DNA of 53,663 nt. Source: Halorhodospira halophila. Its GTDB lineage: Bacteria; Pseudomonadota; Gammaproteobacteria; Nitrococcales; Halorhodospiraceae. The stretch is taken from NCBI RefSeq assembly GCF_016653405.1, contig NZ_NHSN01000042.1, positions 1 to 53,663 of the forward strand. Direction: 5' to 3'. Positions 1 to 53,663 of the stretch are shown here, one piece after another. How positions within the stretch are numbered: position 1 is the stretch's first letter; each line of letters begins with the position of its first letter. A model generated the notes under the pieces. That model was not told the origin of the DNA. It ran no database searches and saw only the letters and a program-made list of their open reading frames with translations. The position numbers and the translations under genes are program-made.

Positions 1-132
1 ACGCTGCGTCAGATCCAGCGCCACACCGTGCGCATCGGTGGCCGCGACTTCGAGGGCGTGACCAAGCCATCACCGGAGCAACTGGAGCTGTTCAAAGACG
101 TCGGCATCGAGGTCCCGAAACGGCCCGCCTGA
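1..132 (+). CDS. C-terminal end of a transposase (partial)
   Basis: An open frame enters from the left edge and stops with TGA at 130-132, leaving 43 residues. The text (LRQIQRHTVRIGGRDFEGV, then ELFKDVGIEVPKRP) resembles the C-terminal tail of DDE transposases of the IS1634/IS4 kind, but too little is visible to fix the family. The next reading frame, on the other strand, is a recombinase gene that ends prematurely at 182, which fits an IS end lying at about 133-185. A short inverted repeat (GCTTAC, 5-base loop, GTAAGC) at 151-167 sits between the two genes and may be part of the IS end or a weak terminator. The family assignment is inference. Confidence 0.4.
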   Translation, partial: TLRQIQRHTVRIGGRDFEGVTKPSPEQLELFKDVGIEVPKRPA

Positions 133-181
133 AGGCCTGTTGTGGCATTTTTCGCTTACGAGGTGTAAGCAAAACGGGAAG

Positions 182-2167
182 TTACGCGATTAGCTGACGA
201 ACTTCGGGGCGCAGGACCTCGAGCAGTGGAGCGATCAGCCCGTGGTGGCGGTACCCGCGCGCATTGCCCTCCGGCCCAAATAGCGCAACGTCCTGCGCTC
301 GCTCCCACGGGAACTGCTGACGCCGGCGCTGCGCCCAGCCCTGGATCTGCGCCACCGGCCCCGGCGGCGCCAGGGCGTGGAGCGGGATCCGCCGCCGTGC
401 CGCCGGCGTCTTGCCGGCTCGGATTTCCACCCAGCACTCGGTGGCATCGACAAAGAGATCGCCGAGGGTCAGCGCGCAGACCTCCGAGGCACGCACACCG
501 GCGTAGAAGCCGAGCGTCAGCGCGGCGGCCCATTGCGCGTAACGCGCATCGTGCTCGCGGCTTACCAGGACGCCGTGGGCGTACTCGAACTCGGCGGGGG
601 TGACGATCGCCGTCCGCGCCGGGGCGTGCGCCGCACCCCCGCGCGTTGTGCTCAGCGCGAACTCGGCCTCGGCCAGCCACCCGCCGGCCTGCTGGCCGTA
701 GCGCAGCAGCTCGAACCAGGTGGTGCGAAAGTGCTCGGCGCTGCGAGGACTCCACCGCCGCGCCGCGACCACGCACCCGGTGACCTCCTCGATGGTCTCA
801 TCGTCCCAGTCGCGCAGATCCAGCACCTCCTCCATGCCCAGCAGCTCCGGTGAGGCGATCCGGCTGTAGTAATCGGCGAGGGTCTGGACCTTGACCCCGT
901 CGCGGAGCAACTTGTCGGCCCCCCAGGCGAGCGCCAGTTGCACGATGCTCGCCGGGTAGCCGAGCGCATCGGCGCGTTCGAGCAGCGCCGTGCACGCGGC
1001 CAGCGCTTCCTCCCGTGCGCGGGCGGGCAGTGTCCCGCGCCCCGTCTGCAGCGCGCGCATCCGGGCGATGAAGGCATCGAGGAGATTGCGCGCACGACGC
1101 GGCCAGTCCTCCGGCCGGGGCATCGGATCGTCGCCGATGGGGCCCGGTTGCGGGCGCTCCACCGCCCCCTCGCCCGCCCCTGTACGGGGGTGGGGCGCCG
1201 GGCGCAGGAGCCGATCCCCAGGCCCGCGCTGCGCGGTCTGCACGGACCAGTCGAGACGGGCACCGGTGCCCGTGCGCGCCGCCGCCGGCAACGGAAACGC
1301 GGCGAGCAGCTCGACCCAGGCCGCCGGCACGCCGTAGGCCAGCGGCAGCAGCCGCCCGGCGTGGGCGAAGCGCTGCCACCCACGGACGGTGGCGCCGGGG
1401 ACCCGGCGCTCACGCTCGAAATCCGCGGCAAAGGCGGCGAACGCATCGCGCAGCCACCGCCGGAGCATGCGCTCATAAGCGCGCACCGCTGCCGCGTCGT
1501 CAGGCGGCGTTGCGCTGACAAGCACCGGGGCGGCCACCAGCCGATCGCCCGCCGCCCGCGGACGCGGGGGCAGGTGCTTGCGGCACGCCTTCGGCGGCCG
1601 GACAGGGTGCACCGCCCCGCTGAAATCCGTCGGCTCGACGGGCAGCGCCAGCGTCCCGTCCCGATCGACATCGGCCCAGCGCAGGCGCGCCAGTGTACCG
1701 ACCATCACGCGTTCGCCCATTCCGACCCGTGTTGTCAGACGCACGGCCAGGGCAAAGAGCCGGTCTGCTGAATCGGTATCAGTGCGCCGGCGCAGCCAGG
1801 GATCCAGGTACGCATCCAGCGCGGCGGCAGTGATCTGACAGCGCAGCTGCTCCGGGCTGACCGCCAGCATCGAGGGCCGGGGCTCGAGGATCGGGGTGAC
1901 CGGCAGGACCGCCTCGATCCGGCCCGTCTGATTGAGCCGCTGCAAAAGCCGCCGCAACCAGGCCCGATGCCGGCGCCTGGATCGGCGCTGCGGATCAAAG
2001 GTCGCCTGCTCCAACGCCCTGAGCCCCGGCGCATCCAGGCGCCCCTGCTCATCGAGCGCCGCCGCGAGGGCATCGACGACCTGCTCCCAATGCGCCGCAT
2101 CCTCAAGGCCCAGCGCGCGGCGCTCCGGCTGCAGGGTTTCGATCAACGTCGTCCGGTCAAAGGACAT
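182..2167 (-). pseudogene. Large tyrosine-recombinase-like protein, third gene of module 1, truncated
   Basis: The 661-residue frame starts at ATG 2167, overlapping the stop of the upstream gene by 11 bases, which argues for translational coupling. A tyrosine-recombinase catalytic half begins near residue 580: the arm-I arginine lies in FYAGVRASEVCALTLGDL and a beta-hairpin lysine in IRAGKTPAARRRIPL. The frame stops about 60 residues later, before any HxxR box, GH motif or tyrosine nucleophile. The comparable gene of the second module (26629-29646) carries all of those and is much longer. The stop lies next to the transposase end at 1-132, so IS insertion probably removed the catalytic C-terminus. 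The N-terminal ~550 residues match no domain I recognise. Alternative: a naturally short accessory subunit. Confidence 0.65.
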
Positions 2168-4505
2168 CGGCAACCCCTTGGGGCTCATGGACCGTCGCAC
2201 CCGCGGCATCGAGCAGCTCCGTGAAGGCCCGGTACACCGCCGCGGCGTCAAAACCCTCGGTACTGCCCGGCGCCCAGACCCCCAGACCCGCGCGGGCGTG
2301 GCCGAGCACGGCATCGACCTGCCGCTGGGCCAAACGCTCACGCAGCACCGTTGCCACCGTGTGTCGCGGGGCATTGCGCGCCTGCCGATCCGGTTCCAGG
2401 CCCGCCTCGCGCAGCGCGGCCTCCAGCCGCGGCTGGGTGAAGAGGCGGCACTCGAGCGTATCGCGGCGAAGACGGACCAGTTCAGCGGGCAGCGCCTGCT
2501 GCGCCGTGGGGCGTTGATCGGTCACCGTGAAACCGCGGCGCTCAAGGAGCTGCGCCACAATCCTGCGCACCCGCTCATGGACCTGCAACTGCTGCTCCAG
2601 CGGACGGCAGACCGGGATCACGCGCCGCTCGCGGTACACCCCGCTCGATTTGTCCGCCAGGTACGCGGCCGGGTGCGCTGCGGCGAGCACACCGCGCTCG
2701 GCGACGACCCACTCGGTGCGCGGCCCGATCGGGCGAGCCCCGGTGGCCAGCAGCCAAACCAGGCTCGTGTAGGCCGCGTGCAGACGAACGACCTGCAGCA
2801 GCTTCTCCGCGCAGCGCGGATCATTCGGGGGGAGCTGGAGTAGATGCGCCCCGACGCCGTCGGCACCCCGGCGCAGACGCCGCAGCCACGGCTCGTAGGC
2901 GGCCGGCGGGATCGCCCGCCGCGACCCGGTCGGTGCCGGCTCCACCGCCTCGGACGACGCCGACTCAAAACGCAGCGCCGCGAGTCGTTGCGCGAGGTCG
3001 GGGTCATCGCCGGCTCGCTGGCCCGCGGCCTGCGCCCATTCGTCGGTGACCGCCTCGAACAATCCCTGCAGCTCGCCGGATGCGAACCGGCGATAGGCGG
3101 CGGGGGCATTCTGCGCCAGCCCGAAGCGCCCCGTCAGCGCACGTGCAGCGACCGCATCACGGGCGTTGGCCTCGATCCATAGTTCGGCGGTTGCGCGCAG
3201 GCGGTCTGCCGTGGGCAGCAGCCCCGGCGTACCGTCGAGGGCACAGCGCAGGCGGCGGTTGATGCGACCCGGTTGGCCCGTGAACGGTGCTTGGTGCGGC
3301 GCATCGGCCAAGGCCTGCGCAATGCCCGCTGGCAGGCGCAACGTCACCTGGCGGTTGGCCCCGGTCCCGACCGCCACCGGTCCATCGAGCAACCGATAGA
3401 CCAAAAGCCCGGCGCTTTCATGCGGCGCCTGATCCTCCGGGGCGCTGCCCGCCCGCTGCAGTGTGGCTAAGCGCTGCGGCGGCAAAGCGGTGGTCAACAG
3501 CAGCCAAGCGTAAGCCCAGTCCAGCGGATCCTTGGCCAGCACCGACAGGGCCTGGACCACGGGCCCGGTCGGTAGCCGGTGGAGATCCGTCGGGGTGTTC
3601 AACACGGACGTGGCGGCCAAGCGCGGGCCGTGGCGCTGCGCGAAGCGATCATCGGCCTCGGTCAGGGCGGAGGGCTGCTCGCGCACCCACGTTTGCGGGT
3701 GATCCGGGTCTGCCGGCTCGGCCTGGCGACGGGTACGGGCATCGCGGCGCGGACGGTAGCGTGCCGACGCCAAGGTGCGCTGCGCCGAATCCCCTTCCCC
3801 GGGCGTGTCTTGCCCCGCCGTCCGGCGTCCGGACGGCGGAGCGCCGCGCTGCCGGTCGGCGCGCTCGAGCAACGGCGCCCGCAGGACCTCCGGATCCGGC
3901 CCGCGCGGGCGTTTGCCCGCGGGCTGATACACCTGGTTGACCCCGACCTGCCGCTGGCCCTGCAAAAGCTCGAAAAACAGCCGGGCATCGTCCTGCTGCT
4001 TCGCATCAAGCGTCATGGCATTCAGCGCCTGCCAACAGACCCGCGCCCCCTCCTCCGGGGCCACGTCGGCGAGCGCCGGCTGACACAACTGCAGGCAGCG
4101 GCGCACCGCGAGCAGTTGGCGATAGTAGATCCGAGCGTTGTCACCAGGGCTGGTGCGGAACCAATCCACCAGCACCCGCCGCGCTGGCGGCTCATTCGGA
4201 AAGACCCGGGTGATGGCCGCATGCAGCGGATACGGCGTCCGGTAGCGCTGGGGATAGCCCTCGGGCAGGCCGAAGGCCCTCACGTGGCTGCGCAGCTGCT
4301 CAAGGGGAAAGCCGGCGGGTGGGCCGTGGTCCTGCGCGAAGAGCAGCAGGCTATCGCGCAGCGCTGCTTGGCAGACCGGCGGCAGGTGCGTCGCCACCAC
4401 GGCCATGATCGCATCCCGCAGCCGGATATCACCCAGGTCACGCAAGCGCTCCCGCCACCGCGCGCATACGGCGTCAGGAAGCAGCGTGCCTTCGCCGTCA
4501 ACCAT
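2157..4505 (-). CDS. Large tyrosine-recombinase-like protein, second gene of module 1
   Basis: 782 residues from ATG 4505, whose start overlaps the preceding stop by 8 bases. The catalytic-type domain is C-terminal: arm-I arginine in LLATGARPIGPRTEW (about residue 590), lysine in YLADKSSGVYRERRVIPV, the arm-II box NAPRHTVATVLRERL (about 712) and LGHARAGLGVWAPGS (about 731). Where a related protein in module 2 has a tyrosine 11 residues after the GH histidine, this one has glycine. The nearest tyrosine is about 24 residues on (AAAVYRAF), so strand-cleavage ability is doubtful. The N-terminal ~550 residues are unrecognised and may bind DNA. Three overlapping genes with at least two recombinase-like products recall RIT elements, Tn554 tnpABC and gamma-mobile-trio islands, but these proteins are much larger than RIT ones. 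Confidence 0.7.
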   Translation of the reverse strand: MVDGEGTLLPDAVCARWRERLRDLGDIRLRDAIMAVVATHLPPVCQAALRDSLLLFAQDHGPPAGFPLEQLRSHVRAFGLPEGYPQRYRTPYPLHAAITRVFPNEPPARRVLVDWFRTSPGDNARIYYRQLLAVRRCLQLCQPALADVAPEEGARVCWQALNAMTLDAKQQDDARLFFELLQGQRQVGVNQVYQPAGKRPRGPDPEVLRAPLLERADRQRGAPPSGRRTAGQDTPGEGDSAQRTLASARYRPRRDARTRRQAEPADPDHPQTWVREQPSALTEADDRFAQRHGPRLAATSVLNTPTDLHRLPTGPVVQALSVLAKDPLDWAYAWLLLTTALPPQRLATLQRAGSAPEDQAPHESAGLLVYRLLDGPVAVGTGANRQVTLRLPAGIAQALADAPHQAPFTGQPGRINRRLRCALDGTPGLLPTADRLRATAELWIEANARDAVAARALTGRFGLAQNAPAAYRRFASGELQGLFEAVTDEWAQAAGQRAGDDPDLAQRLAALRFESASSEAVEPAPTGSRRAIPPAAYEPWLRRLRRGADGVGAHLLQLPPNDPRCAEKLLQVVRLHAAYTSLVWLLATGARPIGPRTEWVVAERGVLAAAHPAAYLADKSSGVYRERRVIPVCRPLEQQLQVHERVRRIVAQLLERRGFTVTDQRPTAQQALPAELVRLRRDTLECRLFTQPRLEAALREAGLEPDRQARNAPRHTVATVLRERLAQRQVDAVLGHARAGLGVWAPGSTEGFDAAAVYRAFTELLDAAGATVHEPQGVADVL

Positions 4506-5391
4506 GCTCCATCCCCGATGCGTGTTCCGCGAGACGCTGGCGCACTCGCTCGGCAAGCCTCTCCACTTTTTGCCCGTCATCCCAGGGATACTGCGGATCA
4601 GCCATAGTGCGCACGATCTTCGGTGCCAAGCCTTCACCGGCTTTATCCTGGGCGGGTGCCAGCGCGTCCACAACCTCTTGAAGGGTCGGCAACCCGTATT
4701 GCTCGCACAGCCTTAATGCATCCCACCGCGCCAGAGCAGCCTGCCAGATCGACGCGTCCACCTGGGTGCTGCTGAGCACCTGAGGGACCGTGCTGTCTGC
4801 CGACCCTTCATCCATGGTCGTTTCGCTTCGAGCAGGTTCCCGCGCGGCTTGCGCGGTGTTGACGCTGCTTCGAGGACTGCGGTACTTCTCCAGCGACGAC
4901 CGACTTACGGTGTGCCGGAGAATCAATCGCTCCTGCTTGGCCGTCAGCTGACCATCCCCGGACAGATCGAAGAGCTTGCGACGGATCACCGAGCGCAGGT
5001 GCGCATCCGAGCGCAGCCAGTCGATCGCCTCCCGCCAGCTGACGCGCGATGTCAGCAGTGCCGGCTGCACAGATCCGCAGAAAAAACGCAGTAGCGCCTC
5101 CAGTTCCGGCGCCTCCAGATCGCCCTTGCGGATCGCAAGCGCTCTGAAGCGGGACTTTGGATGCACAACTCCAGCTTCCTGCGCCACGACGAGCGGATTG
5201 AGAAGGTCTCGTCGCTCGTCGGTATCGAACAGGATTGGCGGGGTAGCCGGCAAGTGAAGCCCGTCAGCCCGCGGCGCTCCGCGCACCGGGTCGATGCGCT
5301 CGGGCGGCAAAACCTTCGGCGCCTCAACCAACACCTCTTGAGCGGGAATCCGCACCGACTCGTAGAGGATGATCTCACCCAGTTGACTCAT
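4498..5391 (-). CDS. First gene of recombinase module 1, unknown function
   Basis: 297 residues. ATG 5391 is preceded by a strong Shine-Dalgarno site (GGAGGT, 7-base spacer), which decides the start over an in-frame ATG 16 codons upstream. No signal peptide, membrane segment or recombinase motif is visible. The middle (about residues 60-150) is rich in charged helical sequence (LEAPELEALLRFFCGSV, REAIDWLRSDAHLRSVIRRK), followed by a low-complexity linker and another helical block ending WDDGQKVERLAERVRQRL. It leads a leftward operon whose next two genes overlap end to end and encode recombinase-like proteins, so an accessory, DNA-binding or regulatory role in the same recombination machine is likely. 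I do not recognise the family. Confidence 0.6.
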   Translation of the reverse strand: MSQLGEIILYESVRIPAQEVLVEAPKVLPPERIDPVRGAPRADGLHLPATPPILFDTDERRDLLNPLVVAQEAGVVHPKSRFRALAIRKGDLEAPELEALLRFFCGSVQPALLTSRVSWREAIDWLRSDAHLRSVIRRKLFDLSGDGQLTAKQERLILRHTVSRSSLEKYRSPRSSVNTAQAAREPARSETTMDEGSADSTVPQVLSSTQVDASIWQAALARWDALRLCEQYGLPTLQEVVDALAPAQDKAGEGLAPKIVRTMADPQYPWDDGQKVERLAERVRQRLAEHASGMEHG

Positions 5392-5755
5392 TGCAGTTAC
5401 CTCCGAACCAATCACCCGTTTCGGAGGCGGGGCTCGCACCCGCCTCGTCTCCTCGCGCCGAGCGGATCACTGGTGTGAGCGCGCTCCTGCGCTGAGGATC
5501 AAGGCGATTGTCGAGTCGGCTCGGAGCCAGGTATGCCGTCAATGACCCTGAATTGAGGGGCATTCGTGCATCAGCCTTGGGGCGGGCGCGGGCGAGCGCC
5601 TTGGAGCTTGCCCCGCCCCACCGCGTGTGATGGAATTGCCGTTCACAAACTGAACACCCCTAGCGAGACGGGCCTGCCCAGGCGTCACCGTCCCGGCGGT
5701 AGCGTGCCCAAACGCCCGCCCCTGTTATTCACCGTAAAGCCGTTCAGGAGCCCCT
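5392..5755. other. Divergent intergenic region / leader of polysaccharide operon
   Basis: These 364 bases separate the leftward recombinase module from the rightward polysaccharide operon, so they must hold a promoter for each. I see no convincing -35/-10 pair. A GC-rich inverted repeat (GGGGCGG at about 5580 and CCGCCCC at about 5612) could form a hairpin in the leader. The ops element lies at 5695-5707. No reading frame in it looks real. Confidence 0.5.
5695..5707 (+). promoter_or_regulatory. ops element (RfaH recruitment site)
   Basis: GGCGGTAGCGTGC matches the core of the operon polarity suppressor element exactly. In enterobacteria this sequence pauses RNA polymerase and recruits RfaH, which suppresses Rho termination in long LPS, capsule and conjugation operons. 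It sits 48 bases before the first start codon of a ~21-kb co-directional polysaccharide operon, the position expected for function. The match is seen directly; dependence on RfaH is inference. Confidence 0.85.
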
Positions 5756-7525
5756 TTGCTCAAGAAACTCCTCAGCCTGCTCAGCCGTCAGGAGAAGCGC
5801 CGCGGCGCCTTGGTCCTCGGGATGGTTGTCGTCATGGCCCTGCTCGAGACGGCCGGGGTCGCCTCGGTGATGCCGTTTTTGAGCGTGCTCGGTAACCCAG
5901 AGGTAGTAGAGACCAACCCCGTCCTCAACCAGCTCTATGTCGGCCTCGGCTTCGAGTCGGTGGACGCCTTCCTCATGGCCCTCGGCGCCGGCGCCTTCGT
6001 GCTGATTGTCTTCTCGGCCGCGTTTCGCTCGCTGACCATCTACGCCATGAACCGCTGGGCGTGGATGCGCATGCACAGCCTCAGCGAACGGCTGCTGGAG
6101 ACCTACCTGCGTCAGCCCTACGCCTACTTCCTGAATCGCCACAGCGGCGACATGGGCAAGAGCATCCTGACGGAGACCCAGCAGCTCCAGCAGCAAGTCA
6201 TCAAGCCGGGGCTCGATGCCCTAGCCTACGGCGTGGTGGTCATCGCCATCATCACCCTGCTGGTGGTCATCGATCCCGTGCTGGCGGCCGGCGTCGCTGC
6301 CGTGCTCGGCGGTATGTACGCGCTCATCTACTGGGGCGTCCGCGGCTTCCTGGATCGCATCGGCCGCGACCGGGTCCGGGCCAACCAGGAGCGCTTCCAG
6401 GCCGCCGGGGAGGCCCTGGGCGGGATCAAGGACATCAAGCTGCTCGGCCGCGAGCACGCCTACCTGTCGCGCTTCCGCGGGCCATCGATCCGCTTCGCCA
6501 AGCACCAGGCCACCAGCCAGACGCTCTCCCAGGTGCCGAAGTTCCTCATCGAGGCGGTGGCCTTCGGCGGCATCATCGCCCTAACCCTGGTGCTCATGGC
6601 CACCCACGGCGGGGCGACCGGCGGCGGGCTCGGCGAGGTGTTGCCGGTGCTCGGGCTCTACGCCTTCGCCGGCTACCGGATGCTCCCCGCCGCGCAGCAC
6701 GTTTACCAGGGCCTGGCCAAGCTGCGCTTTGGCGGCGGCGCGGTGGACGCGGTCTACGACGACCTGCACCGCCGCCAGGCGCTGGCCGAGATCCGCAAGC
6801 AGCCGCCGGCGCCGCTGGTCCCGCAACGAGAGGTGGCGCTGGAGAACGTCCACTACACCTACCCCAACGCCCCGGCGCCGGCGCTGCAGGGGATCGATCT
6901 GCATATTCCGGTGGGCAGCTCGGTGGGGCTGGTGGGCAGCACCGGCGCCGGCAAGACGACGTTGGTGGACGTGATCCTCGGGCTGCTTCGACCCACCGAA
7001 GGCGCGATCACCGTGGACGGCGAGCCGGTGACGGACACCAACCTGCGCGCCTGGCAGCAGGCGCTGGGGTACGTGCCGCAGGAGATCTTCCTCACCGACG
7101 CCTCGGTGGCCGAGAACATCGCCCTGGGCGTGCCCCCGGAGCGCATCGACCACGAGCAGGTGGAGCGCTGCGCGCGCATGGCGCAGCTCCACGACTTCGT
7201 CGTCCACGAGATGCCGCAGCAGTACGAGACCGTCGTCGGCGAGCGCGGCGTGCGCCTATCCGGCGGCCAGCGCCAGCGCATCGGCATCGCCCGGGCTCTC
7301 TACCACGATCCGAGCGTCCTGGTCTTCGACGAGGCCACCAGCGCCCTGGACAACGTCACCGAGAAAGCCGTGATGGAGGCGATTGACGCCCTCCAGAACC
7401 AGAAGACCATCATCCTCATCGCCCACCGGCTGAGCACCGTGCGCAACTGTGATCAGGTGGTGCTGCTGGAGAAGGGGCAGATTGCAGACAAAGGCGCGCT
7501 CAGGGATTTGGATATTACTTTCTAG
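5756..7525 (+). CDS. ABC transporter, fused permease-ATPase (flippase/exporter type)
   Basis: 589 residues starting at TTG 5756, five bases after CAGGAG (5745-5750). The N-terminal ~330 residues form an exporter-type membrane domain with about six hydrophobic segments. The C-terminal ATPase has a Walker A site (GSTGAGKTT), the signature LSGGQRQR, a Walker B site (VLVFDEATSALD) and the H-loop IAHRLS. The layout and a motif such as GGIKDIKLLGRE match lipid-linked oligosaccharide flippases like PglK. As first gene of an operon with a Wzy-like polymerase and no visible Wzx, it could flip the lipid-linked repeat unit across the inner membrane. The C-terminus stops abruptly at ADKGALRDLDITF, exactly where the DNA turns AT-rich, so the last ~15-20 residues were probably replaced at a recombination joint. 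Confidence 0.85.
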   Translation: MLKKLLSLLSRQEKRRGALVLGMVVVMALLETAGVASVMPFLSVLGNPEVVETNPVLNQLYVGLGFESVDAFLMALGAGAFVLIVFSAAFRSLTIYAMNRWAWMRMHSLSERLLETYLRQPYAYFLNRHSGDMGKSILTETQQLQQQVIKPGLDALAYGVVVIAIITLLVVIDPVLAAGVAAVLGGMYALIYWGVRGFLDRIGRDRVRANQERFQAAGEALGGIKDIKLLGREHAYLSRFRGPSIRFAKHQATSQTLSQVPKFLIEAVAFGGIIALTLVLMATHGGATGGGLGEVLPVLGLYAFAGYRMLPAAQHVYQGLAKLRFGGGAVDAVYDDLHRRQALAEIRKQPPAPLVPQREVALENVHYTYPNAPAPALQGIDLHIPVGSSVGLVGSTGAGKTTLVDVILGLLRPTEGAITVDGEPVTDTNLRAWQQALGYVPQEIFLTDASVAENIALGVPPERIDHEQVERCARMAQLHDFVVHEMPQQYETVVGERGVRLSGGQRQRIGIARALYHDPSVLVFDEATSALDNVTEKAVMEAIDALQNQKTIILIAHRLSTVRNCDQVVLLEKGQIADKGALRDLDITF

Positions 7526-7637
7526 CGTTTTACCCAACGCGAACGCCCGTCTGTCGGAGTGTTTTCTTAAAAAAGACCTCCCAATGCACGGCTCACCGAA
7601 ACTGACATTCACCCATGAACGACCAGCCCTTCTTCCT

Positions 7638-8396
7638 ATGATCGTATTACATCAACACCAACTTATTTTTTTAAAACCACAGAAAGTAGCAGGAACCTCC
7701 TTCGAGATCGCGCTTTCTAGGTATGCAGCCGCAAGCGACATAATTACACCCTTCAGAAACGAAGACGAGTTAATCAGAGAAAAAAACCGATTCCGTGGCC
7801 CACAAAACTACAAACACACACTAAAAGAAACACTACAGTTACCGCTATCTCGCATAGCGAAATCACTCTATAAGAAGCAAGGCTTCCGACCCCCAAAGTA
7901 TTTTAGCCATATGCCCGCAGAAGAGGCAAAGCAAGCTCTCGGCGAGACCATCTGGAATAAATACAAGAAAGTATCGATAATACGAAACCCCTTCGATGTC
8001 GCGGTTTCATTTTACTTTTGGGAGAACAAGGACAAAAACCTAAAACCCGCCTTCGAGGACTGGGCAACGAAAAACCTTTGCAGGGTTGCATCAAACAATT
8101 ACTTCTACCAAATCAACAACAAAGACATCATAGACTTCTATATACGATACGGTAAACTTCACGACGACCTTCACCGCCTTGAATCTGAGGAATCCGGATT
8201 ACACGGCCTATCCGAAACGTTTGAACGTATTACTGCAAAATCCGGTTACAGGCCGGCTGAAGCAACCACTACTGACCTGTTCAGCAAGGCACCAAAATCC
8301 TTTAAATTAATATATGAACTTCACAGGGAGCAAATTGAAAGATTTAATTTTGATGTACCTCAAACTACTGACGAGCGCCCCCGCCAACCCGTGTAA
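7638..8396 (+). CDS. Sulfotransferase family protein
   Basis: 252 residues from ATG 7638. The start was chosen because members of this family begin with a short hydrophobic strand running straight into the PAPS-binding loop, here IVLHQHQLIFLKPQKVAGTS. An alternative ATG at 7584 adds 18 unlike residues, and neither start has a clear Shine-Dalgarno site. The second co-substrate site is visible as VSIIRNPFDVAVSFYF. The predicted reaction transfers sulfate from PAPS to a hydroxyl, most likely on a sugar of the polysaccharide made by this operon. The DNA is AT-rich compared with the upstream ABC gene, and the gene begins just past the compositional break, so it was probably brought in by transfer. 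Confidence 0.75.
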   Translation: MIVLHQHQLIFLKPQKVAGTSFEIALSRYAAASDIITPFRNEDELIREKNRFRGPQNYKHTLKETLQLPLSRIAKSLYKKQGFRPPKYFSHMPAEEAKQALGETIWNKYKKVSIIRNPFDVAVSFYFWENKDKNLKPAFEDWATKNLCRVASNNYFYQINNKDIIDFYIRYGKLHDDLHRLESEESGLHGLSETFERITAKSGYRPAEATTTDLFSKAPKSFKLIYELHREQIERFNFDVPQTTDERPRQPV

Positions 8397-8420
8397 TACA
8401 GCCCACCTTACCAATAAAGC

Positions 8421-9272
8421 ATGGCGCCAGACATCAAAAACATCGCAAACAAGATTGCAAACCGGCATGGATTTCATTTCAATGTACAGCGACTCCCGTA
8501 TTACCTTGATTTACGCAACATAGAAATCCCAACACGCGCAATCGATTACTACTTGACACGAGATGTTTTAGTCTCTTTGCCTCTCGGGGCTGGGCGCGCT
8601 TTACCCCGAGGCGTTCTCGGCTCCAATTCGCAACACCCCTATATCTCCGCGATATCTCGATTCTTAGAATTTAGAAATATCAGTAATTACTCAGTCCTGA
8701 GAGATGAGCTGGCAAATAGCCTAGGGCGCGCTACATGGAATTCAGCTGCGGAACTATTAAGCCTTCCCGATCATGATATCCTTACCCGACAACCACCATG
8801 GGCAGCCCTTCTACCTTGGCAGGAGCACAATTTAGACCAGTGGAAGGAAAAAGTATCAAGGTCCGTGCGCACTGAAAACAAACGCGAGGGATACGACCTT
8901 GATGTGACGACCGGCGGATGGGCGTGGACGGGCCCCGTTAACGACGAGAAGGTCCAGATAGAGTCCAGACGGCTGTACCGCGTCTTTTTCAGCATACTTG
9001 AAAACGGTTACAAACGCTCTGCGGCCCCAGGCGGAGACCCACCGGTTAGCATCTTATTACGGGAAGATGATGAGTGGCGCTGGCAACCGCATACGAACCA
9101 ACATCGCCTCTGCGTTTTATCAGCTCTTGGATACTCGGAAGTACCGGTACGGGTCAAGAGGATTGTGCGACGTGAGGACGCCCCCTACTGGCCCAACGTG
9201 GTAAATGGCTTTTATTCCAAGAAGCAGGCCCTTCAAATATTTGATGACATTTTTGACAACGGGCTCGAGTAG
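8421..9272 (+). CDS. ParB-like-fold protein of a polysaccharide locus, function unknown
   Basis: 283 residues from ATG 8421 with no good ribosome binding site. The N-terminal ~170 residues are unrecognised. The C-terminal ~110 contain a pattern typical of ParB/sulfiredoxin-fold proteins: a strand (PPVSILLRED), then HTNQHRLCVLSALGYSEVPV, equivalent to the GxHR helix, then the tail GFYSKKQALQIFDDIFD. Related hypothetical proteins occur in O-antigen and capsule loci. Because some ParB-fold proteins are small-molecule kinases (SerK, SbnI), a role in phosphorylating a polysaccharide precursor is conceivable, but that is inference. It lies 24 bases after the sulfotransferase, in the same AT-rich segment. 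Confidence 0.55.
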   Translation: MAPDIKNIANKIANRHGFHFNVQRLPYYLDLRNIEIPTRAIDYYLTRDVLVSLPLGAGRALPRGVLGSNSQHPYISAISRFLEFRNISNYSVLRDELANSLGRATWNSAAELLSLPDHDILTRQPPWAALLPWQEHNLDQWKEKVSRSVRTENKREGYDLDVTTGGWAWTGPVNDEKVQIESRRLYRVFFSILENGYKRSAAPGGDPPVSILLREDDEWRWQPHTNQHRLCVLSALGYSEVPVRVKRIVRREDAPYWPNVVNGFYSKKQALQIFDDIFDNGLE

Positions 9273-9298
9273 GGATCATTTTTTATCAAAGGAACAAC

Positions 9299-10534
9299 AT
9301 GAACAGACCCACTTATACTCCGCCTGAGCCTTGGACCTCGTACGATTTTCGGATCAACCAGGTCTACTGGAGTAAACGGCCTACCAGCGAGCGTGATCAG
9401 ATTCGGTTGCGTAATCTTAGGGACCTTTCAAACGCCCTTAGCCAGCACAACATCATTCACTGGCTCTACGGAAAGACCCTTCTCGGTGCTTGGAAGAATC
9501 AGCAATTACCTGATGACCACGATGACGACATCGGGATCTTCGTCGGACAGAGACCACCGCTGCTAGACCTCATAGAACGCTACCTTAAAAAAGACGGATT
9601 CCGGCTCATTCGTAACACCGAGGACATCATATCGGTTGAGAGGGAATACCGTTACATTGATATTTGTTTATTCAGAAGGAAAGGGCGCAAGCGTCTTGGC
9701 TATAAGAAGCGACATCATCCGCGTCACCACTTTGAGCAGCTTGAGCAAGTTAAAGTGGACGCGTCCCCTTTTCCCGCCCCGGGCGACAGTGGCACCCTGC
9801 TGGAAAGAACCTACAAGTCACAGTCCAAGTTAGGAGATGCTACCGGACGCGGCTTGCGAAAAGCAGCTCAGATCCGCCACCCCAAAAAGGTGAAGGACAA
9901 GACGCAATCACTCCTAGCGAATCGCGCGCCGCGACACGGCCTTGGTAGGGCAGCTCTTAGATTGAATATGCTGACCCCCTTCCAGGTTCGTTATAAGATT
10001 CTTTCCGAGTCCGATTTTCGAAACCTCCATCTTGAGCCGTCCGAATCATTCAATTGGCGTTGGCGCAAGCGCCATCTTGACCTCGTCACTGACAATGGCC
10101 GCCTCTCAATGATCGGCGATATCGTTGACCATCTTGCAGACCCCCAGGTTCAAGAAAAGATCAACACGGCTGTAGTCGAGAGCGACACAACCTCTCCTTT
10201 CGCGGATCCGGCCAACCTAGACATTGACTTTTGGTGGAGCGGGAACAATTACTTCTGGTATTGCGTTTGGTATCAGTTCCGTCACAACGTGCACCCTTAC
10301 GCCAGGGCGAATGAGTACATCCGGAATATCGGGGACCCACCCCTTTTCAGTAGCCGCTACTATGAAACTCTACCCGAGATGGGCGAACACGATATTGATA
10401 GACTCCTAAAAAATAATCCAATTGAGGTTACGAACGGGGCGATCACCGGAGGGAAGCATCGCGCGCTTGCTATGGTTGGGCGTTTGGTTTTTGGAAAATC
10501 CTATAGGCCCGTGCCGATCATAGAGCTTTCCTGA
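9299..10534 (+). CDS. LicD-like phosphotransferase with ParB-like C-terminus
   Basis: 411 residues from ATG 9299 with AAGGAA seven bases upstream. Residues ~40-130 resemble the LicD/fukutin nucleotidyltransferase fold: [14 protein letters not shown] followed by the acidic cluster [12 protein letters not shown], then YRYIDICLF. LicD proteins move phosphocholine or similar phospho-groups onto sugars. The last ~60 residues ([20 protein letters not shown], then RPVPII) look like the GxHR segment of ParB-fold proteins, a pattern shared with the preceding gene. The central ~150 residues are basic and unassigned. Base composition is intermediate between the AT-rich and GC-rich blocks. The likely role is decorating the polysaccharide with a phosphate-containing group. 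Confidence 0.6.
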
Positions 10535-10556
10535 CAGGCCACCGGAAGAGGCGCAC

Positions 10557-11675
10557 ATGCATAAGACAGCTCTCATCACCGGCATCACCGGCCAGGACGG
10601 CAGCTACCTCGCCGAGTTCCTGCTGTCCAAAGGCTACGAGGTCCACGGCATCAAGCGCCGGGCGTCGTCGTTCAACACCGAGCGCGTCGATCATATCTAC
10701 CAGGATCCGCACGACCCGGATCAGCGCTTCATCCTGCACTATGGGGATTTGACCGACACCTCGAACCTGACGCGGATCCTCCAGGAGGTCCAGCCGGACG
10801 AGGTCTACAACCTCGCTGCGCAGAGCCACGTGGCGGTCAGCTTCGAGGCGCCGGAGTACACGGCGGACGTCGACGCCCTGGGCACGTTGAGGCTGCTCGA
10901 GGCGATCCGCCTGCTCGGCATGGAGAAGCGGACCCGCTTCTACCAGGCCTCGACCTCGGAGCTCTACGGCCTGGTGCAGGAGACGCCGCAGAACGAGGCC
11001 ACGCCGTTCTACCCGCGCAGCCCCTACGCCGCCGCGAAGCTCTACGCCTACTGGATCGTGGTCAACTACCGCGAGGCGTACGGCCTCTACGCCTGCAACG
11101 GCATCCTCTTCAACCACGAGTCGCCGCGCCGGGGCGAAACGTTCGTCACGCGCAAGATCACCCGCGGCCTGGCCCATATCGCCCAAGGGCTCGACGAGCG
11201 CCTCTACCTAGGCAACCTGGACGCCCTGCGCGACTGGGGCCACGCGCGGGACTACGTGCGCATGCAGTGGCTGATGCTCCAACAGGAGCAGCCCGATGAC
11301 TTCGTGATCGCCACCGGGCAGCAGTGCTCAGTCCGCGAGTTCGTCCGCCTAAGCGCCCAGGAGCTTGGCATCGAACTGGCGTTCCACGGCGAGGGCGCCG
11401 AGGAGTACGCCGTTGTCACCGCCGTCCACGGCGACGACGCCCCGGAGGTGGAGGTGGGCGATGTCATCGTCGAGGTCGATCCGCGCTACTTCCGCCCCAC
11501 CGAGGTGGAGACCCTGCTCGGCGATCCCAGCAAGGCCCGCCGGGAGCTCGGCTGGGAGCCGGAGATCAGCCTCGAGGCGATGATCCGGGAGATGGTCGCC
11601 GAGGACCTCGACCAGGCCAAGCGCCACGCCCTGCTCAAGGGCCACGGCTACGACGTCCGCATCAGCCGGGAGTGA
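10557..11675 (+). CDS. gmd: GDP-mannose 4,6-dehydratase
   Basis: 372 residues, the usual length for Gmd. It converts GDP-D-mannose to GDP-4-keto-6-deoxymannose in the cytoplasm, the first step to GDP-L-fucose. The NAD(P)-binding motif [11 protein letters not shown] is at residues 8-18, the catalytic threonine region is STSELYG, and the tyrosine/lysine pair is in [30 protein letters not shown] is characteristic of the family. It is followed four bases later by fcl, then gmm and manC, the same grouping as in colanic acid clusters. GC-rich composition returns here after the AT-rich insert. Confidence 0.97.
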
Positions 11676-11679
11676 TCGG

Positions 11680-12651
11680 ATGAGCGAACGCCCGCAACGC
11701 ATCTTCGTCGCCGGCCACAAGGGGATGGTCGGCGCCGCCCTCGTCCGCCGGCTGCAGGCCCAGGACGGCTACGAGGTCACCACGCGCGATCGCACTGATC
11801 TGGATCTGCGCGACCAGGCGCAGGTTGAGGCCTTCCTGCGCGAGGCGCAGATCGACGCTGTCTACCTGGCCGCCGCCCGGGTGGGTGGCATCCATGCCAA
11901 CAACACCTACCCCGCCGACTTCATCTACGACAACTTGGCCATCGCTACCAGCGTGATCCACGCCGCGCACCAGGCCGACGTCCAGCACCTGCTCTTCCTC
12001 GGCTCGTCGTGCATCTACCCGCGCGAGGCCGAGCAGCCGATGGCCGAGGAGGCGCTGCTCACCGGGCCGCTGGAGCCGACCAACGAGCCGTACGCGGTGG
12101 CGAAGATCGCCGGGATCAAGCTTTGCGAGAGCTACAACCGCCAGCATGGGCGCGACTACCGCAGCGTCATGCCCACCAACCTCTACGGCCCCGGCGACAA
12201 CTTCCACCCCGAGAACAGCCACGTCATCCCGGCCCTGCTGCGCCGCTTCGACGAGGCAAAGGAGCGAGGCGCACCGGAGGTCACCATTTGGGGCAGTGGC
12301 TCGCCGCGCCGCGAGTTCCTGCACGTCGACGACCTCGCCGCCGCCTGTCAGCACGTCATGGAGTTACCGCGCGCCGAGTACGAGGCGCACACCGAGCCGC
12401 AGCGCAGCCACCTCAACGTCGGCACCGGCGTGGATCTCACCATCCGCGAGCTGGCCGAGACCATCCAGGCGGTGGTCGGCTACGAGGGGCGGCTGCGCTT
12501 CGACACCAGCAAGCCGGATGGAGCGCCGCGCAAGCTCCTCGACGTCTCGCGGCTCCAGAGGCTCGGCTGGCAGGCGGAGATCCCGCTGCGTGAGGGGTTG
12601 TCGCAGACCTACGACTGGTACCGCCAGCACCGTGACGAGGCGCGCGGCTGA
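11680..12651 (+). CDS. fcl: GDP-L-fucose synthase
   Basis: 323 residues, standard length. It epimerises and reduces the Gmd product to GDP-L-fucose, using NADPH. The glycine-rich motif [15 protein letters not shown] is near residue 11; the catalytic serine/cysteine segment is GSSCIYP, and the tyrosine/lysine motif is [35 protein letters not shown] is typical of the family. ATG 11680 lies four bases after the gmd stop, indicating co-translation. Confidence 0.97.
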
Positions 12652-12654
12652 GCG

Positions 12655-13107
12655 ATGTGGCTACCAGCTGAGACCTTCCGGCAGGTCATCGCTGCGACGC
12701 CGCTGATCTCCATCGACCTGCTGATCCACGACGGCGCGGATCGTTACCTGCTTGGAGAACGCACCAACCCGCCGGCACAGGGGTGGTGGTTCGTGCCCGG
12801 CGGGCGGGTACGGAAGGGCGAATCGCTGGACGAGGCGTTCCGTCGTGTGACGCAGAGCGAGCTCGGCCTGTCGCTCGAGCGCGCGGACGCGGAGTTCGTC
12901 GGCGTCTACGAGCACTTCTACGACGAGTCAGCCGTCGACCCGCAGACCTCAACCCATTATGTAGTCCTCGCCCACCGCTGCCAGCTCGCCGGGCTTGAGC
13001 CAACAGCGCTCCCCCGCGATCAGCACCAGTCGCTGGCCTGGTGGCCCCGCGAGCGTGTGCGCTCGGCAGCGGACGTACACCCCTACACCCAAGCCTATTT
13101 CCTGTGA
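12655..13107 (+). CDS. gmm: GDP-mannose mannosyl hydrolase (Nudix)
   Basis: 150 residues. Gmm enzymes hydrolyse GDP-mannose or GDP-fucose to GDP and the sugar, probably balancing the nucleotide-sugar pools. The modified Nudix box is visible at about residues 48-73 (GGRVRKGESLDEAFRRVTQS, then ELGL), with the altered spacing known for this subfamily. WWFVPGGR and the C-terminal block HQSLAWW also fit. It starts three bases after the fcl stop and lies between fcl and manC, as in colanic acid operons. Confidence 0.92.
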   Translation: MWLPAETFRQVIAATPLISIDLLIHDGADRYLLGERTNPPAQGWWFVPGGRVRKGESLDEAFRRVTQSELGLSLERADAEFVGVYEHFYDESAVDPQTSTHYVVLAHRCQLAGLEPTALPRDQHQSLAWWPRERVRSAADVHPYTQAYFL

Positions 13108-13112
13108 GCACC

Positions 13113-14561
13113 ATGCCGTCTTCGGATTCCCTGACCCTCCAGCCGGTCATCATGGCCGGCGGCTCCGGCACACGCCTGTGGCCGGCCTCCCGAGAGCTTT
13201 ATCCCAAGCAGTTCCTGCCGCTGCTCGGCGAGGAAAGCATGCTGCAGCAGACGGTGAGACGCCTGGAGGGACTGCGGCACGCCACGCCGTTGTTCGTCTG
13301 CAACGAGGAGCACCGTTTTCTTGCCGCGGAGCAACTGCGCCAGTGCGGGCTTGAGAGTGCCCCGCTGCTTCTCGAGCCCGAGGGACGCAACACGGCCCCG
13401 GCCATCGCCCTCGCCGCGCTGCACGCCACCCGCAACGGCGACGATCCGTTACTTTTCGTCCTTCCCGCCGACCACGCCATGGAGGACACAGCCGCCTTTC
13501 ATCGAGCTGTAGACGACGCAGCCGCGCTAGCTGCCGAGGGGCACCTCGTCACCTTCGGCGTAGTGCCGACGAGCGCGGAGACGGGGTACGGCTACATCAA
13601 GCAAGGCGCACCACTGCCGGCAGGCGGGTACGCGGTCCGGCGCTTTGTAGAAAAGCCGGACGCGGCCACCGCTCAGCATTACGTGGACGACGGCGGTTAT
13701 CTCTGGAACAGCGGGATGTTCCTGTTCCGCGCCTCAACCTACCTTGCCGAACTTGACCGCTTCGAGCCTGACGTACTAAACGCTTGCCGTCAGGCCCTGC
13801 CACAGACATCGACGGACGCCGCGACGGATACTCTCTACCCCTTCCTGCGCATCGACGCCGACGCGTTCTGTCAAAGCCCGGGCATCTCCGTCGATTACGC
13901 CCTCATGGAGCGCACCGAACACGCCGCGGTGGTACCCCTGGACGCCGGTTGGAGCGACGTCGGCTCCTGGTCTGCGCTCTGGGCGATCAGCGAGCAAGAC
14001 CACGAAGGCAATGTCGCCAGGGGCGATATCCTTACCGAAGGCGTTCAGAACAGCTTCATGGAAGCTGAGGACACCCTGCTCACCTGCCTAGGAGTAGAGA
14101 ATCTGGTGATCGTAGCCACCAAAGATGCCGTACTCGTAGCCGATCGCCACCGGGTGCAGGATGTTCGCAACCTTGTACACGAGCTTAAACGCCAGGGCCG
14201 CACCGAGCACATCAACCACCGCGTCGTGTACCGACCCTGGGGCTGTTACGAGTCCATCGACACTGGCCACCGCTACCAGGTCAAGCGCATCACCGTGAAC
14301 CCCGGGGCGCGGCTATCAAAGCAACTGCACCACCATCGGGCTGAGCATTGGGTTGTAGTTAAAGGTACGGCGCAGGTTGAGAAAGGCGAGCGCGAGTACT
14401 TGGTAACCGAGAATGAGTCGACTTTCATCCCCGTTGGGCAGGTTCATAGCCTTGAGAACCCTGGCAGCATCCCTCTTGAGCTTATTGAGGTCCAGTCAGG
14501 AAGTTATCTCGGGGAAGATGATATCCTGCGGATCTCCGACCTATATGGGCGTAAAGAATGA
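13113..14561 (+). CDS. manC: Mannose-1-phosphate guanylyltransferase / mannose-6-phosphate isomerase
   Basis: 482 residues from ATG 13113. An in-frame GTG at 13104, overlapping the gmm stop, is a possible alternative. The N-terminal guanylyltransferase domain has the signature GGSGTRLWPASRELYPKQF and the substrate loop FVEKPD. The C-terminal cupin isomerase domain has PWGCYESID, PGARLSKQLHHHRAEHW and FIPVGQVHSLENPG. It supplies GDP-mannose for Gmd. No phosphomannomutase (manB) is present in the window, so mannose-1-phosphate must come from elsewhere. Its stop overlaps the next start (ATGA). Confidence 0.96.
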   Translation: MPSSDSLTLQPVIMAGGSGTRLWPASRELYPKQFLPLLGEESMLQQTVRRLEGLRHATPLFVCNEEHRFLAAEQLRQCGLESAPLLLEPEGRNTAPAIALAALHATRNGDDPLLFVLPADHAMEDTAAFHRAVDDAAALAAEGHLVTFGVVPTSAETGYGYIKQGAPLPAGGYAVRRFVEKPDAATAQHYVDDGGYLWNSGMFLFRASTYLAELDRFEPDVLNACRQALPQTSTDAATDTLYPFLRIDADAFCQSPGISVDYALMERTEHAAVVPLDAGWSDVGSWSALWAISEQDHEGNVARGDILTEGVQNSFMEAEDTLLTCLGVENLVIVATKDAVLVADRHRVQDVRNLVHELKRQGRTEHINHRVVYRPWGCYESIDTGHRYQVKRITVNPGARLSKQLHHHRAEHWVVVKGTAQVEKGEREYLVTENESTFIPVGQVHSLENPGSIPLELIEVQSGSYLGEDDILRISDLYGRKE

Positions 14562-15358
14562 CTCAACCAGCGCTATCAATCATCACGATTTGCTTCGAAA
14601 ACCCCAAAGAACTTAAAGAAACACTAGAAAGCATCTATCCAAAGTATCAGCCAGGCGACATAGAGCAAATCGTCATCGATGGGTCAAGGGACAACAGCTG
14701 TCAAAAAATGATAGCACCCCACCGGTGGATCGACATTGTTGTGCACGAAGAGGATGAAGGTCGATATGATGCTATGAACAAGGGCATCACCCATTCCAGC
14801 GGGAGGTATCTTTTGTTTTTAAATAGCGGAGATTTTATCCACCCCCGATGCGACCTAAAAAAAATAATTGATCGGCTTTACAAGGCACCACCGGAACACT
14901 TATTTTACGGCGACTCCTTAAAGAGAGTAGGCGACACAGATTTCCTATACACCGTCCCACGCGAAAAACAAAAAATAGACATTCGAAAAGGGTGCGCACC
15001 CTCACATCAGGCTGTTTTTTTTCCGTCTGATTACTGCAAAACAAACCGCTACGACACATCCTTACCAATCTCAGCCGACACGAAGTTAATGACTCGTGCC
15101 TTTCAAGACCTTGGATCAGAGCATCTAAACGAAAAGATCGCAATTTTTTCTATTGGTGGCGCGTCTAATACGTGGCACTCCCTCGCCGAGGTCATCGACC
15201 ACTGGCAACAGCGCAGGGCGGCACGCGGCTATTCTGCACTCCGCTACAGCCCCAAACTAGCGAAGAGTCTAATAAAATACTCACTAATGCGCACTTTAGG
15301 GCCAAATCAATATTACAAACTTAGCCTCCCTGTTCGTTTATCATTGTTCAGAAAATAA
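14558..15358 (+). CDS. Glycosyltransferase family 2
   Basis: 266 residues with a 4-base ATGA overlap with manC. This is a GT-A fold enzyme: the N-terminal strand is LSIITICFENPKELKETLES, followed by EQIVIDGSRDNS, the nucleotide-sugar region EEDEGRYDAMNKGI and the acidic motif LFLNSGDFIHP. This is the WcaE-like branch of GT2, which adds a sugar to the lipid-linked repeat unit on the cytoplasmic face. Base composition falls sharply within a few dozen bases of the start, although the gene overlaps a GC-rich partner, so the recombination joint lies close to the manC/GT boundary. Confidence 0.88.
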   Translation: MTQPALSIITICFENPKELKETLESIYPKYQPGDIEQIVIDGSRDNSCQKMIAPHRWIDIVVHEEDEGRYDAMNKGITHSSGRYLLFLNSGDFIHPRCDLKKIIDRLYKAPPEHLFYGDSLKRVGDTDFLYTVPREKQKIDIRKGCAPSHQAVFFPSDYCKTNRYDTSLPISADTKLMTRAFQDLGSEHLNEKIAIFSIGGASNTWHSLAEVIDHWQQRRAARGYSALRYSPKLAKSLIKYSLMRTLGPNQYYKLSLPVRLSLFRK

Positions 15359-15616
15359 CACCACAATCATAAATTATGGACCATTTCTTGCCGAGCGCCC
15401 CTACCAGAATGGCTAGTCTCCCCGTATTTCAGAAAGGCGCTCCATTACCCCGCCGTAATTATGACTACGCCTAGCTCAACTTCATAATTATCCAGAGGCT
15501 TCGGCGCTACGCCAACCTATTTACCCGCCTGTGCTGAATAATCCGAGATTACGCGGTATGCACCATGAGACTAAGTAAACCGATCATTCTGTATTCATTT
15601 TTTAGACGCAATCAAA
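15359..15616. other. AT-rich intergenic gap inside the operon
   Basis: 258 bases with no convincing gene. A 22-codon frame starting at ATG 15565 runs into the next gene in another frame and is probably meaningless. No clear promoter, hairpin or repeat was recognised. The gap is unusual in an otherwise tightly packed operon and may be a recombination scar. Confidence 0.4.
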
Positions 15617-16879
15617 ATGAGCAATCGTTTTAGCATAATTGTTTTGGCCATAATCTTTTTACCTGCATTAGGAGTCATTCCGTATGGGGGTATGCGCCTG
15701 GTTGATGCAATGATCCTTTTTTCTAGTCTTCTTTTTTTTGGCGTCACCGCCACCACGGCTAGGCTCCACCTCAAAAGCAGAGATCTTGCTGTAACTTTCT
15801 TTTTGATTGCAGCTATAGCCATTTTTTCCTTCTTCCCTCTAGTCGATCCTTCAACACAGTCCATTGCAGCATTATACTTTCTGCGCGGCGCCCTTATTGT
15901 GCTAGTAATGTGCGCTCTTTATCATTTCACGCACAACACAATTCTAATGAAAGGCTGGGCCACGCTAACTTCTCTTTTTATCTTTTTTGCTATCATCGAC
16001 TATTTGCATCATGCCTACTTAGGATCGTCTCCGTTCGGGCTCTCTGGTATTTATGGGCGCTCTGAGGGAACAATACTGCGTCTTGACGGATTCATGAACC
16101 CAAACTATCTTTCGCATTGGGTGGCAATAACGAGCATCGCGATACTAGCATTTATAACAGATAACACGCCACCCAGAAAAGACAGGTTATTACTTTGGAC
16201 AACTTTTTTCATTATCAGCTTAGGGGCCATCCTTACAAACAGCCGCACCGCGCAATTTGCCTTAGTCGTTTCGATTCTGTTCTTGATCTTGCACCATTCA
16301 CTACAGTCAAAAATAACAAAAAACATATCAACTGTCGCCTTCTTTGCCGCACCTGTTTTTATCGGGCTTGCACTAAGTCCAACCTTATATTTCATTGCGA
16401 TAAGCGATTCCATCCCATACCTAGCCGCCGACCGTTTCTTTCGAAGCAGTGAGTCACTGTCTTTTTTTCTTAACCTTCCCCTAAGTGACATGTTATTTGG
16501 GGTTGGAGGTAACATTTACCTTCAAATGGACGACGGAATGTCTATTCATAACGGTTACTATCAGCTTTTAGTGGATCACGGCATTATTGGTTTATCACTT
16601 TTTCTGCTGTGCGTCTACTATATTATCTACAGATCCATTACAAGGCATGGACGCTTAAGACCCGAGGTTTTCGCACTGTTTAGCTCTCTTATGTATGCAG
16701 CTGCGAATGACACCTTTATAACCGCCCATTTTTGGCTTATATTTGGGCTCCTTGTGGCTACGACTGTAACAACAAGCAAAGACGAACGCCAACATCAAAA
16801 AAGCAAACCTATCACAACTGTTTCCCCTCCTACAAAGTCGGGATCATCTAATACTCCGTTGATACGCACGATGATCTGA
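15617..16879 (+). CDS. O-antigen polymerase-like (Wzy/WaaL type) membrane protein
   Basis: 420 residues dominated by about ten to twelve hydrophobic membrane segments, with a larger loop before residue 330 and a hydrophilic tail from about 385. Arginine-containing loop text such as LTNSRTAQFALVVS and the segment MLFGVGGN, then HNGYYQLLVDHGIIG, is characteristic of the Wzy_C/O-antigen ligase superfamily. These use a lipid-linked glycan on the periplasmic side. Polymerase is favoured over ligase because it sits inside the biosynthesis operon, but sequence alone cannot separate them. The DNA is AT-rich. Confidence 0.75.
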   Translation: MSNRFSIIVLAIIFLPALGVIPYGGMRLVDAMILFSSLLFFGVTATTARLHLKSRDLAVTFFLIAAIAIFSFFPLVDPSTQSIAALYFLRGALIVLVMCALYHFTHNTILMKGWATLTSLFIFFAIIDYLHHAYLGSSPFGLSGIYGRSEGTILRLDGFMNPNYLSHWVAITSIAILAFITDNTPPRKDRLLLWTTFFIISLGAILTNSRTAQFALVVSILFLILHHSLQSKITKNISTVAFFAAPVFIGLALSPTLYFIAISDSIPYLAADRFFRSSESLSFFLNLPLSDMLFGVGGNIYLQMDDGMSIHNGYYQLLVDHGIIGLSLFLLCVYYIIYRSITRHGRLRPEVFALFSSLMYAAANDTFITAHFWLIFGLLVATTVTTSKDERQHQKSKPITTVSPPTKSGSSNTPLIRTMI

Positions 16880-17049
16880 CAGACTTGCAGGGTGCTGAGA
16901 AGCTCAGTTCTCGAGACCGCTGGAGGCCCTGATCTTGCCCAGTATTACCGAGATCGACGGCGATGGTGTAGTATTCTATACGGGTTCTAAAGGAAAACAT
17001 CCCATCACATGAAAACGTTCCAACACTCTTTACCAAAAAGGATCATCAA
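16880..17049. other. Intergenic gap, no feature recognised
   Basis: 170 bases between the polymerase and the methyltransferase, of higher GC content in its first ~90 bases than the genes around it. I see no reliable promoter or terminator. The composition step suggests another recombination joint. Confidence 0.35.
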
Positions 17050-17874
17050 ATGCGAGCATTCCTTCGCCGCGCGTTTGCACTGGCCGAATATCTTTTTCCT
17101 CAACAGCCCTTTCTTTATCAAACCAAAACTCGCGGCCTTAAACTTTTGGTATGGCTAAACGAACATCCGGGCAGAAAAATCCTTCTAACCGGCCGTTATC
17201 AAAAGCCTGAGCTGTCTTGGATGTATCAAAACGTTGATCCTGGAGATTACTGCATCGACTGCGGAGCAAACATAGGCTACTTCACGATACACTTAACGTC
17301 TTTAGTCGGACGGGATGGCCTAGTATCCGCTTTTGAGCCCTCTACCCCAAACTGCGCGGTCATCCGTCTCAACGCCTACATCAATGGTCTTGATTCTCTT
17401 GAGCTTTACAACACCTGCCTCACAGACCCGAGGCGTGCCAACCAGCCCTTCACTGAGGCCGAAAAAAACCTACCATCCAATCTGCAGTACTATACTTTAG
17501 GCACAAATACACCCGAGGCCTCAATGAGCACCAACACAAAAATCTCGAAGACATTGGATCAATTTGCTGCCCCTCCGGACAAAACTTTCAAACTTCTCAA
17601 ACTTGACACAGAAGGGTCTGAATTAAGAATACTAAAAGGAGCTGAATCAACATTACGCGCACCCAATTCGCCACTTTACATCTTATGCGAGATCGATTCC
17701 GACCACCTCTCCCGATTTGGAGACAACACTCAGAGTTTAGCCGACTTCCTTGCGGAAAGTGGCTACGAACCTCTTAGATGCTTCACGTCTTCTTTGCCAC
17801 CGCGAGAAGCATTAAACAAAAAGTTATCTGGAAATTACCTCTTCGCAAAAAGAGACATCGGGCACGCGAGATGA
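17050..17874 (+). CDS. FkbM-family methyltransferase
   Basis: 274 residues. The SAM-binding motif is YCIDCGANIGYFTIHL (about residues 73-88). The FkbM signature follows at LLKLDTEGSELRILKGAE. Such enzymes in polysaccharide loci O-methylate sugar residues, often at chain ends. The stop overlaps the start of the next glycosyltransferase gene by four bases. AT-rich composition matches the neighbouring polymerase and glycosyltransferase, so these were probably acquired together. Confidence 0.85.
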   Translation: MRAFLRRAFALAEYLFPQQPFLYQTKTRGLKLLVWLNEHPGRKILLTGRYQKPELSWMYQNVDPGDYCIDCGANIGYFTIHLTSLVGRDGLVSAFEPSTPNCAVIRLNAYINGLDSLELYNTCLTDPRRANQPFTEAEKNLPSNLQYYTLGTNTPEASMSTNTKISKTLDQFAAPPDKTFKLLKLDTEGSELRILKGAESTLRAPNSPLYILCEIDSDHLSRFGDNTQSLADFLAESGYEPLRCFTSSLPPREALNKKLSGNYLFAKRDIGHAR

Positions 17875-19013
17875 CCATCTCTGCGATCTTCAACGCAACG
17901 ACAAACACCACAGGTGGCGCAGTTCAGAATGCTGCACATTTTGTTTATTATGCACAACGTGATACAAGCATCAAGTGGACATTCTTCCTTAGCAACGAAG
18001 TCTCCGAGACAGCACAAGCACTGGGCGCGAGCAAAGACCAAACCCACGTCTTCTCGTCTCCAGCTAGGTCGAGAAAAGAAAGAACACTTATCGAAAAACA
18101 AATCAACGCTAAGGATCCAGATCTAGTGTACACAATGGCTGGCCCCGCTTATGTCCGCACTTGCCGCACCCACGTTCTAGGTATAAGTGATCCTTACATA
18201 ACCCATGCCGGTCTTGAACCTTATCTTGCGCATCCACCATCGGCTATAGCTAAGAGATTCGTCGCGACCGTTTATAAAACATGGTGGTGCAGCTCTCATA
18301 GTTTCTACATATTTCAGACTGAACACGCAAGAGAGTGCTTCTGCAAGCGCTTTAAAATACCTCAACACAGGACGTCTGTCGTTCCGAATGCAGTTGGCCG
18401 CCCATTTTACACCTTAAAAAACGATACGAACCGACCAAACCACAGTCAAAACCAAGAACATATCATTCTTACGCCAGCTGCGCCTTATCCGACGAAAAAC
18501 CTTGAGATCATCCCAAGAGTCGCTGACGTCTTGCGAAGCGACGTCGGGCCAAAATTTTTGTTTTATCTAACCCTGCCCAAAGACTGCCTCACTTTACACA
18601 GGATTCGAAACGAAGCTCATTCTCTTGGTGTTGGAGATTTCATACAAAACATCGGGACGACACCATACATTGATTTAATGAAACTTTATCAAAAGGCGTC
18701 TGTAGTTTTTCTTCCAAGTATTCTTGAGACCTTTTCGACAGTTTATGCTGAAGCGATGCACTTAGGCATACCGCTTGTTATCCCGAGGAGATCATTTAAT
18801 ACCTCAGTTTGTGGCGAAGCTGCCTTCTATTATGAAAAAAAGCCAGCCGAGGCTGCAAACGCGATTAGTCACGCGGTAAACGACAAAGACACAGCAGCAA
18901 AAAAGATTAAAGCCGGCAAAAAAATAGCTGCCCAAAATTTTGGGACACAGGAGCAACGCTACAATAAAATCGCAAATATAATCAAGTGCCTAGCTAAAGA
19001 AGGCACTGTTTAG
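17871..19013 (+). CDS. Glycosyltransferase family 4-like
   Basis: 380 residues from ATG 17871. This start gives an ATGA overlap with the methyltransferase and a typical N-terminal strand (ISAIFNATTNTTGGAVQNAA) with the glycine-rich acceptor loop. The donor-binding half shows ILTPAAPYPTKNLEIIPRV, then VVFLPSILETFSTVYAEAM, the retaining-GT E-x7-E motif, and GIPLVIPRRSF. It probably adds a sugar to the repeat unit from a nucleotide-sugar donor. It closes the AT-rich block. Confidence 0.85.
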   Translation: MTISAIFNATTNTTGGAVQNAAHFVYYAQRDTSIKWTFFLSNEVSETAQALGASKDQTHVFSSPARSRKERTLIEKQINAKDPDLVYTMAGPAYVRTCRTHVLGISDPYITHAGLEPYLAHPPSAIAKRFVATVYKTWWCSSHSFYIFQTEHARECFCKRFKIPQHRTSVVPNAVGRPFYTLKNDTNRPNHSQNQEHIILTPAAPYPTKNLEIIPRVADVLRSDVGPKFLFYLTLPKDCLTLHRIRNEAHSLGVGDFIQNIGTTPYIDLMKLYQKASVVFLPSILETFSTVYAEAMHLGIPLVIPRRSFNTSVCGEAAFYYEKKPAEAANAISHAVNDKDTAAKKIKAGKKIAAQNFGTQEQRYNKIANIIKCLAKEGTV

Positions 19014-19151
19014 AGGTGTCGTCGATACCAACGATCACCGTCAAAATGTAAATTGCATCTAAGACCGCGACAAAATAACAACATGTGCATGCATTAATGT
19101 GTCGACGGATTATTACGAAGCGACCACTTCGGAGCCAAGGAACAACTGCTT

Positions 19152-21293
19152 ATGCGCCAAGCTTTTCAGGACTTGCAAGGCGGAGCCACGTATATTTTAG
19201 ACGCTCCGACAGCCAACCCACGGAATGCCGAAGTGTCAGTTGTCACTAAAAACACTCTCATATCTACCGGAACTGAGCGCATGCTGGTAGAATTCGGCAG
19301 GGCCGGCATGCTCAACAAAGCCCGCCAGCAGCCGGATAAAGTCAAGGAGGTTCTCGAGAAGGCGCGCACGGATGGCATCCTAACGACGATCGACGCCGTG
19401 CAGTCGAAGCTAAACCAGCCTCTGCCACTGGGCTATTCCAACGTCGGCGTCGTATCTGAAGTCGGAGGCGGAGTTCACAGCTTCGCGCCAGGTGATCGTG
19501 TACTCTCCAACGGCCCGCACGCCGATCAGGTCTGCGTACCGCAGAATTTGTGTGCCCGCATCCCGGATGCCGTCAGCGATGAGGCGGCTACCTTCACCGT
19601 GGTCTCGGCAATCGGGCTACAGGGCGTGCGCCTCGCCCAACCTACACTCGGAGAGTCTTTCGTGGTCACAGGAGCCGGGCTCATTGGATTGCTTACCGTC
19701 CAGTTGCTTCGCGCGCACGGCTGTCGCGTACTTGCCATCGACTTTGACGAGGATAAGCTGACACTTGCCCGCCAGTTTGGGGCCGAGACCTGCAACCCCG
19801 CTGAGGGTGAAGACCCGGTCGCAGTCGGGACACGGTTTAGCCGTGACCGCGGTGTTGACGGCGTGCTGATCACGGCAGCCACGCAATCCAATGAGCCTGT
19901 CACCCAGGCAGCACGCATGTGCCGCAAGCGGGGCCGGATTGTGCTGATTGGGGTCACCGGACTAGAACTCAATCGGACCGATTTCTACGAGAAGGAGCTC
20001 AGCTTCCAGGTCTCGTGCTCCTACGGCCCGGGACGCTACGACCCGAAATACGAGCAGGAAGGCCACGATTATCCGTTCGGATTCGTGCGCTGGACCGAGC
20101 AGCGCAACTTCGAGGCCGTACTGGACATGATGGCCGACGGTCGGGTGGACCCCACGCCATTGATCACCCATCGGTACGCATTTGAGGATGCCTCGCAGGC
20201 ATACGAGACGCTTACCAACGACCCGAGCGCCCTTGGCATCCTCCTTGAGTACACCAGCGCTTTTGAAAAGCGTGAGGCTAAGCAAGTCTCTCTCACAGAC
20301 ACCGCTGCCGTTCAGTTCGAGCCGCAGAAGCCCGTAGTCTCCTTCATTGGCGCCGGGAACTACGCATCCCGCGTGCTGATACCTGCCTTTAAGAGCGCCG
20401 GGGCGCAACTGAACAGCATCGTGACCTCCGGCGGCACCAGCGGCGTCATCCACGGTCGCCGCGCCGGTTTCGCCAACGCCTCGACCGATGTCGAAGGGAT
20501 GCTCGAGGATGGCGAGACCAACACCGTGGCCATTGTCACACCGCATAACAGCCATGCCACGTTGACCCAACAGGCGCTTGCGGCTGGCAAGCATGTCTTT
20601 GTCGAGAAACCGCTGGCCCTGGCCGAAGCAGAACTCGATGAGATCGAGAGCTGCTATCAGAGTGCACACACGGACGGTTCCGGGCCACTGCTCATGGTCG
20701 GGTTCAACCGCCGCTTCGCGCCCCACATCCAGAAGATGAAGGGACTGCTCGACACCAGCCGGGAGCCCAAGGCCCTGGTGATGACCGTCAACGCCGGCCA
20801 CATCCCGCCGGAGCACTGGACCCAGGATCCCGAGGTCGGTGGTGGCCGGATCGTCGGCGAGGCCTGTCACTTTATCGACCTGCTCCGCCACCTCGTTGGG
20901 GCCCCCATCAGTTCCACCAACGTCCAGGCCGCCGACTTCGCAACCAAGGACACGGTGACGATCCAGCTTACCTTTTCTGACGGAAGCATCGGCACCGTCC
21001 ACTACTTCGCCAACGGCCACAAGGGCTTCCCCAAGGAACGCGTGGAGGCCTTCTGCGGTGGGCGGGTGCTGCAGCTCGACAACTTCCGCAAGCTCAAGGG
21101 CTACGGCTGGCCCGGCTTCCGGCGTATGAGCACGATGCGGCAGGATAAAGGTCAGGGGGCCTGTGCCGCGACGTTCCTGCAGGCCGTCGAGTCAGGCGGC
21201 CCAGCGCCCATCCCCTTCGAGGAGGTCATGGAGGTCAGCCGCGTATCGGTCCAAGCCGCAGAGGCGGCTCGCCTGCAAGGAGGCTCGGCTTGA
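19152..21293 (+). CDS. Two-domain oxidoreductase: MDR dehydrogenase fused to Gfo/Idh/MocA domain
   Basis: 713 residues from ATG 19152, preceded by AAGGA. Residues 1-~350 are a medium-chain dehydrogenase ([36 protein letters not shown], nucleotide site [15 protein letters not shown]). Residues ~385-700 are a Gfo/Idh/MocA oxidoreductase ([39 protein letters not shown]). This fusion recurs in surface-polysaccharide loci beside a heparinase-like protein and WecB/WecC, as here. It probably oxidises or rearranges a sugar, perhaps on a nucleotide carrier; the exact substrate is unknown. GC-rich composition returns at its start. The wecB start overlaps its stop. Confidence 0.88.
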
Positions 21294-22426
21294 GTGTGCG
21301 CATCCTCACCGTCTTCGGCACCCGCCCCGAGGGCATTAAACTCGCCCCTGTTATACGAGCGCTGCAATCGTCGCCGGAGATAACCGGCAAGGTCTGCGTC
21401 ACCGGTCAGCACCGCGAGATGCTCGATCAGGTACTCGCGCTTTTCGGCATAGCACCGGATCACGACTTGGGGGTCATGAAGCCCGGGCAGGATCTGACCG
21501 GCGTGACGACCGAGATCTTGGCTGGTCTACGAGGCGTGCTTGAGGAAGAGGCGCCGGACTTTGTCCTCGTGCACGGCGACACGACTACGACCTTCGCGGC
21601 GTCACTAGCGGCGTATTACCAGCAGATTCCCGTGGGCCATGTCGAGGCCGGGTTGCGTACGGGGAACCGCTACGCGCCGTGGCCGGAGGAGATGAATCGG
21701 CGCCTGACCGGGGCCCTCGCGGAACTCCACTTCGCGCCGACGGATCGAGCCCGCGACAACCTCCTTCGAGAGGGGATCGCTGCAGAGCAGATTGCGGTCA
21801 CTGGAAACACTGTCGTCGACGCGCTGCTGACCGTCGTCGGTCGCCTGGAGCAGGAGCCGCAGCTCCGTGCTGACGCCGAGCAGCAGTTTGATTTCCTTGA
21901 TCCCAGCCGGCGCCTGATCGTGGTCACGGGACACCGGCGCGAGAGCTTCGGCGAGGGGTTCCGCAACCTCTGTGAGGCCCTGCGACGGATCGCGGATCGT
22001 GACGACGTCGAGATCGTCTATCCGGTGCACCTCAACCCGAACGTCCAGCAGCCGGTGCGCGAGACGCTGGCCGATCACCCCCGCGTCCATCTGTTGGAGC
22101 CGATGGACTACCTGCCGTTCGTTGCCCTGCTCAACCGTGCGGAGCTGATCATCACCGACTCAGGCGGCATCCAGGAAGAAGCGCCGTCGCTGGGCAAGCC
22201 GGTCTTGGTGACCCGTGAGACCACGGAGCGGCCCGAGGCGGTCTCGGCGGGTACGGTGCGGCTTGTCGGCACGGATGTAGAGCGGATCGTTGGTGAAACA
22301 ACCCAACTCCTAGATGATCCGGCGCGGTACCGCGATATGGCCCGCGCCCATAACCCGTACGGGGATGGCAAAGCCACCGAGCGGATCGTCGAGCGACTCC
22401 TTAAGGAAGGCAACGCCCGGGCGTGA
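21290..22426 (+). CDS. wecB: UDP-N-acetylglucosamine 2-epimerase (non-hydrolysing)
   Basis: 378 residues. The start is TTG 21290, six bases after AAGGAGG, and overlaps the upstream stop by four bases. It interconverts UDP-GlcNAc and UDP-ManNAc. Family motifs: [15 protein letters not shown] at the N-terminus, [39 protein letters not shown] and [19 protein letters not shown]. It feeds the next enzyme, WecC, so the polysaccharide is predicted to contain a ManNAc-derived uronic acid. Confidence 0.96.
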
Positions 22427-22488
22427 TCGGTACAATGCCGCCGCCAATGGGTCTCATGGACTGAACCTCACAGCTGGAGATACGGCTT

Positions 22489-23730
22489 TTGAGCACTGCC
22501 CCAAAGCGCCCCACCGTCAACGTCCTCGGCCTCGGCTACATCGGCCTACCGACTGCCAGCCTCCTGGCCACGCGCGGTTACCAGGTTCACGGCGTCGATG
22601 TGAGCCCCGATGTCGTCGCTACCATTAATCAGGGCGACATCCACATCGTCGAACCCGAGTTGGACGTGCTCGTGCGATCGGCGGTCCACAGTGGCCAACT
22701 CACCGCCGCGACGGAGCCGGCACCCGCCGATGTCTTTCTGATCGCCGTGCCGACACCCTTCAAGGACGGTAAGCAGCCGGATCTCTCCTACGTCGAGGCC
22801 GCGACGCGGTCCATGGCGCAAGTGCTGGAGCCAGGCAACCTGGTCATCTTGGAGTCCACCAGCCCGGTGGGCACGACCGAGCGCGTGGCCGAGTGGATCG
22901 CAGCCGCACGCCCTGACCTCAGCCCGGATACCATCCACATTGCCCATTGTCCGGAGCGCGTGTTGCCCGGGCGCATCATCCAGGAGCTGGTGGACAACGA
23001 CCGCGTCGTTGGCGGGCTCAACGATGCGGCCACCGAGGCGGCCACCGACTTCTACCGCGCTTTCGTCTCCGGCGAGGTACTACCAACCACGGCGCGCACG
23101 GCGGAGATGGCCAAGCTCACGGAAAACACCTTCCGCGACGTCAACATCGCTCTGGCCAACGAGCTCTCGCTGATCTGCGACCGGCTGGACATCGATGTCT
23201 GGCGCCTGATCGAGCTGGCCAATCGACACCCCCGGGTCAATGTCCTGCAACCCGGCCCCGGCGTCGGCGGCCACTGCATCGCCGTGGATCCGTGGTTCAT
23301 CATCGACTCAGCGCCGGAGCAGTCCCAGCTGATCCGCACGGCGCGCACGGTCAACGACGCCAAGCCGGATCATGTCGTGGCGCAGGTCATCAGCCGGGCC
23401 GAGCGGCTCCGCGATCCGGTCATCGCCTGCCTGGGGCTCGCCTACAAGCCGGATGTCGATGACCTGCGCGAGAGCCCGGCGCTTCGCATCACTGAGAGTC
23501 TAGCGGAGAGGGGCGTCGGCCGAATCCTCGCCGTCGAACCCTACGCGGAGTCAATGCCACATCGACTCAAGGAGCTCGGCGCTGAGTGGACCAACCTGCA
23601 GGACGCCATGCAGGAGGCCGACATCCTGGTCGCCCTCGTCGCTCACCGGCCCTTCCGCAACCTCTCGGCGGCCCAGGTGCAGGCCAAGATGGTGGTGGAT
23701 GCGTGCGGGCTCCTGAAACAGCTCGGGTGA
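22489..23730 (+). CDS. wecC: UDP-N-acetyl-D-mannosamine dehydrogenase
   Basis: 413 residues from TTG 22489, preceded by GGAGA. It oxidises UDP-ManNAc to UDP-ManNAcA with two NAD+. The N-terminal nucleotide site is LGLGYIGLPTASLLATRG. ESTSPVGTTERV and CPERVLPGRIIQELVDNDRV are family signatures. The catalytic cysteine lies in GPGVGGHCIAVDPWFI, and the lysine/asparagine motif in AKLTENTFRDVNIALANEL. It sits directly after wecB, as in other ManNAcA-containing polysaccharide loci. Confidence 0.96.
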   Translation: MSTAPKRPTVNVLGLGYIGLPTASLLATRGYQVHGVDVSPDVVATINQGDIHIVEPELDVLVRSAVHSGQLTAATEPAPADVFLIAVPTPFKDGKQPDLSYVEAATRSMAQVLEPGNLVILESTSPVGTTERVAEWIAAARPDLSPDTIHIAHCPERVLPGRIIQELVDNDRVVGGLNDAATEAATDFYRAFVSGEVLPTTARTAEMAKLTENTFRDVNIALANELSLICDRLDIDVWRLIELANRHPRVNVLQPGPGVGGHCIAVDPWFIIDSAPEQSQLIRTARTVNDAKPDHVVAQVISRAERLRDPVIACLGLAYKPDVDDLRESPALRITESLAERGVGRILAVEPYAESMPHRLKELGAEWTNLQDAMQEADILVALVAHRPFRNLSAAQVQAKMVVDACGLLKQLG

Positions 23731-23739
23731 GGGGTCAGG

Positions 23740-25401
23740 GTGCTCTCCTTACAACGTGCTCAACTCTACTTCCACACGATTCGGCACCTGCGCCCCGGGC
23801 AAATCGGGTGGCGGCTCTGGTACCGGCTGTACCGCCCGCGGATCCCAAGCCAGCCGGCGCCGCCCGTGCGCCACGCCCGCGGGCCATGGACACCGCCTTT
23901 GCCCCGGGAGCAGAGCCTGCTTGATCCGCAAACGGCGTGCTTCCTGAACCAGCGCGGACGAATCGATGATCCCGGCATCTGGAACGATGCGCGCTACGAC
24001 AAGCTCTGGCTCTATAACCTGCACTACTTTGATGACCTCAACGCCCGAGGCGCTGACGAGCGCAACGCCTGGCACCGGGAGCTAATCGAGCGTTGGATCG
24101 CCGAGAACCCGCCCGGTTACGGGAACGGCTGGGAGCCCTACCCGACATCGCTGCGCATCGTAAACTGGGTGAAGTGGCTCCAGGCCGGCAACACCCCGAC
24201 CGCGCAAATGCTCGACAGCCTGGCCACCCAGGCTCGGTTGCTGCGCCGCCGCCTTGAGTACCACATCCTCGGCAACCACCTACTCGCCAACGCCAAGGCA
24301 CTGTGTTTCGCAGGGCTCTTCTTCTCCGGCAGGGAGGCTGAACGCTGGCACCGGAAAGGGCTCGCCATCCTCCGCCGGGAAATCCCCGAGCAGATCCTCC
24401 CCGACGGTGGCCACTTCGAGCGCAGCCCGATGTACCACCTGCTGGTGCTCGAGGACCTGCTCGATCTGATCAATCTGCACCGTCGCTATGAGGCTGAAAT
24501 CCCCCAACAGTGGCACGACGCCGTTACCGCGATGCTCCAGTGGTCGGCCGTCATGCGCCACCCCGATGGCGAGATCCCGTTTTTCAACGATGCGGCCTTT
24601 GGGATTGCGCCGCACCCAGCTGAACTCGATCAGTATGCGTCCCGGCTCAACCTAGAATCACCGCGCCCCCCTGCCCAGAAGTGGGACATGTGGCACGGGG
24701 CGGCCTCCGGATATGCAAGGCTCTCGAATGAGCACGCGACCGTCTTTACCGATATCGCCCCTGTTGGCCCTGATTACTTACCCGGCCATGCCCACGCCGA
24801 TACGCTATCTTTCGAGATGTCCCTCGGAGACGAGCGCGTCTTCGTCAATGGCGGAAGCTCGCGCTACGGCCATGGATCGGACCGTGAGCAGCAACGCAGC
24901 ACGAGGTCACACAATACCGTATTGATTGACGGCGCCGACTCTTCGGAGGTGTGGTCTGGCTTTCGAGTCGCTTGCCGTGCTCGCCCTTTTGACGTGGATA
25001 CTCGGGAGAGCGGCAACGGCTTGTATGCCGCGGGAGCGCACGATGGCTACCGCCGCCGGCTTGCGGGCCACCCGACCCATCGCCGCACGTGGAATCTTTG
25101 CGAAAATCAGCTGACTATTACGGATCTGGTGGAAGGCAGTGGACAGCACACCATTGAGGCCTTCCTGTTACTGGCGCCGGGCCACTCTGCTGAGCCAGAT
25201 CGTTCAGACCACAACCTGCGCATCCAAACACCCCGAAGGCAACAGCTACGCCTAGCGATTCAGGCTAGCCACGAGCACACGGTGGAGGTTGAAGAGGCCT
25301 ACTGGCACCCCCGCTTTGGCGTTCAACAACCGACCCAGCGCCTCCGTCTAGTCACCGAAGCGCGTCTACCCGTCAAGCTTACAACCCGAATCAGTTGGTA
25401 A
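23740..25401 (+). CDS. Heparinase II/III-like protein
   Basis: 553 residues from GTG 23740, nine bases after the wecC stop. The N-terminal alpha-toroid part contains LWLYNLHYFDDLNARG and HILGNHLLANAKALCFAGLF; the C-terminal beta-sandwich begins around GHAHADTLSFEMSLGDERVF, followed by NGGSSRYG. Heparinase-like lyases cleave uronate-containing polysaccharides by beta-elimination, which fits a polymer containing ManNAcA. No signal peptide is obvious, unlike secreted lyases. Homologues next to WecBC and two-domain oxidoreductases are common in capsule loci, and their true role (editing, chain release or a synthesis step) is unsettled. Confidence 0.85.
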   Translation: MLSLQRAQLYFHTIRHLRPGQIGWRLWYRLYRPRIPSQPAPPVRHARGPWTPPLPREQSLLDPQTACFLNQRGRIDDPGIWNDARYDKLWLYNLHYFDDLNARGADERNAWHRELIERWIAENPPGYGNGWEPYPTSLRIVNWVKWLQAGNTPTAQMLDSLATQARLLRRRLEYHILGNHLLANAKALCFAGLFFSGREAERWHRKGLAILRREIPEQILPDGGHFERSPMYHLLVLEDLLDLINLHRRYEAEIPQQWHDAVTAMLQWSAVMRHPDGEIPFFNDAAFGIAPHPAELDQYASRLNLESPRPPAQKWDMWHGAASGYARLSNEHATVFTDIAPVGPDYLPGHAHADTLSFEMSLGDERVFVNGGSSRYGHGSDREQQRSTRSHNTVLIDGADSSEVWSGFRVACRARPFDVDTRESGNGLYAAGAHDGYRRRLAGHPTHRRTWNLCENQLTITDLVEGSGQHTIEAFLLLAPGHSAEPDRSDHNLRIQTPRRQQLRLAIQASHEHTVEVEEAYWHPRFGVQQPTQRLRLVTEARLPVKLTTRISW

Positions 25402-25404
25402 CCG

Positions 25405-26577
25405 TTGAACATCCTACATCTTACATTCTATTTCGATCCCGACCTGTCGGCAGGCTCCTTCCGGAATACCAGCCTGGTCGACGCCCTTTCGCGAAGGCTG
25501 GGTGCAGACGACCAGCTTGATGTCGTCACCACGCTGCCCAATCGCTACGCGACATTCTCGCCCGAGGCGCCGGAGCAAGAAAGCCGTGGCAGGGTAACGG
25601 TAGAGCGAGTTCACCTGCCCAGTCACCAGAGCGGCATGGCTGACCAGGCACGGTCGTTCGCGCCCTATGCCCGCCGCGTACTTCAGCGATCACGCGAGCG
25701 CCACTATGACCTGGTGCTGGCATCCTCATCCCGCTTGATGACGGCGTCGCTAGGCGCCCTCGTCGCCCGCCGCCAGCGGGCCCCTCTTTACTTGGACATC
25801 CGGGATATTTTCAGTGACAGCCTTTCGGACGTCCTCAAAGGATCTCCACTGCGGGCGGTTCTTCCGGGGATTAAACTCTTGGAGAAGTGGACCATACGGA
25901 ACGCGGCTCAAGTGAACCTCGTCTCCCCCGGTTTCCGAGAGCACTTCGAAACACTTGACCCCACCAAGGCCTACCGGCTCCATACCAATGGCGTCGACGA
26001 GGCTTTCCTGCAGTGTGATTTCGACCCCCGGTTACCTCGAAAAAACGAACCAGCCCGGATTCTTTACGCGGGGAACCTTGGAGCTGGCCAGGGCCTCCAC
26101 CACATCATCCCGCGGGCCGCGCAAGAGTTGGGCCCTGACTACGAGTTCCGGGTACTCGGAGATGGTGGACAACGCCAGGAACTCGAGGACCAATGCGCCG
26201 GCTCGGACAATGTCACGATCCGACCCCCGGTGCCCCGTGACGAGCTTTTAACCGAGTACGCCAACGCGGATATCCTTTTCCTCCATCTAAACGACCTGCC
26301 CGCGTTCCGCAAGGTCCTGCCCTCCAAGCTTTTCGAGTACGCAGCTACTGGCAGACCGATCCTCGCTGGCGTCAGTGGCGAGGCGGAGAAGCTGCTGAAC
26401 ACTGAAGTCGACAATGCCGCCGTGTTCCACCCTTGCGATGTTAATGGTCTAGTTCACGCACTGAACACACTTTCGCTAGAGAAGCGGGAGCGACAGCCTT
26501 TCATCCAAGCCTATCGCCGAGATGCGATCATGGATGCCATGGCGCAGGACATCCTGGCGCTTGCCCAAGACGGCTGA
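25405..26577 (+). CDS. Glycosyltransferase family 4 (WbuB/WcaI-like)
   Basis: 390 residues from TTG 25405, three bases after the previous stop. The N-terminus MNILHLTFYFDPDLSAGSF has the acceptor loop typical of WbuB-like GT4 enzymes. The donor half contains ILYAGNLGAGQGLHHIIPR, LGDGGQRQELED and KVLPSKLFEYAATGRPIL, including the conserved glutamate. It is predicted to transfer a sugar such as N-acetyl-fucosamine, fucose or ManNAcA to the lipid-linked intermediate. It is the last operon gene, with the convergent recombinase module ending 51 bases later. No clear hairpin terminator was seen in that gap. Confidence 0.9.
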   Translation: MNILHLTFYFDPDLSAGSFRNTSLVDALSRRLGADDQLDVVTTLPNRYATFSPEAPEQESRGRVTVERVHLPSHQSGMADQARSFAPYARRVLQRSRERHYDLVLASSSRLMTASLGALVARRQRAPLYLDIRDIFSDSLSDVLKGSPLRAVLPGIKLLEKWTIRNAAQVNLVSPGFREHFETLDPTKAYRLHTNGVDEAFLQCDFDPRLPRKNEPARILYAGNLGAGQGLHHIIPRAAQELGPDYEFRVLGDGGQRQELEDQCAGSDNVTIRPPVPRDELLTEYANADILFLHLNDLPAFRKVLPSKLFEYAATGRPILAGVSGEAEKLLNTEVDNAAVFHPCDVNGLVHALNTLSLEKRERQPFIQAYRRDAIMDAMAQDILALAQDG

Positions 26578-26628
26578 ACCCCGGTCTGCTACTCATCCAG
26601 TCAACTCCCTCGTGGACACGAGCCGACA

Positions 26629-29600
26629 CTATTTCTGGGCTTGTTGCAACCACGCCCACAACCACACCACCCCGCTCACCAGCCCCTCCCAGGGCGTGCG
26701 CAGGTCGCCGTCCACGGTGACACGATAGCGGACATTGCGGACTTCGCGGGCGACCTCGGTGATCGCGGGCTCGCCCCGCCCGGGCTTGCCGACCGCCTCC
26801 TTCACGGTCTCGCGTGCCCGCCCGACCTTGGACGCGGATCCCTGCGCCGAGATCTCCAGCGTGACGGACCAGTACTTGGGTGGCACACGGAAGAGCTGGA
26901 GCACCCGCACCATCCGTCTCAGGTCGCGCTGGTAGGTGGTCACGAGGCCGATCGCCTCCATCCCACCGAGCAGGCGTTCCAGGGACGACGCCCTCAGGCG
27001 ATCCAGGTCGGCGGGCCTCATCAGCTCCGTCAGGTCCCACCGCCAGCGGTGGAGCGCGACCTCGTAAGGGGGCCACGCCATGCGGTGCACCTGAGGGAAG
27101 CGTGCCTGCACCGCATCGAGCGTCGCTTGCAGCGCATCGGTGTCTGATTCGGCATCGCCCTGTCGCGCCGCCTCCAGCTGCCAAAGGAACTCGAGGAACG
27201 GCGTACCTTCGAGCGGCTCCGGGTTGCCCCCTTCAGCCCCTGGGACCTTTGCCCGGCGCCCTGCCCTCAGCGCTGAAGCCGGCAACCGCCTTGCCCGCCT
27301 GACCCAGAGGCGCTCCGCCTCGATCGTGACCTGGGTATCCTGGCGAGCCTCGGGGTCTACACCGATAACCGTTGGTCCACGGGCGGGTGCATGGCCCTTC
27401 GTCGCCACGCCCTCGATCTGACGGTAGCTATCACTATGGCCGCCTAAGACGGGTACCAGCGCGGTCTTGGGCAGGTGGTAGCGCATATTCAGCGCCTCGA
27501 AGAAGGCCAACATCTCCGGCACGTGGATGTAGGATCTCAGCGTGGCCTGCGGCGAGCCGTGGCCCAGGCGCTGCGCGAGGTGGAACAGCAGATTGCGCTG
27601 CAGCTCGCCGCGATGCCGGCCCCCGTAGACATCCGGCCAGTGGGCGCGAATCGCATCTTGCTTATACCTTGGATGATGGAACCACCGCCGCCGGATCGTC
27701 TCAGGTACCAGGCCGGCAGCGATCAGCAGTTGCCAGAGGTTGAGCTGCGCCGCGCTGTGACGCAGCGTATGGAGGCTGAGGCTGGTGTCGCCGGTCACCG
27801 CATGGAGCCCCCGGACAATCAGCGCGCGGGCACGGCTTCGCTCATCGGGATGGAACAACGGCGGCGAGGCCTTCGACCCCGGCTTCTCACCGCTGGCAGC
27901 CATGCTCTCCTGCACCAGCCGCGCCCGCTGGTAGAGCGTCTCCCGGCTGCTGCGCGGCAACGCGGCAATCGGCACCCAGCGACGCGCGTACCGCGTTTTC
28001 AGCTGTCGCCCCGGGCGGGGCGTGAGCAGCAGGTGCCCCTCCCCCTCGTGCCAGAGCACCTCGCCGAGCCACAGTTCGGTGGCCTCGCGTTCGCGGAGCC
28101 CGAGGAGCAGCATCAGATCGAGCATCAGGCGATAGACCCCGGTGGGATCGCGCGGGGCCAGCCACGCATGCAACGCTTCCCAGGTCGGCATATTGATCGC
28201 GGCTGCACGCACGCCGGGGGAGCGGTCGTAGCGCTCGGGCCGGAGCGCACGGGGGTCCACCGGCAGTTCGTCATTGACCACCAGCCATCGCAGCCAACGA
28301 TGCCCGATCCGCTGATCCTGCTCCGGCAGGGCGTCCAGGACGCGCTCCAGGCGCTGATGCAGTGCCTCGGCCGACAGCTCGGCGGGGTCTTCCCAGCCAA
28401 ACTCCGCGCGCAGCCGCCGACTCAGCCCCACGCCGTAGCGTCGCAGCGTTGACGCCGCGTACACCCCTTCCTGATTGGGACCGTGCAAGAACAGAGTGAG
28501 CAGGAACCGTACCACCAGAGCATCCACCGGGGTCACCGGCTCCGTCTCCAGCCACTGAACCAGACGGCGGACCGCTTGCGCTCGTTTCCTCTGCGCCCGC
28601 CGGCGGCCATGCTGCTGCTCGAAGGCATCGAAGTCGTCCGCCAACGCCGTCAGCGTGCGGCGGCTCTGCTGCGCATCCCCGCAGGTCGCCATGCTCGGGG
28701 TTTCAGCGATCTGCGCCGGTCGAAAGTCTGCGCCGGCCACCAGCGGATCGAGGAGTTCAGCGTCCCCACCTTCCACCGATCCTTCCCAATAAAGCCTGCG
28801 CGAACGCGCATCCAGCGGGGTCATCGAACGTTGGCCACGCCAGTAGTACACCACCAGGTCGCTGTGATGCCGCCGCGCCAGGTCCCGCCAGTGTTTTGTG
28901 ATCACCTTCTGCGACACCTTTTTCCGTAACCCGAGCCACACCCACGCGGCGTGCAACCAGCCCTGCGGCTGCGCGCGCGGCGGGTCGAGTGTCTGAATCC
29001 GGTCCAGACCAAGCGCCAGGGTGAGGCCACCGAGCAGGACGCAATGGCTGTCGAACTCGATGCGCCCACCCTCGCGATCGGCAACCCACTCGGATTCTCG
29101 CGCTTGAACCAGGCGCTCCAGCCACTTGGGCTGGCTGATGCCCAGCTCCAGGGCCAGAAGCCACCCCCAGGCACCCGCTAGCACCCTCGGATCTTCAACG
29201 GCGTACAGATCGCCGAAGTGCTTCAGCAACAACCGCTCGATGGCCGAGATCTGGGCCACCGTCTCCACCTCCCGGTCCAGCGGGCTGCGCGGCGGCGGGA
29301 GGATGTGGTCCTCGACACGCTGGCTGCGCGGCCATCCCCAGTGACGCCGCAACTCCACCTCGGCGAGCTGGAGCAGGCGATCGGTCTGCCGGATGGCGGC
29401 CTCGGTACCAACCGTCTTGCCCAGCGTGTGATGGAGCGCGCGCCGCAACCGCTCCCAGGCGCCATTCACATCCGATTTGCTGCCAGCGCCGGGCACCGCC
29501 CCGGTTCGAAACGGGCGCAGCTCGCCGTCATTGGCAATGACCGCCTCGAAGGCCTTGATCGCCTCCTCGGAGGGATCCGCCATCGTCTGTGCCCGCGCCT

Positions 29601-29646
29601 GCCGCCGCAGCCGCTCCGGCCACTCGATCCTGTGCTCATCACTCAT
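26629..29646 (-). CDS. Very large tyrosine recombinase, last gene of module 2
   Basis: 1005 residues from ATG 29646, whose start overlaps the preceding stop by eight bases. A complete tyrosine-recombinase core is visible: arm-I arginine in LMLLLGLREREATELWL (about 513), LKTRYARRWVPIAALP, the arm-II box HTLRHSAAQLNLWQLL (about 630), and LAQRLGHGSPQATLRSYIHV with GH at about 693 and the tyrosine about 12 residues later. Between the arm-II box and GH lie ~60 residues, far more than usual. About 300 residues follow the nucleophile and ~500 precede arm I, both unrecognised. It probably performs strand exchange for the whole module. Confidence 0.8.
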   Translation of the reverse strand: MSDEHRIEWPERLRRQARAQTMADPSEEAIKAFEAVIANDGELRPFRTGAVPGAGSKSDVNGAWERLRRALHHTLGKTVGTEAAIRQTDRLLQLAEVELRRHWGWPRSQRVEDHILPPPRSPLDREVETVAQISAIERLLLKHFGDLYAVEDPRVLAGAWGWLLALELGISQPKWLERLVQARESEWVADREGGRIEFDSHCVLLGGLTLALGLDRIQTLDPPRAQPQGWLHAAWVWLGLRKKVSQKVITKHWRDLARRHHSDLVVYYWRGQRSMTPLDARSRRLYWEGSVEGGDAELLDPLVAGADFRPAQIAETPSMATCGDAQQSRRTLTALADDFDAFEQQHGRRRAQRKRAQAVRRLVQWLETEPVTPVDALVVRFLLTLFLHGPNQEGVYAASTLRRYGVGLSRRLRAEFGWEDPAELSAEALHQRLERVLDALPEQDQRIGHRWLRWLVVNDELPVDPRALRPERYDRSPGVRAAAINMPTWEALHAWLAPRDPTGVYRLMLDLMLLLGLREREATELWLGEVLWHEGEGHLLLTPRPGRQLKTRYARRWVPIAALPRSSRETLYQRARLVQESMAASGEKPGSKASPPLFHPDERSRARALIVRGLHAVTGDTSLSLHTLRHSAAQLNLWQLLIAAGLVPETIRRRWFHHPRYKQDAIRAHWPDVYGGRHRGELQRNLLFHLAQRLGHGSPQATLRSYIHVPEMLAFFEALNMRYHLPKTALVPVLGGHSDSYRQIEGVATKGHAPARGPTVIGVDPEARQDTQVTIEAERLWVRRARRLPASALRAGRRAKVPGAEGGNPEPLEGTPFLEFLWQLEAARQGDAESDTDALQATLDAVQARFPQVHRMAWPPYEVALHRWRWDLTELMRPADLDRLRASSLERLLGGMEAIGLVTTYQRDLRRMVRVLQLFRVPPKYWSVTLEISAQGSASKVGRARETVKEAVGKPGRGEPAITEVAREVRNVRYRVTVDGDLRTPWEGLVSGVVWLWAWLQQAQK

Positions 29647-30457
29647 TGACCAGACCTCCCAGCGGGGCATCGGCCCCCACCCTGCCGAGGAGCTGCTCCG
29701 CATACCCAGCGAGCGCCTCGGCGATACCCGAACTCCTGGAAAAGCTATAGGGCCCGATCGGCTGCTGGCCCTCGCCGAAGTGATTCAGCCAAGCTCGTGC
29801 AATCTCCTCGGGGATGCCGGCATCCGCGCACCAACTGGCCACGAAGTGCCGCATGGCGTTGGCCGGCCAGGGGTAACCCCAGATGGCCAGCGCTCGCTCG
29901 ATCCACGCCGGCCGGACCGGCTGCCATTCCGTCGCCTGCGGCGGATCCTCCGGCGCGACGACGGTGTTCAAGCCATCGCGCAGCTTCCCGGGACACGCAG
30001 GCAGACCCAATTGCGCGGCATGCCGGTCGAGCATCTGGTCGTACGCCTCCAGCGATTGCACCACCACCCGTGGCAGGCCCAGGATGCGAGCCTCGCCCGG
30101 ACCGTGGCCGCTCTTGTCAGCAATCAGCGCCAGCGGATGAAAGTCGCTTCGCCCATAGCGCCGTGGAGCCGGATGCACGACGCCGCGGGCCGCGGTGCTC
30201 AGCGCCACCTGCAGCCAAACGTACAGCGCCGCGTCCCGTAGCAAACGCTTGCCGGCCAGGTTGGCATCTTCGCTGGAACCACGAGGCCGCCCCAAGGTGC
30301 GCGCATCCCGCCGGAGCGCTTTCTGGAGCCCCGTCGCAAACGCGCGGAGCTCGTCCATCCCCGGGGCGTGCTCGGAACCGATGGCGGCCTGGCCCGCGCC
30401 CGGCTGGATCAGCGGCAAAGCGCCCTGCCCCGCATCCTGCCAGCCAATCCACGCCAT
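29639..30457 (-). CDS. Tyrosine-recombinase-like protein, middle gene of module 2
   Basis: 272 residues. ATG 30457 has GAGG five bases upstream and lies 11 bases after the previous stop; the longer open frame upstream lacks support. Catalytic-type residues: arginine in VALSTAARGVVHPAP, lysine in ALIADKSGHGPGEARILGLP, arm II in NAMRHFVASWCADAG, LNHFGEGQQPIGPYS (asparagine replaces the usual glycine before the histidine) and a tyrosine 11 residues after that histidine. So the R-K-(N)RH-H-Y set is nearly complete. It lacks a long N-terminal DNA-binding arm, which the gene upstream may supply. Confidence 0.7.
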   Translation of the reverse strand: MAWIGWQDAGQGALPLIQPGAGQAAIGSEHAPGMDELRAFATGLQKALRRDARTLGRPRGSSEDANLAGKRLLRDAALYVWLQVALSTAARGVVHPAPRRYGRSDFHPLALIADKSGHGPGEARILGLPRVVVQSLEAYDQMLDRHAAQLGLPACPGKLRDGLNTVVAPEDPPQATEWQPVRPAWIERALAIWGYPWPANAMRHFVASWCADAGIPEEIARAWLNHFGEGQQPIGPYSFSRSSGIAEALAGYAEQLLGRVGADAPLGGLVNE

Positions 30458-30468
30458 CCACGCCTCGG

Positions 30469-31521
30469 TCAGATCATGAAACGCCTGGGCGAGGCCAGAC
30501 CGGCGCGTTCCGCCATCGGCGAGAGCCGGTCCGCGAGACGATTCGCCATCCGGGCTTGAGCAACCCTGGCGCCGTAACTGCGATGCCGCCGGGAGGCCGG
30601 CGTCTCCGCCTCGGTGTAGCCGGAGAGGTCGGCGTACCACCGGGATGAGGCCTCCGCGGCTTCATCATCCTCCTCAGTCGATACCAGATCCCCGGTCGCG
30701 ACACCCTCCTCGGGCGCAAACCGCCCCCGTTGCGATTCTTGATGAGCCCGCTGGAGGTGCTCATGAAGATGACCGGCACGCGACCGCGGCCCCGAGTGGC
30801 CCATGCGGGTCCTTGGCGGGTAAGCGAGGAAGAATCCCAGACTCTTCAAGCGCTCTTCGAACGCCTGCGGCACGCCCCCATCCTCGGCGATTCGCAGCAG
30901 CTCCTGGCCGACATCCTCGGAGCTGCCGCCGCGGGCAGCGTGCCGTAACGCATCCACGACCTCTTGGTTCTTAGCGAGCTCCGGGGCGGCCGAGTACCGC
31001 CACTCCTTCACCACCTGATAGCGCCGCTGCCCCTTGACAGACCCTCGGAAGACCCGAAACCGCCACCAAACGTGCGCCAGCGCTAGGTAATCCGGATCCC
31101 AGATATGCGCCGGGTTCTCCAGAAGCGCGGCGTAGACCGGCGCGCTCCGGTAAATTCCGTGAGCCCGCGGACTCTCGCATGCCGGATCCGGCGGCTCGCG
31201 GCGGTGCACCGCTTGCAGCAGTTTGAGCGACGTGCGAGCCGCCTGGAGCCACGCCTGCGCGGTTGCTCGCTCCACGGCCTCGGGTACCGTTACCTCGATG
31301 GCACCGACCAGACGTTCGAGCCGGTCAACAACACCCTCGCTCCACAGTCCGCGGCCGTCCTCGGGCAACGGAAGCTGCCGGGCGAACGTCTCCCAGCTGC
31401 GCTGATCCGACGGCGCCGCCTCGGTACCGGGTATGGCCGCGAGCACAGGGGAGAGAGCATCGCCCACTGCGCCCATCGGATCAGCTTCAGGATGCGGCTC
31501 ATCCACGTAATCCGGATTCAT
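30469..31521 (-). CDS. Unknown protein, second gene of recombinase module 2
   Basis: 350 residues from ATG 31521 (AAGGAA, 7-base spacer), overlapping the upstream gene by 23 bases. No recombinase catalytic motif is visible. The protein is helical and charged, with blocks such as SLKLLQAVHRREPPD, LALAHVWWRFRVFRGSVKG and QEVVDALRHAARG, and a C-terminal acidic/serine-rich linker. Its position directly before a recombinase-like protein lacking an N-terminal arm suggests it is the separated DNA-binding or assembly subunit. It holds the place of the 4498-5391 gene in module 1, but I see no clear sequence similarity between them. Confidence 0.6.
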   Translation of the reverse strand: MNPDYVDEPHPEADPMGAVGDALSPVLAAIPGTEAAPSDQRSWETFARQLPLPEDGRGLWSEGVVDRLERLVGAIEVTVPEAVERATAQAWLQAARTSLKLLQAVHRREPPDPACESPRAHGIYRSAPVYAALLENPAHIWDPDYLALAHVWWRFRVFRGSVKGQRRYQVVKEWRYSAAPELAKNQEVVDALRHAARGGSSEDVGQELLRIAEDGGVPQAFEERLKSLGFFLAYPPRTRMGHSGPRSRAGHLHEHLQRAHQESQRGRFAPEEGVATGDLVSTEEDDEAAEASSRWYADLSGYTEAETPASRRHRSYGARVAQARMANRLADRLSPMAERAGLASPRRFMI

Positions 31522-31990
31522 CGCGCCATTCCTTACGAATTTTGCTCTTCGCGAGGGCACCCGGCGCGAACCCAAAACCGCGCTCAAGTGCCCGAATTCC
31601 ATGTGGCTCCTGTTTACTACGCAGAGGCTCCGCCAGGCTGTGCGCCGGGTACCGGGGCGCCGCGGCAACTAGTAGCTCCGACGAGGTCTCGTAAATCGTT
31701 TCCATGGCGGTCTTCGTGATCCCACCCACGACCAGGCAACACAGGGCTTCATCGCTGAATCCAGCCTTGCGCAGCGCCGCGATTTTTACCCAGTCGCTTT
31801 CCTGTAAAACGTAATAGCGATCTCTGTATCGAGCGACCGGGATCGGAACACGCAGAAGCATTCCGATGTTCTTAGGAACCCACTCACGCGCATCGATGGG
31901 GCATAAACGCCGATTCGGCTCGACAGGGCAATAGATTTTCCGGATCGGAACTTCCTGGACATCATGAATTTCAAGGCGCGCAGTTTTCAT
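31499..31990 (-). CDS. Small possible ParB-like protein heading recombinase module 2
   Basis: 163 residues. ATG 31990 follows AAGGAG with an 8-base spacer, which settles the start. Residues ~10-100 have a pattern reminiscent of a ParB/Srx domain: VPIRKIYCPVEPNRRLC, then KNIGMLLRVPIPVARYRDRY, YVLQESDWVKIAALRKAGF and an HTH-like stretch (SDEALCCLVVGGITKTAM). It is the first gene of the four-gene overlapping operon and the best candidate for its regulator or site-recognition factor. A plain helix-turn-helix regulator is an alternative. Module 1 has no obvious counterpart. Confidence 0.5.
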   Translation of the reverse strand: MKTARLEIHDVQEVPIRKIYCPVEPNRRLCPIDAREWVPKNIGMLLRVPIPVARYRDRYYVLQESDWVKIAALRKAGFSDEALCCLVVGGITKTAMETIYETSSELLVAAAPRYPAHSLAEPLRSKQEPHGIRALERGFGFAPGALAKSKIRKEWRDESGLRG

Positions 31991-32096
31991 ATCAGCAACT
32001 CCTTCAAGCCAGATGACGAGAGTTGCCTGCACGGTATCGCTCCCCCGGTGGCGGGACTGCGGCCAATCACCCCTTTTTTGGCCTGATTGGTGACAT

Positions 32097-32139
32097 GGCC
32101 TGGTCCGACCGCGTCTTCCCGCCCGACAGCGCCGATTCG
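32097..32139 (+). pseudogene. rpn 3' remnant
   Basis: These 43 bases match the WAWSDRVF..DSAD codons near the 3' end of the intact rpn gene at 33290-33335, with a few changes. The match breaks off exactly where the 486-bp direct repeat begins. It is one of several rpn scraps and cannot code for anything alone. Confidence 0.6.
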
Positions 32140-32140
32140 G

Positions 32141-32626
32141 CGACATGCTCCAGAGCACCGAGGCGAGCGTGGTACGCTGAACCTCCAGACTGGTCGGCGG
32201 CGGCCGACATCGAGGCGCTGATCCAGCACGTCCCCGGCGGACTGGAGACCTACCGGCCTCAGATGCGCTACCTCACCCTCGATGAGAAGGCGCTGCTCGA
32301 GCAGGACAGCCCCGCGGAGCTGCGCAACCTGGTCCATGCCCTATTCCGGCTTGAGCACAGCCGGGACCCGCTCGATTCCAACTGGATGGCAGAAACACCC
32401 GATGAGCCAGCAGACCCCCGACTACGACCAGGACTTCAAGAACCTGATCGTCGACTACCCCCGTGAGGCGATCGCCTTTTTCGCCAGCCAGGAGGCGGTA
32501 CGCCTCGATGAATCCGTGCGCGTGCTCCCCATCCGTCAGGAACAGCTCAAGGAGCGGCTGCGTCACCACTACCGGGCCCTCGACACCCCACTGCACATCG
32601 AATGGTCCAACGGCGAGCGCGAGGTA
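32141..32626 (+). repeat. 486-bp direct repeat, copy 1
   Basis: This segment recurs at 38461-38946, offset by exactly 6320 bases with substitutions but no visible indel. It contains an rpn middle fragment (32191-32370), a joint, and the first 75 codons of an intact rpn gene. Both copies are preceded by an rpn 3' end. Confidence 0.85.
32191..32370 (+). pseudogene. rpn middle fragment (left half of a split gene)
   Basis: In frame, these 60 codons read WSAAADIEALIQHVPGGLE through ALFRLEHSRDP and match the middle of the intact rpn gene at 41217-42218. The 5' part of the gene is missing. At 32370 the match ends abruptly at HSRDP. The next codons of the family (QEMLSIIATL) appear 2.9 kb away at 35319, so this is the left half of a gene interrupted by 32371-35318. 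Confidence 0.8.
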
Positions 32627-33355
32627 CTAGCCTTCGCCTTCGAGGAGGAGACCCGGGCCGAGCGCTTCGACATCCACCGGTTGATCCATTACTGCACCGA
32701 CCTCTCGCAGATGCTCGGCACAACACGGATCGTGCCGGTGGTCATCTTCCTCTCCGCGCGTCCGGTGCCCACACGGCTTGAGCTTGCCGGGGATCAGCAC
32801 ACGTACCTGAGCTTCCAGTACCTTTACTGGCAGGCCGGAGCCGAGTCGTACCGGCAACATCTGGACAGCAGCAACATCGTCGCCCGCCTGTGCCTGCCGT
32901 TGATGCACTGGGAAGGCACCGACGAGAAGCTCGAAGCCCGCGCCAGTGCACTGCAGGGGCTTGAGACCCTGGAGCCGGACCCGAACAAGCGGCTCAAGTA
33001 TGCGGATTTCGTCGACAACTACGCACAGCTCGATGACAATGAACAGAAACTGTTCAGGCAGCGTTACCCCGAGGAGGAAGCCATCATGACCGGCATCGTA
33101 AGCCGCTCAAGGCAGGAGGGTCGACAAGAAGGTCGGCAAGAGGGTCGGCAGGAGGGTCGGCAAGAGGGCCGACTGGAGGGCCGACTGGAGGGCGAGGCCA
33201 AGATGCTCGCACGGATGCTGGAGAGGCGGTTCGGCCCCCTGAACGATCAGCAACTCGAACGTATCCGCTCTGCCGACGAGCAGACCCTGTGGGCCTGGTC
33301 CGACCGCGTCTTCCAGGCCGACAGCGCCGATGAGGTCTTGGACAGCCAGAGCTAG
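32402..33355 (+). CDS. Rpn-family PD-(D/E)XK nuclease / putative transposase, intact
   Basis: 317 residues from ATG 32402. The N-terminal domain (PDYDQDFKNLIVDYPREAIA, LHIEWSNGEREVLAFAFEEE, IVPVVIFLSARPV) is of the Rpn/YhgA-like nuclease type, with the acidic/E-x-x core of a PD-(D/E)XK fold. A linker of seven RQEG/RLEG repeats (residues ~237-264) leads to a C-terminal DUF4351 domain (MLARMLERRFGPLNDQQLER, WAWSDRVFQADSADEVL). Related Rpn proteins promote RecA-independent recombination. It is the only full-length copy of its type here; five fragments nearby derive from this sequence. A conserved downstream stretch (33356-33395) follows most copies. Confidence 0.85.
   Translation: MSQQTPDYDQDFKNLIVDYPREAIAFFASQEAVRLDESVRVLPIRQEQLKERLRHHYRALDTPLHIEWSNGEREVLAFAFEEETRAERFDIHRLIHYCTDLSQMLGTTRIVPVVIFLSARPVPTRLELAGDQHTYLSFQYLYWQAGAESYRQHLDSSNIVARLCLPLMHWEGTDEKLEARASALQGLETLEPDPNKRLKYADFVDNYAQLDDNEQKLFRQRYPEEEAIMTGIVSRSRQEGRQEGRQEGRQEGRQEGRLEGRLEGEAKMLARMLERRFGPLNDQQLERIRSADEQTLWAWSDRVFQADSADEVLDSQS
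33110..33193 (+). repeat. 12-bp tandem repeat encoding (RQEG/RLEG)7
   Basis: Seven 12-base units inside the intact rpn gene encode five RQEG and two RLEG tetrapeptides. Other copies in the window carry three to four units (35560s, 38210s, 39200s, and 41400 on the minus strand), so the tract expands or contracts in-frame without stopping translation. Confidence 0.85.
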
Positions 33356-33401
33356 AGCTCGACCCATCAGCAGATCGCGGAGAGCTTCTTTCTTACTCTC
33401 T

Positions 33402-33430
33402 GCGTGGTGTCGGTAGTACTGCGAGGTCTA
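33402..33430 (+). pseudogene. Scar of an epimerase gene 3' end (copy 1)
   Basis: About 29 bases resemble the last codons (YRWYYGV, stop) of the epimerase tail that is longer at 42284-42472, with several substitutions. They lie immediately upstream of the first Phd/PIN toxin-antitoxin unit, exactly as the longer tail lies upstream of the second. Confidence 0.55.
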
Positions 33431-33469
33431 GAGGCAGGGCCAAACGAAGGCGATGAGTGCAAAGACATC

Positions 33470-33486
33470 AACTTGACAAGTTATCA
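33470..33486 (+). promoter_or_regulatory. Candidate operator of the Phd/PIN module, copy 1
   Basis: Two overlapping palindromes, AACTTGACAAGTT and TGACAAGTTATCA (one mismatch), lie about 50 bases before the antitoxin start. TTGACA within it could be a -35 box. Phd/YefM antitoxins repress their own promoters by binding such sites. The same block is repeated at 42511-42527, where the second palindrome is perfect. Confidence 0.55.
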
Positions 33487-33531
33487 TTCTCGCAGCAGTT
33501 TTATAGAGGATCCCACTGTGAGGCCGTCGCC

Positions 33532-33783
33532 ATGCGCACCGTCCAAGTCGGGGAGATGAAGGCCCACTTCTCGGAGATCCTCGAGCGGATCCGCACCGAG
33601 GGAGAAGAGTTCGTGTTGGAATTCGGCCGCGGACACGAGAAGGTGGCCGTCCTCGTGCCCTACGAGAAATATCGCCAGCAGCAAAGCACCGCCCTCAAGC
33701 CGGGGCTGTTGCAGGAGCGGGCCTCCTTCGCGTTCCACGAGGACAGTGCCTTGAGCGATGAGGACATGATTGGCGGGCCATGA
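33532..33783 (+). CDS. Phd/YefM-family antitoxin, copy 1
   Basis: 83 residues from ATG 33532. The N-terminus MRTVQVGEMKAHFSEILERI is typical of Phd/YefM DNA-binding domains; the following stretch (EGEEFVLEFGRGHEKVAVLV) is the usual beta-hairpin, and the C-terminal tail would wrap the toxin. The stop overlaps the toxin start (ATGA). It probably neutralises the PIN toxin and represses the operon at the palindromes upstream. A nearly identical copy is at 42573-42824. Confidence 0.88.
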   Translation: MRTVQVGEMKAHFSEILERIRTEGEEFVLEFGRGHEKVAVLVPYEKYRQQQSTALKPGLLQERASFAFHEDSALSDEDMIGGP

Positions 33784-34178
33784 GGTGCCTCGCGGATACC
33801 CACATCCTGCTCTGGTTCCTCATGGCGCCAAAGCGCATCCCGCCTCGCATCATGGCTGCCATCGAAGAAGCCGAGGCCGTGTACGTCTCAGGCGTGACCT
33901 TTTGGGAGATCTCGCTGAAGTTCTCCCTTGGGAAGCTCACGCTCGAGGGCGTGACACCGGACGAGTTGCCGGACTACGCCGAGCGGGCGGGCCTACGCAT
34001 CCGCGAGACGTCGACAGGGTTGTTCGCCACCTTCCATCGCCTCCCCCAGATCGGCCACCGCGACCCATTCGACCGGCTGCTCATCCACTGCGCCATCCAA
34101 GAGCACCTCACCCTGCTCTCCGCCGACAGCGCCTTTGCCGACTACCGGCCCTACGGGCTGAAGCTCATCGACGACTGA
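33780..34178 (+). CDS. PIN-domain toxin (VapC-like), copy 1, intact
   Basis: 132 residues. PIN ribonuclease motifs: the first aspartate in CLADTHILLWFL, glutamate in SGVTFWEISLKFSLGKL, the acidic pair in GHRDPFDRLLIHCA, and LLSADSAFADY at the C-terminus. It is translationally coupled to the antitoxin gene. Family knowledge predicts Mg-dependent cleavage of specific RNAs when the antitoxin decays. The second copy, at 42821-43029, has an internal deletion. Confidence 0.9.
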   Translation: MRCLADTHILLWFLMAPKRIPPRIMAAIEEAEAVYVSGVTFWEISLKFSLGKLTLEGVTPDELPDYAERAGLRIRETSTGLFATFHRLPQIGHRDPFDRLLIHCAIQEHLTLLSADSAFADYRPYGLKLIDD

Positions 34179-34217
34179 CCACCAACGTCTTGGATGAGGT
34201 CCGGCAGCGCCACGACG

Positions 34218-34345
34218 ATTCGGCACTCGCGCACCCGCAAACCGAGGAGCAGCATCAGATCGAGCATCAGGCGATAGACCCCGGTGGGATCGCGGGGACA
34301 GCCACGCATGGAACGCTCCCCAGGCCGGCATGCCGATATCAGCCC
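34218..34345 (-). pseudogene. Remnant of a tyrosine-recombinase gene
   Basis: This ~130-base stretch closely matches 28075-28200 inside the large recombinase gene of module 2. It encodes PTGVYRLMLDLMLLLGLR, the arm-I arginine region, on the minus strand. A small deletion shifts the frame just before it. It sits between the first toxin gene and the NYN gene, and shows that a related recombinase gene once stood or was copied here. Confidence 0.8.
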
Positions 34346-34473
34346 CGCCGATCTTGACCATATAACCGAGATACGGCACCGTACACCAACATTCGCCCTA
34401 AGCGAGTACGCCCGCTCACCCATCCCGAGCGTGTGCCGAAAGCTTGGGGCTATCTTGTTTTTTGGGAGTGGGC

Positions 34474-35292
34474 ATGAGGGTACGCCGCATCGCCATCCTC
34501 ATCGATGGTGCCTTCTTCCTCAAGCGGCTGCCCAAGCTCGTGGAGCCGCGCTTCTGCGACACGCCGGCCGCCACCGCCGATAGTGCCCGCCACCTTTGCA
34601 AGCGCCATGTCCAGCGCCTTACGAACCTGGAGGGCGGCAGCGCCGACGGCGTCTGGCTCGATCACGTCTATCGGCTCTTCTACTACGACGCCCGCCCGTT
34701 CCAGGGTGTGTCCCATCATCCTGTCCTCAATTATCGCGTTGAATTCGCCAAGAGCGAGGTAGCCACCTTCCGCAGCGAGCTGTTCGCCGAATTGCGCCGC
34801 AAGCGCAAATTCGCCCTGCGCCTTGGGCACACCCACAAAGAAGGCGAGTGGCAAATCGCTGCCAACCTGACCAAGAAGCTGCTCAAGACGCGGAACTGGC
34901 TGGACCGCATGGAGCAAGTCTTACTCCATGGTCAGGCGCCGCCTAACCTGACCGCTAAAGAAGAGCAGGAACTAGTCAAATTGATCAGCGCTTGGCGGGA
35001 GCTGCGGCACGGCGACGTCCGCCTTGGTCTGCGCCAGAAGGGCGTGGATATGCGCATCGGCCTGGATATCGCCAGCATCACCCTCAAAGAGCAGGCAGAT
35101 ACCATCGTCTTAGTGACCGGCGACAGTGACTTCGTGCCCGCCGCCAAGCTCGCCCGGCGGGAAGGTATCGAGCTTCTCCTTGATCCTCTTCGGCAGGAGG
35201 TCAGCGATGACCTTCATGAGCACGTGGACGGGATCGTTGGCGTCTTTCCCGACCCGAATACCTATTCCAACCCGAACGAACCCGAAACCTGA
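34474..35292 (+). CDS. NYN-domain (PIN-like) protein
   Basis: 272 residues from ATG 34474, with GGGAG upstream; an in-frame ATG ten codons earlier is less well supported. The fold signature is clear: RRIAILIDGAFFLKRLPKL at the N-terminus (first aspartate), GVDMRIGLDIASITLKEQ, and TIVLVTGDSDFVPAAKLARR (DSD motif). NYN proteins are PIN-like ribonucleases or RNA-binding proteins; some bacterial members belong to defence or RNA-processing systems. It lies within the 2.9-kb block that interrupts an rpn gene, next to a toxin-antitoxin pair, which suggests it travels as cargo. Confidence 0.85.
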   Translation: MRVRRIAILIDGAFFLKRLPKLVEPRFCDTPAATADSARHLCKRHVQRLTNLEGGSADGVWLDHVYRLFYYDARPFQGVSHHPVLNYRVEFAKSEVATFRSELFAELRRKRKFALRLGHTHKEGEWQIAANLTKKLLKTRNWLDRMEQVLLHGQAPPNLTAKEEQELVKLISAWRELRHGDVRLGLRQKGVDMRIGLDIASITLKEQADTIVLVTGDSDFVPAAKLARREGIELLLDPLRQEVSDDLHEHVDGIVGVFPDPNTYSNPNEPET

Positions 35293-35318
35293 AACTCGCC
35301 AGAACCCCCAAGTAGCTT

Positions 35319-35759
35319 CCGCAGGAGATGCTCTCGATCATCGCCACGCTCTGCCGCTGGCTCGATCACCCCGAGCAGCGGCGGCTGCGTCGCGAGTTCG
35401 CCCTCTGGGTGCAGCGCGTGCTGCTGCGCCGCAAGCCGTTCGCCGAGCGATCTATACTGCAAGGCGAAGAGATCCAGGATCTGGAGGAGGTACAACAAAT
35501 GCTCGCCGAGCGCATGAACGAGTGGGAGAAGGAGTGGGAGCAGAGAGGCCTGAAGAAAGGTCGGCAAGAGGGCCGGCAGGAGGGTCGGCTGGAAGGCGAA
35601 GCTCACATGCTCGCACGGATGCTGGAGAGGCGGTTCGGCCCGCTGAACGATCAGCAACTCGAACGTATCCGCTCTGCCGACGAGCAGACCCTGTGGGCCT
35701 GGTCCGACCGCGTCTTCCATGCCGACAGCATCGATGAGGTCTTGGACAGCCAGAGCTGA
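35319..35759 (+). pseudogene. rpn C-terminal fragment (right half of a split gene)
   Basis: 147 in-frame codons start QEMLSIIATLCRWLDHPEQ and run through LWVQRVLLRRKPFAE, a three-unit RQEG/RLEG tract and a DUF4351 end (FGPLNDQQLERIRSAD, SQS stop). The match to the intact gene at 41217-42218 begins exactly where the fragment at 32191-32370 leaves off, so these were one gene. The last ~60 codons instead match the 32402-33355 type, so it is also a hybrid of the two rpn types. Confidence 0.85.
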
Positions 35760-36112
35760 CGCTCGATCCATCAGCAGATCGCGGAGAGCTTCCTTCTTAC
35801 TCTCTGTCTGCGACACTTGCGGACCGGAGCAAACGACTGCCGAGCAGGCACGGCGCAACAAGCGGGATACCCAGGAGGACGCGCGGCGGTTCGTCGAGTC
35901 GAGTGGTATCGGTGGTACTACGGGGTCTCGGCGAGGCAGGCGGTGAGGCGTCGAGGTGGGTCGCCGGAGTACGAGCGCCAGCGGAACGCTCAGTACGGCT
36001 CGAAAGAAGAGCGGCGTGACGAGCTGGAGTGGCTGCGACGCTCACCAGTCGGGGGCGATGGTTACCTCATATCTGGCTGGAGAATTAAAGCTGGTAGCAC
36101 AGGGAAGTGGTC
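35760..36112. other. Degenerate stretch between rpn and HEPN remnants
   Basis: It begins with the ~40-base sequence that follows other rpn copies (gctcgatccatcagcagatc, matching 33356 and 39389). It also contains an epimerase-tail scar at 35881-35929. The rest (35940-36112) has no recognisable gene. Confidence 0.5.
35881..35929 (+). pseudogene. Scar of an epimerase gene 3' end (copy 2)
   Basis: 49 bases match the final codons (RRFV..WYRWYYGV) of the epimerase tail at 42284-42472, with an altered middle and the stop codon lost. It follows an rpn fragment, as other epimerase scars here do. Confidence 0.6.
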
Positions 36113-36256
36113 ATGGCGCTGGCTCACGATTTGCTCTCGCAGGCCCGACAGCTTCCTTATCGAGAACCGAAAAGGCCGAAGCAGGCGAGTCTGAGGCGGT
36201 CGGTTTTTACCTCGATTCCGCCTGGATTCGTTCCGCCGTCTATAGCATTCTGCTGA
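36113..36256 (+). pseudogene. Remnant of a HEPN-like small protein gene
   Basis: A 47-codon frame begins MALAHDLLSQARQLPYREPK and continues RPKQASLRRS. This resembles the N-terminus of small HEPN-domain proteins of toxin-antitoxin type, which continue with an AYYALFH helix. Here the sequence degenerates into proline-rich text and stops, so the gene is broken. The family call rests on one short stretch. Confidence 0.35.
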
Positions 36257-36614
36257 ACGCACTCAGCCGGCCGGATCTGGGGATCGCTGACACCACTCAG
36301 CTGCCCGACTCAGGAAGAACTCGCTTTCCGGGCGACCGGTGTCACGACTCGGCCTCGGGCGCTGCTGAGCACACTCAGCCGCCCGACGCAGATCGCTTCC
36401 GCCTGCGCCTTGCCTCTTGTTACGACGAGCTGTACCAACGAGGCCGGAGGCGCCCGTATCTTATTGTTTCACGATGCTTTTCCTATGCGGGGAGCGTGTA
36501 GCGGATAGCGCGGACTTATTCGCGGCCAGACGGCGTCCTTGCCATCCTCGTCGTTCACGGCGAGAGGACGTCAAGAAAATGATGCGTAAGGAGTGGCGCG
36601 ACTTGATGCTGTTA

Positions 36615-36637
36615 AGCAAACCTAGCAAACTATTTGC
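36615..36637 (+). promoter_or_regulatory. Candidate operator before abiEi
   Basis: Two tandem AGCAAA(C) units nine bases apart (36615, 36624) are followed by an inverted TTTGC (36633-36637), 30 bases before the antitoxin start. AbiEi antitoxins repress their operon through repeats in this position. The function is inferred from location and pattern only. Confidence 0.35.
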
Positions 36638-36666
36638 AAGGTATGCGCATTGTGAGCAAGTAAACG

Positions 36667-37461
36667 GTGACTGCTTCTTCGTTCCTGGCGACACATCGGG
36701 TCTTCACTGCGGACGAGTTCGGATCCACGCTTAACCTGGCTCCGAGCAGCCGTGACTCTTTGCTCGGATACTACCGGCAGCGAGGCCGCATCCTGCCGGT
36801 TCGTCGTGGCCTCTACTGGGTGGTGCGAGCCGGGGAGACGCCCGAGAACTGTACCGTCGACCCATTCCTCGTTGCTGCAAAGATGACGGACGACGCGGTT
36901 CTTGCGTACCACACGGCACTGGAGTTCCACGGCCGTGCCTATTCCGGTTTTTCCGAGCTTCAATACCAAACGGCTCGAGCAGCGCGCACGACCACCTTTC
37001 GGGGCTGGCGGTTCCGGGCCGTGCGGTTTCCGAAGGTGCTGCAGCAGAGCGGAGACCTGTTCTTTGGAGTGGAGGAGCATGATCGGAGCGGGCAGAGCGT
37101 ACGGGTAACCGGATTGGAGCGCACACTGGTTGACGTGCTGGACCGCCCCGAACTATGCGGCGGCTGGGAAGAACTCTGGCGCTCGGTGGAGATGGTTGAA
37201 TTCTTCGACCTGGACCAAGTGGTGGAGTATGCACTGCTTCTCGGTAACGCCACGACGGTGGGCAAGGTGGGTTGGTTTCTTGATCTGCATCGAGAGAGCT
37301 TGATGGTCCAGGAGGAGCACCTACGGATCTTGCGGGAGAAGCGGCCGCGGCAACCGCGGTATGTCAGCCGCCGGGACTGCGGGCGGACCCGGTTCATCGC
37401 CGAATGGAATCTTGTCGTCCCGCAGGCCTTGGCCGAGCAGCGCTGGAGCGAGGTGGCATGA
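36667..37461 (+). CDS. AbiEi-family antitoxin / transcriptional regulator
   Basis: 264 residues from GTG 36667. The N-terminal winged helix (FTADEFGSTL, then YYRQRGRILPVRRGLYWVVR) and the following domain (DPFLVAAKMTDDAVLAYHTA, LEFHGRAYSGFSEL, RVTGLERTLVDVLDRPELCG) are typical of AbiEi type IV antitoxins. These repress their operon and counteract the nucleotidyltransferase toxin AbiEii. The toxin gene, which should overlap the stop codon, is reduced to a ~150-bp remnant, so this antitoxin is an orphan. Confidence 0.85.
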   Translation: MTASSFLATHRVFTADEFGSTLNLAPSSRDSLLGYYRQRGRILPVRRGLYWVVRAGETPENCTVDPFLVAAKMTDDAVLAYHTALEFHGRAYSGFSELQYQTARAARTTTFRGWRFRAVRFPKVLQQSGDLFFGVEEHDRSGQSVRVTGLERTLVDVLDRPELCGGWEELWRSVEMVEFFDLDQVVEYALLLGNATTVGKVGWFLDLHRESLMVQEEHLRILREKRPRQPRYVSRRDCGRTRFIAEWNLVVPQALAEQRWSEVA

Positions 37462-37606
37462 GTCTGAGATTTTCTGGACAGAATTCTGGACCACGGTGAG
37501 ATTCGCGCCGAGGTGCTCGATCTGGATCCGCGGCTCACGGCTCTTGTGCAGAGCTACCCGGCATTGCTCTGGAAGACCCACAACGCGCGTGGGAATGTGT
37601 CCTGAC
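37458..37606 (+). pseudogene. Deleted AbiEii-type toxin gene remnant
   Basis: An ATG overlapping the antitoxin stop (ATGA) opens only 13 codons. In another frame, the last 40 codons of what looks like the toxin remain: LDHGEIRAEVLDLDPRLTAL, then ALLWKTHNARGNV and TGA at 37604-37606. The nucleotidyltransferase core that should lie between is missing, so the toxin is dead. The assignment rests on the operon position plus the C-terminal text. Confidence 0.55.
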
Positions 37607-37788
37607 GCCGTAACCGGACACAGGGGGCGGTGTCGTCTGCCGGTCACCCGGGGGCGGTGGGCCGCCTCTTGGCGCGCCATGTGGGGCTTATTGGAGAACG
37701 TGCGAGCGAAGCGCCGCGCAGCCCGCAAGTGCGTAGCATTTGACCACCGACAGGGATGTGCTGCATCCGACCGCCGAGTAGGCTCTGA

Positions 37789-37873
37789 ACGGTGGACTCT
37801 GAACGTGCCCCTAACCGCGTTGTACGCGGTGTTGTACGCGCCATGGTTTGTGCTGATTGTAAGTGGCACTTAC
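37789..37873 (+). repeat. Copy of the ATPase-gene promoter region, with palindrome
   Basis: These 85 bases closely match 43164-43239, the region just upstream of the DUF4143-type ATPase gene. They end with a perfect 15-base palindrome, GTAAGTGGCACTTAC (37859-37873). The gene that should follow is absent; a PIN-domain tail is joined here instead. It looks like the 5' flank of a lost ATPase gene. Confidence 0.7.
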
Positions 37874-37875
37874 GA

Positions 37876-38044
37876 GGAGTTAGCGATCCGTGGCGCCCAT
37901 GCCCTCGCCGTAGGCAGCCTTCCAGACCTCCATAAGGATCCCTTTGACCGCATGCTGATCGCGCAGGCTGATGTCGAGGGCTATACGCTGCTGACCAGCG
38001 ATCATCAGCTCGCGCAGTATCCGGGGCCTATCCGTACCGTCTAG
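37876..38044 (+). pseudogene. C-terminal remnant of a PIN-domain (VapC) toxin gene
   Basis: 56 codons read LAIRGAHALAVGSLPDLHKD, then PFDRMLIAQADVEGYTLLTS, DHQLAQYPGPIRTV and stop. This is the second half of a PIN toxin with the conserved DPFDRML acidic motif and TSD. The N-terminal half and its antitoxin are missing; the sequence is fused directly to the ATPase promoter repeat. It differs from the other PIN genes here, so it is a third lineage. Confidence 0.75.
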
Positions 38045-38062
38045 ATAGAGCCAGGCCTCGGC

Positions 38063-38416
38063 GAGTTCGAACCCAACCCGAACAAGCGGCTCAAGTAGGC
38101 GGACTTCGTGGCCAGCGACGCTCAGCCCGATGAGAATGAACAGAAACTGGTCAAGCAGCGCTACCCCGAGGAGGAAGCCATCATGACCGGCATCGTAAGC
38201 CTCTCAAGGCAGGAGGGTCGGCAAGAGCGTCGGCAAGAGGGTCGACTGGAAGGCGAGGCCAAGATGCTCGCACGAATGCTGGAAAGGCGGTTCGGCCCGC
38301 TCAACAATCAGCAACTCGAACGTATCCGCTCTGCCGACGAGGACACCCTGTGGGCCTGGTCTGACCGCGTCTTCCAGGCCGACAGCGCCGATGAGGTCTT
38401 GGACAGCCAGAGCTGA
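38063..38416 (+). pseudogene. rpn C-terminal fragment with in-frame stop
   Basis: The frame matches the intact gene at 32402-33355 from EPDPNKRLK onwards, but the tyrosine codon after LK is a TAG stop (38096-38098). The rest is open: KQRYPEEEAIMTGIVSLS, a four-unit RQEG-like tract containing RQER, then the DUF4351 end. The N-terminal nuclease domain is gone. Confidence 0.85.
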
Positions 38417-38460
38417 CCCCACCTCGCGCAGGGCCCCTCCTCGAGGCGATATCACGTGGG

Positions 38461-38946
38461 CGACATGCTCCAGAGCCCCGAGGCGAGCGTGGTACGCTGA
38501 CCCTCCGGACTGGTCGGCGGCGGCCGACATCGAGGCACTGATCCAGCACGTCCCCGGCGGGCTGGAGACCTACCGGCCGCAGATGCGCTACCTCACCCTC
38601 GATGAGAAGGCGCTGCTCGAGCAGGACAGCTCCGCGGAACTGCACAACCTGGTCCATGCCCTGTTCCGGCTCGAGCACAGCCGGGACCCGCTCGATTCCC
38701 ACTGGATGGCAGAAACACCCGATGAGCCAGCAGACCCCCGACTACGACCAGGACTTCAAGAACCTCATCGTCGACTACCCCCGTGAGGCGATCGCCTTTT
38801 TCGCCAGCCAGGAGGCGGTACGCCTCGATGAATCCGTGCGCGTGCTCCCCATCCGTCAGGAACAGCTCAAGGAGCGGCTGCGTCACCACTACCGAGCCCT
38901 CGACACCCCACTGCACATCGAATGGTCGAACGGCGAGCGCGAGGTA
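38461..38946 (+). repeat. 486-bp direct repeat, copy 2
   Basis: Second copy of 32141-32626, ending exactly where the downstream rpn copy loses 238 bases. Like copy 1, it carries the rpn middle fragment (38511-38690) joined to the start of a second rpn gene. Shared joints show that the chimera formed once and was then duplicated. Confidence 0.85.
38511..38690 (+). pseudogene. rpn middle fragment, duplicated copy
   Basis: 60 codons equivalent to 32191-32370, ending at the same HSRDP joint. They carry a few substitutions (for example LHNL for LRNL), so the duplication is not recent or has been mutating. No start codon or N-terminal part is present. Confidence 0.8.
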
Positions 38947-39389
38947 ACAGCAGCAACATCGTCGCCCGCCTGTGCCTGCCGTTGATGCACTGGGAAGGCA
39001 CCGACGAGAAGCTCGAAGCCCGCGCCAGCGCACTCCAGGGGCTCGAGACCCTGGAGCCGGACCCGAACAGACGGCTCAAGTATGCGGATTTCGTCGACAA
39101 CTACGCGCAGCTCGATGAAAATGAACAGGAACTGTTCAGGCAGCGCTACCCCGAGGAGGAAGCCATCATGACCGGCATCGTAAGCCGCTCAAGGCAGGAG
39201 GGTCGGCAAGAGGGCAGACTGGAGGGCGAGGCCAAGATGCTCGCACGGATGCTGGAGAGGCGGTTCGGCCCGCTGAACGATCAGCAACTCGAACGTATCC
39301 GCTCTGCCGACGAGAACACCCTGTGGGCCTGGTCCGACCGCGTCTTCCAGGCCGACAACGCCGATGAGGTCTTGGACAGCCAGAGCTAG
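38722..39389 (+). pseudogene. rpn gene with 238-bp internal deletion
   Basis: It starts with the same ATG and first 75 codons as the intact gene at 32402 and ends with the same DUF4351 region. The bases corresponding to 32627-32864 are missing, so the frame shifts and the nuclease core is lost. The second half stays open in a different frame (SSNIVARLCLPLMHWEGTDE to SQS stop). Its RQEG tract has three units. Confidence 0.88.
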
Positions 39390-39733
39390 AGCTCGACCCA
39401 TCAGCAGATCGCGGAGAGCTTCCTCCGTATACTCGGCGAATTGAGCGCCAAGGCCCACTCCGCCAGGGTTGTCGGAACGCGTAGGTACGTCGACTGGGTG
39501 CGCTCACTACGCCAACACTCGGAGACGTGGCGACGTTAGAAGGGGGGGGCTGAGGGTAAATAAAGAGGCCTTTGCCGTGGACGTGGGAGAACAGGCAGCC
39601 AGAGCAATCAGGCTTGGTGAATGGTATAGTTAGCTGAACAATGCTATCCGAGAGTAGGCTGGAGACAGCACGAGAGGAGCCCCCGTTCTCAATGACGCGT
39701 ATTGGCTCACGCAGGTAACTCAGGAAGCCCATA
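39390..39733. other. Intergenic stretch, no gene recognised
   Basis: The first ~35 bases repeat the sequence that follows other rpn copies. The remainder, up to the antitoxin start at 39734, shows no convincing frame, repeat or promoter. It contains a run of eight G at about 39543-39550. Confidence 0.4.
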
Positions 39734-39955
39734 ATGCATACCCAGAAGACACAAGCCGTGATCGAAAAGCTCAGGCAACTTCCCCCTGAACGCATCCTGG
39801 AAGTGGAAAATTTCATTGATTTCTTACGCAGTCGCACTTATGCCGGATGTAGAAAAGAAGAGAAGCTGCAGGATTTCCCGGTAGATCACATCGGCCATTG
39901 GCCGGAGTATTTGAGTCTGCGCCGCGAAGATATCTACGGCGACGATGGACGATAA
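39734..39955 (+). CDS. Small antitoxin-like protein partnered with a PIN toxin
   Basis: 73 residues from ATG 39734. The N-terminal part KTQAVIEKLRQLPPERILEV, then ENFIDFLRSRT, resembles the DUF2281/VapB-like antitoxin N-terminus, and the C-terminal tail (WPEYLSLRREDIYGDDGR) is the type that binds the toxin groove. It overlaps the following PIN gene by 11 bases, supporting a co-translated toxin-antitoxin pair. Composition is less GC-rich than the surroundings, consistent with separate acquisition. Confidence 0.8.
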   Translation: MHTQKTQAVIEKLRQLPPERILEVENFIDFLRSRTYAGCRKEEKLQDFPVDHIGHWPEYLSLRREDIYGDDGR

Positions 39956-40385
39956 CGCCCTTTTCGTCGATACCAATGTGCTGGTCTATGCCAATATCGG
40001 CGAAGCGCCGCTACACACGCAGGCACTGGGCAAGCTGAAAATCGCCCGTCAACAGGGACGGGCGCTATGGATAAGCCGGCAAATATTGCGCGAGTTCGCT
40101 GCTGTGCGATCACGCCCGCAGCCCTTTGCACACGCTGCAACGCCTGAGATTATCGTGCAGCGATTGCGTTACTTTGAGGAACATTTTGAGGTGGCCGACG
40201 ATACAGGTGCCGTGGCGGAACACCTTCAGGCGCTCATGACCGATTTTTCTATAGGCGGCAAACAGGTTCATGACGCTAACATAGTCGCAACCATGATGGC
40301 CGTCGGCGTCCCCGCTCTACTCACTCATAACGTGACGGATTTCAAGCGGTTCGAAAATTACATCAGCATAGAGTCTATTACATAA
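39945..40385 (+). CDS. PIN-domain toxin (VapC family)
   Basis: 146 residues from ATG 39945. PIN motifs: ALFVDTNVLVYANIGEAPLH at the N-terminus, ISRQILREFAAV (glutamate), GKQVHDANIVATMMAVG (aspartate) and LLTHNVTDFKRF near the end. It is predicted to be an Mg-dependent RNase inhibited by the product of the overlapping upstream gene. It is unrelated in detail to the PIN gene at 33780 and appears intact. Confidence 0.9.
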   Translation: MDDNALFVDTNVLVYANIGEAPLHTQALGKLKIARQQGRALWISRQILREFAAVRSRPQPFAHAATPEIIVQRLRYFEEHFEVADDTGAVAEHLQALMTDFSIGGKQVHDANIVATMMAVGVPALLTHNVTDFKRFENYISIESIT

Positions 40386-40390
40386 AACCA

Positions 40391-40860
40391 CCAGCAGACC
40401 CCCGACTACGATCAGGACTTCAAGAGCCTCATCGTCGACTACCCCCGTGAGGCGCCGGTGGTTATCTTCCTCTCCGCACGCCCGGTGCCCACACGGCTTG
40501 AGCTTGCCGGGGATCAGCACACGTACCTGAGCTTCCAGTACCTTTACTGGCAGGCCGGAGCCGAGTCGTACCGGCAGCATCTGGCAGGAACTGTTCAAGC
40601 AGCGCTACCCCGAGGAGGAAGCCATCATGACCGGCATCGTAAGCCGCTCAAGGCAGGAGGGTCGACAAGAAGGTCGGCAAGAGGGCCGTCGGCAGGCTGC
40701 GGCGCAGACGTTGCTCCGTTTGATCGAGCGCAAGTTCGGCCCGGAGGCCAGGGAGGCATCGCGGGCCCGCGTCGAGCGCGTCGCGGTCGGCGAACTGGAG
40801 ATGTGGCTGGACCGGATTCTCGATGCCGAGTGCGTGGAGGATGTCTTCGGCACGGGGTAG
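40391..40860 (+). pseudogene. rpn gene with two internal deletions and a different C-terminus
   Basis: Against the intact gene at 32402-33355, this copy starts just after the lost ATG. It lacks about 264 bases (32471-32734) and then about 179 bases (32865-33043), the second shifting the frame. After the RQEG tract the tail is of another type (AAAQTLLRLIERKFGPEARE to VEDVFGTG), so it is a hybrid with a different DUF4351 protein. Its second breakpoint coincides with one breakpoint of the copy at 38722. Confidence 0.85.
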
Positions 40861-41216
40861 GTGGCAGACAGGCATTATCGCTGGTTGGTGCGCAATTCGT
40901 AGGTCCTGACGCCTAGAAAATCGGCCCCTTCGCGAATTGTGGGGGTGTCAACGGCTTTTAGTGGGGTAGCCGTCCGCCGGCGTGACCCTATCGCACAACA
41001 TCTAGTGCTGCCGCGGCCTGACCTGATGAAGCCGTCACCCACACAGATTTGGATAACGCCCCGAGCGCGGCAGGGTGATCATCCCCGGCGCTCCAGGACC
41101 CCGAGCAGCCGCTCCAGGGTCTGCTCGCAACGGTGTCTGCCTGTGGAGGGGAAGGCGCTGGCTCCGGTCGCAAGACTGGAGTGAAACCCCCCCCCCCCCC
41201 CGGTGCGGAGATTGGC
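40861..41216. other. Gap with a 15-C homopolymer
   Basis: 356 bases between the rpn hybrid and the convergent intact rpn gene. No gene is recognised. A run of 15 consecutive C (41187-41201) lies 15 bases beyond the stop of the minus-strand gene. The rest resembles no neighbouring repeat. Confidence 0.5.
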
Positions 41217-42218
41217 TCAGCTCTCCTGGAAGACGCCCTCGATCCGTTCGGCGGTGAGGATGTTGGTAGACCAGCGCTTGATCGTCTCTTCATCCGCCTG
41301 CTCGATCCGCTGCCGGTAGGGCTCGACAGTTCCCTCACCAAACTTCTGCTCAAGCAGCCATAGGAGCAATCCCGCCTCGCCTTCCAGACGTCCTTCCTGC
41401 CGGCCTTCCTGCCGGCCTTTCTGGTGCCCCTTCTGCTCCCACTCCTTTTCCCACTGGTTCATGCGCTCAGCCAGCATCTCTTGTACCTCCTCCAGATCTT
41501 GGATCTCTTGCCCTTGAGGCGGCGGTTGCTCGGCGAAGGGCTTGCGGCGCAGCAGCACGCGCTGCACCCAGAGGGCGAACTCGCGGCGCAGCCGGCGCTG
41601 CTCCGGCTGGTGCAGCCACTCGCCGAGCGTGCCGATGATCGCGAGCATCTCCTGCGGATCCCGGCTGTGCTCGAGCCGGAACAGGGCGTGGACCAGGTTG
41701 CGCAGCTCTAGGGAGTCCTCCTGCTCCAGCAGCGCCTTCTCATCGAGGACCAGGTAGCGCATCTGTGGCCGGTAGGCCTCGAGTCCGCCGGGGACGTACT
41801 GGATCAGCTCCTCGATGTCGGCCGCTGCCGACCAGCGCCGCTCGCCGTTGTAGAGCACCACGGGCAGGACAGGCGGCAGCCGGCGCTCGACGGTGAGCTT
41901 GCCCTGCGTGATGAGATCCTGATAGAGCAGGCCGACGTAGGTCATCATGCGCACCGCCATGAAGCGGTCGATCCCGCTCTGGAACTCGAGCAGCAGGTAG
42001 ACGTAGAGCCAGTCCTCGCCCCAGCGCACCCGCCAGATCACGTCGTCGTGCCGGTCGCGATAGTCCTCGGTGGCGTAGGAGCCGTTCTGCTTCTCCAGGG
42101 CGGAGAAGTCGAGCTCGCGGACCCAGTCTTCGCGGACGTAGTCGACGAGCAGCTCCCGGATCATCTCCGGCTGGGAGAAGAGCCGCTTGTAGCCGGGGTC
42201 GTGCTCTTGCGCCGTCAT
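41217..42218 (-). CDS. Rpn-family nuclease / putative transposase (PF04754 type), intact
   Basis: 333 residues from ATG 42218 (GGAGA, 5-base spacer). The N-terminal domain is classical Rpn: HDPGYKRLFSQPEMIRELLV, then YRDRHDDVIWRVRW, and the catalytic LLLEFQSGIDRFMAVRMM with E-x-Q. A middle helical domain contains ALFRLEHSRDPQEMLAIIG and LWVQRVLLRRKPFAEQ; an RQEG/RLEG linker leads to a DUF4351-like end. Such nucleases promote recombination and have been proposed to move like transposases. It is the reference for the split fragments at 32191 and 35319, and it is the only rpn gene here on the minus strand. Confidence 0.9.
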   Translation of the reverse strand: MTAQEHDPGYKRLFSQPEMIRELLVDYVREDWVRELDFSALEKQNGSYATEDYRDRHDDVIWRVRWGEDWLYVYLLLEFQSGIDRFMAVRMMTYVGLLYQDLITQGKLTVERRLPPVLPVVLYNGERRWSAAADIEELIQYVPGGLEAYRPQMRYLVLDEKALLEQEDSLELRNLVHALFRLEHSRDPQEMLAIIGTLGEWLHQPEQRRLRREFALWVQRVLLRRKPFAEQPPPQGQEIQDLEEVQEMLAERMNQWEKEWEQKGHQKGRQEGRQEGRLEGEAGLLLWLLEQKFGEGTVEPYRQRIEQADEETIKRWSTNILTAERIEGVFQES

Positions 42219-42283
42219 GGCGGTCTCCGTCCGCTTAGATCGAAAGTACCACGTCCGCCTTTTTCTGGTCATCGGTTTCGTCC

Positions 42284-42472
42284 GAGGTCCTCGAGCGCGA
42301 GCTCGGCATCGAGGCCGAGAAGCGCTACCCGCCCCTGCAGACCGGCGACGTGCCCGACACCCACTTAGCTATCACCGACCTGGCCCGGGACACCGGCTAC
42401 CGCCCGCAGGTTAGCGTCGAGGAGGGCGTGCGGCGGTTCGTTGCGTGGTATCGGTGGTACTACGGGGTCTAG
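42284..42472 (+). pseudogene. 3' tail of a nucleotide-sugar epimerase gene (copy 3, longest)
   Basis: 63 in-frame codons read ERELGIEAEKRYPPLQTGDV, then PDTHLAITDLARDTGYRPQV and EEGVRRFVAWYRWYYGV with TAG at 42470-42472. This is the C-terminus of UDP-glucuronate-type 4-epimerases (CapI/WbpP family). The rest of the enzyme is absent. It sits directly before the second Phd/PIN unit, and another copy follows that unit at 43037. Confidence 0.85.
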
Positions 42473-42510
42473 AGGCAGGGCCAAACGAAGGCGATGAGTG
42501 CAAAGACATC

Positions 42511-42527
42511 AACTTGACAAGTTGTCA
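42511..42527 (+). promoter_or_regulatory. Candidate operator of the Phd/PIN module, copy 2
   Basis: AACTTGACAAGTT overlaps a perfect 13-base palindrome, TGACAAGTTGTCA (42515-42527). It occupies the same position as 33470-33486 upstream of the other copy, where one base differs. It is probably the antitoxin's own binding site. Confidence 0.55.
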
Positions 42528-42572
42528 TTCTCGCAGCAATTTTATAGAGGATCCCACTGTGAGGTCGTCGCC

Positions 42573-42824
42573 ATGCGCACCGTCCAAGTCGGGGAGATGA
42601 AGGCGCACCTCTCGGAGATCCTCGAGCGGATCCGCACCGAGGGCGAAGAGTTCGTGCTGGAATTCGGCCGCGGACACGAGAAGGTGGCCGTCCTCGTGCC
42701 CTACGAGAAATATCGCCAGCAGCAAAGCACCGCCCTCAAGCCGGGGCTGTTGCAGGAGCGGGCCTCCTTCGCGTTCCACGAGGACAGTGCCTTGAGCGAT
42801 GAGGACATGATTGGCGGGCCATGA
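42573..42824 (+). CDS. Phd/YefM-family antitoxin, copy 2
   Basis: 83 residues, differing from the copy at 33532 by a single residue (HLSEIL instead of HFSEIL). The start ATG 42573 is in the same context. The antitoxin appears functional while its toxin partner, overlapping by ATGA, is broken. It could therefore still neutralise the toxin from copy 1 and repress both promoters. Confidence 0.88.
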   Translation: MRTVQVGEMKAHLSEILERIRTEGEEFVLEFGRGHEKVAVLVPYEKYRQQQSTALKPGLLQERASFAFHEDSALSDEDMIGGP

Positions 42825-43029
42825 GGTGCCTCGCGGATACCCACATCCTGCTCTGGTTCCTCATGGCGCCGAAGCGCATTCCGCCTCGCATCATGGCTGC
42901 CTCGGCCACCGCGACCCATTCGACCGGCTGCTCATCCACTGCGCCATCCAGGAGCACCTCACCCTACTCTCCGCCGACAGCGCCTTTGCCGACTACCGGC
43001 CCTACGGGCTGAAGCTCATCGACGATTGA
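42821..43029 (+). pseudogene. PIN-domain toxin, copy 2, with 190-bp deletion
   Basis: It starts identically to the toxin at 33780 (MRCLADTHILLWFLMAPKRI), but bases equivalent to 33861-34050 are missing after the 27th codon, shifting the frame. The C-terminal half (GHRDPFDRLLIHCAIQEHLT onwards) persists in another frame. ATCG-like bases at both ends of the lost segment suggest a microhomology deletion. Confidence 0.9.
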
Positions 43030-43036
43030 CCACCGA

Positions 43037-43141
43037 GATATCACCGACCTGATCCAGGATACCGACTACCGGCCGCAGGTCCGCGTCGAGGAGGGCGTGT
43101 CGCGGCCCGTCGCGTGGCATTGGTGGTACTACGGGATCTAG
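43037..43141 (+). pseudogene. 3' tail of a nucleotide-sugar epimerase gene (copy 4)
   Basis: 35 in-frame codons, DITDLIQDTDYRPQVRVEEG to WHWWYYGI and TAG at 43139-43141, match the end of the tail at 42284-42472 with several substitutions. Together the two tails flank the second toxin-antitoxin unit as direct repeats. Confidence 0.8.
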
Positions 43142-43220
43142 CAAGGACAATTGCAAGATCTGCACGGTGGACTCGGAACCGTGCGCCTAACCGCGTTGCA
43201 CGCGCCAAGCTTTGTGCTAA

Positions 43221-43239
43221 TTGTAAGTGCCGCTTACAA
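43221..43239 (+). promoter_or_regulatory. Palindromic site before the ATPase gene
   Basis: TTGTAAG and CTTACAA form a perfect 7-base inverted repeat around a 5-base centre, ending 7 bases before the ATPase start codon. A near-copy with a perfect 15-base palindrome is at 37859-37873. It is a good candidate for an operator or promoter element. Confidence 0.5.
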
Positions 43240-43246
43240 TCAGCAC

Positions 43247-44290
43247 ATGATTCCTAGGCACGCCCAGGCCACGCTCGAGCAGCTGGCTGCCAGCTTCCCG
43301 GTCGTCGCCGTCACCGGGCCCCGCCAATCCGGCAAGAGCACCCTCGTCCGGGCGCTCTTTGCGGACCACCCCTACACCTCCCTGGAGGACCCGGACCAGC
43401 GGGAGTTCGCCACCGACGACCCGCGTGGCTTCCTCGCCCAATTTCCGGGAGGGGCTGTTCTGGACGAGGTCCAGCGCTGTCCGGCGCTGCTCTCCTACCT
43501 GCAGGGACGCGTCGACCAGAGCGGTCGGCTCGGCGAGTGGATCCTGACCGGCTCACAACAGTTCGGGATGGTCTCGGCCGTGACCCAGAGCCTCGCCGGA
43601 CGAGTCGGCATGCTGGCGCTCCTGCCGTTCGCGCGCGACGAGCTCCAGGCCGCGCAGCAGCTGCCGGAGCAGCTCAACGAGGCGCTTTGGCGGGGCGGCT
43701 ACCCGCCGATCTACGACCGCCCCGTGGAGCCCGCCCTCTGGTACGGCTCCTACGTCCAGACCTACCTTGAGCGCGACGTCCGTCAGCTACTCGGCGTCCG
43801 CGACCTGACCCTGTTCCAGCGCTTCCTGCGCTTGACGGCGGGACGGACCGGGCAGCTGCTCAACCAATCGGCCCTCGCCGAGGAGACCGGCGTCAGCCAC
43901 AACACGATCCGGGAGTGGCTCTCCGTGCTCGAGGCCAGCTACATCATCCATCGGCTGCCGCCGCACCACAACAACTTCAACAAGCGCCTGGTCAAGACGC
44001 CGAAACTCTATATGCTCGATACCGGCTTGGCGTCCTGGCTGCTCGGGATCGAGTCTGCGCAGCAGATCGACACCCACCCGCTACGCGGCGCACTATTCGA
44101 GACTTGGGTGGTCGCCGAGCACCTGAAGGCGCGTTGGAACGCCGGACGCCCTTCCAATCTCTACTTTTGGCGCGATCGGGCCGGGCGCGAGGTCGACCTG
44201 GTGATCGAGCGCGGTGGACGCCTGCAGCCGGTGGAGATCAAGGCCGGGGCGACGGTGACCCGCGATGCTGTTAGCGGCCCCGTAAACTGA
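43247..44290 (+). pseudogene. AAA_14/DUF4143-type ATPase gene, 3' end replaced by IS21
   Basis: The frame from ATG 43247 gives 347 residues. The ATPase half has Walker A (VTGPRQSGKSTLVRALF), Walker B (GGAVLDEVQRCPALLSYL) and sensor text (WILTGSQQFGMV). A winged-helix part follows (QSALAEETGVSHNTIREWL), then a C-terminal nuclease-like domain (FWRDRAGREVDLVIERGG, PVEIKAG). At 44269 the sequence enters the IS21 end, so the last ~8 residues are IS-encoded and about 30 native residues are probably lost. Such ATPases are common in mobile and toxin-rich regions; their role is unclear. The product may still fold. Confidence 0.82.
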
Positions 44291-44403
44291 CCCACGGCTG
44301 GCCAAGAAAATTGACCCACCCTCGGGTGGCCCCTGGCCACGAATGACCATACCGTCGGCTGCCGAACTGAGCGGTGGAGACGGGAGCTGTGAAGGAGTGG
44401 GTC

Positions 44404-45921
44404 GTGATTCACAAGATCAAAGCGCTTTACGACGAAGGCCGCGGACTATCGATCCGCGCTATCGCCCGAGAGCTGGGGGTGTCCCGGAACACGGTGCGCA
44501 AGTACCTCGCACAGTCGCCGGCGGACATCGTCTTCGAGCGAGCTCAGCCGCGGCGTCACCGGCTCGACGAGCATCGGCCGTTCATTGAATACCTGCTTCG
44601 CCGTTACCCCAAGCTCAGCGCCGTGAAGGTCGCACGCAAGCTGCGTGAGAAGCTCGGCGAGATCGACGTCTCCGATCGCACCCTGCGCCGTTACCTGCAG
44701 CAGGTGCGTGCGAGCATCCCGGTGGCGCAGCCGCGCTACTACGAGCCGGTGCTCGACCTGGTGCCGGGCGTTCAGTGCCAGGTCGATCCCGGCGAGCTGC
44801 GCGGCGTGGAGATCGGCGGCGAGTCCCGGACGGTGTACTTCGTCGTCTTCGTGCTCTCGTACTCGCGGCGGATGCACGTGGCGGTCTCGTTGCGCCCGAT
44901 CGATACCGAGGCGTTCATCGGCATGCACGACGAGGCCCTGCGCGCCTTCGGCGGGGCTCCCGAGGAGTGCGTCTACGACCAGACGAAGATGGTGGTCATC
45001 GCCGAGCAGTTTCGGGAGCTGACGGTCAACGAGCGCTTCCACGCCTACGCCAGCGCTGCCGGGTTCCATGTCCACGCCTGCCGCGGCTACGACCCGGAGA
45101 GCAAGGGCAAGGTCGAGGCCGGCGTGAAGTACGTCAAACGCGACTGCCTCTACGGCGAACGTTTCGCCGACGAGCAGGACCTGCGCGCCCATGTCCAGCA
45201 GTGGCTTGACGAGGTGGCCAATGTCCGCGTCCACGGCACCACGCAGCGCCAGCCTCAGGAGCACTTCGAGGCCGAGGAGCGGGCGCACCTGCGGCCCTAC
45301 CTGACGCCGGAGTGGCTGGACCAGGCCAAGGCCGCGCTGGCCACCCGTAAGGTGGACAAGACGGGTCTGATCGCCTGGTCGGCGAACAAGTACTCGGTGC
45401 CGATGGCCTACCAGCGTGGCGAGGTCGGCGTTCAGGAGGACAGGGGGCAGCTGCACATCGTCGACCTGGAGACCGGCGAGATCGTGGCCACTCATCCAGT
45501 GGCCACCGGCAAGGGCCAGACCGTGCGCAACAGCCACCACTACCGAGATCGGGCCCGGCACATCGCCGAGCTGGAGGGGGCGATCGCCGAGCGCGTCGGC
45601 GCCGATCTCGGCGAGCGGCTCTGCGCCCGGCTGCGCGCCTGTGATCCGCGCATCTACCGTGATCAGGTCGCGGCGGTCAGTCGTATGCTCGAGGCCAGGC
45701 CTTTGCCGCCGAGCGATGTGCTCGAGCGTCTGGCCGAGCGCGAGGGGCTGACGGCCACGCGGGTCCGAGACTACCTCGAGGCCTATCACCGCGCCGAGCA
45801 GCGTGGCCGCGATGCAACGCCTCCGCCGTCCGAGGCCCCGGCATCGCCGGTCTCCCTGGCCGCCTACGCGCACCTTGGCCACCCGGGTGGCCAAACGGAG
45901 GTGACCCATGAGCCGTCTTGA
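44404..45921 (+). CDS. istA: IS21 transposase IstA
   Basis: 505 residues from GTG 44404, six bases after AAGGAG; an upstream in-frame GTG (44374) lacks a ribosome binding site. The N-terminal HTH is LSIRAIARELGVSRNTVRKY. The DDE catalytic core shows the first aspartate in CQVDPGELRGVEIGGES, the second in EECVYDQTKMVV and the glutamate in GYDPESKGKVEAGVKYVK. It catalyses cut-and-paste or circle-mediated transposition together with IstB. It overlaps istB by 14 bases. Confidence 0.96.
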   Translation: MIHKIKALYDEGRGLSIRAIARELGVSRNTVRKYLAQSPADIVFERAQPRRHRLDEHRPFIEYLLRRYPKLSAVKVARKLREKLGEIDVSDRTLRRYLQQVRASIPVAQPRYYEPVLDLVPGVQCQVDPGELRGVEIGGESRTVYFVVFVLSYSRRMHVAVSLRPIDTEAFIGMHDEALRAFGGAPEECVYDQTKMVVIAEQFRELTVNERFHAYASAAGFHVHACRGYDPESKGKVEAGVKYVKRDCLYGERFADEQDLRAHVQQWLDEVANVRVHGTTQRQPQEHFEAEERAHLRPYLTPEWLDQAKAALATRKVDKTGLIAWSANKYSVPMAYQRGEVGVQEDRGQLHIVDLETGEIVATHPVATGKGQTVRNSHHYRDRARHIAELEGAIAERVGADLGERLCARLRACDPRIYRDQVAAVSRMLEARPLPPSDVLERLAEREGLTATRVRDYLEAYHRAEQRGRDATPPPSEAPASPVSLAAYAHLGHPGGQTEVTHEPS

Positions 45922-46648
45922 GCAGACCGTGGGCCGCTACCGCAATCTGCGCTGCACGGCGATCGCCGACGAGCTCCCGCAGCTGCTCGCCCACGCCGAG
46001 GCCAACGCAGCCTCCTACCTCGACTTCGCCGAGCAGCTTGCCGAGCGCGAGCAGCAGGTCCGCGAGCACAAGCGCCTCGACGGGAACCGCCGCCGTGCCC
46101 GCCTACCCGCGGGCAAGCGCCTGGAAGCGTTCGACTACCGCCACCAGACGACGATCACCAAGCGCCAAGTCAATGCGCTGCTGGACTTCGGCTTCATCGA
46201 CAACCGGCAGAACCTGGTGTTCATCGGCCCGCCCGGCGTCGGCAAGACGCACCTGGCCGTGGGCATCGCCGACAAGGCCCTTGATGCCGGTTACAAGGTG
46301 CTCTTTCGCAACGCCCTGGAGCTGGTCGAGGAGCTGGAGATCGCCGAGATGAAGGGCGAGCTCAAGAAGAAGATCGCCCAGCTGACGCGCTTCGACCTGC
46401 TGCTCATCGACGAACTCGGCTACCTGCCGATGAGCCGCCAGGCGCGCTACAACCTCTTCCAGCTGGTGCACGCCTTCTACGAGTACCGCTCGCTGATCCT
46501 GACCACCAACAAGGACTTCACCGACTGGGGCGAGTTCTTCCACAACGACAACGTCGCCGTCCCGATCATCGATCGGGTCATCCACCACTCATCGATCTAC
46601 ATGCTCGGAGGTGAGAGCTACCGACTCAAGGAGAAGACCGCCGGCTGA
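45908..46648 (+). CDS. istB: IS21 helper ATPase IstB
   Basis: 246 residues. AAA+ protein with Walker A at GPPGVGKTHLAVGIADKA and Walker B at LLLIDELGYLPMSRQ. It remodels target DNA and directs IstA. Length and motifs are standard, and the start overlaps istA, as is typical of IS21 elements. It appears intact, so the element could be active. Confidence 0.96.
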   Translation: MSRLEQTVGRYRNLRCTAIADELPQLLAHAEANAASYLDFAEQLAEREQQVREHKRLDGNRRRARLPAGKRLEAFDYRHQTTITKRQVNALLDFGFIDNRQNLVFIGPPGVGKTHLAVGIADKALDAGYKVLFRNALELVEELEIAEMKGELKKKIAQLTRFDLLLIDELGYLPMSRQARYNLFQLVHAFYEYRSLILTTNKDFTDWGEFFHNDNVAVPIIDRVIHHSSIYMLGGESYRLKEKTAG

Positions 46649-46709
46649 GACCGGCAAGGTGGGTCAATTTTAATGTCCAAAAGTGGGTCCAAGACGGTGG
46701 CCATTGACA

Positions 46710-47021
46710 TTCAAGGCCGCGAAAAGTCCACGCAGGGTGGCGCCTCGTAGCGCGTGACCTTGCCCCTCATGGTCCGAGCGAGCAAGCTGGATTTATTTGC
46801 CGCAGTCCGGCGCGTGGGATTCTGGGGGCGAATTGAACCTTGTGGCGGTCAGTGCCGAGTAGAGCGCTAATCGGGCGTCGAGAGGGGGCGGTGCGCTCTC
46901 GACAAGGCTTTGGCCCATAAAGTCGGTCGAGATGACAGGCTCCAGGAGCCTTGACATACAGCGTTCAAGTAGGCGTTGATTAAGAAACGGCATAGATGTA
47001 TCTCTGCCGCGGAGGTGGGCT
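46710..47021. other. Gap between IS21 and the conjugation region
   Basis: 312 bases. A minus-strand frame (46793-46990, reading MPFLNQRLLERCMSRLLEPV and onward) is open but matches nothing I recognise and has no ribosome binding site. No promoter for the small plus-strand gene at 47022 could be assigned with confidence. Confidence 0.35.
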
Positions 47022-47360
47022 ATGGAACTCATCGTCCTCATCGCACTTATCTTTATGCTCTGGCTTCTTGTCCAGCTGGGGGTTGGCATCTACCACCAAG
47101 GGCTCCGTCATGGCCTCCGGCGTTGGGCGCGGGGGCTACCGCGACTTACAGAAGCGGTGGCGGGGTTTGGCGGCGAGCTCGTTTCTCTAGGTGCTCGTAA
47201 CGTATGCGAACGGGCGAGAACGAACCCAGCCCCCCCTGCAGAACATCAAAACCACGCCGGCGAGAGCGAGATTTACGCTATAAAGGAAATGAAATCAATG
47301 GACGATTATCTCATGGGTTGGCCTTATGAACCGCCGGAAACGCGAAGGGACGCATGGTGA
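47022..47360 (+). CDS. Small single-pass membrane protein, unknown
   Basis: 112 residues from ATG 47022, preceded by GGAGGTGGGCT, a good ribosome binding site. Residues 2-22 are a hydrophobic segment (LIVLIALIFMLWLLVQLGVG), followed by a basic stretch (RHGLRRWARG) and a polar tail. It faces the leftward conjugation cluster and ends three bases from its last stop codon. It might belong to the ICE, for example in entry exclusion, but no family is recognised. Confidence 0.5.
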   Translation: MELIVLIALIFMLWLLVQLGVGIYHQGLRHGLRRWARGLPRLTEAVAGFGGELVSLGARNVCERARTNPAPPAEHQNHAGESEIYAIKEMKSMDDYLMGWPYEPPETRRDAW

Positions 47361-47363
47361 ACT

Positions 47364-48920
47364 CTATATGTTCGCTTGCTTCCTCCCTTCATTGATTGCT
47401 CCTTGACCGCTGCGCGTTCCGGCGTTCTGCACGGAACCAGTGGTCGAGGAGCTCGCAGCGTTGATCTGGTTAAGAGCCTTGTATCCCCCCCAGCCCATCA
47501 AGGTCGTAAAGACCAGCGGCAACCCGATGTGCAGGAGCCCGGTGATGATCATAAGCATCGTCCCCTGGGTTCCGCCGTCGGGGCTGAGGAGGTTGCCGAC
47601 GTTGCTCGCCGCGAGGTAGGAGAGCGTGTCAGGGTGCATGGCCCGTACCATGTTCTCCTCGAGCCAGATCGAGACGGACCACAGGTAGTCCCACACCTTG
47701 ATCAGCACGATCCCGAAGGTCGCGACGAACACGGTCTGCCAGCTGTAGAGGGAGATGATCAGCAGGAAGGGCAGCAACATGATGATGCCCATGAGCAGGA
47801 AGGACTGGATCATGGGTGCGGCCGAACGGATCGTGTACATCATTGGCCCGTGCTCGACCGTATCGTACCAGGCTGTGCCCAGCCCGACCGCGACGGTCGA
47901 GAAGACCCGCTCGTGCAGGCCCTGCCCAGCGGTTTCGTCGGTCGCGACCAGGTCGGCGGAGGCGATCGGCGCGCTGCTCGCTTCGTTCTGGATGATCCGC
48001 TGGATCATCGCATCCTCGACCTCGTACTGCTCGGTTCCGTCAGCGAAGTCTGCCCACACCTCGTGGAGCCGATCCCAGAACCCCGGTTCCATCTGCTCGA
48101 GGATCCGTTCGCGCAAGCCGGGGCCATCGAGGCCGACGTCGGCGTTGCCGGTCCACCACTCGTGGCAATAGGGCCGACCATGCGGAGGAGGGTGGTTGTC
48201 GTCGTAGTAGGCGCCGCTGCGCTGCTCCTCGTAGTCCCACCCCTCAACCGGCTTTGATGCCTGGTAGCGCTGATAGTAGGTGTTCAGGTAGACGTAGGAT
48301 CCGATGTACTGTGGATCGTCCTCGCCGTAGTCATCGAGAAGCGGGTCCACATCCGGACGCTCACGCTGATAACGCGAGCGTGCCGGAATGAAGCAGTCCT
48401 CGACGAACTGCTCGACCTCGGCGGCCACCTGCTCGTCGTTGATCCGCTGCCGGTCGAAGTCGAGCCGCGTCTGAACGTAATCCTTGGGGCAGCCGAGCCC
48501 GTCAATGGCCGCTCCCGTGATGCCGCTGCCGATCGCCAGTGTCCCGTACCACCACGCCGGCACCTGCGCCGGGGTGATGTAGTTGTCGAAGACGTCGTGG
48601 TAGGGCGTATCCGCCGGGTCGGAATTCGTGCCACAGGGATCCTCGTACTCAAGCACGGATGTTTGTAGCTCGATCATCGGCTGCGCTGCCAGCACCACGA
48701 CGGAGAACGCCATGATGATGCGCAGCTCCATGGCGTGGACACTGCGCTTCGCTCCGGCCTTCGCCTCCATGCCCGTGTAGGCATCGGAGAACGCCTGGAC
48801 GAGAAAGACGAGGAACGGGATGTAGGCGATCCCGGTCCCCGTCAGAATCTCCCAGATCGTCTCGTACTGCATCCACGCGAATACGAGGGTGAAGGCTTCG
48901 AGCGGATGCTGGACGTTCAT
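47364..48920 (-). CDS. Conjugation protein with TraG N-terminal-type domain
   Basis: 518 residues from ATG 48920, five bases after GAGG and overlapping the upstream stop. Several membrane segments occur at the N-terminus (YIPFLVFLVQAFSDAYTG, LRIIMAFSVVVLAAQPMI) and again near residues 370-480 (MGIIMLLPFLLIISLYSW, then FVATFGIVLIKVWDYLWS). Between them is a long acidic, probably periplasmic, region. This layout fits the TraG N-terminal family of ICE type IV secretion systems, which acts in mating-pair stabilisation. It is the last gene of the leftward cluster. The soluble stretch is strikingly rich in D and E. Confidence 0.8.
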   Translation of the reverse strand: MNVQHPLEAFTLVFAWMQYETIWEILTGTGIAYIPFLVFLVQAFSDAYTGMEAKAGAKRSVHAMELRIIMAFSVVVLAAQPMIELQTSVLEYEDPCGTNSDPADTPYHDVFDNYITPAQVPAWWYGTLAIGSGITGAAIDGLGCPKDYVQTRLDFDRQRINDEQVAAEVEQFVEDCFIPARSRYQRERPDVDPLLDDYGEDDPQYIGSYVYLNTYYQRYQASKPVEGWDYEEQRSGAYYDDNHPPPHGRPYCHEWWTGNADVGLDGPGLRERILEQMEPGFWDRLHEVWADFADGTEQYEVEDAMIQRIIQNEASSAPIASADLVATDETAGQGLHERVFSTVAVGLGTAWYDTVEHGPMMYTIRSAAPMIQSFLLMGIIMLLPFLLIISLYSWQTVFVATFGIVLIKVWDYLWSVSIWLEENMVRAMHPDTLSYLAASNVGNLLSPDGGTQGTMLMIITGLLHIGLPLVFTTLMGWGGYKALNQINAASSSTTGSVQNAGTRSGQGAINEGRKQANI

Positions 48921-49237
48921 AGCAGCCTCACCAGCCGAGGTATCAGGTCCTGGCCGAGCAGGGCCTCCAGGACCAACAGCCACAGGGCCACCTGCCAGCG
49001 GGCGTCGTGCAGGAGCAGCCGCTGGTGCGGCGTCAGGTGGTTCCCAAGGAACTCGACAGCGCAAGGCCAGGCCGCAACGACCGCAGCGATCAGGCCAAGA
49101 CGCCAGAGGATGAGCACCCCTTCGAGCTGGGCGAGTCGTTGCTCGATCACGCCGGCGGGCTCTACGGCATACCAGAGGAGGGTGCCGATGATCGCCACCG
49201 CAAACAGGAGAATCAGCCCTAGCCAGGTGCGCAGCAT
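48917..49237 (-). CDS. Small membrane protein of the ICE conjugation cluster
   Basis: 106 residues. Hydrophobic segments at ~4-26, 42-62 and 81-96. It overlaps the TraG-like gene by four bases and lies between that gene and the PFL_4711-type gene, a place where comparable ICEs carry a small hypothetical membrane protein. The function is unknown. Confidence 0.65.
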   Translation of the reverse strand: MLRTWLGLILLFAVAIIGTLLWYAVEPAGVIEQRLAQLEGVLILWRLGLIAAVVAAWPCAVEFLGNHLTPHQRLLLHDARWQVALWLLVLEALLGQDLIPRLVRLL

Positions 49238-49246
49238 CGCCGTCTC

Positions 49247-50644
49247 CTAATCGTCGAGCTCCTCAGGGATGCCGTCGCGGATGCGTTGCTCCGGCACCGG
49301 CGTCGGGGCAATGGCGCCCCGAGAGGCGTCACGCCGACGCTCGCCTTCCTGGAGCAGGTGCTCAGAGGTGTGTGAAACGACCGTTCGGCGGGCTTCGATC
49401 TCCAGCATTAGGTTCTCGATCTCATCGTCGAGTTCGTCCAGGGCGTCGTCGATCTTGTCCTGTGCCGGGCCGGCGCGTGCGATCGTGGGCTCGCCGCGGC
49501 CGGTGAGCAGCATCCGGCGCACTGATAGGGCGCGCTCCATGGTCCGCGCCATGCTGATCTCTTGGGCGAGGCGCCCGGCGGCCAGCTGGCGTTCCTGGGA
49601 GGGCATTTCGTCGAGGGCTTGCGCGAGCTGTGGGGTGAAGCCGACTCCCGGTGCCTGTAGGTCGGCGAGGTGGTCCTCGGTGAGGGCGTCATCCTCCATG
49701 GCCTGCAGGAGCTCGGCCATGTCGTCTTGCACGCTTTCGCGTTCGGTTTCGAGTTGAGGAACGATGCCGTGACCGGGTAGGGACTCGCTCTGTTCATGCT
49801 CGCCGGTCCACAACTTGGAATCCCCCAGGACACCGGGCTCGCCCGCATCGGGGTCGCCTACGGCCCAGTCCTGGATTTGGTCTACGGTCGTGTTCCCAGG
49901 CTCCGGCTCCCAGATTTCTTCCATGCGCGTGTCGTCACCGGCCGGGGCCCCTTGCATGATGGTCTGGTAGCCCGCATCCAGTGCATCGCTGACGGGCTCG
50001 ACTGGAGGCTGGCCTTCGCCGCCGCGGCGTTCCCCGCCGCTGCCGGGGGTGCCGTCGTACCAGATCAGGCCGCTGTCGGCGGCGTTCTCCTCGACATGCT
50101 CCTCCGCTCGGACGATGTCGTCCTCGACCCCCATCTGTACCTGCCATTCGTCACCCTTGGACAGGGTTACCAGGTCGGAGTATGGGTTGGTCTCCCCTTC
50201 GGCCAGCTCTTGCTCGATCTGCTCACAGCTCTTGGTGGCGAGCTCGAGGGTCTCCTCAGCGCGCAGGAGCGTGTTCTGCATGAGGTCGTAGAGGCCAGGG
50301 TGGGCTCGTTGGAGCACGAGTGCTGGCAGGGATGCGACGGCGGCATTCGCCGCGTCCACCATTTCATCGACCATGGCATCGGCCCCGTCGGCCACCTCCT
50401 GGAGCTGGTTGCGAACGGTTGTAACCGGGTCAAATTCACCGCAGGAGTAGCCGGCGCTCAACTTAGACCCGAAGCCTAGGTCCATGGTGGTGACGTTGGG
50501 TTGCAGGGGAGGGTTCCACGGTTTAGCCCCACCGATCTCGTAGTACCACACGCCGTCGTCCTCTGGAGGCGTGAGGGGCTCGTTGGCGAGCACAGCGGAT
50601 GGGGCCGCAAGGGCGATGGCTGCAAGGCTTACTACTCGACGCAT
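49247..50644 (-). CDS. ICE protein of the PFL_4711 / TIGR03755 type
   Basis: 465 residues with an N-terminal signal peptide (RRVVSLAAIALAAPSAVLA, cut before NEPL). The opening of the mature protein, VWYYEIGGAKPWNPPLQP, and the ..SAGYSCGEFDPVTTVRNQLQ segment are hallmarks I associate with TIGR03755. The second half is long, acidic and coiled-coil prone (DKIDDALDELDDEIENLML). It probably acts in the periplasm in pilus assembly or mating, like TraH of F-type systems. It follows the TraU-like gene by 17 bases. Confidence 0.82.
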   Translation of the reverse strand: MRRVVSLAAIALAAPSAVLANEPLTPPEDDGVWYYEIGGAKPWNPPLQPNVTTMDLGFGSKLSAGYSCGEFDPVTTVRNQLQEVADGADAMVDEMVDAANAAVASLPALVLQRAHPGLYDLMQNTLLRAEETLELATKSCEQIEQELAEGETNPYSDLVTLSKGDEWQVQMGVEDDIVRAEEHVEENAADSGLIWYDGTPGSGGERRGGEGQPPVEPVSDALDAGYQTIMQGAPAGDDTRMEEIWEPEPGNTTVDQIQDWAVGDPDAGEPGVLGDSKLWTGEHEQSESLPGHGIVPQLETERESVQDDMAELLQAMEDDALTEDHLADLQAPGVGFTPQLAQALDEMPSQERQLAAGRLAQEISMARTMERALSVRRMLLTGRGEPTIARAGPAQDKIDDALDELDDEIENLMLEIEARRTVVSHTSEHLLQEGERRRDASRGAIAPTPVPEQRIRDGIPEELDD

Positions 50645-50661
50645 GGCTGACTATCCCCTTG

Positions 50662-51711
50662 TTACCAGCTCACGGAGGTGATGAAGGATCCCTCCCGTTC
50701 GCAGCAGGAATACCGCCGCCACATCGACCAGACGTAGTCGCCGTCCAGATCGGTGCGTGACGAGGATGTTCCCCCGGCCCAGCCGTCGAGCCCGTCGAAG
50801 CGGTCATCGACGCCGAGAATCTCGCAGGAACTCTCCGAGCGCGGATGGTGCATCTGGAAAGTCCCGGTCTTCGCATCGGCCGGCTTGAGCGGATCCGGCA
50901 ACCACACGCGATAGCCCGCTGTGGAGGTTGTGCCGCCACTGGAGAGGTGGTCGTAGACGCGCGCTGGTTCCCCCGACCGGGTGGTGATGTGTCCGGCCCG
51001 GAAAGCTGCCATCCCCGCGGCCTTGGCGTCTTCCGGCTGTGGCGTCTGTCCAACCCGCGGGTAGACAGCGCCCCAGGTCTGGAGGCCCCAGCTGCCGTCC
51101 TCGCTCAGCTCCTCGATGCCCGGAAAGGGCTTATGGGCGTGGGCGACGAACTCGACAACGCCCAGCCGCCACTCGATGGCGTCGATCGCCGACTGGTAGT
51201 AGGGCGTCATCATGTCGGCCGCGGAGGGGCAGGGGCCTTCGGGTAGCGGTATATCTTCTACGATGTCTGCTGCTGGGTGGCCGATCGCGTCGGCCTCTTT
51301 GTAGGTCACCGTGGCGTGGTTCCGCGCCGGCCTGGAGTCATGTTGTGCGCCTTCACCGGGGTCGTAATCGATCAGCGCAGCGAAACCTTGCTCCAAGGCG
51401 AGCTCCTGGGCGTGCCCAAGCGTCTTACGGATTTCCCGCCACGGGTTTTCTGCGGCCTCGTGATAGGCCGAGATCACGAGGTCGGGGATATAGTGACCGA
51501 GTCGGATCGAGGTGCGGATCGAGCAGCCAGTCCAGCTGCAACGGAGCCAAAAGCACACCCCCTCGAGGCGGAAATCGAGACAGGAGGGGAGGGCGCTCAT
51601 CGTGTCTTGGGTGATGTCGATAGTGTTCACCTCTGCCCTCGCGGCCGGAACGAGGCCCAGCATGAGAGCAGCTGCGACGCAGACGGGCCGGGCCATCGAT
51701 TTAAGGGTCAT
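50662..51711 (-). CDS. TraU-like ICE protein (PFL_4710 / TIGR03756 type)
   Basis: 349 residues with a signal peptide ending ARAEVN. The cysteine-rich block FRLEGVCFWLRCSWTGCSIR, followed by TSIRLGHYIPDLVISAYHE, is typical of TraU-like conjugation proteins, which are periplasmic and disulfide-bonded. The C-terminal part (ISWRRYSCCEREGSF-like) also has paired cysteines. The start overlaps the upstream gene by 11 bases. The family function is stabilising DNA-transfer contacts rather than pilus synthesis. Confidence 0.87.
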   Translation of the reverse strand: MTLKSMARPVCVAAALMLGLVPAARAEVNTIDITQDTMSALPSCLDFRLEGVCFWLRCSWTGCSIRTSIRLGHYIPDLVISAYHEAAENPWREIRKTLGHAQELALEQGFAALIDYDPGEGAQHDSRPARNHATVTYKEADAIGHPAADIVEDIPLPEGPCPSAADMMTPYYQSAIDAIEWRLGVVEFVAHAHKPFPGIEELSEDGSWGLQTWGAVYPRVGQTPQPEDAKAAGMAAFRAGHITTRSGEPARVYDHLSSGGTTSTAGYRVWLPDPLKPADAKTGTFQMHHPRSESSCEILGVDDRFDGLDGWAGGTSSSRTDLDGDYVWSMWRRYSCCEREGSFITSVSW

Positions 51712-52105
51712 CGTTAGCCTCCTGCAGGTGCTGACGGGCCTCGTCCGGATCCGCGACGCCGTAGACGACGGCCGTGCGGTCGAATACGACAGCCGGGACC
51801 TGGTCGATCCCCAGCGCGATCGCGAGTGCGACGGCGCGTAATGCTCTCTCTAGCTTCTCCTCCTCCGTGTCATCCACTAGGCGCCGTGCCGTTTGCAACG
51901 CCTCATCGGGATGGTCGGGCAGCTGCGCCTCAAGAGCGCTGATGCGCTCCTGGGCCTCATCCACGCGGTAGATCGTGACGTCCGAAGGGGCGGTCTGCCG
52001 CGCATGCGTCTCGTCCGCGACGAAGACCTCGACGCGCTCCGCGGCTGCGCCGGTGAGCGGCGCCAGTATGACCACCAGCAGCAGTGGAAGGCCCCTTAGC
52101 ATCAT
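51701..52105 (-). CDS. ICE protein of the PFL_4709 / TIGR03757 type
   Basis: 134 residues with a signal peptide (LRGLPLLLVVILAPLTGAAA). The mature part starts VEVFVADETHARQTAPSDV and includes ALGIDQVPAVVFDRTAVVYG, a thioredoxin-like end seen in TrbC/TraW-like conjugation proteins. The start (ATGATG) overlaps the stop of the TraE-like gene. In other ICEs of this type several core genes lie between these two, and none is present here. Confidence 0.85.
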   Translation of the reverse strand: MMLRGLPLLLVVILAPLTGAAAERVEVFVADETHARQTAPSDVTIYRVDEAQERISALEAQLPDHPDEALQTARRLVDDTEEEKLERALRAVALAIALGIDQVPAVVFDRTAVVYGVADPDEARQHLQEANDDP

Positions 52106-52734
52106 TCGGGCTCCTCCACACGGGTCTCCAGGCGCTCGGGCTCGCCGGTGTATCCGTCCAGGGCCAGTCCCCAGGGGTTGCCTTCGGGGTCGACCTCGAA
52201 GCGGACGATGCGCAGCGGGTAGCGCACCTCAATGTCCTTGACGAGCTCGCCGTCGATGTACTCTTGGATCTCGACGTCCAGGAAGACCTGCCAGGTGTCG
52301 TCGCCGAGGCGTTCCACGCGAGCGGGCTCAAAGCGGGCGCCCGGGATCTCGCGGATGTAGCGGGATCGGTTATCGAGCTCGCCGCTCTGGGCGCGTCGTT
52401 CCAAGTCCGCCTCTTGGACCTGGAGGAAACGGGGAGTCATGTAGCTTTGCAGCCGCCAGATATTCTCGGGGTACTCGTCGGCGCCGTCGTCTTCCCAGCG
52501 CCAGAGCTGCTGCCAGATGTAGAAGGTGAAGGTATAGACGACCGGCTCAGGGATCTCGCCGGCCTCCATCACCCCGCCCGTGCGCAGCTCCGGGGTCTGA
52601 TGGACCCGAATATCCTCGGGCGCGGTATGCCACCCCCACCACAGGCCGGCACATGCCAGGGCTAGCCCCGAGGCCAAAACCCGGAGTGTGCGAACATGCG
52701 CCCAGCAGGTGTCGATCTCTTTGCGATGTCTCAT
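52102..52734 (-). CDS. VirB8/TraE-like ICE protein (PFL_4703 / TIGR03746 type)
   Basis: 210 residues. One membrane segment near residues 17-33 (VLASGLALACAGLWWGW) is followed by the family text APEDIRVHQTPELRTGG, VYTFTFYIWQQLWRWEDDG, and near the end VRYPLRIVRFEVDPEGNPWG. It is a bitopic inner-membrane protein of the secretion channel. Overlaps on both sides (four bases each) indicate tight translational coupling. Confidence 0.9.
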   Translation of the reverse strand: MRHRKEIDTCWAHVRTLRVLASGLALACAGLWWGWHTAPEDIRVHQTPELRTGGVMEAGEIPEPVVYTFTFYIWQQLWRWEDDGADEYPENIWRLQSYMTPRFLQVQEADLERRAQSGELDNRSRYIREIPGARFEPARVERLGDDTWQVFLDVEIQEYIDGELVKDIEVRYPLRIVRFEVDPEGNPWGLALDGYTGEPERLETRVEEPE

Positions 52735-53090
52735 CGGCGCCCCACGTCCCAGATGCCGCTTCGGAGAATGAGCGGCGCGCCCATCACGCCAGCCCTATGC
52801 AGGGCCAGCCGGCAGCGCTGCTGGTAGTAGCCGGTGGGCCGACCCTTCTTGATCTTCTGGAAGATCGTGGCCGCGATGAAGACCGTGGCAAGCACCATGA
52901 TGGCGGCGCCCCCGACGCCCATCATGGCGCGGCCGAATAGCCAGCCGATGGCGATGCCGACCGGAAGCCAGAAGATGGTTCCGGCGACAAGGATCGCCAC
53001 GAGTTCGGTGGAGGAGCACCCGCGGAACACAGGAGGCTCCTCGTTAAGTCGCTCCGCCATCATCCGGCGCTCGCCAGCGGTCTCCACCAT
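52731..53090 (-). CDS. TraL-like ICE membrane protein (TIGR03750 type)
   Basis: 119 residues. The N-terminal RLNEEPPVFRGCSSTELVAI motif is followed by two membrane segments (~36-60 and 62-82) and FQKIKKGRPTGYYQQRCRLA, the standard pattern of TIGR03750. Its role is in the inner-membrane part of the conjugation apparatus. It overlaps the next gene by four bases. Confidence 0.87.
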   Translation of the reverse strand: MVETAGERRMMAERLNEEPPVFRGCSSTELVAILVAGTIFWLPVGIAIGWLFGRAMMGVGGAAIMVLATVFIAATIFQKIKKGRPTGYYQQRCRLALHRAGVMGAPLILRSGIWDVGRR

Positions 53091-53099
53091 GGTCCACCC

Positions 53100-53513
53100 T
53101 CAGGCCACCGCAGGCATGGCGCTATGGAAGGTCATGCCGGCGTCGATAACGTCCTCGGTGGCCGTCGTCAGCAGGAACGTGATCACCAGGAGCAAAGCGC
53201 CGCCGGCAATGCCGAGCAGGCCGACCTCGCCCCACTCAGCCCGACCATTGCGGGCCTCGTTGAACTTGGTAAGCCCGGCCCAGGCCACCCAGACAAAGCC
53301 GGCAATGCTGACGACTGTTGCCAGGACAACCGCGCCGTCGAACAGGTACCCCTCCATCGTGGCGAGCCAGTCCTCGTCGGCCGCGCCATGCCCATGATCA
53401 GGATCCTCGGGGGAGGGCAAAGTCCCCTGCTGAGCCATGGCCCCAGCGGGACCAAGCAGAAAGAGGGAGAGGGTGGCTTCCCTGATCCGTTGCCAAGTGC
53501 TGCGTGCGGGCAT
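53100..53513 (-). CDS. Pilin-like ICE membrane protein (TIGR03745 type)
   Basis: 137 residues with a probable signal peptide ending AGAMAQQG. Two hydrophobic segments (~61-80 and ~97-116) with GRAEWGEVGLLGIAGGALLL between and through them match the TIGR03745 family, which by position and size may be the pilin or a pilin-like core protein. Its stop is nine bases before the TraL-like start. Confidence 0.83.
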   Translation of the reverse strand: MPARSTWQRIREATLSLFLLGPAGAMAQQGTLPSPEDPDHGHGAADEDWLATMEGYLFDGAVVLATVVSIAGFVWVAWAGLTKFNEARNGRAEWGEVGLLGIAGGALLLVITFLLTTATEDVIDAGMTFHSAMPAVA

Positions 53514-53591
53514 GATTGATCCTCCTCAGTGGAAGTGTCGCCGGGCCTTGATGGCCCAATTACCGGGTCCGATTGACCCGTCCCCACACCG

Positions 53592-53663
53592 TCATCCCGG
53601 CCGCACGTAGACGGCGACAACCGTGACGACGATGACCGCTCGAATCGTGTACCAAAGCCACTC
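53592..53663 (-). CDS. C-terminal end of a small ICE membrane protein (partial; TIGR03758/DUF3262 likely)
   Basis: The last 23 codons (EWLWYTIRAVIVVTVVAVYV, RPG, TGA at 53592-53594) form one hydrophobic segment; the gene continues beyond the right edge. In comparable ICEs the gene just upstream of the TIGR03745 member encodes a small two-segment membrane protein of the TIGR03758 type, so that identity is inferred from order. Confidence 0.5.
   Translation of the reverse strand, partial: EWLWYTIRAVIVVTVVAVYVRPG

Follow-up and report, generated by a model that had tools for sequence, protein, structure and literature searches.

An exact ops element in a genus-wide leader of Halorhodospira: probable recruitment of RfaH before a polysaccharide operon

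Introduction

Does an exact ops element before a long polysaccharide operon recruit the elongation factor RfaH in Halorhodospira, a salt-loving photosynthetic bacterium? RfaH has mainly been studied for a few enteric surface and virulence operons, the E. coli RfaH/ops regulon including waaQ, rfb, kps and hly. In this non-pathogenic halophile the same signal is part of a leader copied throughout the genus, which stands also before toxin-antitoxin-like modules and, in a second form, at CRISPR loci; the comparison suggests that one elongation factor may serve more kinds of genes than expected. Three questions thereby become testable, namely how ops can be read without residue R73 of RfaH, whether the JUMPstart stem-loop has a role in RfaH loading and whether RfaH can protect the transcripts of CRISPR arrays.

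The stretch of DNA analysed here (53,663 nucleotides; the window) is contig C42 of the 2.86-Mb draft genome of Halorhodospira halophila. We consider it very probable, from sequence comparison, that positions 5695-5707 are a RfaH recruitment site serving antitermination over the polysaccharide operon, and that the leader around them is copied as a unit.

The ops site and its leader

An earlier, sequence-only reading of the window had noted an exact ops match at the expected distance before the first gene of the operon, and both parts of this statement hold. The element GGCGGTAGCGTGC agrees with ops in 13 of 13 bases at 5695-5707 of the + strand and is the sole exact copy in the window, where 0.03 copies are expected from dinucleotide shuffles (3 of 100 shuffles contain one). 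As in the E. coli regulon, it is the non-template strand of the leader that carries the 13 bases, and a long polysaccharide operon follows, here with 49 nt between the last base of ops and the TTG start codon (5756) of the first gene; the corresponding distance is 41-254 nt in 19 sibling leaders that have a called gene behind an exact ops (83 nt or less in 13 of them), and 83 and 75 nt for waaQ and rfb of E. coli, respectively. Exact copies number three in the host genome, versus none of the reversed pattern, and 27 versus three in nine Halorhodospira genomes, 23 of the 27 falling inside one main leader. When one mismatch is allowed, the host genome contains 18 sites, four of which (that of the window and three on contig C13) lie within this common leader; none was found around the other 14, and the one-mismatch copy at 3752 stands without it.

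The conserved leader, a Halorhodospira JUMPstart-like leader of 117 bp, occupies 5606-5722 of the + strand, as judged from its matches to the three C13 leaders and to 24 further places in the genus. With ops at its end, it is followed by the TTG start and its Shine-Dalgarno sequence (AGGAG, 5746-5750, 5 nt before TTG); with this sequence at the first gene, there is no obvious need for RfaH to recruit ribosomes. On the same strand, a putative -35 element (TTGCCC, 5608-5613), of which TTGCC is kept in the leader alignment, is followed after 17 nt by a putative extended -10 element (TGA TGGAAT, 5628-5636), with TG and the first and last two bases of the hexamer largely conserved. The promoter is our own reading of these conserved bases; a consensus promoter scanner found no sigma-70-like promoter at 5380-6000, which was counted against the RfaH reading. 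Near the expected transcript start, a + strand palindrome (GTTCA-N5-TGAAC, 5641-5655, alignment columns 42-56) is perfect in the window and may be an operator or a 5′ hairpin. The latter option is unsupported by pairing, and the palindrome was discarded as an RNA hairpin, since 20 of 27 aligned sequences mispair at one position (a C.A mismatch) and slid controls score higher covariation. Pair counts define a hairpin (GACGG-GCCT...AGGC-GTCA-CCGTC) at 5667-5692 (+), ending 2 nt before ops. The order throughout the genus is TTGCC, 17 nt, TGN with a weak -10, palindrome, hairpin, 1-2 nt, ops and a conserved CCCRAACGC.

A leader model built from the four leaders of the host genome, without structure (R1), matches 28 places in eight of the nine Halorhodospira genomes and none in three other genomes of the family. 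Ops is reached by 26 of the 28 matches, 23 of them with all 13 bases, and ops bases 2 and 4-12 are invariant in all 26. An exact pattern for the leader end recovered nine stretches among genome contig records (from which those near the window's own were possibly excluded), only in Halorhodospira and two Ectothiorhodospiraceae MAGs; in viral contigs it recovered none.

RfaH of the host

The genome contains two NusG-domain genes, nusG in a ribosomal-protein neighbourhood (C15) and rfaH on C32. The sequence-only reading had proposed looking for rfaH in the host and had named its absence as fatal to an antitermination role; RfaH is present besides NusG, scoring 157.4 bits with TIGR01955 (cut-off 144.5). 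With the stricter RfaH equivalog model NF006534 the score is 114.2, below the cut-off of 124, which was counted against the assignment. All nine Halorhodospira genomes, and 30 of 54 genomes of the order, encode a RfaH above the TIGR01955 cut-off. A search of plasmids with RfaH gave 196 records, all below 60% identity.

According to PMC5995543, E. coli RfaH contacts ops through K10, H20, R23 and R73. Among the nine RfaH proteins of the genus K10 is kept, H20 is replaced by N in every case, R23 is kept in two, and R73 is replaced by T, L, Q or Y in all nine, so that the complete E. coli-type set is not found. Position 70, which is N in E. coli and part of the ops interface there, is Arg in 33 of 33 distinct aligned proteins. 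As R73 is absent from 15 of these 33, a RfaH can do without it and still coexist with leaders carrying a perfect ops; a candidate substitute for R73 in ops reading is R70. Unlike the E. coli regulon, that of Halorhodospira would thus operate with a RfaH lacking H20 and R73 and carrying an invariant R70, and with a Shine-Dalgarno sequence at the first gene. The placing of R73 late in RfaH evolution, described in PMC7593976, fits the R73-less proteins of the genus. A predicted structure of the host RfaH, computed with eight genus sequences, was discarded (mean pLDDT 57.4, below 50 in the C-terminal part).

From these parts we infer a promoter, a pause, RfaH binding, antitermination and counter-silencing, in the following order. 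Transcription would start about 50 nt upstream of ops, and the nascent RNA would fold into the hairpin; RNA polymerase would then pause in ops at U11 (E. coli numbering), the Y-1G+1 of the pause being kept in the window ops. The host RfaH would bind the non-template strand, displacing NusG, and the RfaH-modified polymerase would traverse the long and partly AT-rich operon without Rho- or H-NS-assisted arrest. By virtue of the tandem leader copies described below, toxin-antitoxin-like cassettes, the MarR_EPS gene and the polysaccharide operon would each start with their own ops.

Hairpin, pausing and the JUMPstart motif

The hairpin of the genus has a stem of 5-6 bp and an upper stem of 4 bp, with a bulge of 4 nt on the 3′ side. 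Paired bases fill 93.1% of the alignment cells, both sides have changed at three of ten pairs, and the covariation score is 0.111 versus 0.079 in shuffles, none of 500 shuffles scoring as high; this lends the hairpin moderate support, since related sequences can beat shuffles without any structure. The 117-nt leader transcript, folded as a whole, is no more stable than its shuffles (z -0.52). Halorhodospira stems mostly have energies of -8 to -16 kcal/mol, compared with -5.4 for waaQ.

A stem-loop abutting ops is the trait of the JUMPstart RNA reported by Weinberg et al. 2010 (PMC2864571), and it is present in the Halorhodospira leaders. As in the Rfam family RF01707, the 3′ strand of the stem ends right before ops, 1 nt away in the Rfam consensus and 1-2 nt in Halorhodospira leaders folding as drawn; unlike in RF01707, the stem is larger and in two parts, with the 4-nt 3′ bulge, and the leader sequence is unrelated. 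The window leader scores 12.4 bits with RF01707 (gathering score 35), and no match at the gathering score was obtained in loci L011, L070, L072 and L073. An Rfam scan of the leader gave nine weak matches, all far under their gathering scores; that with the best E-value, NLPC-P60 RNA over 5602-5700 (20.2 bits, cut-off 53.7, E 0.22), was taken as chance.

For sites outside the genus, 23 leader-like and 18 coding ones, compared first (12 ambiguous ones set aside), gave mean z values of -1.25 versus -0.11 (p 0.0015), and a larger set of 34 leaders and 19 coding sites, some of them classed by eye, gave -0.90 versus -0.17 (p 0.013), with four of the 34 leaders individually at p<=0.05. Three duplicates were dropped from the larger set, and 13 ambiguous and two E. 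coli sites were kept apart; for hairpin anchors placed beyond ops G1, the element itself is a confounder. A hairpin adjoining ops would therefore be a tendency outside the genus rather than a rule.

The distance from the stem base to U11 is 11-13 nt, and for hairpin-stabilised pauses PMC12288461 gives a hairpin-to-3′-end spacing of 11-12 nt, with values of 10-13 nt observed. This spacing, together with the lack of R73 in the RfaH of the genus, favours the best-surviving rival explanation, improbable in our judgement, that ops acts simply as a consensus pause, which the hairpin may strengthen and which times RNA folding or NusG action, with no recruitment of RfaH. However, G5 and T6, which are read by RfaH, are unneeded for pausing in E. 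coli according to PMC5995543, yet they are invariant in 26 of 26 leaders, and the E. coli rfaQ pause is described in PMC9291695 as NusA-independent, with hairpin changes shortening its half-life only 1.4-fold. In PMC11001881 the E. coli ops complex is set apart from hairpin pauses, and the comparison outside the genus is weak evidence for a role of the hairpin. Given the stronger stems of the genus, its leader may possibly have a hairpin-assisted pause; for E. coli itself the published data do not support one. RfaH recruitment remains the preferred reading.

The polysaccharide operon and its neighbours

By homology searches the first gene of the operon (5756-7525, +) encodes an ABC transporter, PglK/MsbA-like. 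The same gene is found behind the EPS leader, directly or after other genes, in six other fetched loci, five from the genus (L072, L073, L074, L076 and L078) and one from outside it (L190). The rest of the cluster (7449-26577, +), delimited by homology and composition and including AT-rich blocks, comprises gmd, epimerase, NUDIX, manC, glycosyltransferase, O-antigen ligase-like, FkbM methyltransferase, wecB-/wecC-like and heparinase-like genes. Between 5756 and 26577, 17 ORFs lie on a single strand with gaps of at most 258 bp. Terminator-like sites are in no excess in the cluster (16 found, 19.9 expected); promoter-like sites on both strands number 18 versus 7.1 expected, and internal starts are therefore possible.

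The AT-rich genes that had been said to be added inside the operon do lie there, with 45-52% G+C at 7449-10534 and 43-47% at 14558-19013, against 60-69% in the other operon genes; they may have come in after the leader. The RfaH-type antitermination of this operon of about 21 kb, which had been claimed along with them, is strengthened by the RfaH gene, the conserved leader, the 17 ORFs on one strand and the lack of a terminator excess; the support is comparative in kind, and on that footing RfaH control of the 21-kb operon may be called well supported. As in the E. coli regulon, RfaH is encoded elsewhere in the genome and H-NS-family genes, here two, are present; given these genes and the counter-silencing by RfaH described for E. 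coli CFT073 in PMC9765446, a similar effect can reasonably be supposed here.

Upstream, sequence comparison delimits a module of three overlapping genes (182-5439, - strand), 94-96% identical in H. abdelmalekii and in both genomes divergent from the ops leader. The gene at 182-2374 is tyrosine-recombinase-like and cut by an insertion sequence; its weak phage-integrase match is the only family match among the three, and PADLOC found nothing in the recombinase-like genes. The whole looks like a multi-recombinase mobile module.

Tandem leaders and their cassettes

The leader of the window is not a solitary one, a point missed by the sequence-only reading, which had correctly recognized an ops leader: it is one of at least four in the genome, three of them on C13, and part of a tandem array. 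The end of C13 and the start of the window lie in the two halves of one recombinase-like gene, intact in H. abdelmalekii, and C13 8840-9433 and positions 207-5999 of the window have their counterparts side by side in L076. C13 therefore appears to abut the window, its three leaders probably lying just upstream with the insertion sequence in between.

Leaders follow each other in tandem, in one common orientation, in eight fetched loci, 13 of 15 adjacent pairs being 0.7-3.2 kb apart and the other two, with inserted genes, 5.4 and 7.4 kb. Of the 26 leaders with ops, 11 are followed by toxin-antitoxin-like pairs (nucleotidyltransferase/HepT or similar; RHH or FitA-like with PIN), six by MarR_EPS, two directly by the ABC transporter and two by a DUF4351 protein; in the other five, what follows has no assignment or is cut off where the contig ends. 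These assignments have Pfam/NCBIfam support for representatives and otherwise were made by eye, from similarity or position; some partners, such as L070:3089-3580, have no Pfam match. Such leaders, tandem, several per genome at one locus and with toxin-antitoxin-like genes behind them, set Halorhodospira apart from the E. coli regulon. As in the cassettes of chromosomal integrons, arrays of small toxin-antitoxin-like modules share one repeated element; unlike there, the repeat is a promoter-leader and no attC, each cassette carries its own start signal, and no integron integrase was seen.

Homology between leaders often stops at about -90/-55 and at +21 to +27 from ops, and behind one and the same upstream cassette and leader the genes can differ from genome to genome (L070 6611 and L072 9794 are alike from -400 to +35), which implies that cassettes have been shuffled at the leader. 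These two features, and the tyrosine-recombinase-like gene that adjoins the leader in two genomes, could be taken to mean that the leader is kept and copied chiefly as a recombination site, a cassette boundary with ops as a passenger. We judge this very unlikely: the boundaries are those of a conserved functional unit and are hence explained by ordinary homologous recombination, no recombinase gene separates the array from the operon in L072, L074 and L078, and ops is kept in unrelated leaders outside the genus. What we propose instead, from the alignments, is a movable unit of the genus in which promoter, hairpin and ops would be copied together in tandem.

Toxin-antitoxin systems are named among rfaH gene neighbours in PMC7593976. 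The literature search brought up, among the matches listed, no paper reporting an ops leader in front of toxin-antitoxin cassettes or of a CRISPR array, and it found none treating Halorhodospira together with RfaH. As far as these searches go, the tandem, cassette-bearing leaders and the CRISPR leaders are new; the RfaH-type leader as a kind was already known.

A second leader at CRISPR loci

Of the four ops sites that the genus has outside the main leader, two are part of a second leader family (model R2) with five full copies, two in H. abdelmalekii (L198:294-11793 and L211) and three in genome G002 (L203:2322-2732, L204:2267-2678 and L215:1625-2397), and none in the host genome. Each of the three G002 leaders precedes a CRISPR array, at a distance of 232 nt from the first repeat; the arrays comprise 3, 3 and 8 repeats of 36 nt, and behind one of them come csm6 and a type III-A operon. 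The ops of these leaders agrees in 12 of 12 bases and then has G for C at base 13 (12/13 overall). In H. abdelmalekii a 15-repeat array precedes one copy (ops 13/13), and csm6 and a type III-B operon follow it; near the other copy there is no repeat and no recognised gene. The two species share the first 12 bases of ops (12/12), the remaining leader being 47-59% identical between them; a strong stem lies about 40-70 nt upstream of ops.

The boxA/Nus complex antiterminates CRISPR arrays, as cited in PMC12691694. Like that system, the second leader could shield a long noncoding array transcript from Rho; unlike it, the signal is ops and would point to RfaH, away from a Nus/SuhB complex. A wider reading may be offered as a tentative possibility, rather doubtful as a whole: that ops and RfaH form a general licence for foreign DNA in Halorhodospira, RfaH control being conferred by the tandem leader on toxin-antitoxin-like cassettes and polysaccharide operons and by the second leader on CRISPR arrays and type III cas operons, where it would replace boxA-type antitermination, with Arg70 taking the place of R73 in ops reading and the abutting hairpin making a two-part pause signal that would separate true ops from accidental intragenic ones. 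Intragenic ops sites of E. coli CFT073 are described in PMC9765446 as failing to load RfaH.

Downstream of one ops-CRISPR leader of G002, two adjacent genes (L204:5233-8572) have DUF262-like N termini, with partial matches to the PADLOC models HEC-06/Orf5/SspE, and a Tn3-family transposase gene (L204:3066-4838, partial match) stands between them and the CRISPR array.

ops beyond the genus

Exact ops sites number 63 in 54 genomes of the order, versus 18 for a control pattern, and in a sample of 370 genomes of the class they are present in 82. As these 18 control matches illustrate, 13-mers arise in G+C-rich genomes; a chance match in the window, or a trace of descent with no present function, is nevertheless untenable for practical purposes, because the entire leader is conserved rather than the 13-mer by itself, the genus count is far above that of its control, and ops is kept in the second, unrelated leader, the flanks of which are no more than 47-59% identical between two species.

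Outside the genus, exact ops precedes MarR_EPS-like, PglK-like transporter, sugar-nucleotide and toxin-antitoxin-like genes. The end of rfaH lies 195-295 nt before ops in three genomes (L190-L192), with an antitoxin-like/PIN pair following rfaH and ops in L192. In L177, and likewise in its relative L189, rfaH is followed in turn by a small HTH gene, ops, two nucleotidyltransferase pairs and a sugar dehydrogenase, and in L173 two ops sites are followed by nucleotidyltransferase/HepT genes.

Three further arrangements may be recorded. In L173 (G035:C127), C-terminal fragments of RfaH are repeated beside the two ops sites, which suggests a duplication of the rfaH end together with ops. In genome G169 (L184:3806-4398), some 80 nt separate an exact ops from the rfaH gene downstream, an arrangement that would place rfaH under its own control. 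Finally, in genome G008 (L196:1965-5568), an exact ops in a different leader precedes rmlD-rmlB-rmlA-rmlC-like genes, named by eye.
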